Source of the DNA: Mermis nigrescens
Taxonomy: Eukaryota; Nematoda; Enoplea; Mermithida; Mermithidae
Length of the DNA: 64,000 nt
NCBI GenBank assembly: GCA_036768485.1
Contig: JAVLUZ010000745.1
Coordinates: 1 to 64,000 of the forward strand
Reading direction: 5' to 3'
Part shown: piece after piece, positions 1 to 64,000 of the stretch
Layout of the letters: each line of letters begins with the position of its first letter
How positions within the stretch are numbered: the first letter of the stretch is position 1
Translations under genes and position numbers: made by a program
The notes under the pieces: generated by a model
Database searches by the model: none
Told to the model about the DNA's origin: nothing
What the model saw: only the letters and a program-made list of their open reading frames with translations

Positions 1-850
1 AGTGCTAAAATAATACCAATAGAATCTGTACAGTTTCTAGTCAATTCCGCACTTTTGCAGAAAAAATTTTTGATTTGTCTCGATTCTTGGCCTTCATTTT
101 GCCTTGATTCACCCTATAAATTTCCCATTTTTTTATTCCATAAGGACCAGCCTAACCATTTTTTCGTGGGCGTGTCTGAAACCTAAGCTTAAAATTATTT
201 TCAAATGAGAGTGAGCTTATGTGTACATACATTAACATCATTCATCTTCCTTCAGAAACTAATTGTCAGGCTACATTACAGATTGGTCAAGGAAGACATA
301 CATTTATATATGTATATGATCTTGGGGAGGGGCGTTCATTCTCCCTCAGAAAAGTTTTTACCCCTGGTTTGTTTAACCCTCCTCCAGAACTCGCGATTCT
401 CCAAAAAATAAGTTTTAGGAAAATTCGTAGAAAATTTGCTCAAATTTGTAAAACTTTCGGCGCTTCGTGCCGTCGGCTCATTTCTTGACTATATTTCGTT
501 TAATTTAATGGGATTTCGCTAAGTTTTTAGAATTCTGTTATGGTTTCACGCACTGGAAAGATGGAGCATTGTCAGAAACGCCGAAAACTTATGTTTTTGA
601 CGCGTATCCACCTTTTTTGAGTCCAAAAAGCACATTAAAATTTCAACCCCCCAGAATTCCCTACAGCAGTGCAAATCTGGTCAGAAACGTCGAACATTCT
701 GTGGTTTTAATCAATCTAAATTGAAAAGCTGTTTGTAGCGTGAGAGATCAGATTAATTTTGGTGGGTCCTTTCAAGATCATAGCGTTCTGATAAGCGAAT
801 ATGAGCCACAATTAGCGGGCTGCACATGGGGGGGTTGGAGTAGTCTAGAC
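1..850. other. Non-coding stretch, left edge
   Basis: 1-145 is the 3' part of a family C repeat. The rest is AT-rich, with a CGGCGCTTCGTGCCG palindrome near 458. The open frames here are short and unlike known proteins. Confidence 0.5.
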
Positions 851-1020
851 CATAGGTGGGCAGCACAAAAATTCTAAAAGGGTTGCAAAAGGTAAAAAAA
901 TGGTCTCAAAAATAAGGTATGACGAAAAAACTCCATTTTTCAACGTTTCTCTCCGAGCACTATCCGTTAACATCAAAAATTGCGAAGAAAACCAAAAAAA
1001 TTTCGAAAACTGAGAAACCC
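851..1020 (+). mobile_element. Family A MITE, 3'-truncated
   Basis: Starts CATAGGTGGGCAGCAC and follows the family body to the AAAAAATTTCGAAAA stretch. The G-rich tail is missing and a family C segment follows. Confidence 0.75.
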
Positions 1021-1256
1021 CATGCCGAGGCGTGGAAAACAAGGCAAAATAAAGGTCAAAAATGGATAAAAATCAAAAATTTCCTTTAAAAATGCTTATT
1101 AAAATGCGCAGGTGTATATAACCTAGTTTCAACGCTATTTTAGCGCTCATGCCAGTTTTTCAACTCATTTGGGCCCAAAAAAGCTCAATTCTTGACCCAC
1201 CCCCAGACCAGCTGATCCCCCTCTTCCAGATCGACTATGCTGTGCACCTAGGGTCG
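1021..1256 (-). mobile_element. Family C repeat
   Basis: On minus it contains GTGCACAGCATAGTCGATCTGG, split here as AGCATAGTCGATC then GATCAGCTGGTCTGGGGGTG, and a CCTTTATTTTGCCTTG end. The same modules lie at 1438-1700 and 7855-8105. Confidence 0.6.
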
Positions 1257-1437
1257 CCACGCCACATACGTATTGATCCGCACCATAATCCATTTTCTCA
1301 TAAATGTTTGAATTGTTGTGCTAACCAATGAAAACCATGTATGAATAGTTTCCTTACACTTCTTATATATCTATATTAAATAGTTTGCGCCGTCTTGCTG
1401 TACGTGAAGCTTCATAAAATAGTGATCCTACATATGT

Positions 1438-1700
1438 ATGCGCAGCATGGTCGATATAGCCGTGCCAGCCGGTCTGAAGGGGAGGGGTAATAAATGAGCA
1501 TTTTTGGGCCAAAATTACCTCAGAGTTAAGTGCTAAAATAGCGTTAAAACGAAGTAATTATACAGTCTATATACAATTTAAGGCACTTTCGAAGAAAATT
1601 CTGAATACTAACCCATTCTCGGCCTTCATTTCGCCTCATTTGAAAAATTTACTATTTTCCAATTCCTGTGGTCATAGACCCTATTAAACCACCCACATGC
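1438..1700 (+). mobile_element. Family C repeat
   Basis: AGCATGGTCGATATAGCC at the start, GCGTTAAAACGAAGTAATTA in the middle, TCTCGGCCTTCATTTCGCCT near the end. Non-coding. Confidence 0.6.
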
Positions 1701-2580
1701 ATGTCTGGTGCCAACTGCCAACCAATTTGTTTATTTTTTTAAACGCATAAACACCCCTCCAATCAGTTCAAAAATGTCCATATGTACATTTAAACTGCCG
1801 ACAATTGTCTCGCGCTCCACAGCACGTCAACGAGGAATGCGAATCCATTCAGCACTGAACACGAGTACATTCAGAAATTGTACATTTTTGTACATTTTCT
1901 CCGCAAGTTGCATAACATTACATAAAATATGCGGAGCATATGTCCATTGTCCGTTTTCATTTGGACACTCACTCAGCACACTGTTGGACCATTGATGCAA
2001 GCTGCGGACTGCGAGTCCATTGTACAATGTGCAATGTTACATTTGCTCCGAACGCGGCATTAAAAAAGGGACTGCGGAGCACAGGCTAAGCCGAAACAGG
2101 TATGCACTATCGCGCTACCTGTTTCGTATTAGATCGTTTATGATCTCAACATTAAAATCGATCTGAATGAAGCATTCAAGTATGTAAAAACCGTCGAAAA
2201 AAGGAAATTTTTCGAAATTTGTGAACTTTCAAAGAACCGTTTCAAGATGGATCAAAATATTCTTTTATCAACTATTCCAGAACTGAAATTAGGAAAATTT
2301 GGTTCGGTAACCTAGTATGCAAATGGTGGAATTCATTACCTCACGATACTAGATGCTCAGACTCTTTAAACTCTTTTATAAATAAGTTAGAAGAAACCGA
2401 CCTAACATTTTTTTTGCCGGGGGTCAATTCAAATGGCATCACTGCCCAAGTGACCTCCTGTAGAACATAGTATTAATGCTTTTTCCTTCGTTTTTTCTTT
2501 TTTTAAAAAAACTTCAAATAACGTTCTCATTTTTTCGCTTTTTTCTTCCTTAATTGCCTTTCGTAATCACGTGTTAACAC
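1701..2580. other. Non-coding stretch
   Basis: Repeated TGTACATTT- and GAGTCCATT-like words between 1770 and 2045 suggest an old repeat. No gene seen. Confidence 0.4.
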
Positions 2581-2846
2581 CACACCTGGGCGTGGGGGAT
2601 TTGGGGTATGCAACCCCCAGAAACCAAAATACCCCCCCCCCAGAAATCAAAATACCCCCCAGAATTCAATTTTTGAAATTTTTTTTCGTTTTTTTCGCAA
2701 TTTTTTATGCCAATGGATAGTGCTTGATGAGAAACGTCGAAAAATGGCGTTTTTATCGCCATACCACCATTTTTAAGGCCATTTTTCGACCTTCAAAAAA
2801 ATCTTGCACCCCCCTCCCCCCACAATTTTCTTGCTGCCCACGTATG
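2581..2846 (-). mobile_element. Family A MITE
   Basis: Starts CACACCTGGGCGTGGGGG and ends TGCCCACGTATG. No convincing 8-bp duplication. Confidence 0.85.
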
Positions 2847-4247
2847 GACACACCTATACTTTCGTAATTTAAAGTTCGTTATAATTTGCGCCATGTTCAC
2901 ATTAATCCTTACCTTTTATTACTTATTGCGTTACTTATGTTTCTACGAAATAAACCTACCTAAACCTACCTAAAAGGTAATGTGCCCGCGAGTCTGGCGC
3001 CTATGCATCGATTCTGGGAATTTATGGTAAGCTGATGTCGCCTTATGCTCGGACATACACGGCTCCAATTGTAGTTTATTTACTCGCGTCACAGATCTCG
3101 CACCACGTGGCATTTATGATTAATATTTTCGCCTCTTATCTCTGTCGCACAACTGAATAAACGTTGTATTGACATAAAGACAAATTGATCATTTTTCCTG
3201 TCTGTTCACTGTACCACGCTCTTTCGTTCTATTTGTGCGTGTATACATTTTTTCTAATAACGCTGCAAAGCATTCAGGCCGTTTGTTATTGCTGAATAAA
3301 CCAATATTTTTTGCCTACTGATTTACTTATGTTTTGACACGGTTTAGAACTTGAATAATATTCATGCATTTTATCGGAGCGGTTTTTTCTTCCCGTATAA
3401 TAGTTGTATAATGCCATAATAATATTTTATTATAGTTGCATATCCAGCCGTAAATGGTTAATGATGAATATTTATTTGTGAATATGAAATAAACATGTAA
3501 TATGTGATTCAATGTTGAATGAAATTATGCTCGTGCAATATAGATGTAGTTAAGTATAATTTGTATAATAAATAATTACATAAATAAATGAAAATTAATA
3601 TTTGTGAATATTTTCGGATGTTAATGTAAAAGGTGTTACGCCGAACGAGCATTATTATGATTAAATGTATAGAAATGAGCAATTGCATAGCTACAATAAG
3701 CTCTGCTTTAATTGACTTAATTTTTTCTTTTCTAAATAGCGAAATAAATTATTGGAATAGCATTTTTTCATCTTCCTATTTTAGGACTGTTTAAACAAAC
3801 TTTTGGAGTGCTCAAAAGGGAAAAAGCGATAGCTTTGAGTAAAATTCACATTCTGAAAAGCGGCGTTAAGTAATAGGAAGTATGTCAAAGGTCAGCGCTT
3901 AACTCTACGGGGTCACCAGACCAAACTTCGTCGTCACAGCTGGAGAAAGTTAAGATGTCTTAAAAGTCACAGCTGGAAGCTAAGATGTCATAAAGTTTAT
4001 GCAAAAATGGTAACAGCGATTAATGCCAAGTTTTAACCTACAGTTTCTGTAGACATTAATGGCAAAGGCAAATTATTTCAAGCATTTTCGAAAAAATGCG
4101 ATTTCTGTCCATCTCGATTCTGCCTATAAGTTTGCACAGATTACCGTCTTTGCTACATTATTTACAATGCAAAGTCAAAAAGCTTCTAATTTATTTAGCT
4201 TTTTCCACTTACGTACGCTACATTTTGTACCGTGATTTTTTGGTAAC
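2847..4247. other. Non-coding stretch
   Basis: AT-rich. A short direct repeat GTCACAGCTGGA...AAGATGTC lies at about 3935-3990, and a weak family C trace at 4010-4140. No gene seen. Confidence 0.4.
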
Positions 4248-5936
4248 GTCCCGGGTGACCGACAGTCCCGGGTGACCGACAGTCCCGGGTCACCGACAGT
4301 CCCGGGTCACCGACAGTCCCGGGTCACCGACAAATAGTATAAAAATAGATCTGTCAATCAAAAAATTCCCGAGTGACCGACAGTACCTACTGGCCGACTG
4401 TTCCGAATGGCCGACAGTCCCGGGTGGCCGACTGTACCGGTTGGCCGACAGTCCCGAGTGGCCGACACTGTACCGGGTGATCGATAGATGACATGAAAAT
4501 TCCCAAATGACCCGGTTGTACTATCATCATAGGTGGGCAGCACCGAAATTCTAGGGGGGGTGAAAAATTTTCAAAAAGTCGAAAAATGGTCCAAACAGTG
4601 GTCGTATGGCGAAAAAACACTATTTTTCGACGTTTCTCATCAAGCACTATCCAATGGCATCAAAAAATCGCTAAAAAAGCAAAAAAAATTTTCAAAATTT
4701 AAATTCTGGGGGGGGGGTATTTCAACTTCTGGGGGGTGCATACCCCCAAACTCCCCACGCCCATGTGTGACTATAACTATGAATAAATATTTTTTCAAAA
4801 TCAAAATACGTAATTTTTCCATTCTCTTAGAATAGCAATAAAGTTTGCACTTGCATGAATGTGAATATAAACTTATTACATGTACATATTGTATTGTACA
4901 TAAACTTATTAAATGTGCATATTTACTAACAATTTTGTATCAAATATCAAATATTCATTTTTGTCCAGTTGTCTTAAAGATCTCGATTTACTTATATTTT
5001 TGTGCGCGTTAAATTCGGCCTACATCGTAGTTTCACATGCGCTATGGAATGCATAAGCAATAAATCGCGTTTTCAGAATCAAAAAATTCTAAAAATAAAA
5101 CCTCATTTGCATTTCAAATCGGGCGGATACTTAATCCTTTTTTGTCAAAATAAACATTTTAAGTGGAGCGTTGCACAGTATTTTCGAAAACTGAGAAACT
5201 GGCTGCACAAAAGTCTTGGCTACGCCTCTGTTTTTGGTTAAATGGCGAGTAAATCATTTGATGGCACTTTCGCAGCACTGAAGTTACACAAATATGTAGC
5301 TGTAATTTTGCAGCCAAAATAAGTTTAAGTAGGATAGCACTAAAATATTACGAAACGTAAATAATAGGCCTTTTTTTTACCAAATCCTGCATGTTTTAAA
5401 TTTGCTATGAATTCATATAGGCAATTTTATTGCATTGGTAAAACTATTTATGTGCATAAATACGTACCTACTTGAAAAGGCATTAATTTTCCGAAATCAT
5501 TAGTCACTTAAGAATTTTCATGACAATTTTATTATTATACCACTTGTCGGTCACTCCGGGACTGTCGGCCACCCGGTACAGTCGGCCACCCAGGATGAAT
5601 TCATATAGGCAATTTTATTGCATTGGTAAAACTATTTATGTGCATAAATACGTACCTACTTGAAAAGGCATTAATTTTCCGAAATCATTAGTCACTTAAG
5701 AATTTTCATGACAATTTTATTATTATACCACTTGTCGGTCACCCGGGACTGTCGGCCACCCGGTACAGTCGGCCACCCGGGACTGTCGGCCACCCGGTAT
5801 AGCCGGTCACCCAGGACTGTCGGCCAGACGGGAATTTTTTTATTGACAGATCTATTCTTAAAACCATTTGTCGGTCACCCGGGACTGTCGGTCACCCGGG
5901 ACTGTCGGTCACTCGGGACTGTCGGTCACCCGGGAC
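4248..5936. mobile_element. Element with inverted ends made of 17-bp tandem repeats
   Basis: The left arm (4248-4520) is a tandem array of CCCGGGTGACCGACAGT, then an AGATCTGTCAATCAAAAAAT spacer and a second array with GGCCGACAGT units. The right arm (5540-5936) is the same order inverted. About 145 bp beside the right arm (from 5407) is repeated 188 bp further on. A family A MITE sits in the left arm. No coding sequence or clear target duplication seen. I do not recognise the superfamily. Confidence 0.7.
4528..4769 (+). mobile_element. Family A MITE inside the tandem-end element
   Basis: CATAGGTGGGCAGCACC to CGCCCATGTGTG, with an imperfect duplication ACTATCAT/ACTATAAC. Confidence 0.85.
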
Positions 5937-6324
5937 ACAATCGATTTTTTTAGTGAGAATTCAAAATGCGGTTAACTCAATAATAAAATAAAATTTTTTG
6001 ATTTATTTCTTGACATACTTATATGTGGTGCATGATTAGATATTCCGCAATTTACAGCACGCTTCATCAGGTCTTTCTCTTCGTCAAACCGATTTTCTTC
6101 CAACTGTACATGACCAGAATTCGACTGCTCCCGAGAATTAAATTTCCAAAAATAACCTTTTTCTATATTTTTGATGCCAACGGATAGATCTAGAAAAGAC
6201 ATTTCAACAATTCCTGTTTTGTCGTTACCATCAACTGTTGAAATATTTGGCCCTTTAAAAATTTTTTGTCTCCATAATTTAGTAGCGGATGCAGCATAAA
6301 GTATCTTAACTTTTTTTAAACGGA

Positions 6325-7072
6325 CAGAAACAGTGATCGGGATGCACAACCGCCTTATAGTTCACAACCGTCGCATAATACAGAACCGACGAAATCGAGA
6401 TTGAACAAGAATTGTGTCTTAGATCAGGTGTAAATACGCGTAAAACATATAACTTGTGCAGAATTCTCGTTTAATCAATTAGAATACAGTAAAAGTCGTT
6501 TTTGGGAATATAAATGACTAACTAAGAAACAAACCAGTACGAATTTGTGAATTATATATGCATTCTAGAAACTTCTGTCATAGCAAAATCTTTTCGTGTT
6601 GGTGTAGCAATAATGTGCTTACTATTAAATATGTAACGGTTCTACGTGTGTACATACTTGGGATGAACATTTGACCGTTGAATGCCCCCAGAAAATCCGT
6701 TTGAATTACCTTCTCAGAAAATTCGTTAAATTTTCGGTAAAACTCAGGAATTTGAGCCTGTGTGTATTAGTTGTACATTCAAGCGTCGAAAATTGGACAC
6801 CTTTGAGCCAAGAATGAGCTATAAAAAACGCACTTTTCACAATTTTACTATGAATCGACAGTTCTGGGGGATTAAAGCCATATTGCGGGGGTCAGTAGTC
6901 ATTCTAGAGGGTCAACCCCAAAGAACATACGCATATAATATGTACAGCGATTTATGATCTATGCGGCGGTTCTGTATTATGCGGCTGTTGTAAATCATGT
7001 GGCGGTTGTGCTTTTAAATGCGGCGGTTCTGTACTATGCGGCGGTTGTGAAAATGTGACGGTTGTGCATCCG
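6325..7072. mobile_element. Putative element with tandem-repeat inverted ends
   Basis: The left end has CAGTGATCGGGATGCACAAC and then units such as CGCATAATACAGAACCG. The right end (6960-7072) holds the inverse units, ATGCGGCGGTTCTGTA repeated about six times, ending GGTTGTGCATCC. The right terminus is degraded, so the boundaries are approximate. Confidence 0.5.
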
Positions 7073-7384
7073 ACCCGAAATAGATTTCTGAATCTATCTG
7101 CGCAAAATCGAGTTTTCTCTAACTTTTTCCACTGCCAGCTTTTACTGAGAATTTTTCTTATGCAGTGCTGCTTCAGCAAAAATTTTAAAATTGATACAAT
7201 TTTGTGTAGAAAAGTGCTTTTGATTTCGTGTAAATTTTTCGTGCTATTTTAATCATGAAGTATACGCAAAATAATAGTTTGGGACCGAAATTATTATTCC
7301 TTCGGGAAAATTATGCAAATTAATCAATGATTAATAAATTATTGAAAATTACAGGTACATATCTAAATAAACAGGATATGGATA

Positions 7385-7620
7385 ACTCCCTCCCATTTCG
7401 TTCCCACACAATTCACCCCCTACAATTCGCCCCCAAATACAACTCGCACCCACACAACTGCCCCCCCCCCATAACTAGCCTCCGTACAACTCGCTCCCAC
7501 ACGCAGCTCGCCTCCCCACAACTCATCCCACACCACTAGGGTTGCCCCCGTCCCCCACAACTCACCTCCCACACAAGTCGTCCCCCACTTTTAAGTCACC
7601 CCCTCACAACTCGCCGTTGG
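7385..7620 (+). repeat. Degenerate tandem repeat of ACAACTCGCCCCCAC
   Basis: Roughly 16 imperfect units of 13-16 bp, strongly C-rich on this strand. The open frame through it is repeat translation, not a gene. Confidence 0.7.
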
Positions 7621-7854
7621 CACTTCAAGCCAAGGGTTCGTGATTGTTAATGCAATTATGTATTTTAAAGTTTATTTGGGAGCTTCACAGAGAATCTTAT
7701 CTATTATTTTGTCCAGTCAGACACGCTTGTGAGGGAAAGAGGTCTAGACACATGGAAAAATCGGAACTTTTTAGAGAAACTGAGACGAAGTAAAGGTTCA
7801 GCAAAACACCCGAATTTAAGGTTTTTTTGATCCCAATAGGCTTATTGTTTTCTG

Positions 7855-8105
7855 TCCTCGACCATATAGGTCACAGCATGGCCGATCTGGAGTTGGGGTC
7901 AGCTGGTCTGGCAGGGGGGTTAAGGTCGAGTGTTGTATTCAAAATGAATTCAAAAATTGGTATCAGCGCTATAATAGCGTAAAAACTGCGTTATTACACT
8001 GTTTCTGGTCAGTTTGAAGCACGTTTAACGAAAATTTTCAATCTTCACCCATTTTCGGCCCTCATTTTGCCTCATTTCCCCGATTAATTTCCTCCAAATC
8101 GGCTA
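7855..8105 (+). mobile_element. Family C repeat
   Basis: TAGGTCACAGCATGGCCGAT, then GGTCAGCTGGTCTGGCAGGG and TTTTCGGCCCTCATTTTGCC. Best preserved copy. Partial copies lie at 1-145, 20380-20460 and 36880-36965. Confidence 0.65.
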
Positions 8106-8404
8106 TGCTGCGTCTCCATGCTTATGTCGTTGCAGCAACTACTGAATAATATATTGTATTCAACGCTGCTTATTCCATGATATGTATTCAGCTGCTGCAT
8201 TTGTATGCTAGATGTTTGCTAATATTTGCTTCACTAAACTTTAAGAATATTATTTAATTTTGGGTTCACAGTATCCTATTCGTGCTCGTCTCTTGTAATG
8301 TTTTGCTGAGCAATTTTAATACATCATACTGACTCAGCAAAGGACCGAATTCAAATTTTCTGTTGATAATAACTATAAGATTAAAAATTAATAAAAATTC
8401 AGAG

Positions 8405-10143
8405 CAGTGATCGTACGGGGACCCCGACCCCGAAAAACCCCGGCCTAAACCCCGACCCCGACCCCGACCGGGGGCATGATTTTTCGAGTCGGGGTTGAAC
8501 CTTTTTCGGGGTGAAATATAGCATTTTATTTGTTGGTACATAGAAGAATTGTATAAATAGAAAATAAATTCGGAACAAGGGCTATTCATTCACCAGCAAA
8601 ATTAACATGTTAAACTCGACACTCGCGATATTTATAAAAAGTACGCCTGGTCGCCATGTTGTTAAGACGTACATACATGTTCGCATATTTTCCATTATGA
8701 AGTGCGCTGAAATTACTGCGTAATCACAGGCGTAGCCGGGGGGAATGGAGGCACATGCCCCCGGAATTTTTCAGAAATTATGTTGATTTTTCTGGCGCAA
8801 TGTGTTCAGAACATTGAGTTTAAAAAGGCACAAACGTCAAAATTTTCTCAGCGCTTCGCGCCGAGTCATTATTATTTATTGTTATACAGATCCAATGAAT
8901 TAAAAAGCTTGAATCTGTTAAAATAATCTAGCACTTCGCAGCACTTTAGTGATTTAATGCACTATTAGTTCATTGAATGAAACTGCACATGCTTGTTGAA
9001 CATGATAGTAAAAGTTCGAAAATGTTTGCGTACCAATTTATCTATTCTCTGCTTTGTTTATCTTTCTTTACAAGGACACATAATTCTATTTTAAATGAAA
9101 AGAAAGGCCACATTTTCTTGTGTTTTTGCGCATTTTCTGTTTTCTTAATTAGTTAATAAGAAGGCCACAAATGGGCCTGAAAATGGTAAGAACGAAATTC
9201 TCATTGATACATCTTTCAATGACTTATTGGTTGCGACCCGTTGCTGCGCTACATACTTAGCAGAGGTCGAAAAACGCATTTCAGCTCAGAAGTTTTGTGC
9301 AGTGTAGGTGTTCATCAATTTTAAGTTTTTTTGGACTTAATTCAGAACCGAGATTTTGCCAATTTGCGAAAATTTTAACTTGAAAATTAGAGTGCTTTTT
9401 TACAAAATTTTCGGGGGTTCTGCTCTGGACCTCGCTGGTGGGGCTTGAGCGCGCCACCCCAGACCCCCAGCCGTACAATCTCGTTCTACATGTTGAAAGA
9501 GATTTTTAGGAGGACAGAAAAGGTAAAAGGATTAGGAATTTTTAAAAATTTTCGGCGCTTCGCGCCGCAATTAGTTCATCTGTTCTGTATGATTTAAGTG
9601 GTATAAATTGAGTTTAAAGAGTAAAAACGTCAAAATTTTCCTCCGCTTAGCACCGCCGATTATTGTCTTAGGGCGGTAAAATATGACTGAATTTCTTTAT
9701 GCTTTGCGCCACTTATGATTTCCGAACTGTTTGTCAATAAAAAGGCGTAAATTCTACATGAAAACAGTAAAAATTTCGAAAATTTTTGGCGCTTCGCGCC
9801 ATTGGCTCCTCTACAATCAGCGCGCCGTAGAAAACCGTTAAGAAAAAGCTGCGGAAGAATACGAAACAAGCGAGTGCGATTAGTGATTAAAATTGAAAGT
9901 AATGCTAAATTGCTAAAACCATGTTTGAACTTGGAATGAAAATAAAATGTTGAACATAACCAGCTTTATTAGTATGCTCTACAAACAAGTGAAGGTATCG
10001 TTTTTATCCTTTTCAAATTGGTATGTAATCATGCAATGCTAATTGTTAATCTTCAACCCCGACCCCGACCCCGAAAACCGGGGTTTTTCATCCCCGACCC
10101 CGACCCCCGATCGGGGTGAAAATCTGACCCCGTACGATCACTG
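8405..10143. mobile_element. Non-autonomous hAT-like element
   Basis: Perfect 16-bp inverted ends CAGTGATCGTACGGGG, followed inward by ACCCCG repeats at both ends. An exact 8-bp duplication ATTCAGAG lies at 8397-8404 and 10144-10151. It is 1739 bp with no transposase. The ends resemble those of the autonomous hAT at 41290-46731 (CAGTGAT then G/C-rich repeats). Confidence 0.93.
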
Positions 10144-10151
10144 ATTCAGAG

Positions 10152-10696
10152 TTCCTTGCTAAAGTGCTTAAAATAGACTCTTTGAAATGTACATTAAGGC
10201 TATTCAAGCTATTTTCATGTTCCTGCCCATCTTGTGGTGATCGTACTTGACATAAATCCCCTGACCGACCCGAATAAAGGAACGGAGATGATGTAATGTA
10301 TCTGTGCTGGGTTTGATCCCTTAATCACCTCCAGATGCTGGTACTTTTTCGGAACTTACTGAGTGTACGGTTCTCCCTATACCTTCCATCTTACTACCTT
10401 TCGTGATCGTTAAAACTCGCACCTACGTGCTATTTATCGCGTCCAGTAGTATTCTTCTCTTTGCTTTCTTTCTATTTATTTATCTTTTATTCTTATCTAT
10501 TTATTTAACGATTATCATTCATTTTTATTCGCTTTTATTTTAATTCATGCTTCTCTTTTCCTTTTAGTCTCTTTTTTATGTCATTTTGGTTGCTTTATAT
10601 TATCTTGGAATGTGCAGGGGCCGATCTTTCAGCTGGGTCTGGGTCTCTGACTTATATATACATGAGTTGCACACCTTCGCAATAGCCCATCCCAGC
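10152..10696. other. Non-coding stretch before uridine phosphorylase
   Basis: Pyrimidine-rich from 10440 to 10580 (TTTATTTATC-like). I see no convincing exon or promoter for the downstream gene. Confidence 0.35.
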
Positions 10697-10975
10697 CACA
10701 CGTGGGTGTCAGGAGGGCGTGGGGGGTTTGGGGGTATGCATCCCTCTGAAGGCCGAATACCCCCAGGATCCCAGGAACGAAATACCCCTACCCCCAGAAT
10801 TCGATTTTTAAATTTTTATGTTTATTTCAGCAATTTTTTGATGCAAATGGATAGTGCTCGATAAGAAAAGTTTGAAAAATGATGTTTTTTCGCCATGTCA
10901 CCATTTTTACGACCATTTTTTGACCTCTCAAAAATCTTGCACATCTCCCGAGAAGTTTGGTGCTGCCCACCTATG
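10697..10975 (-). mobile_element. Family A MITE
   Basis: CACACGTGGGTGTCAGG to TGCCCACCTATG, with the exact duplication ATCCCAGC on both sides. Confidence 0.93.
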
Positions 10976-11283
10976 ATCCCAGCCCGTACATGGAATGGGC
11001 TGACATGAAAGCTGGAACGGGTTGATTTGGTTGAGCTGATTAAAAAATAGGCGAAAACAGTGGAAAATCAAAGAAAATTGTATTTTCTATGCCATTCAAC
11101 CCAACTTAGGATCAACCAACCTTTGAGAGCACATAGTTGGATGGGCTGAAGCGTTGGCTATTGCCCGGGTTGTTGCTTACTTTATGGGACCTCATCTTAC
11201 TTGGCCATGTAATATTTCATTTAAAATGTATAAATTATAATTATAATGTTATAATTAAATGTTTTACTGTAAGGTATAGAGCG

Positions 11284-11587
11284 ATGGCTGTTAACAATGG
11301 TAATGCGCAACACGCTGAAATCAACGAACACCTGAAGCTTCTAGAAAACGACGTTTTGTATCATTTCGGAATGAGTACGAAAACGCACGATTTCGTCGGC
11401 TTATTTGGCGACGTACGATTTGTGTGCTGCGGCGGTTCAGCCAATCGAATGAAAAAATGCGCCCAAATTTTAGCCGAAGCGTTGCCGTCACCGCCTGCTG
11501 ATTGGACGGAACCAAAGAATTTATGCCAATCGGACCGCTACGTTATTTACAAAGTGGGGCCGGTATTGTGCGCTAGTCATGGAATCG
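11284..11587 (+). CDS. UPP: Uridine phosphorylase exon 1 (residues 1-101)
   Basis: Starts at the ATG reading MAVNNGNAQ; the reading frame is open further upstream but homology begins only about here. It carries the N-terminal region with LLENDVLYHFG and GDVRFVCCGGSANRMK. It ends after the first base of a Gly codon at a GTGAAT donor (11588), in the middle of the conserved SHGIGIPS segment, which confirms the boundary. Confidence 0.88.
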
Positions 11588-14500
11588 GTGAATACTAATG
11601 CTCGTGCATGCTAATTGAATTCATGAATCAGGTCCGGTTTCTATAAAGTGTGGCTTCAGCCAGGCTCAAACGTATAAATGATAAACATAGAAAGTGTTCA
11701 ATTTCGATGTCATATGTTCTAACATTGTTATTTCGTTTAAGCCTGGCTTAAGCCAGCATTTTTGGGGACTTAAGCCTGACCGCGTATGTTTAAACATTGA
11801 AGTATGGCTTAGGTCTGCTTTGAGCTTCAACTTCTTAAACCCGGCCCAGTAATACTTAATACGAAGAATGTAAGATTTCTTTATTCGGTGTTTTTCTAAC
11901 ATCAGTCGGATATTTTATAATGTATACGAGCAGGCCCGTATCCAGGATTTTATTTCGGGGGGGGGCGAGAATTTTTGAGGCCAAATATCTCGAAAACCAT
12001 TAGGAGATAGGCGAAATTAAAGGTAGTTTTGAGCGTATCTCGGCGAGCTCTAAACAATGGTGAAGAGAAATTCCAAAAAAATTCAAAAATTTGTCACTCA
12101 ATTTCATATTGATACGCAGCAAATTTTTCATTTAAGCTGATTTCTCATCGCTTAATCGACGAATTATTTCTTATCTCTTGCCTTTGCATTTAATCATTGT
12201 GCTTTACAGAGAAAAACAATGCAGATAGTGAATTATTCAGCCCCAAGGGCCGAAAAAATTAACATATTCCGCATGTCAAGTTCAAATTTGTTTTGAGCGG
12301 GCTAGAAGACAAAAAACATATAAACAATAAATACGGCTCGAAGCGCCGGAAAAAATTTCATGTTTCCCACGTCAAACCTCAAATTTGAGCTGTTTTGAGT
12401 GAGCTAGAAGGCAAAAACTATAGCTGAACAATGAATCCGGCGCACAGCGCTGGAAAAAAATTGACATGCTCTCTATGTCTAACTCAAATTTGAACGATTT
12501 TTAGTGGTTTAGAAGACAAAACTATACATAAACAATAAACCCGGCGCGAAGCGCCGGAAAATTTTGAGTATACTTGCTCAAAAGTACGCTAAAAAACCTG
12601 TTTTGGCGGTGTTTTAGACGCACTTCGCCAATTTTTAATTTTTCCCTTTGGGGGACCCTTGGGAAAAACAAAATTTTTTCCTATTTCGGGGAAGGGGTGG
12701 GAGGGCGGGCCTCCCCGCTCCCCTGGATACGGGCCTGTATACGAGTGTATATATAAGGGTTTTTTATTTAAATAACAAACTTTACTGTTTTCAGTTTAAT
12801 AATCTAATTTGAATTTAAATGTTAGAATAATAGTGGATAATATTTTGTGCGAAAGGTCCTGCTTTATCTACCACGATTTTACTTATCTAAATTCAGGGTT
12901 TTGACTAAACTATAAAAATTTATCAAAACGGCGCTCTGTGCAAAAAATTTCATTTTACATATACCATTTCAGGTAAATGTTGCGATCTTTTTAACGATAG
13001 GTCATTCAGAAAACTGAATTAGGGCAAAGCTTCGAAAAGTTTGTGTCTTTCTTACTGCCCGAAAGACTTAGTTTAAATAATTGTAAAAGCGTATGAAGGA
13101 GAGGATTTTTTTGACTGATACATCAGAATTTGCTTACGTTTTTACGGCCAATTTTAGTAAACAACTAGTGCTTGATGGTGTGAAGCACTAAGCGCACTAC
13201 TGGCTGATCAGAGCTTTTAAGATAAAATGATAAAGCTTCAGAAAAAGTAAGGCACTAATTGACGCTCGGAAAATGTGACTTGTTTGCCTTTTAAACTCAA
13301 TTTTGGGCACTATAAAGACTAGAGAACATAAAATAGAACACGTCGACATGCTGAAAACTAAGCGAATTTTGTAATTTTCCTTTCGCTTTTGTTTTAGGAC
13401 AACTTTTTTGCAAACATCGTCTCAAAAAAGCCTATCTACAGCAGGAACGATTTTGCCGAATAGCATGAAACTGAAGTCAAAACCATACATGGGCATCAAC
13501 GAAATTCTGGAAGATCCGATGGGGCCAAATTGCAGAAATATAGGCAGATATTCATTCCTTGGGGTCCATCGATTTTTGGTGGGGTCTTTCAGATTCTTGG
13601 GGGTCCAGCCAGCCAGCCAGACCCCTGCACCCCACGCCTGTGTGTGTTCAAAACCAGACTTAATTATAAATATATTAAAATTTAGACGTTATTCCGAACC
13701 TAGTGATAACCTTTTCTCTGAAATGCGGATTCGGAATTAAATGGTTTACTAACGTTCTTGCATTTAACACAGTTGAACATTTGATCTATTTGACCTATTG
13801 CAGGTACAGCTTAGGCCGGTATTCACCAACGTGAATTAAGCTTAATTCGAATTAAATATGGGGTCTTTAATTCGAATTAAGGTTAATCCGTATTCACCAA
13901 GGCGAATTAGAATTAAGTAGGTGGAGTTACGATCACATTTAATTCGGCGCTTTAATTCTGCTCTGAGTAGAATTAGAAGGACGAATTAGCTATTGTAAGT
14001 GAGAAACTGTTTTGTGATTTGTGATGGAAGTTCTCAATTTGCTGGATATTATTGATGAATATGAGAAAAACGCTGATTTACGACGACAAATTTTGGACTG
14101 GAGCAATCCGTTTAATGCTTACGATAATGAAAGTTTTCACATTCGATACAATTTGTGAAAAGAAGTTGTGAGAGAATTGATAGAACTGGTTCAAGATCGG
14201 TTATATGCAGCCAGTCACCAAAACAACCCGCTTGCACCACACCTACAGGTGAGTAAATACATATTTCAATAATCATATTTATTTCCTTTAACACATGTTC
14301 ACAAGTTCAAAAACGATGCATCAGGTGGCACAGATTGTGAAGTAGGATATAAATTTGTTAACGGAACATTTTGATAAACATTTTGTAATTTCATCATCTT
14401 CATATTGTAGTAATTCATTTTTGCTACGCTCGCAATTCTTTCATTATCGGCGGCAGTCTTTTGCATCTCTATTAGCTCCAAGCGGGCTTTGTGCTCTTTT

Positions 14501-17500
14501 TCGAGTAGAACTTTCTGATATTCGATTAGGTTTAATCGAGCAGATTGCTCGTCGTTGCTCCTCTTTTAAGATGTAGTTTTAGTTGACGGCTCATACGTAT
14601 CGCTTTCAGGGATACTCACAAACGACCTTTTCATGGAACGACCCGAATGAAACTTTTCTTTAAATAAATGCTTTTAGTTGCATAAAGCTTAATTATCATG
14701 CAAATTTACACAAATTAGCCGAATCATGACACCTATCTTCTGAATCCTCCATTAGGGTCTCATTGGTGGCCACAGCATCGCTGTCATTGGGGCACAAAAT
14801 TCGTGAGAATTGAGAAGGAATCAGCTCAGAAATTCGAATATAAATATCGGCTGGCGGTTTCGGTTCTGGTCCACCACCCGTACTGTTTTGGCTGCGCTTG
14901 TATTCGCCGAGCACTTTTTTGGCTAGCTGAAAATAAATTGTATTCATGTTAATCGGTGCAGGGCCGTGCTTAGGGGGTTGTTGGCCCTGGGCAAGAGGAT
15001 TTTTAGCGGCCCTAAAATTTTTTAAACTAATTAATATATTTGTACTGTATTAGTTTGGAAAAAACAACATTTATCAGCGGTAAAGTGATTGAACATAAAC
15101 AAAAACTGTCAGAATTGCATATTTTGATCAAGAACAAAAAAAACAACATAATAATTGATTCATCATTCGATTCGTATGAGGTGTGTTTTAACTTTTATTC
15201 GACGAAGTGATGAAACAGCAGGAAAACAAAGCTCATTTCTTTCACGTTAGGCCTCACTCAGTCAGTATTACATGGAAAATTCGTAAGGCCGGTTACAGAA
15301 GTTGCTTGCTTAGCCACTACAACAAGCTTGTACCAATGTTAACAGATGTAAGGCCCGCCCCTCAATTGTTATTGTTATAGGCTTTTAAACTAGGAAAGAA
15401 TTAGTAAAATATTGATTGGATAATGTTATTTATTTATCGTACACAGTTACATTGTCAATAAGGGCTTCTAAACAAATTTTCTTTGTACCAACTTTCATAT
15501 TTTAGCGGCCCTAAATTTTAGCGGCCCTGGACAGCCGCCCAGTTCGCCCCCCCTTAAGCACGGCCCTGAATCGGTGATATGTATTCAAAATAATTATTTT
15601 GTGATTTTTAAGGTGCTGATTGCGTTGCAATACGTGGGTGCCGGTTGCTTTCAACGAGAGGTGGCGGATATACATAACATCAGTCAGCCCACGGTTTCGT
15701 GATGTATTTTCCTCGTACTACGTTTTATAGCAGAACTAGGACCGACAATGATAAGGTTCCCACAAAATGAGGAATTACAACGTATCAGCCAAGGATTTTA
15801 CGAGAAAAGAGGCTTTCCTGGTGTTGCCGGCGCTATCGACTGCACACATATTAGAATCATGAACCCCGCGGGACCTGATGCAGAACTTTATCGAAATAGA
15901 AAAGGATTTTTTTCAATCAATACGCAAGTTTTGTGTGATGACAAACTTCTGATACGCGATATTGTTTCAAGCCAAAGAGGTAGCGCGCACGACTCGCGCA
16001 TTTTAAGCGAATCCCAACTGCAAAGTTGTCTTGAAGTTCTACCACACGCTTTTCATGTACTGGGAGATAGGGGCTATGCGAACCGGCATTATTTGCTTAC
16101 TCCTGTCGCGTTTCCTAGAACGCCATCTGAAAGAAGGTACAACTACGCCCATTCATTAACTCGAATGGCAATCGAGAGAACCTTTGGAATATGGAAACGT
16201 TTTCTGCCTTGTTTATCAAAAGGCTTGAATTTTACGCCTGAAAAAAGTTCAATGGTATGGTAATCGTTGCCTGCGCCGTTCTTTATAATCTGGCGCGTTC
16301 GCGAAATGGCATAAATGAAGAGGACTTTTTGGATGATGAAAGTGACGATAACGATGATATTAATGTTGGAAATGAAAATGCAGAAGGAGCGGCAAAACGG
16401 CGTGCTGTTATCCAAAACTATTTTACTTAATGTATTCATGTGTTCTCAAACTGGCATTTTTATTCATCAAGTGTAGTTTTCTGCAAAAATTAAAAATCGC
16501 ATCTTTGATCAATTCACTTGTTTCATGTTCTTCCAGCGAATCAATAGTTCTTCGTTTGATCGGTTGTTCATGGCAGGATTTCTCGAAAACTCCGCCTCGA
16601 TTTCTTTCCAGGCGGCATTTTTAGCAAACATAGTTTTCGAATCTGTCTTCTTATTCTCAACAACTTCAACCCTTTCCACAACACATTCCAATAAAAATTC
16701 CAATTCTTCTGCATTAAAATTGGAATCCCTGTCGCGGCTCTTTGGAGAGTTCATTCTTTCGAAAGTGTGTAATACAAGCGAAAACTGGAAATATAGCAAC
16801 CTGCTGTAAAGTAACGCGTAATAAAGCAAGAAAATGTAAAAAAGAAAACAGACATCAGGACGTGCAGACACAGCAGTGCCTGCAAAAAGCACTTTAATCG
16901 AAACTATCCTAGTTATAATTCGAATTAAAGGACTTTAATTCGAATTAACTAATTCGCCTTTAATTCGTATTGGTGAATACGAATTTACTTTAATTCGAAT
17001 TATTTGTTTAATTCAAATTAAGTAATTCGAATTAAGGCTCTAATTCGAATTAAGTTAATTCGCGTTGGTGAATACGGGCCTTAGTGAACAAGGAATAATG
17101 ATTTTATTAATCGTTAAAATAAGTACGTTGAAAAGTAGAGATGACCTTGACCTCATTCAGGCTTAAAACGATTTAACGAATGTAGTATATTCGGGCAGGG
17201 CTAATTTTTTGCGGACTTTTGATCTATCAATCATAAGTGTAAAAAAACTTCCTTGTTTAAAGTCTTACGAACCTGTTATAAGTCATTTCTATTATGTTGA
17301 ATTTTTGCTTTGTTGTTTGGTAGCTCAGGTGAAAGTGATGCCGAACTTTTCCGTGCTCCTCTTGTGCGGAAAACGTATTTTTCGTCCAAGAATAAGCTTT
17401 GATCGCATCCCCAGTGAAAATGTGTCGAGATTCCGTTTGACGGATGATCATGTAGCCTTTTTGGTCGATAATTTAGCCAAATTTATTTAACACATAATTT

Positions 17501-20500
17501 TTCTTTATCTACGGTAGCAACAAATACGATTGTCTTTGCAGTTTTTGTCTTCCAATCCACTGGCAATTTTCTGTTAGCAGTATAAGCTGATAGGATATTT
17601 ATTTTTGAAGGAAATAAAATTTCAGACATTTACAAAATAAAGAGTTAATCATTCCTAATGGGAATCGCTATAACAACACATAACAGATTGAACAATAAAC
17701 AAATAGTTTTTTTGAAAGTTGACGTTGTGATCATACGTGGGCAGCAAGAAAATTCTGGGGGGTGCAAGATTTTTCAAAGGTGAAAAAAATGGCTTTAAAA
17801 ATGGTGGTATGGCGTAAAAAACACCATTTTTCGACGTTTCTCATCAAGCACTATCCATCCATTGGCATCAAAAAATTTCGAAAAAAACGAAAAAAATTTT
17901 CAAAAAATCGAATTCTGGGGGATATTTTGATTTCTGGGTGGGGGTATTTTGGTTTCTCGGGGGGTGCATACCCCTCCAAACCCCTTCCCACGCTCAGGTG
18001 TGGTTGTGATCAATTCCTCGTTAACCGCTCTCTGTGTTAAAAGGAAGAAAGTCGTCTGAAACGTAAAAATAGTGCATCTGACGATTTTTTGTTTTTAGGC
18101 CCAAATAGGGCACATTTTAAAAACATTTCGGCTTATCTCGGCTCAAACCTCCCCAAAATCCTCATGCTTTAAATGTAATATCCCAACATTGACGTATCTT
18201 GCACTACTAAATAAAGGAATCCCTTCGATGTCGATCTTGTTACATGAAATGTTCAAATTAATTCATTATGCCGGTCGACGTGAGGACGAAGTCATATTCA
18301 TACGCATTGGCACAAGCGGTGGACTGGGGGTTGAACCTGGCACACTTGTCGTTTCAGAGAGTGCTGTTAATGGTGCCTTGGAGGAATGCTATGAGGTAAG
18401 AGATGCACTGGAATGAGAAAGCGTATCGAAAGCATCAATAAATTTAATCTTGGTTTGAATGCTCGAACGTCCTTCTCAGCCATGCTTGAATAAGAAATTA
18501 TATAACATCATGACGGATGAAACCACAAATGGCCTCTGGCATTAGGTCTGAGGCACAGAAAACGGGGATCTCCTGCTCATAGTTGGTAGTCCCACCTTCG
18601 TCCACTAAAATCAGATTTTTAGCTCCACTCTTTCAGTTGGTGTCTGGTTACCTCCGACACCCCCCCCAATGAATGAACGACTATTTCACCCTGAAGTTTA
18701 ATCCATTACGTGTCTGGTTTAGAATCTAGAATTTAAAATACGCCCGCAAACAAACCCAATGGAACTTGACTTTTGTTTTGGATTTCAGGATTTTTAAACC
18801 TTGGAATTTGAACGCTGTCCAGGTTTGATTAGAGCGCTATCAACCAAAACTCGTTGAGCTGAGTTAAATTGTTGATTATCTGTTTTGATTACAATATAAA
18901 TGGACGAAAGTCATTGGTCCTCTACTCTGGTAACTCACTCCAGGGATTAATGCTTCGGGCTGTACAAATTATCCAACTTTACACTATATTGGTTACAGAC
19001 ATACACGGGGGGCAGCTAAAAAATCTGGGCTGGTCTACTTGAGCGAAATTGCTTAAAATGGCCAAAAATGTTACTAACAATAGAATTATGCGAGGGTCTA
19101 CAGTAATCTGCGGGGGGACTTTGGCGGCAGATGTAAATTCCCATGAACCCTTTGCACGCCATGTGTGGTTACTGACTGTGCGATATTTTCGGGTTTTTGA
19201 GTAACACCAAAAGACGACGGCGGATCCAGAATTATTGCTGGGGGCGAGGCGATGCGGTACCATATGTTAACAAAGTATCGATAGATACATGGGACATCCT
19301 GTTTATCTCGCTCAGTCTACTTCCGCTCTGTCCTAAATTCTTTGGTGCTAACCATAGGTGGGCGGCACCAAAGTTCTGGGGAGGAGGGGCAACATTTTTC
19401 AAAGGTTAACAAATAGCCTTAAAAATGGTGATGTGGCGAAAAATACCATTGTTCAACGTTTCGCATCGAGCATTATCCATTAGCGTCAAAAAATTGCGAA
19501 AAAACGGAAAAATTTTAAAAATTGAATTTTTTGTTGGGGTTGCATACCCCCAACCATAGGTGGGCAGCACCGAAATTCTAGTGGGAGGAGGGGGGTGAAA
19601 AAATTTTCTAAGATCAAAAAATGGTCTTAAAAGTGGTTGTATGGCGAAAAAACACCATTTTTCGACGTTTCTCATCGAGCACTATCCAATGGCATCAAAA
19701 AAAAATTGCTGAAAAGCAAACAAATTTTTAAAAATTTGAATTCTGGGGGGTATGTATTTTGATTTCTGGGAATTTCAACTTCTGGGGGTGCATACCCCCC
19801 ACGCCCATGCGTGCCCCCAACCCGCCCCCTCCATGCCCAGGTATGGTGCTAACCTGTTTGCACATGCTTAGTGCCTTGCCGCAGCTTTATACCATTACAT
19901 CAACGATTGGGGTCTACAGTAATCCGCGGGAGGACTTCGGCGGCAGGTAAACGATTTGCCGTTTCCTTCAATTCAGATTAATCAGTTCGTTTGAAGAATA
20001 AACGGTTGTGTTATTTATTTCTCAAAATGAGGCCACAACCATACATGGGCAGCAAGAAAATTCTGGGGTCTAGTGGGATGGAATCGCCTAATAATGCTTC
20101 TGCTGGCCGCAGAATATACTTCGATTTTTGTGTTGCTTAGAGGAATCTGATTTTTAGCTGATTCTTATGATTTTTTAGTGCGCGCATATATGGATGACTG
20201 TTCCCAGTCCCCTCCTTTTATGACCTTAATGATGCGGAGATCCAAGTATGTATATTCGTCCTTTTTGTTCCATCTGAGCATTCTTTGCTAGTTTAAATAC
20301 TGTGCAGCATGAATAGTGATCGACCGTTGCAGCATTTATCGCCAGTGGTGGTGGCCAGACTTGCATGTTCTGGATTCTTCCCCCAGAATTGAAAAATGGG
20401 AAATTTTTTCCGGAAAATGTGTCAAAATGAAGGCAAAAAATAGATAAAAATTGACAATTCATTTCTGTTTAATCATAGGTAGCGCGTTAGCGCGAACCTA

Positions 20501-23500
20501 TAAATTAGTTAGTTAAAAGATGGATAATAAAAAATTCGCTGCCGGTGTTTTCTTGTTTTTTAAAAAAATCAATACCCAGTGTTTAAAGAGCGTGTAAAGT
20601 TTTACTGTAAAGTTATAGCATTAGTTTTTTAATTTTTGCCGGTCACACGACTTGATCAGTTTTGCATTCTGTTTAGTCTGGTTTTTTAAATTGTAGACGA
20701 ATAAGTTAGCTAGACACGATAATTTTTTTGAAGAATTACTTATATACAGAGTGGCAGTGTAAACAGTGTAAATAATCTGAGTTTGAAAGAATACATTTTG
20801 ACTTCTTTTTTGTCTGCCAACAACTCCGTTAATGACTCCTAAGAATCTTTTTCTGATAGAAATGTATATACTACGACTTTCGGTTTACTAACAAATTTTT
20901 GTACACTCAACAGAGACTTAGATAAGGTGGTTTAAACTTTACACTCTAGTGAATAATGTAAAACCCAGGTTTTGTCTTAGATTTTTCCGCCAACTTCTCC
21001 GGTTATAAGTCGGCACAAGTTTAATAAAATAAAAATAAAGTACGTTCAAGGCCTAAACGTCGCAGCAAATTGCGTTAAAAAATGCAATATTGAGTAATTT
21101 ATGTTGGTGTAAAGCTCGACATCAGGGGTGTGACATTAAGTGAGAAGCACGTTTTCTTCCCTTTTTGCAGTGACGGATCCAGGATTTTCCTGAAGGGGGC
21201 GGTACCCCTAAGGGTGGGGGGCGGAACCCTGACTTGGGCGGAAAAATTAGCCGTTTTAACCAGAAAATCGCTGAAAATCGCTCAAAAATCCTTAATTTTG
21301 CGCACTATTTTGGGCCAACGGGGGCTGGGGGGCGGCCGCCTCCCCGCCCCCCCTAAATCCGCCCCTGCTTTTTTGATTGGTCAAAATCTCAAATTTTTGG
21401 CGGAAGAGAAGTTTCTCACACACAAATGTACTACAATTTAAAGACTACAAGCTGGACCAAACCGACTTTCTTTAGACTCAATGGGAGGTAGGTTCAGATT
21501 TTTAAAGTTTACAATGTAGGTGTTTTGTGGAAAAATCCGTTTTTTCCTTTTTCGTTCGACACTTCCTTGGTTTAAAAGTTGGTATCAGTCGAATGAAACA
21601 AAAATAATGTACTTTCTAAGGTATAAATGTCACAACAAATTGTGTTCAATTACGTTAATATGTAGTTTTTCGAGAGGAGTCGAGTCAAAAATCGGATGTG
21701 TTAAGCGTGTTTCTGTCTTGTTTATTTCTGCTAACTTCTCCGGTTATGATGCGGGACATGATCACATGTTTAAAAACGTACCAGTGGCCAAACGTCATAC
21801 GTCAGTGGGTTCGATTGTTTACACTTAACAGTAGTGTAAAGTGGGTTACTTCTAAGATTTATTTGTCTTCAGACTATATTGATTATAATATCAGAGTAAT
21901 ATAAGAATTACGAATCCGACTAAAATCTTCATCACACTTGGTTGTTAAGCAAGGTTTGCACTGAAAATTAATTTTTACTTCTTGATCGTTGCGGAAGCTT
22001 TATATACTCTTTTTCGAAATAATCCATGTGACGTCGGAATTGCGAATAGGGCTGTTAGTTTTCTCTACATCCAGTAGTTGTGGAAAGTTAACACTAGTCA
22101 TTTATTGTAATGTGTAAAGTTTACGCTACAAATTTATTTTACTTCCAGAGCGTTGGAAAACGTGAATTTTGTCAAAATATGTTCCATATGGTCTGGATTA
22201 CGAATCTGACTAAATGTTTTGCCTTTACTTATCAATTGTGTAAAGTTTACACTGAAAATTAACTTTAGTTTAAGAGCGTTGGAAAAGCTCAATTTTCTTC
22301 CAAAATGTTCCTAGTAACGTCAGGAATACCAATCTAAGTGAAAATCTTCTTTACACCCAGTAGTTGCATTGAGTTTAATCTGGTAACATTGTATCTGTTT
22401 AATTAAGGTAAGGTTGTCTTGTTCAAAAAACAATGCTGAGCTCAAAACAATATTGTTTTCCGCGTTCTTGGACTGCTGTAATTATTGTGGCATGTTACCG
22501 TATGTGTTTACTGACTGATTTACTTAAATCATGCTAATTAATAGTAGGGTACTAGCAGTGGCGGATACAGGATTTTCCTAAGGGGGGGGGCGGTACCTCT
22601 AATGGGGGTGGGGCGGAACCCTGACTTAGGCGGAAAAATTAGCCGTTTTAACCCGAAAATCGCTCAAAAATCCTTAATTTTGCGCACTTTTTTGGGCCAA
22701 TGGGGGGGAGCCGCCGCCCCTAAATCCGCCCCTGGGTACTAGCAAAGAAAAAAACTCCGCCGATTGAACGAAAAGGACGAATATACTTGGAATGGCGCAT
22801 CGTTGAGGACATAAAAGGAGGGAACTAGGGAAAGTTAACTATGCATGCCTGTGAAAATTGTATGAATCTACTAAAAATTAGACTTCCGCTAAAAAACGTT
22901 AAAAAATCGGAGTTCATTCCACGGCCTCTGAAAGAAGCGCGCCTCACCAAAAAATTGTTCACTAGCCATGAAAAAAGATTATGAGGGTGATTTGATGTGG
23001 TTCAATAAGTGTAGTTTCTTATTGATACGAATTTTTTCTTTCAATATACGACCAATATTTACTTAATCGTTAATGGCTTTATAAATGTATTATGACAAGC
23101 ACGCTATCATGTTAATTGCTGCACCATATCAGTGCATGCCATGCTAGCAGAAGAATGCGCGTTACGTCCGTTTTTGATTAGTGATTGCGTCTTTTCTAGG
23201 GATAAGCAGTTCATGTTATTTATGTTAATGTCGCAGGTGCAGCTCCTTTTTGCGGGCCGCAGATTATACTTTGTTTTTTTGCGTTTTTTAGCCAAAGTCT
23301 AATTTTTAGTAAATTCTTTCAACTTTCACAGGCAAACATTCGTAACTTTTCCGTATTCCCCTCCGCGCGTTGGCCTCTCCCAGAAGGCCGAATGCCCCCT
23401 AATAACCAACATAATCCTCCTCCCAGAATTCAATTTTTGAATTTTTTTGTTTTTTCGCAATTTTGATGCCAATGAATAGTGCTTGATAAGAAAGTTGAAA

Positions 23501-26500
23501 AATGGTGTTTTACGCCATATCACCATTTTTAAGACTATTTTTTACATTTGGAAAATCTTGCACCCCCAGAATTTCGGTGCTGCTACGTGTCGTGAATTAA
23601 CACGTCTCAACAAAATGTTCGACTCATATACGCTATGTAAGTAATACTTAGATATTTCAGTAAGTGAAAACTCACTATTTAGGTGCAGAATAGCGGGTTT
23701 TTCGCCTTTTTTTGTATTGTCTATTTTAATCTGAATAATTTCTTATACGAAAGATTCGGACAATTTCACACTTAATAGCAATTTTGTTCAAAAAGTGCTT
23801 TAATTTCTCTAATCTTAGCTTTGTTTGTGCACTTCGATCAGCGTCTATTGAAACATTTAAGGCGAAACGATGAAAATTTTCAAAATGTACGCAAACTGCC
23901 TACAAAAACATGGCTTTTAGGCTTCTGGAAATTGAATAAATTTAATAAACAGGTAGCTTCCGATGCGAAGCGCCGAAAAAAGTTGAGGAATTACGATGTA
24001 AAAAATTTTTCGTTTCTCCAACAGTGGTCTGAACTGCAAGTGGCGTGGGGACCATAGGTGAGCGGCACCAAAATTCAAAATTCTGGCAGGAAGGGTGCAA
24101 GATTTTTCAAAGGTCAAAAAATGGCCTTAAAAATGGTAGTATGGCGAAAAACACCATTTTCAACGTTTTTTATCGAGCACTATTCATTGGCATCAAAAAA
24201 TTGCGAAAAAACAACAATTTTCAAAAATTGAATTCTGAGGGGAGAATGAGATGGTCAACGTTTTCTTCAAAATTTATGACGCACCAGACCCTATTAGAAA
24301 CTGAAAGCTGCCCATGCACGCAGGTTTTTCTCTAGGGGATCGGTACCTAAACTTTCCTGAAATTAAAGATGAAAATAGGTCGAAAAATGTACATGAGTGG
24401 CGGATCCAGGATTTTCTCATAGGGGCGGAGCGGAACACCACATTTCCCAAATAGGGTCAAAATTGTCAGAGAATTCGTTCATTATGCTTATTGTTTTTTT
24501 GCTAGCTCTTGACAGGCAGTGTCATTTATGCAGAAAAAAGTTAAAAATTTTCGGAAGTTTTATTAAAAAGCTCGCAAAATTAGTGCTAAAATCGGTAGAA
24601 AAGATCGAAAAACACTAAAAAAAATCATTGTAAAAACTATAAAAATCTTAGTTCTGTACAAAGTGTTCTAACATAAAAAGAGGCTTTGTTAGAGCGCAAA
24701 AAATCAGTAAATGCCATTAATGAGTGAAATCCCAGCGCAAAGCGCCAGAAATTCGTGAATCAGCATAAAAAGATAAAATTATCAGAAGTTACACATTTAT
24801 TTTTCATTTCGCCCACATATTTTTAAAATGCAGTTAGCAGCTGCCCTTCCCCTGAATTCGCCCTTGCTTTGCGTGTGAAATAACGTTTTTTAGCATCTTG
24901 CGTCCTTTATTATGTAAAAATCACTTTTGCCACAATATCTTCTGTAAAAATTTTAAAATTTAGACAATTTTGTGCAAAAAATGTTAAATTCCGTTGACTT
25001 AAACGCAAATCTAAAATCGTGGAGTTCATGCAGAAGGACGTTTTAAAGGCTTGAATGATTATCCGATTTCCTGCATTTCTAGCGTTCATAAATTTTTATG
25101 TTCGAAAACAGATAAAACTGATGAAATAGCTGTGAGCGAAAATGTGACTTCTAGGCATAGATATACAGTATGGAAATTCGGGAGGGGAATCGGCCCAAAA
25201 ATTTTTTCAAAAAGTTCTTTATCTAGGCTGAATAATGATGGGTTCGCACATCTCGAAAACACTTTCTCTTGACGTCTTAGATAATGGTTTTTCTTTAAAA
25301 CATAAGAACATTAAAAAAATATTATAAAAAATCGAGAAAAATCGCCTAGGTAGAACAAAATATTAGTAAAAAATGTATTCGAAAATTTGAGACTGAGCCA
25401 AAAATGGGCTAGAAACACTTAAGAAGGCAAACCTTTTACAATTTTTACGAAGAATCGACTATTCTGATGAAATGCCGTCATTTTACGGAGGTTCAGTGCT
25501 ATTCTTGGCAGGCACGTAGCTGGCCGTCCTATTTTGGGGGACCAACACCAATTTTGGGGGTCCGGGGTCCAAATAGGCCAAAAATAGCACAAAATAACGT
25601 GTAAAAAGTCCTATTTTTCCGGTTTTTTCTGAATTTTGGAGGGTCCGGACCCCTCCCATTCCCCCATAGCTACGTGCCTGATTCTCGATGGAGGGAGGGC
25701 AAAGCGCACGGACCTTTCCCTCACAGTATGTATGCTCGAGACCGCCAAGAAAGTAAAAATGTGAATAATGGATATTATCAAGCGCGAAGCGCCTGATAAA
25801 TTTCTAAAATTTTTGATAACTGCCAACCAAAAATCATTGCAGATTACTTATCCATTTTTATCTAGCTAAATCTGTTGGGCGAATGGAGGAAGGTGGGCGC
25901 TCCTCCTTAAATCCGTCCCTGCATGCGTGGTCTAAATTTCACCAAGCAGCTTATCAGATGCAAATCACATTAGACAAAAAACACTATTGAGGCATTCGTT
26001 GTTGGCAAACGCGTCAGATATGCACCAAAGTTTGATGCCAGGTTGGTAAACCGCCTGTGTGATGCTGCTAAGCACAGTGGCTATGACGTTGTCAAGGGAA
26101 AAACGATGAGTTGTGACGATTTTTACGAAGCTCAAGGACGCCTGGATGGCGCATTTTGTGCATTCAATCAAGCGGAAAAAGTGGCCTTTCTTCAACGGGT
26201 GAGTCGATCTTTGATCAATTTTTTTTAAAATTTGCATGCAGAATATAAAAAGCAACACATTGGCATCATAGGTGGGCGGCACCAAAGTTCTGGGGGATGT
26301 GCGAGATTTTTTCAAAGGTAAAAAAATGGCATTAAAAATGGTGGCATGGCGAAAAAACACCATTTTTTAACGTTTCTTATTGAGCACTATCCATTGGCAT
26401 CAGAAAATTGCAAAAAATAACAACGAAATAAAGAAAAATTTCAAAAATTGAATTCTGGGGGATATTCTGTTTCTGGGGGAGTGCATACACTCCCTCCCCG

Positions 26501-29118
26501 CTCAGGTATGAGCGGCATTAAAAGTCGTCAAAAGAAACAAAAGTTTGTAAAATATAGGCCTGCCCTGCACGTTTATCCGGTTTGTGCAGCGGGATCTGTT
26601 GATGAATAATTCTTGGTCGTCAGCGATCATTATTTCTCAAATTTTTTTAGCGCTGCGCGCTAGATTATACATGTAAATGATATTTATTTACTTTCTTGGT
26701 GACACAAAAGTCATACATTTGCTCAGAAAATAGGTTTTAGAACGATTTCAAGAGGAAAAACAGCTTTTCCAGCCAGTGGCGGATCTAGGATTTTCCTAGG
26801 GGGCGGTATCCCAACTATTCCAAAAACAGTCCAAAATAGGTCCGAAAATTTGCCCTAAACGCGCCAAATAGCGTTTTTTCGGCGTCTTACATCGTATACT
26901 TTTACATGAAATCACTTTTGACGCAATATTTCTTTAAAAACATTTTAAAATTTTTGACAATTTTGTGCGAAAAAACTATTAAATTTCTTTTATTTGATGC
27001 GAAACATCGAAATTTTCAATTGAAAATAGGAGAAAACTATGCAAAATAGAACAGAAAATGGCTTCCAGGTCGCCAAGAAAGTTGATAATTGTCATTGATA
27101 GATATCGTCCGGCGCGTAGCGCCGGAAAAATTCGAGAAATTATGGTTACTGACGGCCAAAAATCATTGCAAATAGCATATCCATTCTTTATCTCGCCAAA
27201 TATTTTTGGCCAATGGGGGGGCGGCCGCTCCCCCCAGCCCCCTTAAATCCGCGCCTGTTTCCAGCGGAGCATTCTTCTATTTTCAAGCATTTTAAAAAAT
27301 TATCGATGTTACACGTCAAATGCTATTAATGCGGGGCTTAGAGCAGTAATCGAAGCAACATTATTCCTCTTCGATTACGCATTTTTTCCGGCGCTTAACG
27401 TCCAGATATTCTCTAAACTCTAAGAATCTTATGATTCTTCTAAGCGGAATTGACGACAACTCCAAAATTTTTTGAAAAAGAGGTTGTACAGTTGGCAATG
27501 AAGGTCCAAAAAACGCTGTTTGCACATGGAGGGCATACTTTTGGGCACATTCTAGACTGTTTTTGGAAAATGTATCATACCGCCTCCCATCCTTATGAAA
27601 ATCCTAGATCCGCCCCTGCAGCATATATTTTCAACAAAGGATGCCTTTTCAACAAAGGATGCCTCTATACGAGGGTTGTTAATTAAGTTCGTTTTAGCTG
27701 TCTAATAAGTTTTTTCTATCATACTTATCAACACGCGGTTTTTTGCTCGTCATTCTGCAAGTTCTGCTTGTGAACAATTTGCGGTAGAGTACAAGCCATT
27801 GGTAGCTTACAAAATAAAGTTCAATTCTGGGGGAGGGTGCAAGATTTTTCAAAGGCCAAAAAATTGCCTTAAAAATGATGGTATGGCGAAAAACACCATT
27901 TTTCGGCGTTTCTCATCGAGCACTATCCATTGGCATCAAAAAAATGCGAAAAAAAACGAAAAAAAATTTCAATAATTGAATTCTGGGGGGTATTTTGATT
28001 TCTGGGGGTATTTTTGTTTCTCGGGGGGGGGTGTGCACACCTCCAAACCCCCTCCCACCCCCAGGTGTGCGGCTAACCCCTCCACTAGATCGGCCTTGCT
28101 GTGCACCTATGACCGCATGCAGTTCAAACGTTTTTTGCATATGTAAGAATTGCTAAATGGTAATTTGTGGAAATTTTAACGCTATACAATTTAAAAGTGT
28201 TGTTCTTTACCAAATTTCTTGTTGCTCTTCCCTAAAGCCCGCTAGAGATGGCGCTTGAGCCCGCCACCTCAGGTCATTCAGTTTTAAAAGAGAGGACTTC
28301 GCTCACAGCTTCATACTTAGAGTAATTTGCAGCATTTTTTAGCCTAAGCTTGTGGCATTGTCAGAATTATTTTGTGCGAATTTGGTAATTTTCTGTTCTG
28401 CCAGTTTTTGTTTCACAAATCTACAAATTTGTTTATGACTAAGTTTCCTGATGCTTTGCGCCATTTATGATTTCTGGAGCATTATCCAATTAGAAGACTA
28501 TAAATTCTACTTATAAGCAGCAAAATTTCAAAACTTTCTGGCGCTTTGTGGTCCTGCACTAAAACTGTTTTTCTGTATTTTTGATCGTCAGAAACCCTAA
28601 AATTGTCTCACGATGTACCAAAGGCTGATTCAATGAATAAACATGTTGTTCTATTATATCAAAGCATCTAATGCAAAAGCGTATTAAAAATTTTGTGTGT
28701 GTGTGCCCACTGTAAGCAAAAGTTTTGGCTATGCCTTTTGAATTTTTCAAAAAGTATATCGTTCCTCTTTCGCATTTCTTGTCATGCTAATGGCTAGCGT
28801 TGATGATAAATGTCGAAAAATGATAATTTTTGTGTTGCTGATATAAATTTTTTTCCTACTGTTTTGTCTTTGGAAAACTTTGAACCTCAGGAGTTATCTG
28901 TTTAACGGGCCTATAATATTGGCGTCAAAAATATAGAAATGGAGGCGGTCGCATTTTCAGCCATGTGCGTTCGAGCTGGCTTCAAATGTAGCGTTGTATG
29001 CGTCACATTGGTCAATAGATTACTGACTGACCAATTAACAAGCGAACCAGCCGTGCTGAAGTCTTGGGAGGAGAGACCTTGCAAAGTTCTTCTTAGATTT
29101 GTCATTGAAAACCTGTGA
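11284..29118 (+). CDS. UPP: Uridine phosphorylase, host gene in four exons
   Basis: Cleaves uridine to uracil and ribose-1-phosphate in the cytosolic pyrimidine salvage pathway. Exons 11284-11587, 18217-18395, 25974-26198 and about 28909-29118 join in phase to about 305 codons, close to the roughly 310 residues of animal UPP1. The protein shows the family landmarks in order: YHFGMSTKTHDF, FGDVRFVCCGGSANRMK, IRIGTSGGLGVEPGT, DDFYEAQGRLDGAFC and GVKNIEMEAVAFSAMC. No stop interrupts the exons, although the introns (6.6, 7.6 and 2.7 kb) are full of transposons, so the gene looks constrained. The first three exons have GT donors, and exons 2 and 3 have AG acceptors. The last exon has no visible AG at the expected junction. 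An upstream 5' UTR exon is possible but not seen. Confidence 0.9.
11931..12737. mobile_element. hAT-type MITE in uridine phosphorylase intron 1
   Basis: Inverted ends CAGGCCCGTATCCAGG and CCTGGATACGGGCCTG, with the exact duplication TATACGAG (11923-11930, 12738-12745). The interior has three degenerate copies of a roughly 100-bp unit ending in GGCGCGAAGCGCCGGAAAA-like palindromes. Confidence 0.95.
13484..13645 (+). mobile_element. Short family A relative
   Basis: CATACATGGGCATCAACG to CCACGCCTGTGTG, with near-duplication GTCAAAAC/GTTCAAAAC. It contains a small run of CAGC repeats. Confidence 0.6.
14024..16430 (+). pseudogene. Harbinger transposase (HARBI1-like DDE nuclease), two exons, broken
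   Basis: Exon 1 is 14024-14248 (75 codons) and ends at donor GTGAGT. Exon 2 starts at 15613 in phase 0 with a helix-turn-helix-like segment (NISQPTVS). The nuclease core follows, with the three acidic residues in their usual settings: GAIDCTHI, SAHDSRIL and AIERTFGIWK, plus LGDRGY. An in-frame TGA lies at 14156-14158 and another at 15700-15702, both where arginine is expected. A frameshift near 16255 moves the conserved VIVACAVLYNLARS tail into another frame, ending at TAA 16428-16430. The family cuts and joins the element with its Myb-like partner; this copy cannot. Confidence 0.9.
14299..16754 (-). pseudogene. Harbinger Myb/SANT-like DNA-binding protein, three exons
   Basis: Exon 1 is 16518-16754, starting MNSPKSRDRD. 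It has a SANT/MADF-type domain with FNAEELEFLLECVVE and RSNEELLIRWKNMK, and ends at a GTGAAT donor in phase 0. Exon 2 starts at 14926 after TTTTCAG with LAKKVLGEYKRSQ and the typical proline/glycine stretch (TGGGPEPKPP). Exon 3, about 14640-14299, encodes a glutamate/lysine-rich coiled-coil tail (KEHKARLELIEMQK) with one in-frame TAA (14566-14568). The family directs the nuclease to element ends. The exons interleave with those of the transposase on the other strand. The exon 2/3 junction is not certain. Confidence 0.82.
14959..15568. mobile_element. hAT-type MITE nested in the Harbinger element
   Basis: Inverted ends CAGGGCCGTGCTTAGGGGG and CCCCCTTAAGCACGGCCCTG, flanked by an exact 8-bp duplication AATCGGTG (14951-14958 and 15569-15576). 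It is 610 bp with no coding capacity. It lies in an intron of both Harbinger genes. Confidence 0.95.
17329..17610 (+). pseudogene. Second Harbinger-like N-terminal fragment
   Basis: Two overlapping frames read LFRAPLVRK and FRPRISFDRIPSENVSRFRL, followed in another frame by a stretch like the LSP..Q.LLALRF.ATGSFL region of Harbinger nucleases. No catalytic part follows. It lies just outside the right end of the complete Harbinger element and has a different sequence, so it is a separate relic. The assignment rests on short motifs only. Confidence 0.4.
17732..18002 (+). mobile_element. Family A MITE in uridine phosphorylase intron 1
   Basis: CATACGTGGGCAGC to CGCTCAGGTGTG, with the exact duplication GTTGTGAT (17724-17731, 18003-18010). 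It lies 214 bp upstream of exon 2. Confidence 0.95.
18217..18395 (+). CDS. UPP: Uridine phosphorylase exon 2 (residues 102-161)
   Basis: The acceptor AG at 18215-18216 completes the split Gly codon, and the exon continues IPSMSILLHEMFKL. It carries the phosphate-site segment IRIGTSGGLGVEPGT. It ends in phase 0 at GAG followed by the strong donor GTAAGA (18396). Confidence 0.9.
19011..19172 (+). mobile_element. Short family A variant
   Basis: CATACACGGGGGGCAGC body with the GTCTACAGTAATCTGCGGGG motif, ending CGCCATGTGTG. The flanks GTTACAGA/GTTACTGA fit an eroded 8-bp duplication. Same subfamily as 35097-35241. Confidence 0.65.
19353..19845 (+). mobile_element. Family A MITE carrying a second family A MITE
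   Basis: The outer copy starts CATAGGTGGGCGGCACC and ends TGCCCAGGTATG with duplication GTGCTAAC. Its G-rich tail is interrupted by another copy at 19555-19813. Confidence 0.93.
19555..19813 (+). mobile_element. Family A MITE nested in a family A MITE
   Basis: CATAGGTGGGCAGCACC to CGCCCATGCGTG. The 8-bp duplication CCCCCAAC (19547-19554, 19814-19821) comes from the host copy's own tail. Confidence 0.93.
20043..20310 (+). mobile_element. Family A start fused to a long-inverted-repeat arm
   Basis: CATACATGGGCAGCAAGA to TTCTGGGG is a family A 5' end only. From about 20100 the sequence matches the right arm of the 58058-58711 element family (GGCCGCAGAATATACTTCGA). Confidence 0.55.
20580..22400. 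repeat. Degenerate array with recurring GTGTAAAGTTTACACT
   Basis: A palindrome-like motif GTGTAAAGTTTACACT recurs in roughly 130-190-bp units that also share GAGCGTTGGAAAA, TTACGAATCTGACTAAA and CTTTACACCCAGTAGTTG. A family B MITE (21168-21368) lies inside. No gene seen. Confidence 0.6.
21168..21368 (+). mobile_element. Family B hAT-type MITE
   Basis: CAGTGACGGATCCAGGATTT to AAATCCGCCCCTG. The flanks CCTTTTTG/CTTTTTTG fit an 8-bp duplication with one change. Confidence 0.8.
22556..22734 (+). mobile_element. Family B hAT-type MITE
   Basis: CAGTGGCGGATACAGGATTT to AAATCCGCCCCTG, 179 bp, with the exact duplication GGTACTAG (22548-22555, 22735-22742). Confidence 0.95.
22737..23320. mobile_element. 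Diverged long-inverted-repeat element, right end lost
   Basis: The left arm from 22737 (CTAGCAAAGAAAAAAACTCC) is like the 58058-58711 element. The inner part of its right arm recurs inverted at about 23230-23310 (GGCCGCAGATTATACTT). The outer right arm is missing where a family A copy begins. Confidence 0.55.
23340..23586 (-). mobile_element. Family A MITE, diverged
   Basis: Family body on minus, ending GGTGCTGCTACGTG. The left terminus is degraded. Confidence 0.7.
24053..24243 (+). mobile_element. Family A MITE, 3'-truncated
   Basis: CATAGGTGAGCGGCACC through the family body to GAATTCTGAGGGG. The tail is missing. Confidence 0.8.
24395..24866 (+). mobile_element. Family B MITE, longer variant
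   Basis: AGTGGCGGATCCAGGATTTT at the left and CTGAATTCGCCCTTG at the right, with an interior like that of 26774-27257. No clear duplication. Confidence 0.6.
25509..25680. mobile_element. Small MITE, CAGGCACGTAGCT ends
   Basis: Inverted ends CAGGCACGTAGCTGG and CATAGCTACGTGCCTG. The flanks ATTCTTGG/ATTCTCGA suggest an eroded 8-bp duplication, so hAT-like. Confidence 0.75.
25690..25922 (+). mobile_element. 3' fragment of a family B element
   Basis: Interior AACCAAAAATCATTGCAGAT and end CTTAAATCCGTCCCTG match the 26774-27257 element. It ends 50 bp before uridine phosphorylase exon 3. Confidence 0.55.
25974..26198 (+). CDS. UPP: Uridine phosphorylase exon 3 (residues 162-236)
   Basis: The acceptor is the AG at 25972-25973, then phase 0 coding with FVVGKRVRYAPKFDARLV, GKTMSCDDFYEAQGRLDGA and EKVAFLQR. 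It ends at CGG before the donor GTGAGT. The alignment with animal UPP1 continues without gap from the previous exon. Confidence 0.9.
26267..26510 (+). mobile_element. Family A MITE
   Basis: CATAGGTGGGCGGCACC to CGCTCAGGTATG, flanks ATTGGCAT/AGCGGCAT. It lies 68 bp after uridine phosphorylase exon 3. Confidence 0.88.
26774..27257 (+). mobile_element. Family B MITE, 484 bp
   Basis: CAGTGGCGGATCTAGG to AAATCCGCGCCTG, with the exact duplication TTTCCAGC (26766-26773, 27258-27265). It contains a GGCGCGTAGCGCC palindrome. Confidence 0.94.
27823..28062 (+). mobile_element. Family A MITE, 5' end degraded
   Basis: TTCTGGGGGAGGGTGCAAG body through to CCCAGGTGTG. The left terminus is unrecognisable. 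Confidence 0.75.
28909..29118 (+). CDS. UPP: Uridine phosphorylase exon 4 (C-terminus)
   Basis: Encodes AYNIGVKNIEMEAVAFSAMC, then CVTLVNRLLTDQL, and ends at TGA 29116-29118. Homology continues exactly from the previous exon if the exon starts at 28909. The bases before it are CGG, not AG. The nearest good acceptor, CAG at 28888-28890, would bring in an in-frame TAA (28903-28905). The start is therefore set by homology, not by a splice site. Confidence 0.8.
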   Translation, partial: AYNIGVKNIEMEAVAFSAMCVRAGFKCSVVCVTLVNRLLTDQLTSEPAVLKSWEERPCKVLLRFVIENL

Positions 29119-29454
29119 GAACGTTAAACGTGAAATAAGTAAAGACATTTTTGTATCATTTTGAATGTTTATGCTTGTACATATGCAGACGTGCGCATAT
29201 TCTGTATGTACTACATACGTGTTCGTTCCTGCTGTTTTTTCTATTATTTTTGTACTTTTCTGGTATCACCTGAATTATATGTCTTAGGGTGAAGTATTTT
29301 AAGTAAATATGTAAGGAAAAAAGTTCAGTTGGCTTTATTGGACACTTAGGAGGGTTCCTTGGAATTCGCGTTTACTAGGAGTTTTATACCTTAGATATGC
29401 ATTGTTCATTTCTATATAGATACCTGCCTTCCCTATAGATATAGGTACGGATGC

Positions 29455-29560
29455 ACACATGCATAGCGAAAAACATTTGGCTAGCCAGGACTCGAACCTG
29501 GGCTTCCTGGTTAGCGGCCAAGCATGCTTCCAAGTACACGTTGACGGTATCTCAAGCTGT
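29455..29560 (-). mobile_element. tRNA-like (SINE-type) segment
   Basis: On minus it reads CTTGGCCGCTAACCAGGAAG, then CCCAGGTTCGAGTCCTGG, like the anticodon and T arms of a tRNA with a good B box. The D-arm/A box side is poor, so this is a SINE or tRNA remnant, not a functional tRNA. Confidence 0.45.
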
Positions 29561-30529
29561 AGGCAATAATCAGGGGCTTGCTTAAGTGTCAGTGCGAACA
29601 TTACATGAAATATTAATCTTCCAGAAGTGATACACAACATTAGGTAAAACACAGAAGCATGATAAAATAGCGACTTAACAAAAGAACAAAACACTGCTGG
29701 GTAGCCTTATAAAACTAAGTTATTTTTCAAAAAAATCTCAATTGGAACTAAGTTCTTGCCTAAAATATACACCCTTAAATCATGTAAAAGGAGTGGATAA
29801 GCCAATGAGGGTAAAGAGCGCAAAGCATCTAAGTTTTTTAGCATGAGTGGGACAGGAGGCCAAGGGTGGCGTGCTCAAGCATGCATTTCCGTCCATGGAT
29901 CACGACAAGTTTGAAAAACAGAGCCCTTTACAGTTAAAATTTGTACATAATTGGCCGAATGTTGTCTTTGCGCGCTCTCAAGCTAGAAACTAAAAAATTC
30001 ATCAACTCAGTCATACATGTATATTATTTTCATGTGTTTTTGTAAACTACAGCAACTGGTTTAAGGCAGTCAAAAATGACCTAATTATTATTTAGTTGAA
30101 CCTAAAATCATATTGGCCTTTTAAATAATTTCATTTGAACCTAAACTAGAACTCTTGTCTCTATTGGCAGTTGACAGAAAAATTTTTTTACATAGTTTAG
30201 CTTAGAAAACTATTCAGAGTACCTAAATGACAAGTATAGGGATAATTAAATGAATTTAAGCAACGTATCAAAATTTTGGAGCTTTTGACTTAAAAAAATG
30301 CGAAACACTTGACACCAGAAGATACGCGAAAGGATTAACTGCACAAAATAACATTCGGAAATGGCGAAATCGAAACAATGGTAAAACATGAAAACAGAAA
30401 TGCTTGAAGTACTGGGACCGGGTTCCATAAGTAGGACCCATCAGGGTCCATACAACCACACATGGACATAAGCCGGTCTTCCCATTGATACTACTATTCC
30501 ATTTTTTGGTTGATTGTCCTTTCACAAAG

Positions 30530-30640
30530 TGATTGCTTGTTTGGCTGATTTTTCGTTTAGTGATTGAATGGTCAATTAATCCTTGTTTGATTGATTATCA
30601 ATTATTAATTGATTGTCGTTGATTGATTGGATGATTAATT
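30530..30640. repeat. Degenerate GATT/ATTG repeat
   Basis: Low-complexity stretch of TTGATTGATT-like units. Confidence 0.6.
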
Positions 30641-31408
30641 AGTTCCTTTCGATATATTTTACTAGTTTCAAATTTCCTTTTTCTTATTTATGGACTGATT
30701 GTGGTTTTATAATCATTTTTGTGTATTCTATCATTTTTCTTCAATTTGTTTAGCTTTTTGCTAAAATTTTTTATTGATACTTGCAGGTCTTACCCCCGCA
30801 TGGATGCCAGGTTGAATAAGTTTATGCGGTTTTTTCATGTAAGGACGCACCCCAACCCCGTTTTCTACTAATTTCCTCCCAATCAAGGTTTTTTTATGGC
30901 CCACGAACAGGCTCTCCAAAATTTGCGTATCATGTATGCTACATCCCCTTCCCATTCGGGGGTTCTCCATCCCGAGCGTTATTCTAAGTGCCGGAAGTGG
31001 GGTCTCTTATGCAGGATCCGTCAGATAAATTACCCTCAACCCCATCTCAGACAAAATTTCTCCCACTGAAGGATAGTTTCAGGCTATGCACGTGTGCATA
31101 TGGGTCAGAGGTACTTCGATTTTTCTGTTGTACTGCGCCTATTCGTTTTGTCTCTCATGTCTGTGTTTCAAGCAGTTTTTGATGTCTTCGCCGTGTATGC
31201 ATGAGCTAAGATTGTTCGGGCTACTCTTTGCCCTTAACGTGCAAAATAGCATTTTTCGGCATTTTGCTCTGACTGATTTTATTTCAAATCGCTTTGCAAC
31301 ATTTTTTCAAAAAAGTTTAAAATTTTTAACAATCTTGTGCAACAAAGGCATTGAATTTTTTTTGCTTTAGCAAAAGCCTGGCGCCAAGCGCCGTGAGATT
31401 TGTGAATT

Positions 31409-31947
31409 CAGGCTAGGGCAGCAAGAAAATTCTGGGAGGGGGGGTGTGCAAGATTTTTTGAAGGTCAAAAAATGGCCTTAAAAATGGTGGTATGGCGATA
31501 AAAACACCATTTTTCGACGTTTCTCATCAAGCACTATCCATTGGCATCAAAAAATTGCGAAAAAAACGAAAAACATTTTCAAAAATTGAATTCTGGGGGG
31601 GGTATTTTGATTTCTGGGGGGGGTATTTTGGTTTCTGAGGGGGGTGCATACCACACCTGGGCGTGGGGGGGTTGGGGGTATGCATCCCCCCAGAAACCAA
31701 AATACCCCCCCCCCAGAAATCAAAATACCCCCCCCCAGATTCAATTTTTGAAAATTTTTTCTTTTTTTTCGCAATTTTTTGATGCCAATGGATAGTGCTT
31801 GATGAGAAACGTCGAAAATGGTGTTTTTATCGCCATACCACCATTTTTAAGGCCATTTTTCGACCTTCAAAAAATCTTGCACCCCCCAGAATTTTCTTGC
31901 TGCCCACGTATGGTGCATACCCCCCGAACCCCCCACGCCCAGGTGTG
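31409..31947 (+). mobile_element. Family A MITE carrying an inverted family A MITE
   Basis: The outer copy begins near CAGGCTAGGGCAGCAAG and resumes after the inner copy with GTGCATACCCCC to CGCCCAGGTGTG. Confidence 0.88.
31652..31912 (-). mobile_element. Nested inverted family A MITE
   Basis: CACACCTGGGCGTGGGG to TGCCCACGTATG, with the exact duplication GTGCATAC (31644-31651, 31913-31920) made from the outer copy's tail. The two copies in opposite orientation form a roughly 500-bp palindrome. Confidence 0.94.
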
Positions 31948-34189
31948 CACACCATTCCCAACAAAAGCAGGATGTAAGATATTATGTATTATTGGATACT
32001 CCGTTTCTACTTCCTAAAACTACCCACCAGAGAAATTTTGTTTGAAGCCGGACTGGATTAGTTTTCTGTTATTGAAAAATGTTGGATTAACAACAGAATT
32101 CAGTGTAAATGGACGCCATTAACTTTGTTGAATAAAGTGAACGAGCTTAAGTAGAGTAAATTATGCTTAACTTTTGTCGCGCAAATCATGTTTAGTGCTT
32201 CCAAATTCTGTTATTCCAACACGGCTTTTGCTGTGCTACGCAGGTGCATGCCCCTGACAAGATTGACACGTCGTTTTCACTGAAGGAGATTGCAGCCTGA
32301 CCCAAGCGAATTAGGAAGCTGAGCAATAATTCAAATGAAAGAGCACAAAATCATCTAACTGTTTTGCTATAAACTAATGAATTCGGTTAAAACAGTCAAC
32401 AGAAATGTTTGAAAAACCGGATTTCTACGATGTACCCTAAAAAACGCGCAAATTGGGGCCTTCAAACGTAAATAACTTTACGAATTTCTAAGATATAAGC
32501 GTGGAACCTTGCAAAATAGTTGAATTTCGAAATGTGCTATCCAGAAAGTATAAGTTTTAGGTATAACAGTACTATGTGGTTCTTTCTGCAATCTCAAAAA
32601 ACCTCTAATTTGAGGTGGAAATCTTCAATAGTTGTTGACTTTTCACGAATTTCTCCAAGTTTTCTGCGTTTAAATTAGTTTTTTTCTATTTTTATGTAAC
32701 AAATAAGGTATATGAATGCTCATAGAATGCTGAGTGTAATAAGCACAAATTTGTCATAATATATGCATTTTGTGCACAATTATTAGCTTAGGAACAATAA
32801 TTTATACAGTTTAGAGTGAAAGCAATGTGTCGAGTGAATCCTAAACAACTTCCGCTACACTCTAAGCCCAAGAAGGTTGATACATCCAACACAACTTTTG
32901 CTGCACTGGAAAGGTGAACACCATACGTGGGCAGCAAGAAAATTCTGAGAGGAGGGGGTACAAGATTTTTCAAAGGTCAAAAATGGCCCTAAAAATGGTG
33001 GTATGGCGAAGAAAACACCATTTTTCGACGTTTCTCATCGAGCACCATCCATTGGCATCAAAAAATTGCGAAAAAAACGAAAAAAATTTCGAACATTGAA
33101 TTCTGGGGGGAGTATTTTAGTTTCTCGGGGGGTGCATCATACCCCCAAACCCCCACGCCCAGGTGTGGTGAACACGATCTGAATAAAGTGGGGGTGATCC
33201 TACCAACATCCAAATAGCCTTATAGGCATAGGTGCTGCCACCGCCTAATAAGGCTGAAAAAATTCTTCCATGTTTATGCCTAGGTGTGACACATGCTGTC
33301 TCATGGTAATACAAATCTATCTAATAGCACGAGCACAGCGCCAATTTTCCTAACGCATGCACTACGGCCAGTTTTTTGCAGTAAATCCTACACAATTTTC
33401 GTTTAGTATTAAGTCAACTTTAAATGGTTAATTGAACAAAATGTACGCTACACAACACCCTTGAGTAAATTCAACACAGTAAAAGTTGGGCTAAACAACT
33501 TTTGTTGTGTACATCCTACATTATTCCTTAGTACTTTTACTAACTTTGTAGTTTTAATCCAACAAAAGGGGCGGCTTTGCCACTCATAACCCAACAAAGC
33601 TGTGTTCACGGACTTTTTACTCAATTTTGCTGTGTAAATGCAACAATTCGTTTTTACAGTGTTCACCATGATGTGTCTTACTTGCGGAACCCGGTTCCGA
33701 GACTGGCCATTTCCGTTTCTCGAATTTTATCCAGCCCTGATTGAAATTGTGTGAAGAGAAAAATTAGATTTGACCCAATAAAACGCACTAAACTGATTAA
33801 ATTCTGAGCAATTTCGGAATTTTACCATAACAAACATGAAAAAATCTCTGAATTCGTGCAAGGCCCAAACATTTTTTGCTTTTGCGCTTTTTTATAAAAA
33901 TTTCTTGATCTGATTGTGCCCTTGTCAACACCCTTGGAGCAAAGCAAGGAAGAAATGCTTAACTTTATAATGTGATGTGAAAGATTGCGGACAAAAGACA
34001 TGAAGAAGGAAGTACTTATAATGTCATCATACCTTACATTTAGGCTCCTTAATCAGATTGAAGCAAACTTATAATTGAATGGAAGGAACCGAAGAGACTG
34101 AACATGGAGAGGAACGATAAGGCAGAAAACATAGAATCCCATAGGCCAAACGCATGCTGTAAAATACACGAAGTAAATTAGCAACGAAC
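31948..34189. other. Intergenic stretch
   Basis: Apart from the MITE at 32922-33167, AT-rich DNA. 33425-33665 repeats words such as CAACACAACTTTTG and CAACTTTTGTTGTGT, probably an old repeat. No gene seen. Confidence 0.4.
32922..33167 (+). mobile_element. Family A MITE
   Basis: CATACGTGGGCAGC to CGCCCAGGTGTG, exact duplication GTGAACAC on both sides. Confidence 0.95.
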
Positions 34190-34960
34190 GCAATATCTCA
34201 AAACCCTATTTTTCTCTTTTAACGCAATAGTTCTTGATCTGGGATCGTTTAAGAGTAAAGGGTTCGAGACGAAAAACAAAATTTCTTCAGCTACTCCGCT
34301 AAGTAGACGGAATATGCTAATTATGCTTAAAATGTGCCCTGACCTTAGCGTTACAGATACTAGCTTATTTTGTTTCTTTACACCCAATATCGTGTTATTA
34401 GCACAAGTGTAAAGTTTACACTGAGAAGCACTTTTTCGCCCATTGCATTGGGTATCAAACAATTTGCGAAGGGCGAATTTTTTCTAAAATGTTGCCCTTG
34501 AGTTGTAGATTACGAATCTGACCTTAAAATTTCTTTACATTCTAACAATTGTTGCACAAAAGTGTAAAGTATGTGTACGGTTTTTTACTGCTGGCGTGTC
34601 CTGAAGCTTATCTAACTCAATTTTGGTTTCTGTGCAGTCCAATTGGTTTTATAATGTAGATGGTTACAATATCTCAAATCGTAAATTTTATTTCTCTTTA
34701 ACGCAATATTTCTTGATCTGTGATCGGTATAGTGTAATGGGTTCGAGACGAAAAAAGAAACTTCTTCAGCTACTCCGCTAAGTATGCGGAACATGCTGAT
34801 TATGCTTAAAATATGCTAGCGTTACAGATCCTTGTTTATTTTGTTTCTATACACCCAATATTGCGTTATTAGCACAAGTGTAAAGCTTACGTTGAGAAGC
34901 ACAATTTGCGGAGGGCCAATTTAAAAAAATGTTGCATCTACGTTGTTGATTACGAATCTG
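34190..34960. repeat. Direct duplication, about 480-bp offset
   Basis: Two diverged copies (about 34190-34560 and 34670-34960) share TTCTTGATCTG, GGGTTCGAGACGAAAAA, TTCAGCTACTCCGCTAAGTA and the GTGTAAAGTTTACACT-like motif, linking this to the 20.6-22.4 kb array. Confidence 0.7.
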
Positions 34961-35096
34961 ATAATTAATGTTAATGCCAAATTAATAGTCATAAATGCAG
35001 CGAAGAACATTTATGCGCCATCTTGCAAATTTCACTGCTTGTCATAATTCCTGTGTTAATCACTGTTCTTGTAATTAATCCTATCAGCGTTGGCCT

Positions 35097-35241
35097 CATA
35101 CATGGGCAGCAAGAAAATTCTAGGGGTTTCGGTGGGGTGGAATCGCCAAAAATGTTACTAAAAATAGAATTCTGGGGTCTACTGCAATCTGCGCGGGTTG
35201 TTAAACTTATGTTAAAATGTAAACACTCACGCCAAGGTGTG
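35097..35241 (+). mobile_element. Short family A variant
   Basis: CATACATGGGCAGCAAG to CGCCAAGGTGTG, 145 bp, exact duplication GTTGGCCT (35089-35096, 35242-35249). Confidence 0.93.
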
Positions 35242-35577
35242 GTTGGCCTAATGGTACGTTCTTTTGCCAATTTTCAAAAATAAGACCAAGCACATGCTCA
35301 TTATCCTTTGATCGATTACACACTTATTGTCTGTTTCATTTATCCGACAGCTTTTCCAGTGAATGTTTTCGGAGGCTACAATACCCTCTTCTTTCTTATT
35401 TACTGTAGGTCGCTAAATCTCACTGTAGCTACGTAGCAAAGAAGGGTTTTTCAATAGCATTTTTGCGGCATAATTTATTCTTGTCTTCCAGCAGATCAAT
35501 CAACTTACAGATAAAAATCGCGTATTGAGCTTGATACTTCAAACACAATAGGCCAAGATGTTAAGAAACGCAGCTAA

Positions 35578-35650
35578 CCCCCGCATAGCCCAGTGGTAAA
35601 ACGTCTGCTTGTCGTCAAAGCGACCCGGATTTGATCCCAGCCGATAGCTT
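35578..35650 (+). repeat. tRNA-like segment, copy 1
   Basis: CGCATAGCCCAGTGGTAAAA resembles a D arm with an A box, and CCGGATTTGATCCCAG is a weakened T arm. The acceptor stem does not pair, so it is not called as a tRNA gene. Confidence 0.55.
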
Positions 35651-36121
35651 TTTATTTAGCGCACTTACTACAGTATGTCCCAGCACTGATTAAATGTCTA
35701 AATTGAATTTATATGGGCGAATTAGTGCATTAAACATGGAATAATTCCAGCCACTCGCCCTCACTAAGCTGGTCTGCCAAATTACAGTAATTCGTCTTGT
35801 TTCGCTTACTGTAGCCTTTAAAAAATTTACTAAAAAGCTCTTGACTAAATGAAACAGACTTTATAGGTAAAGTAATACAGTATGTATAGTCTGCGAGCTT
35901 TTTCAGTAAATGTTTTCGGAGGCTACAGTAAATTTACTGTAGGTCGCTAGATCTCACTGTAGCTACGTAGCAAAGAAGGGTTTTTCAATTGCATTTTTTG
36001 CGGCATAATTAATTCTCGTCTTCCAACAGCTCAATCAACTTACAGATAAAATCACGCATTCAGCTTATCCTAAGTTGACACTTAAAACACAATAGACTAA
36101 GATGCTAAGAAACGCCGCGAA

Positions 36122-36192
36122 CTCCCGCATAGCTCAGTGGTAGAACATCCGCTTGTCGTCGAAGCAACCCGGGTTCGATTCCAGCCGACAGC
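36122..36192 (+). repeat. tRNA-like segment, copy 2
   Basis: GCATAGCTCAGTGGTAGAAC with intact A box and GGTTCGATTCC with intact B box. The anticodon arm is CGCTTGTCGTCGAAGCA and the acceptor stem does not pair. A pol III promoter is plausible; a functional tRNA is not. Confidence 0.6.
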
Positions 36193-36404
36193 TTTTTATG
36201 TAGCGCACTCACTGTAGTATGTCCCAGCGCTGATTAAATGCCTAAATTAAATTTATATGGACGGATTAATGCATAAAAAATGAAAGAATTCCAGCCACTC
36301 GCCCTCACTGAGCTGATTTGCCCAATTACAGTAAATCGTCTTCTTTCGCTTACTGTAGCCCTTAAAAAAATTGACTAAAAAGCTCTCGAATAAATGAAAC
36401 AGAC

Positions 36405-38110
36405 TATAAGTGCATAGGTACCTATAATCTGTATCACGAAACCATCTTCATAGATTACAAATCCTTTTCAATGCAAATTGATTACAAAAGCGGTTTAATT
36501 GAAGTAGCAATCGTGATATTGTGCATAGCAGTGAATATTCATATAAAGTTCTATTATGCAAAAGTGTGCTACGGTCAACTGCATAGAAACCACTTTTGTA
36601 GCTGTTCGCTGGATCGTTAAAAATTGAATTCCATGCACAAGGTTCCATGAAATAGACTATACATAGATTTTAAACTATGTACATATGTAGTGCATGGATC
36701 CGCTAGAAAAATATCCTAATTAAAGTAGTGCTCGATTTTTCACTTGCTCGACAGAGTGGGTAGCAAATTTTGTTATTCATATGGCGGGTCATGCAATGAA
36801 AAAATCGGGTGTTAAGAAAATTTGCTTTTTCGGGCGAGTTCATTCTATGCAAAACGGCTCATTTTTGCTAAAGCCCCGTTACCAGACGGAGTCTAGACCA
36901 CTACAATAGAAAAATGGAAAGTTTTGTGGAGCACATGAGGCAAAATGAAGGTCAAAAATGGTTAAAAGGAACATTAACGGAGCTTGAAGACTGTCACCCA
37001 ACTTTGATCCCCGTCACTTGATTTTGAAAGGAATCCGGTCAAATGGCAATTACCCGTGGAACTTATGACCCATATTTTGCGGTCTTTGGAGCGGATAAAT
37101 GAACTGACTGTTAAATCTGCGGGCGACGCGAATGAGAATATTAGGCGTGTAAATTTTAGAGAAATAGTGGAAAACTCCAATAGATCGCAAATAAAATTCA
37201 ATTTTTGTTTATTCAATTTGCGATTTATACACAAGTCTAATTTTTGCCTTTTTTCAACTATTTTACTGAAAACGTCTATTATAATGAATGTCGCCTTCAT
37301 ATATTTTGGCCCGCAATATTGTAAAGTTTCGAAACTGGTGGAAAAAAGTGCTTTAACACTGTAAAAGTGTGCTCCGTCCAATTGAAAAATGACTGTAAAA
37401 CGTGAAGCTTCTCAGGTCAAAAAACTCAAAACAAAAAGAAATTTGATGAGATCTTAGTCGATAAAGCGAACAGTTTGAACTTTATTTATTTCAAAAACCA
37501 GAAGAAGTAAGAAATTCAATGATCTAGAGTGAACAAGTAGAAAGTGTAAAGTTCATTTCGGCCAAAAAATTAATATGAAAATTGTGAAAAACGGGTGAAC
37601 AAATTGAAAAGTCGTTGTTCCAAAGTAGTCATCTCTTCACGACCCAAAAACCTGAAAAACAAAGTAGAACAAATTAGATACAAACTGAGTGTAAAATTCA
37701 GAATTTAAAGTGTAAAGTAAACGCTGTTGTTGGTTGGCGTAAACACCTTAAGCTGCTCCGACTCTACACGGCTGACAGCTTGGAGCAGTCTTACCTGACA
37801 TCAGGCAGTTGGTCGGTCATCTGGCATCAGTCGATCGGTCCTTCATCTGCAGCTTTTTGGTCAGTCGCTTGTCACTGGTCGGTCAGTTAGCTTAGAAGCG
37901 CGGGATGTCAAGGAGGGTGACTCCAATCCTTATGGTTCCCTTCCTCCAAGGCCACTCCCTTCCATAGAACGGCTGCGTTTCTCACGGCTGCTCCCTTCCC
38001 TCTACTACTCCCTTGTTTTAACTTGTTTAAATCTTTCAAAGGATATGTCCAAACTTGCATAAACTCCAACGATCTTTCTTGTTCTTCATCTTGTTTGACT
38101 GGCTAGTACG
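36405..38110. other. Intergenic stretch left of the Polinton
   Basis: Contains a family C 3' piece (36880-36965), degenerate GTCGGTCA/CTGGTCGGTCAG words at 37795-37905 and single GTGTAAAG motifs. No gene seen. Confidence 0.4.
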
Positions 38111-38160
38111 GATATATGCACACCTGGGTTTGGGGGTACGCACCCCTCCCCAGAAACCAA

Positions 38161-38720
38161 AGTAGTAATCCCGGCCCTTCTTGAGTCTCTGTGCTTAAGC
38201 ATATAGCACATGCTTAAGCATAGAGACTTCTGAAATTGTAGGCGCTAAAGTGCCTACAATGGGGCCATACTACACAATAAAGCACGAAAGTATAGGCGTG
38301 AATCGCCGAATTTTGGACATTCTATTTTGAGTATAGCGTGAAGCACCGAATTTTGGGCCATCCGAACTCGAGCATTCTATTTAAAACATGGCACAAAGCG
38401 CCGAATTTTGGGCCATACTACTACACAATAAAGCACGAAAGCTTAGGCGTGAAGCGTCAAACTCAAGCGTTCTATTTAAAACATGGCACGAAGCGCCGAA
38501 TTACGGGCCATACTACTACACAATAAAGCACGAAAGTTTAGGCCTGAAGCGCCGAATTTCGGACGTTCTATTTTGAGTATAGCCTGAATCGCCAGATTTT
38601 GGCCATACTACACATTAAATTTGTGATAAAGTAGACTGCACTATGACAGATCACATGATGCATGGGGCCTTAATAAATAAACATAAAAAGGCGCCAAACT
38701 TGACTTTACGTGTACTGTGT
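38161..38720 (+). repeat. Left terminal inverted repeat of the Polinton, with minisatellite
   Basis: The first roughly 160 bp match the reverse complement of the right end closely, including an internal palindrome around TGCTTAAGCATATAGCACA. After that come degenerate tandem units built on AAGCGCCGAATTTTGGGCC alternating with TTCTATTTAAAACATGG. The repeat number differs between the two ends. No gene seen. Confidence 0.85.
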
Positions 38721-39341
38721 GATGGAAGAACAGATGTTCAAGACCTAAATGAACCAACATCAAAAGCAAAGCGCCAAACTTGGACGGTACCTATGTATAT
38801 AATTTAACGAGAGTCTGTTTATTTCAGTTCATATCACTAGGTGTGTTATTTAGACAACAGGTGTGACTTACTTCTGTCATTGATGTATTTCATTCATTCT
38901 CTTGGAGTAGAATCATATCATTTATAGTTCATAGGCGCGAAGCAATTTTATCTTATGTGTCTACCTTCTCATTTATGTGTGTTAATCATTTTTAACTTGG
39001 AGCGGAATCATCTTATTACTTGTTCATCTATATATGTAGGTTCAGACAAAACCTATGTTATTTTTAAAATATCTAGTCAAACAAAATGCGCGCCAATTTT
39101 CCAATTTAGCCCTACTTTTGCGAGTATAAAAGCATGAAAAAATGAAGGACCATTGTATTTATTGTTTTACCTCTCGTTTTACTTGCTCAATATGCTATCT
39201 CTGTCTGGTCTACCGCGCGAAATTAAAGCGCCAGATATTCTAAATGTTGGACTTAAAGTCCAAAATTAGGGTAGCCCAAGTTTCGAAAGATTGGAATGGG
39301 GTAGCTAGAACAGATGCATCCCCAGTCGACAATAAATACAG

Positions 39342-39581
39342 TTATTAGTGGGATTTAAAGCTACAGGTCTCGATTCGACCAAATATACAGTCAATCTTTG
39401 ACCCGGCAACACTAATGGCGACGAAACCTTGTGGCCAATAAATCATGGGCCGTCCATCGACTTAATCATTTATGATAATCGTCTGAAAGGCCATACTACC
39501 AGTGATATTGAGGAAACATTCGAAGAACTTCTAAAGGTTTCTTATCCTGGAACAGTGGTTTTTACCAGTGAGAATTCCTGA
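39342..39581 (+). pseudogene. Unrecognised coding-like fragment in the left part of the Polinton
   Basis: One frame reads LLVGFKATGLDSTKYTVN, a TGA, then GPSIDLIIYDNRLKGHTTSD and EETFEELLKVSYPGTVVFTS. A second, diverged copy of its start (ELFIGLKATGLDWTEYTINH) lies at 40919-40978. Two similar copies that keep the same reading frame suggest real coding ancestry. I recognise no family. Confidence 0.4.
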
Positions 39582-40025
39582 ACTTACAAATGTGCACGTT
39601 TTCTGAAATCAATGTGATGCTCATGAATTTCTTATTTATAAATTCAAATTAATCAGTTTTTAAAATTAAATTTCATGCTAATTTTTATCATTTTGGTTGT
39701 ACGTTGAGAGAAAAAATTTTTTTATTGATTTTCAAGGCAAATTTCTCTACTCCTATTTTTCACTACTATATTGCTTTTTTTTGTTCGCTTTAATTTCTGC
39801 CATCAATTTATATGCAACACAAACGCTGCTCATGAGTCAATTTTTAATTATTCTCTATAAAAAATGACTGAAAAACCTTCTTTTACGTGTACTCCTCTTT
39901 GTGGTTTAGAAAAAAAATCAAAAAATAAAAACAACTTAATATTATAATTCTTTAGGATTGCAATTCAATAGCAACTGGGGCCCGCTGATTATGCAGCATT
40001 TTACTGACAGAGCCGAGAAGAAAAC

Positions 40026-40220
40026 CTAGAGCTCGATAATGTTGTCATTAATAGCATTGCGTGGATGCCATGCAATCTCTACAGGGTCAAAAAACTGACA
40101 GCTATAGATTGCTGTCTGGATTTCTGATCTTGTGGAATTAGTCCGAAACGTCAGTCCTGTGAAAATTGTGATTACTAACTGTATGCTACCCATACAGTAC
40201 AATAATTTAGTATCAGGCAT
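40026..40220 (-). CDS. Unrecognised ORF in the left part of the Polinton
   Basis: 64 codons, including IQLVITIFTGLTFRTNSTRS and CQFFDPVEIAWHPRNAIND. The amino-acid mix is not that of translated repeat DNA, but there is no family match I can name. It could be an exon or a decayed gene. Confidence 0.3.
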   Translation of the reverse strand: MPDTKLLYCMGSIQLVITIFTGLTFRTNSTRSEIQTAIYSCQFFDPVEIAWHPRNAINDNIIEL

Positions 40221-40498
40221 TTTTGCAAATGCCCTTACGCGTGACGTATGTACAATTCGACTTCGCTAATTGGAGCAAAGGCGACTTTACCACACTAACT
40301 TTGCACATGTCTAAATCATGCCGTTAACATTCTCATTTCGTGGTTCCAGCATCGTGTACTATATGTTTTAACGCTCATTTTTGGGCTTTGCGCATTTGGC
40401 CGAATTTCACCAATTTTTTCGATTCGTTTTTCATGCGTGGTGTGAATTTTTTCATGCTTAAAGGCTAAGCTCACTGCAAAGCCTAAATGGGTTGCGAC

Positions 40499-40763
40499 CA
40501 ATACTTTGGCAGCAAGAAAATTCTGGGGGGGGTGCAAAATTTTTTTGAAGGTCAAAAAATGGCCTTAAAAAAGGTGGTATGGCGATGAAAACACCATTTT
40601 TTGACGTTTCTCATCAAGCACTATCCATTGGCATCAAAAAATTGCGAAAAAACGAAAAAATTTATAAAAATTGAATTCTGGGGGGTATTTTGATTTCTGG
40701 GGGGTATTTTGGTTTCTGAGGGGGGGGGTGCATACCCCCCCAAACCCCCCACGCCCAGCTGTG
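40499..40763 (+). mobile_element. Family A MITE in the Polinton
   Basis: Full copy ending CGCCCAGCTGTG with the exact duplication GTTGCGAC on both sides (40491-40498, 40764-40771). Confidence 0.93.
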
Positions 40764-40918
40764 GTTGCGACCCATCACCACGCGGACAATAAAATAATAT
40801 TACGTAATTTGAATGCGTGTGAAGCATATTTTGTCTACGATTAAACTCTATGGGATGCCTGGTGCCTTTTTTAAAGCTAAATTAAGGTCCATCATTGGTA
40901 ATGAACCTTACAAAAATT

Positions 40919-41014
40919 GAGCTATTCATAGGATTAAAAGCCACAGGTCTTGATTGGACTGAATACACGATCAATCACATCATCTGTCCCCTACAACATA
41001 ATTATTATGGGTTA
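40919..41014 (+). pseudogene. Second copy of the KATGLD fragment
   Basis: Reads ELFIGLKATGLDWTEYTINH, then a short tail to a TGA. It is similar to 39342-39398. It lies between a family A MITE and the C-terminal TBP piece. Confidence 0.35.
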
Positions 41015-41153
41015 AAATGCGCTTGACCCGCCATCTTTTGGTTGACCAATGTCTACCTTTCTCTGTTGAAAAACATATCCAGGCATCACATAGAGTGTTG
41101 TTAATGTTTAGTGTATAAGTACGTTTGTTTGGAGGACATATCTTGAATAAACA

Positions 41154-41289
41154 TTAACTTTGTGCTCCAAATATTTTGAATGCATCAGTCAAACACATTA
41201 CGCGTTTTTGAAATCGTTTCAGTTGTGCTTCATTTCTTGCGCCCGTTATAACAATTCTTCCCGTTGTAAAAATAAGGGCAGAGGGTGGG
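41154..41289 (-). pseudogene. TATA-box-binding protein homologue, C-terminal part
   Basis: Reads PSALIFTTGRIVITGARNEA, then LKRFQKRVMCLTDAFKIFG and a stop at 41154-41156. It matches the TBP second-repeat end (LLIFVSGKVVLTGAK). The 8-bp duplication AGGGTGGG of the hAT element joins this piece to the N-terminal part at 46732-46739; the frame continues across the site. The whole protein would be about 180 residues, the size of the conserved two-repeat TBP core. Confidence 0.88.
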
Positions 41290-43149
41290 CAGTGATTGAC
41301 CGGGTACCCGGGCCCGGACCGGGCCCGGCCGGTCAGAGCAGGCTGGGTCCGGGCCCGGCTGAAAAGCACCGGGCCCGGGCCTAATTAAAACAAAGTTTTT
41401 GGTTTTTGGAATTTATGATGTTATTACAAAATCACAACATTAGCAACATTTGAATGTGAAAATCGATTAAACCATTCAGTCCAAGCTCCATGCATGCTAT
41501 ATTTTCCTAGACATCATTTTATGTCTAGTATCCTTCCTCCCAAAGCTCATTCATACAGAGCATTAATTATTAAATATATTAACATTTATACTTATTACTT
41601 CAAACATTTTGATGTTTATTGTAATGCTAACGATGACACAGCTGCAACACAACTTGTCTATTGATTGTGAAAATACAGTGTGAGTCACCATACACGCTTC
41701 ATGATCTATATCGTCCTTTCCTCTGTCTACGTTGTGATTCTTATGAGCATATTTTCTGCAGTTTTCACAAAACTCACCATCTCCTCTGCTCTCATACGTT
41801 TTCTGCTTCATATGCGCATATTCTTCCAAAATCAGTGAAGGCGCTTACTCTGCAACTGTACGCATACAGTTAGGCACGACTATTTGTAGGCAATAATATC
41901 CCTTGTGTGCTCCATCTCAAATACTTGCTCAATAATCTCAACGTGTACCGTTTTCATGTCAAAATGTTCTTAAAAGTTGACAAAATATTCTTTGATCCCA
42001 TTAATGAAGTTTTATTTTTAGGCTAACTTTATTTTACTACTATAGCTGGAATTTTACAAATGTCTTCTCCGATTTGGTTATTCTTTGATTTAAAAACAAG
42101 CGACCGTTCAACAGCTGTCTGTAAAAAGTGCAAAACTTCAATTTCCCTATGGTTCTGGACCAATTGCTTCTAAAATGGGGCAATGGCTCTGTAATCTGGC
42201 ATCTTAAATCAGCCCATGCTGAATTGTTTCAAGAGTACAAAAAGCTTATGAAAGAAAAAAACCAATGCTCGGCAGCAAAGGCTAAAGAAATGGCAGCAAT
42301 TTGGAATGAAGACGAGCCAAAAGTAATTAGTGCGAATGATCCATCTCAAATGAAGATCCAAGATGCGTTTCAGAATTGTATGAAATACGATGTGAAATCG
42401 ATTGAACAGGTTAAGCTTAACCACAAAATCTTCAATTGGCTTATGGATTGCACCTTGCCTTATACAACCATTGGCGAGAAAAGTTTTATAGAAATGATGA
42501 AACAGGCGAATCCACGGTGCAACATACCATTGGAGAAGTATTTTTGCACATTTATGATGCTGGATGTGTATGATCGCGTGAAAAGCAAAATATTGGAAAT
42601 TATAGAGCAAGATATTACGTGCTTTAGTGCAACTACTGACATGTGGACCAGCCAGTCCATGCATGCTTATGTTAGCCTCACGGTTCACTTTGTCACAAAT
42701 GATTGGGAAAGAAAAACAATCGTCTTGGGTTGCTTCCCATACAGCAAAGAATCGCATAGTGCTGTTGATATCGCGAACTTTTTGAATGAGTTACTTATAC
42801 AGTGGAATCTAACAAAAAAGTTACACGTTAATAGTCAGAGATAACGCATATAAAGCTTGTCAAAGCTTTAAGCACAAATAGTTGGCCTCACGTCGGCTGC
42901 TTTTTGCATACCTTGCAGCTTGTGGTTTCAAAATGCGTTTTGTCACAAAGAAGCAGTCATGAACGCGATTTCAAAATGCCAGACGTTAGTTAAAAAGTGC
43001 AAATCGAGCTCTACTACAACTGTGCCTTGAACGGCACCAAGAAAATAAAAATCTTGCCAAACACACGCTTATTTTATCAAACGACACTCACTTTCGCTAG
43101 AATAGTACTTATGATATGCTTGATCGAGTTCTGGTAGGTACTGCTGACA

Positions 43150-43285
43150 GACCTGGGCTTGAGGGGTTTTTGGGGTAACCTACCAGAAGGCAAAATACCT
43201 AACATGAAAATGGAAATACTCAACAATGCCCATGAATTTTTATATTTTTTGCTTTTTCACAATTTTTAGATTATTTTTCGCCATT
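43150..43285 (-). mobile_element. Degraded family A MITE piece in the hAT element
   Basis: Begins AGACCTGGGCTTGAGGGGTT and continues with a diverged family A body. The far end is lost. It lies just after the donor site of a transposase exon. Confidence 0.55.
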
Positions 43286-44697
43286 TTCTGTAGAAAAGTT
43301 CTAATTGCAAAGAAATATTATGACTTTTTAAAATAAACGTCTTTAAAGACATAATACTGCATCTTAAACCCGAGTTTTTAATCTTTTCCTTTATTTTGAA
43401 GTTTTAATTTCTAAGACGAGCGAATGAGCGCTAGAGCTCATTTGTGTGGCTAGTCTTTTAATCTTACTATGCAAAAAGTCCTCTGATTTTAAATTCTTTT
43501 TCACTTCAGTCTAATTATTTGACATCACGATTTAATATGAAAATTGTCATAAATTTAAAGTTTATTGATAATTTGTCTTATTCTTAATTTTTTAATTTAA
43601 GTTTAACGTAATCCTACCCACTAATTTAATCCGGCTTTGTGTGATTTGTAATCTAATAAAAACAAATACCCCATTTTTGTGAGTAGATCTAATGTTTGAA
43701 TCAAGGAAATAGACACAAAAAATTAAGCACATGCGATTTTACATCACCAAATTCAAACCAACTCAAAACAGAGCTTGTAATGTACAAAACTTATTTCAAC
43801 ATACTCGTTGTACCAAACCTAAAAAAAATTACTTCATTGCTGAAAAATTTAATATTTTTTCAATTATTATTATTAGAATAAGTTTAACTTTGTATCGCAA
43901 ATGCAATCAAACCATAATCTATCTATTTAAAGGAGCAAAAGCGCGCCATACGAGATTGCTTCGACGATGCAGCGTTCAATGTACAAACAGTAATTTTGGA
44001 CAATGATTGGCGAATTATACAAAGCGTAACTTATTTTGAATATTTTGCTTTAAATGTATGCATTGGTTCACAAGGTGCTGGGTTCAGCACAGTATTAAAA
44101 CAAAATTCTTAAGCTTTAGCTATAAATCAGATATGAAAGATCATCGGAAGGATATTTTGAAATTTCTGTTTAGAATTTGGTGTGGATCTTCAAAACGCCC
44201 TGTGAACGTGCAAAATGTTTTTTAGGTTGTAAATTTACTAAAACCATTCAAAGATGCGACAATATATGCACAACGTGTGAGAATAGCTGCATTTCAGAGG
44301 TCATTCCGCATTTGCTGTAAGAACAGATTTCCTTAATATTATTAAATAAATTATGCAGATCTTAATATCTTTATATCGCAGAAAAATAAAGCGCAATCTA
44401 TCCTCGGTAGATGCCACTTTTTGTGGCTCAACTAGCGACAAAATTGAATCATTGCTTAATTGTTATTTTTATGGCAAAGATGAGAGACAGCATTTTGAGA
44501 ACATTGAAGAAGAAAAATATTTTGCGTCCACTACACTGGTTGATCCCCGTTTCAAATTAAGCGTAAATAAAATAGTGTCTCACTCATTTTCTATAAATCA
44601 CTAACATTAATTTAATTAAAATAAGCTTATTAATTGATGCATATCATTAAGAAGATAAAAGAAACAAAAACACTTACTTATCTTAGTCATTATTGTG

Positions 44698-44969
44698 GCC
44701 TCCGTGGCTTAGTGGTTAACGATTCTAACTACAAGTTGCGGGCACGAGGTTCGAAACCACGCACTGTGGGTTCTTTCTTCGTGCAGTCGGCTAATTTTTC
44801 CAGCGGGACACTTACGTGATACCGCTGGTAACCATCCAGCAGGGCTCTTAAAAAGAGGTACTGCTGGTATAACTCGGTGAGATGATAATCTATTCCGCGG
44901 AGCACAATGGGCTTGTAGCCTGCGTGCTTGGGTCTCACAGGAGGTACCACCGCTACATCACCTATCACC
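44698..44969 (+). mobile_element. tRNA-derived SINE in a hAT intron
   Basis: The head resembles a tRNA, with an A box in GTGGCTTAGTGGTTAAC and a B box GGTTCGAAACC. A roughly 200-bp unrelated body follows. It is flanked by a perfect 14-bp direct repeat TAGTCATTATTGTG (44684-44697 and 44970-44983), as expected from LINE-mediated insertion. No poly(A) tail is evident. Confidence 0.9.
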
Positions 44970-46739
44970 TAGTCATTATTGTGAAAGTCTGATGATGCAG
45001 CTAAAAAGAAATAAAATCGACAAAATTCATGATACAATGAGTAATAAAAATGAGTATTAGTAGTTAAATAAGATATTAAATAATAAGAATAATTATTACA
45101 AAATTTCATTATTGGATCTTATTATACATTATTCATTTATTATCACTTCATATAAAAATAAAGTAAAATAATAAATAAGCAGTTTAAATTTCTTAAATAT
45201 TTTGATATGATTTATGAATGATGTATTTGGCATGATTGAAAGATGAGTTTGTAGTTATAGAATTTCGAGTTGCATAAGTTGTGAATTTAAAATTTATTTT
45301 CCAGCGTTTCTCTATAAAGCACAATGGACTTGTAGCAAAGCAAATGCTAATCAAAGAAGTCAAAAAAGTTGTAAAGAAATTGAGTGATTCCGGCAGAAAT
45401 TATCAAGTCAAAAAGGGCGAAAATTAGGTGAAATATAATTCAATTTTCTTAATAAAATAATGTATAATGTAATAATGTAAATAATGTACAATTGCATTGA
45501 GTTAACTTTGTATTTCATGTTTATTTTAAAAAAATTGAATTTGCCGTAGGGTAGGATCAAAAGAGCAATAAGTGCATGGGTAGAAAAATTCTTTTAATCT
45601 TTATGATAGAAATGTTATAAAACTTTCATTATGACAGTATTTCGCCAAATAAGTAAATTCCGATTTTAGCAATGGCGTGGAGTGTTACTGGTCATCTGAG
45701 GATAATTCTGAGGAAGATGCAGCTGCTTGCAGTTCAACTGAGATTGATAATTCTTTTACCAAAGCAGAGCGCCAGGTTACAACTTATTTGCACGAGCCTT
45801 TGTTAGAGAAGCTCAGCAATCCATTTGCTTTTTACAAAGCAGACGGCTATAAATATCCAGCAATTGCTGCAGTAAGTTCCATTAATGAATATTAATCATT
45901 TATAAATTAATACAGTCAAACTCGGATAATGCAAATCCCCTACGGAACAAATCAAGGCTAGAAATGTGCATTTATTTTTGCTTGTGTGCAAGTAACTGTA
46001 CTATTAAGCGTGAACATTTGCGAACTGAAAAATATGCTACGGTTTTTCGGCAAGTGAGCATTATTCTGAATAATTCCTTATCCAAGGTTTGCATTATCCA
46101 CGTTTGAGCGTAACTTATTTCACTATTTATAAAAATTCATTCATTACTAGAATAAAATCTGACAAAATATTCAAACTTGTATAGCATAACAAAATAACGT
46201 AGCCATTTTTACCTAAAAATGGATTATTCATACAAATATCCGAGCATAATGTAATAGGCAAGCATCAGCTCAATTGTATGTTTTCTAAAAAGTGCTAATA
46301 ACAAAAAGAAGATTAGTACAATATTGCTCTCAGTATAGCAAGCAACTCAATTTCAGCTTGCTAAAAGATATCTAAGCGCACCATGTGGCAACACTTCAAG
46401 CGAACGCGAATTTACCGCAGAAGGTGACATAGTGAACGACGAAAGGAACCGCCTTTTGCCAGAAAATGTGGATAAGTTGATATTTTTGAAATATAATCTG
46501 AAGGCTATTGGATCCGGTTCATTTGGTCTTAAGTCATAGTTATTGAGCTTGCAGATTAATGAATAAAGCTTCCTGACGTTGGTATGACTTAAATACTCAT
46601 ACATAAGTCAAAACTTCATATTTAAATACATTGAGCGTAAACTTACATACTCTTTATAGACATTCCATAGAATGTACCATATAATGTGCAGGCCCGGCCC
46701 AGGCCCGGTTTTTGGGCCCGGTCGATCACTGAGGGTGGG

Positions 46740-47146
46740 CCATCCGGAAATTGTATTCTTAAACCAGGAAATAATTCTTGTTCGTATTCAACAAATTTTT
46801 TTATGCGTTTGAGCAAGAGAACGTAAATTTATATTTGCGCCTAAATTTCCAGAGCCCACAATATTGTGAATTTAGTGTTCAGTTAGTTTTAGCTCGTATC
46901 CGCTTTTCTGCAGTATTTTGAAAATATTTTCATTCGCAATTTTATTTTCTTCTAGGCTTTTAGCACTGATGCATTCTAATTTTACCGAACTGAACAATAG
47001 ACCCCTTGCTTTTGGTTCGTCTATTCAAATTATTGCCGCATTGAATCTTTTGTGGTCAAATTCCACTCCATCACAAGTTCTCTTAATTTTATATAAATTT
47101 AAGAGCTTGAAGAGACTCGAGCTGCAGAAACAACATTTTGAATCAT
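46740..47146 (-). pseudogene. TATA-box-binding protein homologue, N-terminal part, in the Polinton
   Basis: Minus-strand gene directly after the minor capsid gene. From ATG 47146 it reads MIQNVVSAARV, like the first TBP repeat start. After a frameshift come EFDHKRFNAAI, a TGA (47025-47027), IDEPKARGLLFSS, CISAKSLEENKIANENIFKI and LQKSGYELKLTEH, a TAA (46872-46874), then IHNIVGSGNLGANINLRSLA, the start of the second repeat. A shift in a run of seven A leads into VEYEQELFPGLRIQF. Each piece aligns in order with the eukaryotic TBP core (QNIVSTV..., YNPKRFAAVIMRI..PR.TALIFSSGK, FKIQNIVGS, YEPELFPGLIY), but it is far too divergent for a recent host copy. The remainder lies beyond the hAT insertion at 41154-41289. 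Confidence 0.88.
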
Positions 47147-47184
47147 GACTATGATTGAGATTGATGAATTTTTAATAGACACGA

Positions 47185-47193
47185 CTATTTATA
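47185..47193 (-). promoter_or_regulatory. TATA box of the TBP-like gene
   Basis: TATAAATAG, a consensus TATA box, 39 bp before ATG 47146. It lies between the minor capsid stop and the TBP-like start. Confidence 0.65.
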
Positions 47194-47194
47194 T

Positions 47195-47896
47195 CTAAAA
47201 ATATGAAGGTTTAATCTTTTGAAAATGCAACTTGACAATCACTTTTCCGGAAATAAACGGTATTGATAAATCCAAATTGTCTTTTATCTTTATTTCTTTG
47301 CTAGAAATATCTTTTACGAGGACGGGTATGTAGTGAGGAAAATCATAGATTCTGTCAATGATGTTAGGGTATGTTCCTTCCACGTTTATGATGTGCAAAA
47401 GAGGGGCAGAAACGTCTCCTACGATCTGGGGTTCTAAAATATTTGCATAAATGTACAAGGTATCAAAACCACCCCCACCAAGTCCGGCTCCTTATCCAAC
47501 CATCCTGTATCATTTAGTAGTGTTTCTATAAATCCTAAAATATGTGCTATTCTTTTGGACAGTCTCACTGATTTCACAAAGCGTTTGAGTATCATTACAG
47601 AAACCCGTTTTATTGAGGTGTAATAATTGAATTCTACTCCTTCTACTTTTCTATACAAAATTTCATAGCCTCTATAAATTCCTGGATGGAGTCGTAGCAT
47701 CTTTCCTGCATTTGAAGTTTATATTCAATAGCATCTGTATCTATGATTTTAATTTCCGTTTTGTGTTTTCTTATTGTTTGCCAATTATGGGGGTAAATAA
47801 ATTCTGAGAGACCACACTCCCAATCACCAATTAATTTTAATTTTGCAGTAAATGTACAATAAACTTTGAAGGCATATTTTGTCTATCGTTTATCAT
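47195..47896 (-). pseudogene. Polinton minor capsid (penton, single jelly-roll) protein
   Basis: The start region at ATG 47896 (MINDRQ) is shifted against the main frame, which reads LKLIGDWECGLSEFIYPHNW, then RVSVMILKRFVKSVRLSKRI and AHILGF. After another shift near 47445 it continues YANILEPQIVGDVSAPLLHI, DFPHYIPVLVKDISSKEIKI and VIVKLHFQKIKP. These are the regular landmarks of the Polinton minor capsid protein. It ends 48 bp before the TBP-like gene. Confidence 0.88.
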
Positions 47897-47910
47897 GTTG
47901 CTAGGCAAAG

Positions 47911-48686
47911 TTAGGTAAAATTGATCAATTTTTGACAAATTTGGTTTATGATAAAATCTTCATCTATGACTGAGGTGTTTATCTTAAATAGACTATTTAC
48001 AAAACCTGTTACAAATTCGTCCACATAACTTTTATCTAAACTTTTTGAAATTAGTTTCATGGGTACCCCCCTGTACCTCCAAATTAAAAAATAAACACAC
48101 ATTTGGCCGCACGTAGACGTTAGTGGCTGCTGCACGCATTTTTTATTATGCTTAATTTTTGTAGCATACTGTAGAATATAATTTTGTGTTTGGTTATCAG
48201 GCACTAAGCCGTAGCTGTTGAAATAGTTGCACGAGTCATGCGCATCAAAATACATGCACGTCCAATGCAAACCAGGTTGGGTACTAGGGTCCATATCATT
48301 CGTGGGCAGCAAGAAAATTCTGGGGGCTTTGTGCAAGATTTTTTTGAAAGTCGAGAAATGACTCTAAAAATGGTGGTATGGCGATAAAAACACCATTTTT
48401 CAACGTTTCTCATCAAGCACTATCCATTGGCATCAAAAATTGCAAAAAAGACAAAAAAAATTTCAAAAATTGAATTCTGGGGGGGTATTTTGATTTCTGG
48501 GGTATTTTGGTTTCTGGGGGCTGCATACCCTCAAACCCCCCACGCCCAGGTGTGGTCCATATTCCTTACCAATGCAGCAGGCTTGCTAAAAATGGGTGGT
48601 AATTTATCATTTGGGAAAACACCAAGAAAATTTTGACCGACCGCTTGGTTGCCTTTTAATAGACTATTTAGTTGAAAGGTATTCAT
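47911..48686 (-). pseudogene. PRO: Polinton adenain-like cysteine protease, split by a MITE
   Basis: Starts MNTFQLNSLLKG at ATG 48686, 3 bp after the capsid gene, and contains FLGVFPNDKLPPIF. A family A MITE (48297-48554) with its 8-bp duplication then interrupts it. It resumes with GLHWTCMYFD (catalytic His region), FNSYGLVPDN and STCGQMCVYFLIWRYRG (catalytic Cys), ending at 47911. Adenovirus-type maturation proteases have this His-Asp/Glu-Cys layout. In Polintons it is inferred to mature capsid proteins. Confidence 0.9.
48297..48554 (+). mobile_element. Family A MITE inserted in the Polinton protease
   Basis: Full-length copy starting CATTCGTGGGCAGC and ending CGCCCAGGTGTG, with the exact 8-bp duplication GTCCATAT on both sides (48289-48296, 48555-48562). 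It is younger than the Polinton. Confidence 0.95.
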
Positions 48687-48688
48687 AC

Positions 48689-50010
48689 TTAAGCATTATA
48701 ATCATACATTACGTTTCTGTTCTTATTTAGCATTACTAAATTATCAAACTCGGCATAAACAATCACTTCAAGGCCCGTATTGGGGATTTTTTTGGCAAAT
48801 GATATTTCAATACTAGTTGTACCTTCCCTAATTAAATCCCAATGTCCGCCATCATCTTTGTCTGGAGTCAAATCGAATGCAAACAGACACAGACCGTTTT
48901 TGAACCCTTCTCTTGTCACACCGTTCCCTTTATTGTCCCGACTAATATCAAGTGTTTCAAATAATTGATCAAAAGCTCTAAGGTACTTGTTATTTTTAAA
49001 GTCTAGCCTGAATGGGTGGGAGGGGAAGGTAACGCCCCCGCAAATCACTTTTGCATCATTTATGCTGTATGATTTAAAATTGAAAGGAGATTTTTTTATA
49101 TTTCTCCTATATGCATCTGCATCTACACATCCAAAAATAATACGTCTAGGAAGCTGCCCTGAAAATAAGGTGTTAAGGAGGGTAAATTGACAAGTGCTAG
49201 GTATATGTATATTCATCATCGTAACTCTGCGCACAGGATATTTAATAGTGTTTGATGCAAGTACTCTTTTGATAGCTAGTCCAGTGCTTTCTAAAATTTC
49301 TGCCTTTCATATGCAAAACTTCATTTGTTGAATACTTAAATGCACATTTTCAGGACTCTTAAAACTTTGCAAAACAAACGCATCAGGATTTCTGTTTAAT
49401 TCAAGCCTGACATCAGTATAATTTAGTAAAAACCTGTCTTGTAAAAATAAATCAATGTGTAGTGGCACACTTAATTCAACTTTAGTCTTATCAGCAAAAA
49501 ATTCTATGCGTTTCCTCAATCCATAATTGTTTTCTGTGTCATTATAACCCGGACTATCTACTATGTACAAAGCAGATTGCAAGCGCAAATTTTTAGCATC
49601 CCACCCATAATTTAGTTCAGTCTCTAAAAATGCTTGGTATGCATATTTATCTCCGCTGTCATGTACAAGCTTATTATTTAACAAAAGTTTCACCTGACAA
49701 AATGGAGTTTTGGCGATCAGATTTATGGGGCCTACATCAGGTGCTGTGCCATCAGCCTGAGGCGTTCCTTTAGATATAGAAATTTGCATGTTAATATAAT
49801 TTTTATGTAGCTGTAAGAAATGAGGATCTGGAGGAATATGAAATTTGTACGGGCCCTCATCAGTAATAGGGTTGGTCAGATTTATCTCATCCCAATACCC
49901 TCATTTTGTGGCTACCTGGGTATACGGTACAGTGAAAAAATCAAGTTCGCTTTTGGTACTAGCAACTGAGAATGAATTGATTAAAGACACTATTTCTTTT
50001 AAGTTTGTTT
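48689..50010 (-). pseudogene. MCP: Polinton major capsid protein (double jelly-roll)
   Basis: About 440 codons in one frame, broken by TGA at 49901-49903 and 49307-49309. Landmarks include KSELDFFTVPYTQ, CQVKLLLNNKLVHDSGDKYA, LDLFLQDRFLLNYTD-like strands, SGQLPRRIIFGCVDADAYRR, KKSPFNFKSYSIN, FDLTPDKDDGGHWDLIREG and VYAEFDNLVMLNKNRNVMYD. This is the protein once annotated as F54H12.2-like and now known as the Polinton major capsid protein. The start codon is not preserved. The gene ends 3 bp from the protease ATG. Confidence 0.94.
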
Positions 50011-50039
50011 TTGAGTTGAAAATAAGTCAACACAAAGTT

Positions 50040-50047
50040 CTTTTATA
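50040..50047 (-). promoter_or_regulatory. TATA box of the major capsid gene
   Basis: TATAAAAGAACTTTGTG on the minus strand, upstream of the first recognisable capsid codons. It shares TATAAAAGAACTTT with the promoter of the small QKGG-type gene. Confidence 0.6.
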
Positions 50048-50070
50048 GGCTTGAGTCGGGTGCCCAAACC

Positions 50071-50404
50071 TCACCCCGTTTGCTGTTGTAATTTGTCACT
50101 AGCTTGGTTTAGCAAATTAGCTGCGCCTTCTTTCCCATGAGCCTGTATTAATTGAACAATATTACGGCCATTGAGCACATCTGTGGCAATATATGCACTC
50201 GTAGATAGAGCTTGTTTTCCCACACTAGATGCTGCTGATTTAGAAATGGGTATAGCCATCCAGAAAAGAGAACGGAAAAAACTACCAAGTCCAGCCCCCT
50301 TTGATATGGCATTACCCTGCGATACTGTATCCGACCTGGGAAGCCTGGTTGGTATAGTAGTCTAACCAAGCATTAAAGTTATCTGGATTGACTTGTTGTC
50401 TCAT
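50071..50404 (-). pseudogene. Glycine-rich Polinton virion-type protein (YYTNQA.. type)
   Basis: Starts MRQQVNPDNFNAWLDYYTNQ with ATG 50404, then GYSIAG, a frameshift near 50310, GAGLGSFFRSLFWMAIPISK and a helical C-terminal half ending DKLQQQTG. The Gly-rich start followed by a hydrophobic, basic segment is typical of a conserved Polinton gene placed just before MCP, sometimes compared with adenovirus minor core or membrane-lytic proteins. That comparison is not proven here. TATAAAAG lies 43 bp upstream. Confidence 0.7.
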
Positions 50405-50438
50405 TTTTTGTAAAATTCTTTTAGAGTTTAATTATGCT

Positions 50439-50632
50439 TTACGTTTCTTTTATAGATTTATCCAGTATTTCAGTGGCTTTTTCTCTCCTGACAATGGCAT
50501 AGAAAATGACTGAGATGGCGATACATAAACTTGTTTTTGCAATAAATTCAATCGACTTTTATTTACAATAGATTCTTTTGGAATATTTTCATCGATTAAT
50601 TTTTGGAGAAAAATTTCAGCACGATAGGTGCT
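50439..50632 (-). pseudogene. Small putative membrane protein, unrecognised
   Basis: One frame encodes SRLNFIAKTSLCIAISVIF and then REKATEILDKSIKET before TAA 50439-50441. The hydrophobic stretch would span a membrane. No start codon is in frame. It follows the coiled-coil gene and precedes the next gene by about 35 bp. Confidence 0.35.
50447..50454 (-). promoter_or_regulatory. TATA box of the glycine-rich gene
   Basis: TATAAAAG, 43 bp before ATG 50404. It overlaps the end of the preceding small ORF. Confidence 0.55.
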
Positions 50633-50640
50633 TCAGATTT

Positions 50641-51110
50641 TTAAATACGTGAAAAATTGGAAACTAAATCAACAATGTTCGATCCTGCAATTTTATTACC
50701 ATCAATAATCATTTCTATTTTGTCCGCCCATTTTATGTGTGGGCTTTTCCGCGCATATTCAAGTAATAAAGAGGCTTGTTTCTGCCATTTTTGGGGCACT
50801 GTGCTAAAAACTGCTTCTTCTACAACATCTGTCTTTATAGGTTCCACAGGCTCTTCATTTTCTTGCTTGGCTGTTTGAAACTTTTTAATATCCGCTCTCT
50901 CTTCCTTAATTTTGAGCTGTAACGGTTTTTCAAGTTCTTGCTTAGCTGTTTGATACCTATGCAAAATTTGATTATATTGTAAAATTTTAGCGTCTGCAGG
51001 TAACGAATTATCATTTAAAATATTCATCATTTCACTATCTAAATTTGACACGTACCTAGAAGTGCTTTCATTCCCCCTCCCCGAGCAAGCTCGTGGGGGA
51101 CCAGAATCAT
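50641..51110 (-). pseudogene. Polinton coiled-coil protein starting MILVPHEL
   Basis: The family start MILVPHELARGGG is at ATG 51110. A frameshift near 51060 leads into LDSEMMNILNDNSLPADAKI, then a glutamine/glutamate/lysine-rich helical stretch and the conserved end LEYARKSPHIKWADKIEMII with GSNIVDLVSNF. Internally repeated TAKQE motifs suggest a coiled coil. Proteins of this pattern accompany the capsid genes of Polintons; I infer a structural role. Confidence 0.75.
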
Positions 51111-51124
51111 TTTGTTTGTATGAA

Positions 51125-51465
51125 TCATTTAATAATTGCGTCTGCTAAAAGTTGCCCTGCAATTCCTGATATAGGCGCGAGTAAGATAGGAAGGTAACCA
51201 CCCTTTTGTACCAATATGTCCTTTTTCTTTTTTACTGATATTTTTGAGGCAGACAGGTTGCACAGTTGTGTCTTAAATTTACTCAATTTTTCGAACTCGA
51301 GCGGTTTTAAAGGGACATTACCATTTAACACGCTGAGTATGCATTTGCATAAGCATAAAATTAGGTCATTTTCGGCATGTTCTAATATCACCTACATTGC
51401 TTAGGTTTTGCCTTAGACAACACGTCAATGTAACTAATGTATTTTTGTAAACGTTCTGGAGCCAT
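51125..51465 (-). pseudogene. Conserved small Polinton protein (KKK..LVQKGGFLP type)
   Basis: Starts MAPERLQKYISYIDVLSKA. After one frameshift near 51395 it continues LEHAENDLILCLCKCILSVL, NGNVPLKP and SVKKKKDILVQKGGYLPILL, with a hydrophobic C-terminus. Proteins of this pattern are regular in animal Polintons and are thought to be virion-associated; the exact role is not known to me. TATAAAAG lies 31 bp upstream, inside the end of the ATPase gene. Confidence 0.75.
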
Positions 51466-51495
51466 TTTTGGTAAAGATAAAAGCACATGAAAGTT

Positions 51496-51503
51496 CTTTT
51501 ATA
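51496..51503 (-). promoter_or_regulatory. TATA box of the small QKGG-type gene
   Basis: TATAAAAGAACTTT, 31 bp before ATG 51465. The same 14 bases recur upstream of the major capsid gene (50034-50047). Confidence 0.6.
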
Positions 51504-52106
51504 CTTTTTTGGTGTAAACATTAAGATTTTTTGAAAAATTTTAGCACGGAGACATAAATTTTTAGGTGTAGATTGTGTCAAGTCTACTAAAGGGAAAGAA
51601 AATGCTTCTTTTGTAGCATTATTAAAGGCTTCCAGAAAAAACTTAGGATTATGAGGGTAAAGCTGATGGGCTAATGTTTGTACCTGGAGCCAATCAGACG
51701 GATTCTTCATTAAAACTAAAGATTCTGTGTTTATGCGACATGTTCTTAGACCTTTAAAAAATATGTTTTGAATGATATTTACGACAGAAATATCCCAATG
51801 ATGACAACCGCGTGTAAATAACACATCATTTTTTGCTTCTTGCATAAGATCGTCTATTATAATTAATTGTTGTTCACTGCTATGTTGCCTAACTAGACTT
51901 AAATCAGGGGGTCCTTCCATGAAAATTATGCTAGTTTCCATGTCTTTATGCAAACTCCTATCTTCTGCTAAAAACCACCATATAAATTTTGGAGGTAGAA
52001 ATAAAATTATTTGCATTCTTTGCGAGCTGTTTAACAAAAGTTGATTTTCCAGCCTTTGTGGGGCTGACTACATACAAGTAAAGGGGTGTTTAAATCTGAG
52101 ATCCAT
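51499..52106 (-). pseudogene. ATP: Polinton packaging ATPase (FtsK/HerA, A32-like)
   Basis: Starts MDLRFKHPFT. A Walker A segment PTKAGKST lies in a shifted frame. It is followed by IIFMEGPPDL, the Walker B segment QLIIIDDLMQEAKND, then LFTRGCHHWDISVVNIIQNIFF, LVLMKNPSDWLQVQTLAHQL and FNNATKEAFSFPLVDL. This order matches the genome-packaging ATPase of Polintons and related dsDNA viruses. The end is placed at TAA 51499-51501 by the usual family length. Frameshifts lie near the Walker A site and near 51960. Confidence 0.9.
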
Positions 52107-52258
52107 TTTCATTACGTGTATGAATTGTGCTTTTTTCTAATATAGATGAAGCTCTTCTGCCAGCTGCTTATGCAGCTGCCCATCCTGTGGGATGAGGACC
52201 CAGAGCTTCAGCGCAGGCCAAATTTTTTTTGATTTTTTTTCAGGCAAATGTACATCTT

Positions 52259-52560
52259 TTACAAATTGAGGTTTTCTATATTGCTCATGATACACTCAAT
52301 TTGCGTATCAACAGTATTTTTGGTTGACAGTGTCCAATAGCAAAATGCCACAAGCCGCGCCATTTTTTTTCCTGTCAACTCGCGCTGCACGTTCTAGTCT
52401 GCAGCACCTGCTTTCCACTGATCCTTGTAGGCATCAGAGAAGCGGTTCCAAAAATATGTTGCAACCCAAGCAAGCTGGTAATTGTTGTATGGAAACAACA
52501 AAAAATGCGAGCCAGCTTGGAACAAAAGGTAACAAATATTTGCTGACCAGAAGAAGACAT
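52259..52560 (-). pseudogene. Small Polinton ORF, unrecognised, frameshifted
   Basis: Starts MSSSGQQIFVTF at ATG 52560. Another frame shows WVATYFWNRFSDAYKDQWK, rich in aromatic residues, and the third ends MSNIENLNL at TAA 52259-52261. TATATAAG lies about 60 bp upstream in a block shared with the gene to its right. Function unknown. Confidence 0.35.
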
Positions 52561-52619
52561 TTTTGACCACACAGTAAGTGAAAATTTTTGAGAATGATGC
52601 TTTTTTAAATTTTCAATCC

Positions 52620-52627
52620 CTTATATA
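52620..52627 (-). promoter_or_regulatory. TATA box upstream of the MSSSGQQ ORF
   Basis: TATATAAGGGATTGAAAATT on the minus strand, near-identical to the block at 52989-53014. It lies 60 bp before ATG 52560 and about 15 bp after the end of the preceding gene. Confidence 0.55.
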
Positions 52628-52637
52628 GACTCGAGCT

Positions 52638-52954
52638 CTATTCTGATGCTATTTTTAGCAAGCTTTCTTTCCGTTGTGAAGCCATATTTTTTCTTTCTTC
52701 CAAGTATCTTTCAAGAACTGCAATCCCTGCCTCTTGTCTTGCCTTATTGTATTCCAAACATTTCGGGCACATTGGTATAGAAAAAATAAGTTATCCGAAT
52801 CTGTTCTAAAACAGTCTCATTCTTCACAAATTTTTTGGCAAAAATAACAAAGTTTGATCATTAGTGCATACATTGGCCGAGGCAAGTTGCGGGAGCACAG
52901 CTGAATTGGAGCTTTGATCTTCCTTGAACATGATTCAGGAGCAGAAGAGTCCAT
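52638..52954 (-). pseudogene. Small Cys-rich Polinton protein, unrecognised
   Basis: Starts MDSSAPESCSRKIKAPIQ, continues with LCYFCQKICEE and, in a second frame, with a CPKCLEYNKARQEAG segment and an alpha-helical, charged end closing at TAG 52638-52640. Spaced Cys pairs suggest zinc binding. It has its own TATA box 53 bp upstream. The start and TATA fit well, but the frame is broken once. No family recognised. Confidence 0.45.
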
Positions 52955-53006
52955 TTTTTGACTTGAACAAAAATTTCAAAAATTTGGATTTTTAAATTTT
53001 CAATCC

Positions 53007-53014
53007 CTTTTATA
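53007..53014 (-). promoter_or_regulatory. TATA box of the small Cys-rich gene
   Basis: TATAAAAGGG followed by ATTGAAAATTTAAAAA. The same block recurs upstream of the neighbouring gene. It lies 53 bp before ATG 52954. Confidence 0.6.
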
Positions 53015-53086
53015 CTTTCTGAGATGAGCCTATTTTTAGCACAAAAAAAAACCGAATTACTTTTATCTGAAGTTTCTTATATAGAT

Positions 53087-54113
53087 TCATAATTTGATTA
53101 GTTGACCAACCCAACTATTAAACTTTTCAGGAAAACCGCGCCATTTAAATAAATATTCCATTTTTCTTCCTTTTTTGCGTGTGTTTAAAACTTTTTCTAC
53201 TATGTAAACTTCATTGATAATGTTAACTTTTTGTAGTTCTCGCTCATAGAATACGCCTTCTAATTTCTCACCCATCTGTTCCTTTAGTGTGTAAACAGGT
53301 GGATTGTGTTTAAGTTTTTTATCTATTACGAACGTTTCTTCACTCTAATTGGGCTCGTAGCCCTTTTCAAAAGTTCTTTTAAGCTTACTTATGCGAACTT
53401 TATCTCCTATATTAAATTAAAAAATTATGTTTTTATTGTCAATTTTGAAATCTTTTCGTAAAATTTGAGACTCGTTATTATTAACATTGGCCGGTTTGAT
53501 GCCTATTGTACGATGTTTTGTATTATTGTAACCTTCAATCAGATCATCTAAAATATTAATGTATCTATAAGCGTTATGTTTTGTAAAATAACGCCACATG
53601 TGTTCTTTCAAAGTGCGGTCAAAACGCTTGACTACACATGCCTTGAGCTCACTGTTTGTTGTGAAGAAATCAATATCATTTTCTTTCAAAAAGGCTTGAA
53701 ATTGTTTATTTAAAAATTCTGTGCCTGCGTCACTTTGCACCTTTTCTGGTTTTTGACCTTTATCTAAAATAAGTTTGAAAGCATTGAGAATCGATGCTGC
53801 GCTTTTATTTTTTACGGGTATACTCCATGCATACTTGCTAAACACGTCTATACAGTTTAAGAGAAAAACATAACCGTCATTATGCTTTTTCAGTGATTGC
53901 AAGTCTACTAAATCTATAGCCCATTCATTGCTCATCTATCCTGGAAACTATAACTTTATTGTGCACATATTTTCTTCTTGCCGGTTTATGTAAAGTGTAG
54001 GTTGGTTGGGTTTTGAGCCAATTTATCACCTCCTTTTTAGGTAGTTTTGTATGTCTTCTCAGAGGTTCAACCCCCATGTACCCTGTCTGAGGATTGTAAT
54101 AATTTTTTTCCAT
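53087..54113 (-). pseudogene. INT: Polinton retroviral-type integrase with chromodomain
   Basis: Starts MEKNYYNPQTGYMG. A frameshift near 53935 separates the N-terminal part (KTQPTYTLHKPARRKYVHNK) from the catalytic core. The core shows IDLVDLQSL, then NCIDVFSKYAWSIPVKNKSA, QSDAGTEFLNKQF and VVKRFDRTLKEHMWRYF. The family has VVERFNRTLKE, so the third catalytic acid (Glu) is Lys here. A C-terminal chromodomain lies at 53087-53275 (EKVLNTRKKGRKMEYLFKW). In the family this enzyme inserts the element and makes the 6-bp duplication. Confidence 0.93.
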
Positions 54114-54116
54114 ACT

Positions 54117-54445
54117 TCAATAGAAATATAATGCGTTTTTACCTTTTGCTACCGTGCAGAAAATATTAGTAAACTTTTTGCAAAATTTGACTACAATTTT
54201 TAATCTTTTGTTTCGTGAAATCTTATAAATACAATCATCACATTTAATAGCAAAGCTTATATCGTCACGTTCTGGCTGAGGTCCTTCCAAAAAAAGTACA
54301 ACATATACTTATCTTTCTTGATAACGTTAATTTCACTTGAGCAATTCTCACAGAGTAAAAATGAAAAAGTTGGAGACTTTTTACCTATGTTTAAAACGCA
54401 CTGTTTAGAACCAGCTTCGAAAAATCTGCACCATCCCCATTGAAA
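54117..54445 (-). pseudogene. Cysteine-rich small protein with two CxxC pairs, frameshifted
   Basis: One frame encodes FSFLLCENCSSEINVIKK and the next frame, after a shift in a run of T/A, ISFAIKCDDCIYKISRNKR and a lysine-rich end closing at TGA 54117-54119. The spaced CENC and CDDC pairs suggest one metal-binding knuckle. It ends 4 bp before the integrase start. No start codon is clear and I recognise no family. Confidence 0.45.
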
Positions 54446-54467
54446 GCATGGTTTCTAATGCAGAAAA

Positions 54468-54704
54468 TTACAAATCTTGTAGTGGTATTTCGATTTGGGC
54501 TTCATTGAACACTGCAGACAATTGCCAAGATCCATTTCTACTAGAGCTCAAGCTACTTAAACCTCTATGCAACTTTTTGATTTGTTTCTTCGAAAGCTTG
54601 CACAAAACTAAAATTGATAGAACAATTATGTGAACAATGCACCCCAAAATTTCATTATAAATACGTTGTAAGTGGTATCTACTTATGCAAGTACCACTCA
54701 ACAT
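54468..54704 (-). CDS. Small putative membrane protein ORF in the Polinton
   Basis: 78 codons from ATG 54704. One hydrophobic segment near residues 19-35 (ILGCIVHIIVLSILVLC) is followed by a basic patch, KLSKKQIKK, as in a single-pass protein. TATAAAAG lies 27 bp upstream. It starts exactly where polymerase homology ends, so it could be an acquired gene or a chance ORF in rearranged DNA. I recognise no family. Confidence 0.35.
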   Translation of the reverse strand: MLSGTCISRYHLQRIYNEILGCIVHIIVLSILVLCKLSKKQIKKLHRGLSSLSSSRNGSWQLSAVFNEAQIEIPLQDL

Positions 54705-54710
54705 TTTTTA

Positions 54711-57287
54711 TTATTTTTGAACAAGAAAATCTTTTATAACTGTGCATGCTTCTCTACCACTGCAAAATGCAGTGCCTGGTGCCAGCGCAGGGAGCTGAGC
54801 ATGTATCGGCACCATGTTTTTTTCATTTAAAAATTTGATCTAAGTTCTTGATTCTGCTCGCACTCCCACATTTCAGTCACAGTGTACCCTTGCGCCTCTA
54901 TTGTTTTGCATTGCCTTATCATGTTTTGGTATGCCTCTTCAGCTGTTGTTATTTGGTCGGCTGTAAGCTTTGTTCGCTTTTTCATGCATTTTGGACAGCC
55001 GTGCCAAAAGCATCCATTAAATTCATATATGGTGTTTTCGTGTATGCTGTCAACTCAATAGTTGCCTATTTTTTGCTCACCCATATTGCGAGCATGCCTT
55101 ATATTAATTTTTTGCGTTTTGCTTACCCACTTTAACCATTCAATTGCCGTGATTAATTGTTTTTCCACTCATCTTTAGCCACCGTGCGGTACAATGCCAA
55201 TTGTATTTGCCCACAAATGAGTTGATCTAAAAACTTTGTTGCAAGCGCTTGCGATTGTTAAAGATGTTTCAAATGGGTCTAAGCCAGTTTCAGCCAAAAA
55301 TAATTTTTGAAATTTGAGGCAGCACCGGCGGAGTATATCAACATCCGACTCACAGTAGGCCAAAAGTTTGGTCCTAAAATTGAACGTTTTGCCTTTCTGC
55401 TATTGATGCCAATTGTAAAAGTTTTCTCGGCTCTTGGGGTTCATTGTAGCTGGGGAGTAGAACCGGGCATCTGGCCACTCAGCCACATAATTTTTGTTTT
55501 TGGTCGTGTTGAAAAGGTGCGGAAAATAACCTTTTTTCAATTCCGCTTCATCAAAAGTTTTTGGCAAAGCTGACAAAGCCATTGGCAAGAAATTGAAGGA
55601 ATCAATCAATTTTACACAGCCTGCTCTTAAGCTCATGATTTCAAGCCCCCGGGTGACTATTGTGGGTACTATGGCCTGTTTGAAAAGGTATTTTAGAATA
55701 AAATGGCCATCAAAGCCTTTTGCATTATGTGCAATTGCTATAGCATTTTCGAGGCCAAATAAAAAATTGCAAAATTCATTTTTGTAGTTTTTTCCAAAAA
55801 ATATTTGGCAATTTTAGCCGCAATGTTTGCAAATTTCAATTGGTAAATCCATGCACTTCACACATACGACGTGCGCTACACATAAATTTGGCTTATGCTC
55901 TAATCAAATTCCAACATTGGTATTGCCAGATCTTTTCTTGGTGTTTTGAAATCAAAAAACACATATTTTATGTTTTTCTTTTCATTCTTTTCAGTTTCTA
56001 GCAGTTTCATGTAACATTTATGATTGTTCTTAGGCATGTCTGTTTTGCAGATCTTGCAGTAATATGGTTGCTTCTGTGCCGCTTAATTTTGTCAAGCCTG
56101 CTAATATGTCGGCCACATTTTTTGCATCGCTTCATTTGTTGGCATAATGAAAACCCATTTTTGCCAACTTTCTTGTGATTGTCAAAACATTGCTGGCCTC
56201 TAAAGAGTCGACCACAATCCTTGCATTTTATCAGAGCCATGTTTGGGCATATAAGTCCTTGACAACAAGGGCAAACTCTGGAGCAGCAGTGCTCGTTTTT
56301 GTTATTGTATCCCTTGTTACATGATTCACAAAAGTAGCCGTGATTCATTAAGCCAGCCATACTTCCAATAACGTCAAAATGATTATTATTATGATACAGA
56401 TTTACAACTTTTTCTGATATGGGGCCTTCAAAAATTATAGCATTTCAAAAATCGGCGCTAAAAACTTTAATTTGAAAATTTTGCAATGCAGCCTTCAATG
56501 CTTGCAGCTCTGCTATACCTCAAGGTCCTACATGATCTTCAAGACCCGCTTTATTCATTAGTTCTAGCGCTGCCGTATGCTGTGCTTTTCTTCTGGGGGT
56601 ATCTTTTTTACAAATGTTTTTATATCGCCATTCTAAAGTTTTGTCCATAGGCTTTTCTATATGATCTAAACGCGCTTTTGCAACGACTAGTGCCCTGGGC
56701 AAACATAAATTATCATTATTGTTAATTTTTACAAAACATTGTTTTGCCTTCATTTCTTTTTCTAACTTTATAAATCTGCGTTTATGATGGCCTGAGCCAC
56801 TTGGCGGACTAACGTGTACTATTTTTATATGAGTCTCTGGTTGTTCAAGTTGCACTTCCTTGTTTGACTGTAAAATCCGCTCGATAGTATGTACAATTTG
56901 TTCACCATTTATTTGTCCCCCTTTTCAAAAGGGTAGAATGGCTGGCTTCTTTAACGTTGGATGCGTAATTTGCAGGCCCACCATGTCCGTTGTGTTGGAA
57001 CCGTCCAAAATTTTTGTGACCACACTATCGAAAATTTCGGCCAAATTTTTTCCCAAATCGAGACAATCCAAATTCTCAAAATTTAATGTGTGCGCTCGCC
57101 CTTCTGTGTTGAACCATTTTATTATCTCCGTTTCTGGCTCCCCTAACTCATAAAATTCCTCTGGCGGGTACCACTTGTCTACAACTTCCAAACTGTCCTC
57201 CCACTCCTCCCGCATTTCTTTGTCCGTTTCGTACCACACGTCTTGTGTTGAAAGTTCTTCCATTTTGAAGTCAGAATCCATTTTCAA
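54711..57287 (-). pseudogene. POLB: Polinton protein-primed DNA polymerase B, lacking the palm domain
   Basis: Starts at ATG 57287 or the in-frame ATG six bases later. Recognisable in order: the N-terminal Polinton domain (KILDGSNTTDMVGLQITHP, then NDNLCLPRALVVAKARLD); a cysteine-rich region at 56007-56360 (YFCESCNKGYNN, CKDCGRLFRGQ); and the 3'-5' exonuclease with KYVFFDFK, AHNAKGFDGHF, KLIDSFNFLPMALSALPKTF and YCESDVDILRR. The EFNGCFWHGCPKCMKK segment then follows. The first exonuclease motif has Lys where the family has the catalytic Glu (about 55944-55958). Homology stops near 54711, so the polymerase palm with its YxDTDS motif is missing. Several frameshifts are present. Confidence 0.92.
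54731..54738 (-). promoter_or_regulatory. TATA box upstream of the 78-codon ORF
   Basis: TATAAAAG, 27 bp before ATG 54704. It overlaps the last codons of the polymerase remnant. Confidence 0.4.
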
Positions 57288-57371
57288 TGAGAAAACAATT
57301 TCAGAGCGGAAATCCAGAAGTTGAAAAGAATTGAAGATTTCAGAGAATGATTTTTTCTTGCCTGTTCCCTC

Positions 57372-57379
57372 CTTTTATA
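57372..57379 (-). promoter_or_regulatory. TATA box of Polinton POLB
   Basis: TATAAAAG on the minus strand, about 85 bp upstream of ATG 57287. It lies between the terminal repeat and the gene. Confidence 0.6.
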
Positions 57380-57429
57380 CGTTCTGAGGGACCGGAAATT
57401 GTTGGACTTTGGACTTTGTCACGCGCTCA

Positions 57430-57800
57430 TGACTCATCATCTGCGCTCAAGTTCGGCACTTAAAATAGAACGCTCGGTGTTCGGATGGCCCGAAATTTGG
57501 CGGTTCACACTATGCTTAAAATAGACCGTCCGAAATTTGGCGGTTCATGCTACGCTTAAAATAGAACGTCCTAAACTTGGCGGTTAACGCTATGCTTTAA
57601 ATAGTCCGAAATTTGGCGGTTCATGCTATGCTTAAAATAGAACGTCCAAAATTTGGCGCTTCATGCCTATACTTTCGTGCTTTATTGTGCAGTATGGCCC
57701 CATTGTAGGCACTTTTGCACCTACAATTTCAGAGTCTCTATGCTTAAGCATGTGCTATATGCTTAAGCACAGAGACTCCAGAAGGGCCGGGATTACTACT
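57430..57800 (-). repeat. Right terminal inverted repeat of the Polinton, with minisatellite
   Basis: Inverse of the left end, again with tandem units (GTCCGAAATTTGGCGGTTCA-like) and the TGCTTAAGCA palindrome. It lies directly upstream of the polymerase gene and may hold part of its promoter region. Confidence 0.85.
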
Positions 57801-58057
57801 AACCAAAATATCCCCTCACCCAAGAAACCAAAATAGCCTCCCCAGAATTCAATTTTTTAAAATTTTTATGTTTTTTTTCGCAATTTTTTAATGTCAATAG
57901 ATAGTGCTTAATGAGAAACGTTGAAAAATGGTGTTTTTTGCCATATCACCATTTTACGGCCATTTCTTTACCTTTGAAAAATCTTGCACCCCAGAATTTT
58001 GGTGCTGCTCACTTATGGATATATGATGGGATGAAGTCTTAAATAAAAGAAGGGAAC

Positions 58058-58711
58058 TAGCAAAGAAAAATGCTCTAATGGAACAAAAAAGGTGAATATA
58101 GTTGAATTTCTTCATTGTTAAGGATGTAAAAGGAGGGGTTGAGGGAGAATTTCCCTATATGCACAGAAGCCATAGGAATGTGCTAAACAATTAGACTTCC
58201 CCTAAACAATGAAAAAATCGAAGTATATTCTGCGGCCTATGCGTGTTTCTCAAGATTTTATGTAGTGATTTTGATTATGATGGCGAGCATTTTGATTACC
58301 TACTTTATTTTGGAAAATTTAAAGAAATTTTTTTTGGTTTTCAATGCAAACTATTAGGCTGGATATGTAGGTGTAAAGTTTACACTATTATCTTTTACAC
58401 CAGAGCATTGTGGAAGGTCAAGATTTCATTAAATAAATAATACATTGATTATTTAATAGCTATGAAAGTGTCTTAATGCTCTTTTGTGAAACACTTAAAA
58501 ACGTTTTGTGACTACACCCTCATTTTTCACAGGCCGCAGAATATACTTCGATTTTTGCATTGTTTAGGGGCAGTCTAACTGTTTAGCACATTCCTATGGC
58601 TTCTGTGCATATAGGGAAATTTTCCCTAGTCCCCTCCTGTTACACCCTTAACAATGAAGAAATTCAAGTATATTCACCTTTTTTGTTCCATCGGAGCATT
58701 TTTCTTTGCTA
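58058..58711. mobile_element. Long-inverted-repeat element
   Basis: Arms of about 180 bp (TAGCAAAGAAAAATGCTC... through TTAGACTTCCCCTAAACAAT) face each other around a roughly 280-bp centre with a GTGTAAAGTTTACACT motif. No coding capacity. Diverged relatives lie at 20100-20310 and 22737-23320. Confidence 0.75.
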
Positions 58712-61028
58712 AAGAACCTATTCGCCTATCACATTTTTATTTATCAGAAGAAATGTGCAAGCTTTTAAGCGGCATCAGTCAGCTTCATTAACATGTAGTA
58801 CATATATTGCTATGAACGCCATGAAGGAGGCGACTAAACTAAGGTTTATAGTTACTATAAAGAAAGCACCTACGGTGGTTATATGATATACATACTCATA
58901 TTCTGTTGCCATCACACACATCAATTGCTTGGCTTGTTATCACTTGTAGAACGCTGGAACAGAAGAACTAAATTAAGAACTAAGTGCAACTAAAGTGGAT
59001 TGAGTTCTTTTCTGAAGTAAATTTCTAAAAAATAACTAGGACTTTGAAGTTGCCAAATATAAATCATGATGGGTTCATGATGATAACTTTTTGCAGCTGC
59101 TCGGGGTAAAGTATTTTTAAAGTTCCATTGATTATACAATAAAGAATATCCCTACCTAGTTCATATGGTTGTAATTCAGATTAACTATTCTTATTTGCAT
59201 CCTTAAGATTTTAAACACTGTAAAAAATAATGTCGTACCAAAACAAAGAATTAGTGTGTAACTGGCTGCCACTAGAACTTAGTGATGCTGCCAAAGGAAA
59301 ATTTAGCTTTGATTGAATATGAAAATCAAATTCTCACATCATGAGTCACCACACCACTGAAATTTAGCCTTGATCAAACATGAACATTTTTGTTCTGTTG
59401 GTCGCTTCTAGTATACATACCGACCTACACACTAAAATTTAGTTTTGATTGAGCATGAAAATTTTTCCCTTGTTGATGACTGAAAATATGCTAAAAATAG
59501 CTCTGTGAGAGACACATGCACATATAATGCAGGCAAGATACATTTATTGATTTCAAGAGGAACATGATACGACGTAAAACCTTGAAAACATAATATGACA
59601 CAGACTATCAGGCTTACTAAAGATAAAATGTATGGATAAAAATGAATAACAAAACAGTTAACTGGCAAGAACAACTTCACAATAGTCATGAGAGATAGGC
59701 AAAATAAGCTATTAAGCACAAACATGGATTAGGAGGGAACAGGGGGCGCCCTTTTTATAAAAATTGTTGAAGACAATAGAGAAAAATGTTTTTTAATGAT
59801 TTTAGCAATTTTTTATCACAAGTTTTCAAATTTTTTTGGCTGTTAGCGTCAGATAGTACTTATTAATGACATTCACTGGCTCTCTCTCCTCTGCAGAATG
59901 TTTATTTTTTACATCAGAAGAGAATTTTATTTACAGACCAAGGAATTTTTAGTTCATGCAATGATTTCTCGAATATTTTTTGGCGCTTTACACCTATATT
60001 CACACTAGCATTGCGCATTTTTCATTGAAAACTTTGACAAATTTCTAGTTTCTTTCGAATTCATCACAAAAATTCTGTCCATCAAAAAACGACAAATAAT
60101 TGATACTTTAAGCAAAATAGACATATTTTTCGAACAATTTTTGACACTAGTTGGATAATTTGGGGTTCTTTTTCTCACCCACATACAAACGTTGTCACAA
60201 AATTGTCACTGCCGTTTCAGCAATTATTTTACATATGCAATGCACATAAGTCCTTTTAAAATGCAATAAACTTAACTCCAAAATTTGTGCTGCCCACATA
60301 TAAAAAAGAACAAGAATTTGAAACTTTAAAAGATATCACAGATACATCATCTTCCTACACAATTCATTAAGCGAAACAACTAAGCAACACAAGGGTCAGT
60401 AGTAGTAGTATACCCTGGGTCCCTAGACTGATATCTTATAGCATGTGTAGTGTTATAAGATAGGCAGATCTGCTCACTGGCCCAAAATCGAGGTGGCGCC
60501 AAGGAGCAAATGGGCTGGGGACCTACCTGGACCTACCCGTAAGCCTAAGGAGTGCCTGGGGACAACTAGTAAAGGCTAGGGGTCCTGGAGGGTCCTGAAA
60601 AGGAGGTTCCTCCGCATTTTATAGATTTTTTTACAGTAACAGCTGGTTCCGAAACAACTTGTTCCGAAACAAAGGCAATATAAATTGCCCAGTCCTTATA
60701 TAAGGGGAAGAGAGTATTGTTGTATTTTGTGGGGGGACTAGTGTAAAGTGTAAGGCTAGTGTAAGGAAAGCCGAGGGTAGGCCCCGGAGGTAGGTGGTCC
60801 CTGATTTTATCCATTACAGGAAAATTTTTTTCTAAGACTCAAAGCTAAACTAGTGTAAAGTGTAAAGTAGTGTAAAGCAAGCTTAGGAAAAAAGTTTTGT
60901 CCTAATTTTTAACCAATTTTAGAATGATTTTATTATTCAGCATGAACAATTTTGAAATGCATCAGCTTCAAGAGCTTCATTTTTTTAGTTATAGTTGGCT
61001 CTAAAACAACTCATTACAAAACAACATT
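58712..61028. other. Non-coding stretch between elements
   Basis: Includes the TTTAGCTTTGATTGA repeat and AGTGTAAAGTGTAAAG words at 60735-60880. No gene or RNA recognised. Confidence 0.4.
59260..59470. repeat. Three diverged copies of a TTTAGCTTTGATTGA unit
   Basis: AAATTTAGCTTTGATTGAAT, AAATTTAGCCTTGATCAAAC and AAATTTAGTTTTGATTGAGC recur at roughly 70-85 bp spacing. No gene. Confidence 0.5.
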
Positions 61029-61030
61029 GT

Positions 61031-61084
<54 letters not shown>
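61029..61084. repeat. GT/AC microsatellite
   Basis: About 28 uninterrupted GT units. It lies beside the left end of the second Polinton remnant. Confidence 0.97.
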
Positions 61085-61086
<2 letters not shown>

Positions 61087-61199
61087 TGGGGGGTAGCAGT
61101 CCCTGTGGGAGTCCACAAGCGCCACTGAGGTACACAAGCGCTACCAAGGTCCACAAGCGCCACCTCCACAAGCGCTACTGTGCTCACTATAGCCATTAT

Positions 61200-61850
61200 A
61201 CTTAGTTTACAAAAGTAGTCAGCTATTTTGTCATCAGCTCATAGCAATTATTATCTATGCACAGATTAATTATTTTGATGGCCTTTGGCCCTTCATAAAA
61301 GAAAATATTGTCCGAGTATACTTTAATTTGGTAATCAGGTACCAGAACGTTTTGAATTTTTTCTAACAGCTTTAATACCATATTTTTCTTTATCAGTGTT
61401 AACATCAGCTTTGTGCATTAAGTCTGAAGCTAGCCATTTTTGAAGAGTACATCGGCTTTTATCTCCTTTCCTAATAGACTCCCATTTAGGGCTATTGTCC
61501 AGCTTTGCTATTCCTGTAACAACAGCTCAAGGTAGTGATAAATTGTCATTTGATGCAATTTCAATGTACACTCCTCTACCCAATTCTGTGCTTTTATCTA
61601 CTACGACTAATTCGAAGATCATATCTTCATTGAAGCTTAACTCCTTATTGGACTGTTCTATATTTTCAATAATACTAAAAACTTTGTCAGCATTCAAATA
61701 CTGATGCTGAGTAAATGGAACTAATACAGGGGAGTCAAGGCATGAATGTTTGATTTCTAGACCTATTAGACTGTTTGTGGGGTAATGCTTATAGCATCTT
61801 TTGAATAGCTTGCTCAAACATCTAAACTATATCAGGACAGTCATCAAGGT
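61200..61850 (-). pseudogene. Second Polinton: polymerase B N-terminal remnant
   Basis: Reads LIGLEIKHSCLDSPVLVPFT, NADKVFSIIENIEQSNKELS and ASNDNLSLP, then, past a break, GLKAIQ-type sequence with VPDYQIKVYSDNIFFYEGPK and a CIDNNCYELMT end. This is the same N-terminal domain as in the first Polinton but very different in sequence, so a different Polinton lineage. No exonuclease or polymerase part follows. Confidence 0.8.
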
Positions 61851-62074
61851 TTTGAAACTTTAGCCGGAACGTCCTTGCAATTGACTTAAATCTACAAATA
61901 GAAAAAAAATGAGTGTTTGCCTAATTCAAAATACTGATCCATTTTTTTGAGAACAAAATTACATACAACATAATTATTATTTATAGACAATGTTATTGCG
62001 TCTTGGAGGAACAGGATAAGGTCATTAAGAATATTGTTAATAAATAGATAGACTGTTATAAAATGAAATAAAAA

Positions 62075-62640
62075 ATGGAAAAAGTGTTAAAGCAAATATA
62101 TTATGCCCCTGAAACAGGTATAGTAGCGTGGAATAGCTATATGAGTGGGCTAAAAAAAGTAAAGCTAAAAATAGACCGGTCCTAGGTGAAAGGATGGTTG
62201 GAAAAGCAGCCCACTTACACATTACACAAACCCACCCTCAAGCGTTTTTCTCGAAATAAAGTGTTAGTAAGTAGCATTGATGAGCAATGGCAAGCTGATA
62301 TTGTATATTTGCAGTCTTTAAGCAAGTTTAACTATAATTTCAAGTATCTCTTGGATTGCATAGACATTTTTTCAAAATACGCATGGTCTCTTCCTCTAAA
62401 ATCCAAAAGTTCAAAAGATGTTCTGGCCGCTTTTTGAAGCACTTTAAATTCATCTAATCAAAAACCGTACAAGCTGCAAACAGACGCAGGAACACAAATT
62501 TACAAACAAGGAGTTCCAGAAATTTATAAAATCTGAATCTATCAATTTTTTTTACAACCAGAAGCAAAACAAAAGCTAAGCGTAGTTGAACGTTTTAATC
62601 ACACGCTTAGGCGTCTTGTATCAATTCATGGTTCGACAGA
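62075..62640 (+). pseudogene. Second Polinton: integrase remnant
   Basis: Starts MEKVLKQIYYAPETGIVAWN. After a stop it continues KQPTYTLHKPTLKRFSRNKV, IDEQWQADIVYLQSLS, LDCIDIFSKYAWSLPLKSKS, TDAGTQIY and SVVERFNHTLRRLV. All three catalytic acids (D, D, E) are still visible, unlike in the first Polinton. It has frameshifts and is cut off where a tandem array begins. No chromodomain. Confidence 0.85.
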
Positions 62641-62990
62641 ACTTCGAAGAACTTCTATAGAAGTTCGATAAAGAACTTCTAAAGAAGTTCTATAGAAGTT
62701 TGATAAAGAACTTTAAAGGAGTTCTATAGAAGTTCTATGGAAGACTGTCGAACTTCAAAGAAGTTCTATAGAAGTTTGATAAAGAACTTTGAAGAAGTTC
62801 TGTAGAAGTTCGACAAAGTTCTGTAGAAGTTTGATGAAGAACTTCAAAGAAGTTCTATAGAAGTTCAATAAATAACTTTGATCGAAGTTCTATAGAAGAC
62901 TGTCAAACTTTTGATAACACGCTAATTGAAGTTTGGTAAATTTTTAATAGAACTTTGATAGAATGCACGTCAAAGTTTGTCTAACTTCAA
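62630..62990. repeat. Array of imperfect palindromes GAACTTCTATAGAAGTTC
   Basis: About ten to twelve degenerate units of 25-35 bp, each with GAAGTTCTATAGAAGTT and a GATAAAGAACTT linker. Each unit can fold back on itself. It begins at the broken end of the integrase. Confidence 0.75.
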
Positions 62991-63189
62991 GACAAAGTGC
63001 TGCAAATCTTTAATAGAACTTTGATGTTGTGCAAATTGGAGTTCGGCCTAAAATTTGGAACCAAACAAAGTTTTTATATTGTGTCTTTGACTGTGAAATC
63101 AATCATGACGCCAGCGTTTTCCAATGTTGCTTTAGCAACAACAGCTGTAGAAGCAACTATCTCTCAAATCAATAATTAACTTCTTGCAG

Positions 63190-64000
63190 TTATAAGAATA
63201 GTTTTTATATGATCTCTCAATTAAAAATAAATCACTTTTTCTAAACCCCCTGTTGCACAGAATATCAGACAACAAAGTGAAATTATTTTGAATGTCTGGG
63301 TTATTTTCTTCCAAAAGCTTTGAAGAATTTTTGGATTCCAGTATCATTTAAGTGGTACTCAGCAAAATTCTTATGTAATTTTTCCGTTTCAGTGCATTCT
63401 TCTTCAAGACCTACAATCTCATTTAAGGGGTAAAATTTAAGATTTTTGATATCAATGTTTTCGATGTTATTCTGACATGGAAATCTGGACAAAACATCTA
63501 CATTTTTATTTTGTGAACCTTTTTGAGGCTAGACATCTAATTTGTATGCGGAAAGGGCATGACCCCAATGTGCTATTCTCCTTGATGGATTTTCTTTTGA
63601 TAAAACTGATTTCACGGCTGTGTGATCTGTATGTTTGATTACCTTTTGCTGAAACAGATATGAGCAAAAATACTTAACAAAAAAGAATACTGATTAGGTC
63701 TCTAATTCAGTAATTGCATAATTAATTTCAGCCGGTTTAAGACTTTTGCTCGCAAATGCGACAGGAGGTTCCTTACTATCTGAACCTATTTGGCTCAGAA
63801 CTGCTCCGATAAGATATGTTGGTTTGTAAAATGAACGCTTTAGTAAAATTGGGGTGCTGCAAGATGGGAGCAGATGCTATGAGTGATTCAAGTTCATCAA
63901 ACGCCTGTTGCTACTCGGGACCCCAAATGAATTGTGCATTCTTTTTCAAGACTTGCATAAGCAGAAACAAAATTTGTGAACAATTTTTAATGAAACGTCA
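63190..64000 (-). pseudogene. Ty3/Gypsy polyprotein fragment (RT end and RNase H), runs off the window
   Basis: From the right edge it reads QQAFDELESLIASAPILQHP, NFTKAFILQTN, PPVAFASKSLKPAEINYAI-type sequence, KVIKHTDHTAVKSVLSKENP and SRRIAHWGHALSAYKL, then the protein linker SRFPCQNNIENIDIKNLKF and the region before the integrase (NSSKLLEENNPDIQNNFTLL). Several frameshifts and stops. No LTR is in the window. Confidence 0.85.

Follow-up and report, generated by a model that had tools for sequence, protein, structure and literature searches.

The window analysed here is the whole 64,000-nucleotide stretch at positions 1-64,000 of Mermis nigrescens contig JAVLUZ010000745.1, and all coordinates are window positions. 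It contains a Polinton element of 19,640 bp (38161..57800), or about 14 kb without an insert of 5,442 bp, with inverted terminal repeats and, on both sides, the 6-bp duplication AACCAA (38155-38160 and 57801-57806). The features by which Polintons are recognized are present in the element: genes for DNA polymerase B (PolB), integrase, ATPase, protease and capsid, in addition to the terminal repeats and the 6-bp duplication. The genes described here lie on the minus strand. Protein-primed PolB is present in pieces (55178..55813; PF03175, E 2.8e-12 and 1.3e-4), followed by the integrase gene (53090..54113; PF00665, E 7.4e-12; tblastn identities of 58% and 52%). The packaging ATPase gene (51528..52100) and the major capsid gene (48692..50026) were assigned by tblastn to related elements, at 63% over 192 aa to the L017 ATPase and 73% over 451 columns to the L018 capsid, and the Pfam matches of these relatives fall below the cut-off (Pox_A32, E 5.7e-4, and double jelly roll, E 4.1e-4, respectively). 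Between them, tblastn located p145, p234 and p114, small conserved genes of Polintons, in decayed form (50005..51465). An interrupted adenain-like cysteine protease gene (47920..48686; PF00770, E 4.6e-5; tblastn 69% and 66%) is followed by a decayed gene (47198..47894) that matches the L018 penton in three pieces, at 80%, 38% and 47% identity. This last gene had no Pfam match, and we take it to be the penton, or minor capsid, gene from its place in the gene order of Polintons. A comparison of the window with Rfam gave 0 matches, and the accessory ORFs had no convincing match in PHROGs.

Just downstream of the penton gene lie two pieces of a decayed gene for a TATA-box-binding protein (TBP). 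The 5' piece (46731..47152) covers repeat 1 and the first half of repeat 2 of the TBP core, and the 3' piece (41172..41290) covers the end of repeat 2. An intact TBP coding sequence from a related element, L035, aligns to window positions 47152-46731 with 89.1% DNA identity over 423 columns with two gaps, and to 41290-41172 with 96.6% identity over 119 columns. When the window frames were searched piecewise, the TBP family PF00352 was the top Pfam family for four of six, in the correct order and register, and the remaining two had no Pfam match. Repeat 1 was matched at profile positions 45-84 (E 1.2e-4) and repeat 2 at positions 4-26 (E 5.7e-4) and 20-45 (E 0.025), all below the Pfam cut-off; the sole frame over the cut-off covers repeat 2 positions 52-78, in the 3' piece (E 1.7e-5). 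Two window pieces also matched solved TBP structures, with best E values of 4.7e-7 and 1.8e-6, and a piece read through in a single frame gave no match as a protein query. Stops and frame changes break the 5' piece, and the window's copy is a pseudogene, a state that the preliminary description had underplayed. That description had read the two pieces as a two-repeat TBP core with its own TATA box, on the strand of the minor capsid gene and 48 bp from it, and these points are borne out: the penton stop lies 48 bp from the ATG it had chosen, and the box TATAAATA at 47193 to 47186 on the minus strand recurs with similar flanks in the intact genes of L035 and L037.

The two TBP pieces are separated by a hAT-like insert of 5442 bp (41290..46731), whose ends read CAGTGATTGACCGGG / CAGTGATCGACCGGG and which is flanked by the 8-bp duplication AGGGTGGG at 41282-41289 and 46732-46739. 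The perfect duplication proposed earlier is present. The hAT label is based on the 8-bp duplication and the CAGTG ends, as a Pfam search at E<=1 with the insert's 239-residue frame matched none of the hAT families.

TBP is a Polinton gene in this genome, found in several families with differing gene orders. In addition to the host gene, the genome contains at least 137 TBP loci, and 142 of 150 TBP matches are free of internal stops. All six intact relatives examined matched PF00352 over the curated cut-off in two stretches each (E 1.4e-41 to 3.4e-50), so the profile match expected of a genuine TBP is found in the intact genes as well as in the window. Intact TBPs of the window's subfamily sit downstream of the penton gene in other elements, contrary to the absence from intact relatives that would have spoken against the preliminary description, and TBP is on the penton's strand in all 12 penton-downstream stretches that were fetched. 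Of 20 TBP neighbourhoods, 17 contain Polinton hallmark genes, in two cases as short integrase fragments only, and no hallmark gene was found in the other three. In the window's family TBP adjoins the capsid genes; in other families the two are apart, with TBP either in the integrase-ATPase interval on the opposite strand or next to an F-box gene. This spread is wider than the preliminary description had assumed, and the TBP clades of this genome share 29-48% identity.

Among 41 pairs of TBPs compared, 29 had dS above 2.2 or saturated and are uninformative; of the 12 pairs with dS below 1, 11 gave dN/dS values of 0.15-0.27, the exception being L033/L039 (0.65, from 10 differences). These values indicate purifying selection on the pairs tested. 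Like cellular TBP, the Polinton proteins have two PF00352 repeats, and most keep the four DNA-intercalating Phe residues and the Glu pair that contacts TFIIB; they differ in being 165-185 residues long without an N-terminal extension, in sharing 31-43% identity with the host TBP and in lacking the TFIIA-side Tyr. The roles of these DNA-contact, TFIIB-side and TFIIA-side sites are those known for TBP. All four Phe are present in 14 of 16 Polinton TBPs and in five of five metagenomic TBPs, with L009 having Tyr at one site and L016 a gap and a Tyr, and the Glu pair is kept in 15 of 16. Other DNA contacts are changed, the second-repeat Asn in 6/16 and the first-repeat Thr in 11/16. The TFIIA-side Tyr is missing from 16/16, which is a weak counterpoint because archaeal TBPs also lack it and one nematode TBP has Phe there. 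The metagenomic relative P0004, the one protein modelled, is predicted to form the TBP saddle (pLDDT 95.7, TM 0.93 to human TBP); it had 44 PDB matches at E<=0.001, and those listed are TBP-containing entries.

TATA boxes upstream of element genes exceed chance but are not universal. The promoter set held 54 rows, from which 7 (L026), 2 (L028) and 1 (L037) were removed as non-ATG starts and near-duplicates to leave 44 genes. Of the 44, 32 have TATAWA no more than 100 bp from the ATG, versus 10.5 (sd 2.5) in 200 shuffles, and 8 of 44 have AGTCTATAAA, versus 0.04 in shuffles. The spread of TATA positions is flattered, since the match nearest -42 was taken where there were several. A box at -80 to -20 was found in 14/17 TBP genes and 21/39 other genes; it is mostly lacking there from p234 (0/4), PolB (0/2) and protease (1/5) genes. 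An extended AGTC-TATAAA form is common to some promoters, namely those of major capsid, p145, p127 and some x10x genes, whereas the TBP gene has a plain TATA box. The GTC form is found in 0/17 TBP genes versus 10/39 others (Fisher p 0.023), a post hoc contrast among related families.

Where these proteins came from can be addressed by weighing two cellular sources. The pieces could represent a recent retrocopy of the host TBP that landed in a Polinton, and this would be compatible with the pseudogene in the window and with the existence of a normal, intron-bearing host TBP gene (L001, L002). The low identity to the host TBP, which itself is 86% identical to bird TBP, stands against it, as does the purifying selection on the Polinton TBPs. 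Placement with animal TBPs, which the preliminary description had named as the sign of a retrocopy, was rejected in 7/7 tests (p-AU 0.0006-0.0095). We consider a recent retrocopy extremely improbable, and the trees together with the same position in many elements rule it out. Alternatively, the Polinton TBPs may go back to an ancient acquisition of a cellular TBP, or of its relative TRF2 (TBPL1/TLF), with fast viral evolution then mimicking depth; we hold this to be less likely than not. Long branches can draw sequences towards the root, and grouping with one human TBPL1 sequence was not rejected (p-AU 0.24 for the L018 clade and 0.06 for all Polinton TBPs). That TBPL1 sequence, however, lacks three of the four intercalating Phe that most Polinton TBPs keep, and it shares only 21-28% identity with the three Polinton TBPs compared. 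Moreover, 13 Polinton and 5 metagenomic TBPs form a clade outside the eukaryotic TBPs in archaea-rooted trees (99/94 and 99/95, with the metagenomic P0010 present twice under two names in the second tree). A single origin of all Polinton TBPs gave p-AU 0.295 and 0.099 in two trees. The protein searches with matches contributed the best 120 of 5557 and the best 120 of 158. IMG/VR scans with the capsid piece, the L018 TBP and alignments of the capsid, the L025-clade TBP and the penton found no relatives; a scan with a broad TBP alignment found three loci, none of them a Polinton in the parts that were read.

As to function, the window pieces are a broken copy of a TBP gene that several Polinton families of this genome carry as one of their own genes, and the encoded TBP probably binds element TATA boxes and recruits host TFIIB and RNA polymerase II. 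The element's own genes would then be transcribed through host Pol II by a viral TBP. We assume the host polymerase since none of the Polinton ORFs given to Pfam proved to encode a polymerase subunit. The conclusion that the element carried its own basal transcription factor holds in that TBP is an element gene; the basal role we infer from the DNA- and TFIIB-contact residues and the TATA boxes. The kept contact residues would also permit a role against the host, in which TBP depresses host transcription by sequestering TFIIB or by sitting on the TATA boxes of host genes. We regard this as unlikely: such a role does not require element TATA boxes, yet these exceed chance and have an extended form. 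A DNA-bending structural role, for example in packaging or replication, with host TBP alone reading the TATA boxes, would suit the place of TBP beside the capsid genes in the window's family, but it is very unlikely given the location of TBP away from these genes in other families and the TFIIB-contact Glu pair in nearly all copies. Within the preferred reading, in which viral TBP recruits the host machinery, expression may proceed in two steps. Host factors would first read the TBP gene from its plain TATA promoter; in the second step the viral TBP would prefer the promoters of the element, some of which have the AGTC-TATAAA form. A more speculative proposal, which we find doubtful, joins two claims: that Polintons run such a two-step program, with early TBP followed by capsid-side genes of the AGTC-TATAAA class read by that TBP and host Pol II, and that their TBPs are deep viral lineages older than the diversification of the TBPs of living eukaryotes.

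The elements described here share PolB, integrase, ATPase, protease, major capsid, penton, inverted terminal repeats and the 6-bp duplication with Polintons/Mavericks and adintoviruses, and differ by the addition of TBP, F-box and p127 genes, which are not known from the described Polinton gene set. A long-read assembly of Romanomermis culicivorax (359.1 Mb) is reported to contain 6.5 Mb of polintons (PMC10879605). Among the papers covered by a full-text literature search for TBP or TATA in Polintons, Mavericks or adintoviruses, none was listed with a Polinton TBP, and a term search showed the words transcription and TATA to be absent from a paper on Polinton origin (PMC11071308). The viral TBPs that we found described in the literature are those of mirusviruses and giant viruses, which have large genomes. 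Mirusviruses (Mirusviricota), 59% of whose genomes are reported to encode TBP (PMC10132985), offer a virus-encoded TBP of the same fold. The mirus-like TBPs L029-L031, however, form a supported clade of their own (100/98 and 100/100), free of Polinton TBPs, that lies with the eukaryotic TBPs; on mirus-like contig L030, TBP lies next to trypsin and RNA polymerase subunits, and the Polinton ORFs tested include no such subunits. Megavirus chilensis likewise is described as having TBP alongside its own polymerase subunits (PMC11464507). For CpV-BQ1, the proposal is that its TBP and TFIIB turn the RNA polymerase of the host to viral genes (PMC12085832), which is the same idea of a viral TBP steering the host polymerase; an unsystematic look identified no TFIIB in the Polinton, and both giant viruses have large genomes, in contrast to the small Polinton.

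An animal element of about 14 kb with its own TBP would show how little a virus needs in order to direct host Pol II at the level of the core promoter, and the control of Polinton expression becomes testable. The presence of many diverged TBPs in one genome also provides material to ask which surfaces of TBP are indispensable.

The Polinton in the window spans 38161-57800; each end bears an inverted repeat, and outside these lies a 6-bp duplication (AACCAA). Its minus strand carries pieces of PolB (PF03175), integrase (PF00665) and an adenain-like protease (PF00770), as well as the packaging ATPase, three small conserved genes, the major capsid and the penton. A TATA-box-binding protein (TBP) piece comes after the penton gene, and the window coordinates bear out its preliminary description as lying on the strand of this minor capsid gene, with 48 bp between the penton stop and the ATG proposed there. 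When six window frames were searched separately against Pfam, the TBP profile PF00352 was the top family for four, in correct order and register, and two matched solved TBPs. Identity between the window DNA and the intact coding sequence of another locus in this assembly, L035, is 89.1% over 47152-46731 and 96.6% over 41290-41172, which with the profile order upholds the reading of the two pieces as one gene. The two matches share 10 bases that include the 8-bp duplication of the insert, as had been described for the hAT insertion between them, and the TATA box attributed to the gene is found at 47193, matching those of L035 and L037. The nearest relatives of the window copy are L035-L037; the copy itself is a pseudogene, as it carries stops, frame changes and the insert.

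Fragments of a second Polinton lie at 61398-62611 (one x238-like, 59%; one from an integrase, 54%). A repeat of about 200 bp sits in the gap between the two protease pieces (48331-48555); further copies are found close to the left end of the Polinton (40501-40714) and, inverted, just outside its right end (57837-57938). An inverted repeat at 58058-58711, with 184-nt arms that are 93% complementary and 286 nt apart, is likely a foldback or MITE-like element.

TBP is a Polinton gene in this genome. A scan of the assembly (523,963,438 bases, 860 contigs) scored 150 of 2552 candidates as PF00352 matches, 142 of these with no internal stop; the matches merge into 139 loci, two being host TBP exons and at least 137 others. 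Twenty 10-kb neighbourhoods were scored for integrase, PolB, ATPase, protease, capsid and penton, using as queries the ORFs of nine of these same 20 loci, of which Pfam backs integrase, PolB and protease. Hallmark genes occur in 17, two of which (L009, L010) hold short integrase fragments only, and none was found in the 10 kb around L021, L024 and L027. The capsid-protease-penton-TBP order of the window is kept in three loci (L017, L018, L026); TBP lies on the opposite strand between integrase and ATPase in L015, L019 and L028, and in L012-L014 its neighbours are the small gene p127 and one for an F-box protein. The 800 bp after 12 pentons, chosen from 162 penton matches and 48-96% identical to the L018 penton (the 42-43% classes being left out), contained TBP on the penton's strand in every case: six open over 175-179 residues, one (L038) open over 151, and five broken. 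The proposed neighbour of the minor capsid gene is thus present in other Polintons. We read several arrangements as nested or duplicated elements: TBPs from two clades within 3 kb of each other (L023:1792-2307 and 4630-5130), a second penton-TBP fragment close to the first (L018:7984-8801), and three TBP matches at about 8.4-kb spacing (C51:3876189-3893195).

TBP identity between five broad Polinton clades is 29-48% (99 pairs). In two archaea-rooted mixture-model trees, 13 Polinton and five metagenomic TBPs form one clade outside eukaryotic TBPs (support 99/94; 99/95). Both trees place the branch of the L018 clade below the eukaryotic and mirus-like TBPs taken together, and host TBP joins a nematode TBP (100/98). 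A recent retrocopy of host TBP had been named as an alternative, and placement of Polinton TBPs among animal TBPs was rejected in all seven tests (p-AU 0.0027, 0.0095, 0.0063, 0.0009; 0.0017, 0.0054, 0.0006). Neither a single origin of all Polinton TBPs (p-AU 0.295 and 0.099) nor grouping with TRF2, represented by a single TBPL1 sequence (p-AU 0.24; 0.06), was rejected. Judged from these trees, Polinton TBPs are not a recent host copy; since fast evolution can mimic depth, we limit the claim to this and give no date. Among 41 pairs of intact copies, dN/dS is 0.15-0.27 in 11 of the 12 pairs with dS below 1, the exception differing at 10 sites only.

Viral TBPs have been described from mirusviruses (PMC10132985) and giant viruses (PMC11464507, PMC12085832). 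A Polinton-borne TBP was not met in full-text searches of open-licence literature, a scope outside which key papers fall. The metagenomic members of the clade (P0004, P0012, P0021, P0045, P0121) come from short contigs as protein sequence only; the predicted structure of P0004 is a TBP saddle (pLDDT 95.7) that matches TBP-DNA complexes. Of six IMG/VR scans with TBP, capsid and penton queries, one gave three TBP loci, none recognised as Polinton; in one, L030, TBP adjoins RNA polymerase subunits and trypsin.

At alignment positions that we take to hold these roles, 14 of 16 Polinton copies keep all four DNA-kinking Phe and 15 keep the Glu pair for TFIIB; the second-repeat Asn is replaced in six and the first-repeat Thr in 11. 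The TFIIA-side Tyr is absent from all 16, to which we attach little weight because archaeal TBPs lack it too.

F-box genes lie close to TBP in several Polinton families (L013:5778-6641, plus strand, Pfam F-box-like E 1.8e-11; L011:6264-7079, minus strand, E 3.9e-8; tblastn relatives in L012, L014, L020 and L023), which suggests use of host ubiquitin ligase machinery. The p127 gene (window 52775-52927, minus strand; L013:4475-4855; L019:2637-2975; L009:4175-4537), frequently near TBP in several families, had no match in Pfam or PHROG; its CxxC...CPRC pattern resembles a zinc ribbon, and it is a possible transcription partner of TBP. The x10x ORFs of 102-108 residues (L011:3929-4237; L022:5470-5784; L019:3023-3349), related to each other and near TBP in several families, had no convincing family match in Pfam or PHROGs and carry a TATA box in 6/6 non-redundant copies.

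Of 44 element genes, 32 have TATAWA within 100 bp of the ATG, compared with 10.5 (sd 2.5) in shuffles, and 28 of the 32 have it at -50 to -32, a range flattered by counting the match nearest to -42; AGTCTATAAA occurs in 8 of the 44, compared with 0.04. In 56 non-redundant upstream stretches out of 80, the GTC (AGTC-TATAAA) form precedes capsid (3/3), p145 (3/4), x10x (3/6) and p127 (1/1) genes; the 17 TBP genes all lack it (post hoc Fisher p 0.023). Among the 56 stretches, no TATA box was in range before p234, PolB and most protease genes. At L019:5234-5277, TBP and ATPase run in opposite directions from starts separated by 44 bp, and each gene has TATA boxes inside this interval or adjoining it. 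For the giant virus CpV-BQ1, which encodes TBP and TFIIB, the idea that follows has already been proposed (PMC12085832). On the simplest reading, we infer that host factors would start transcription of the Polinton TBP gene, and that the viral TBP would then serve the element promoters together with host TFIIB and Pol II.
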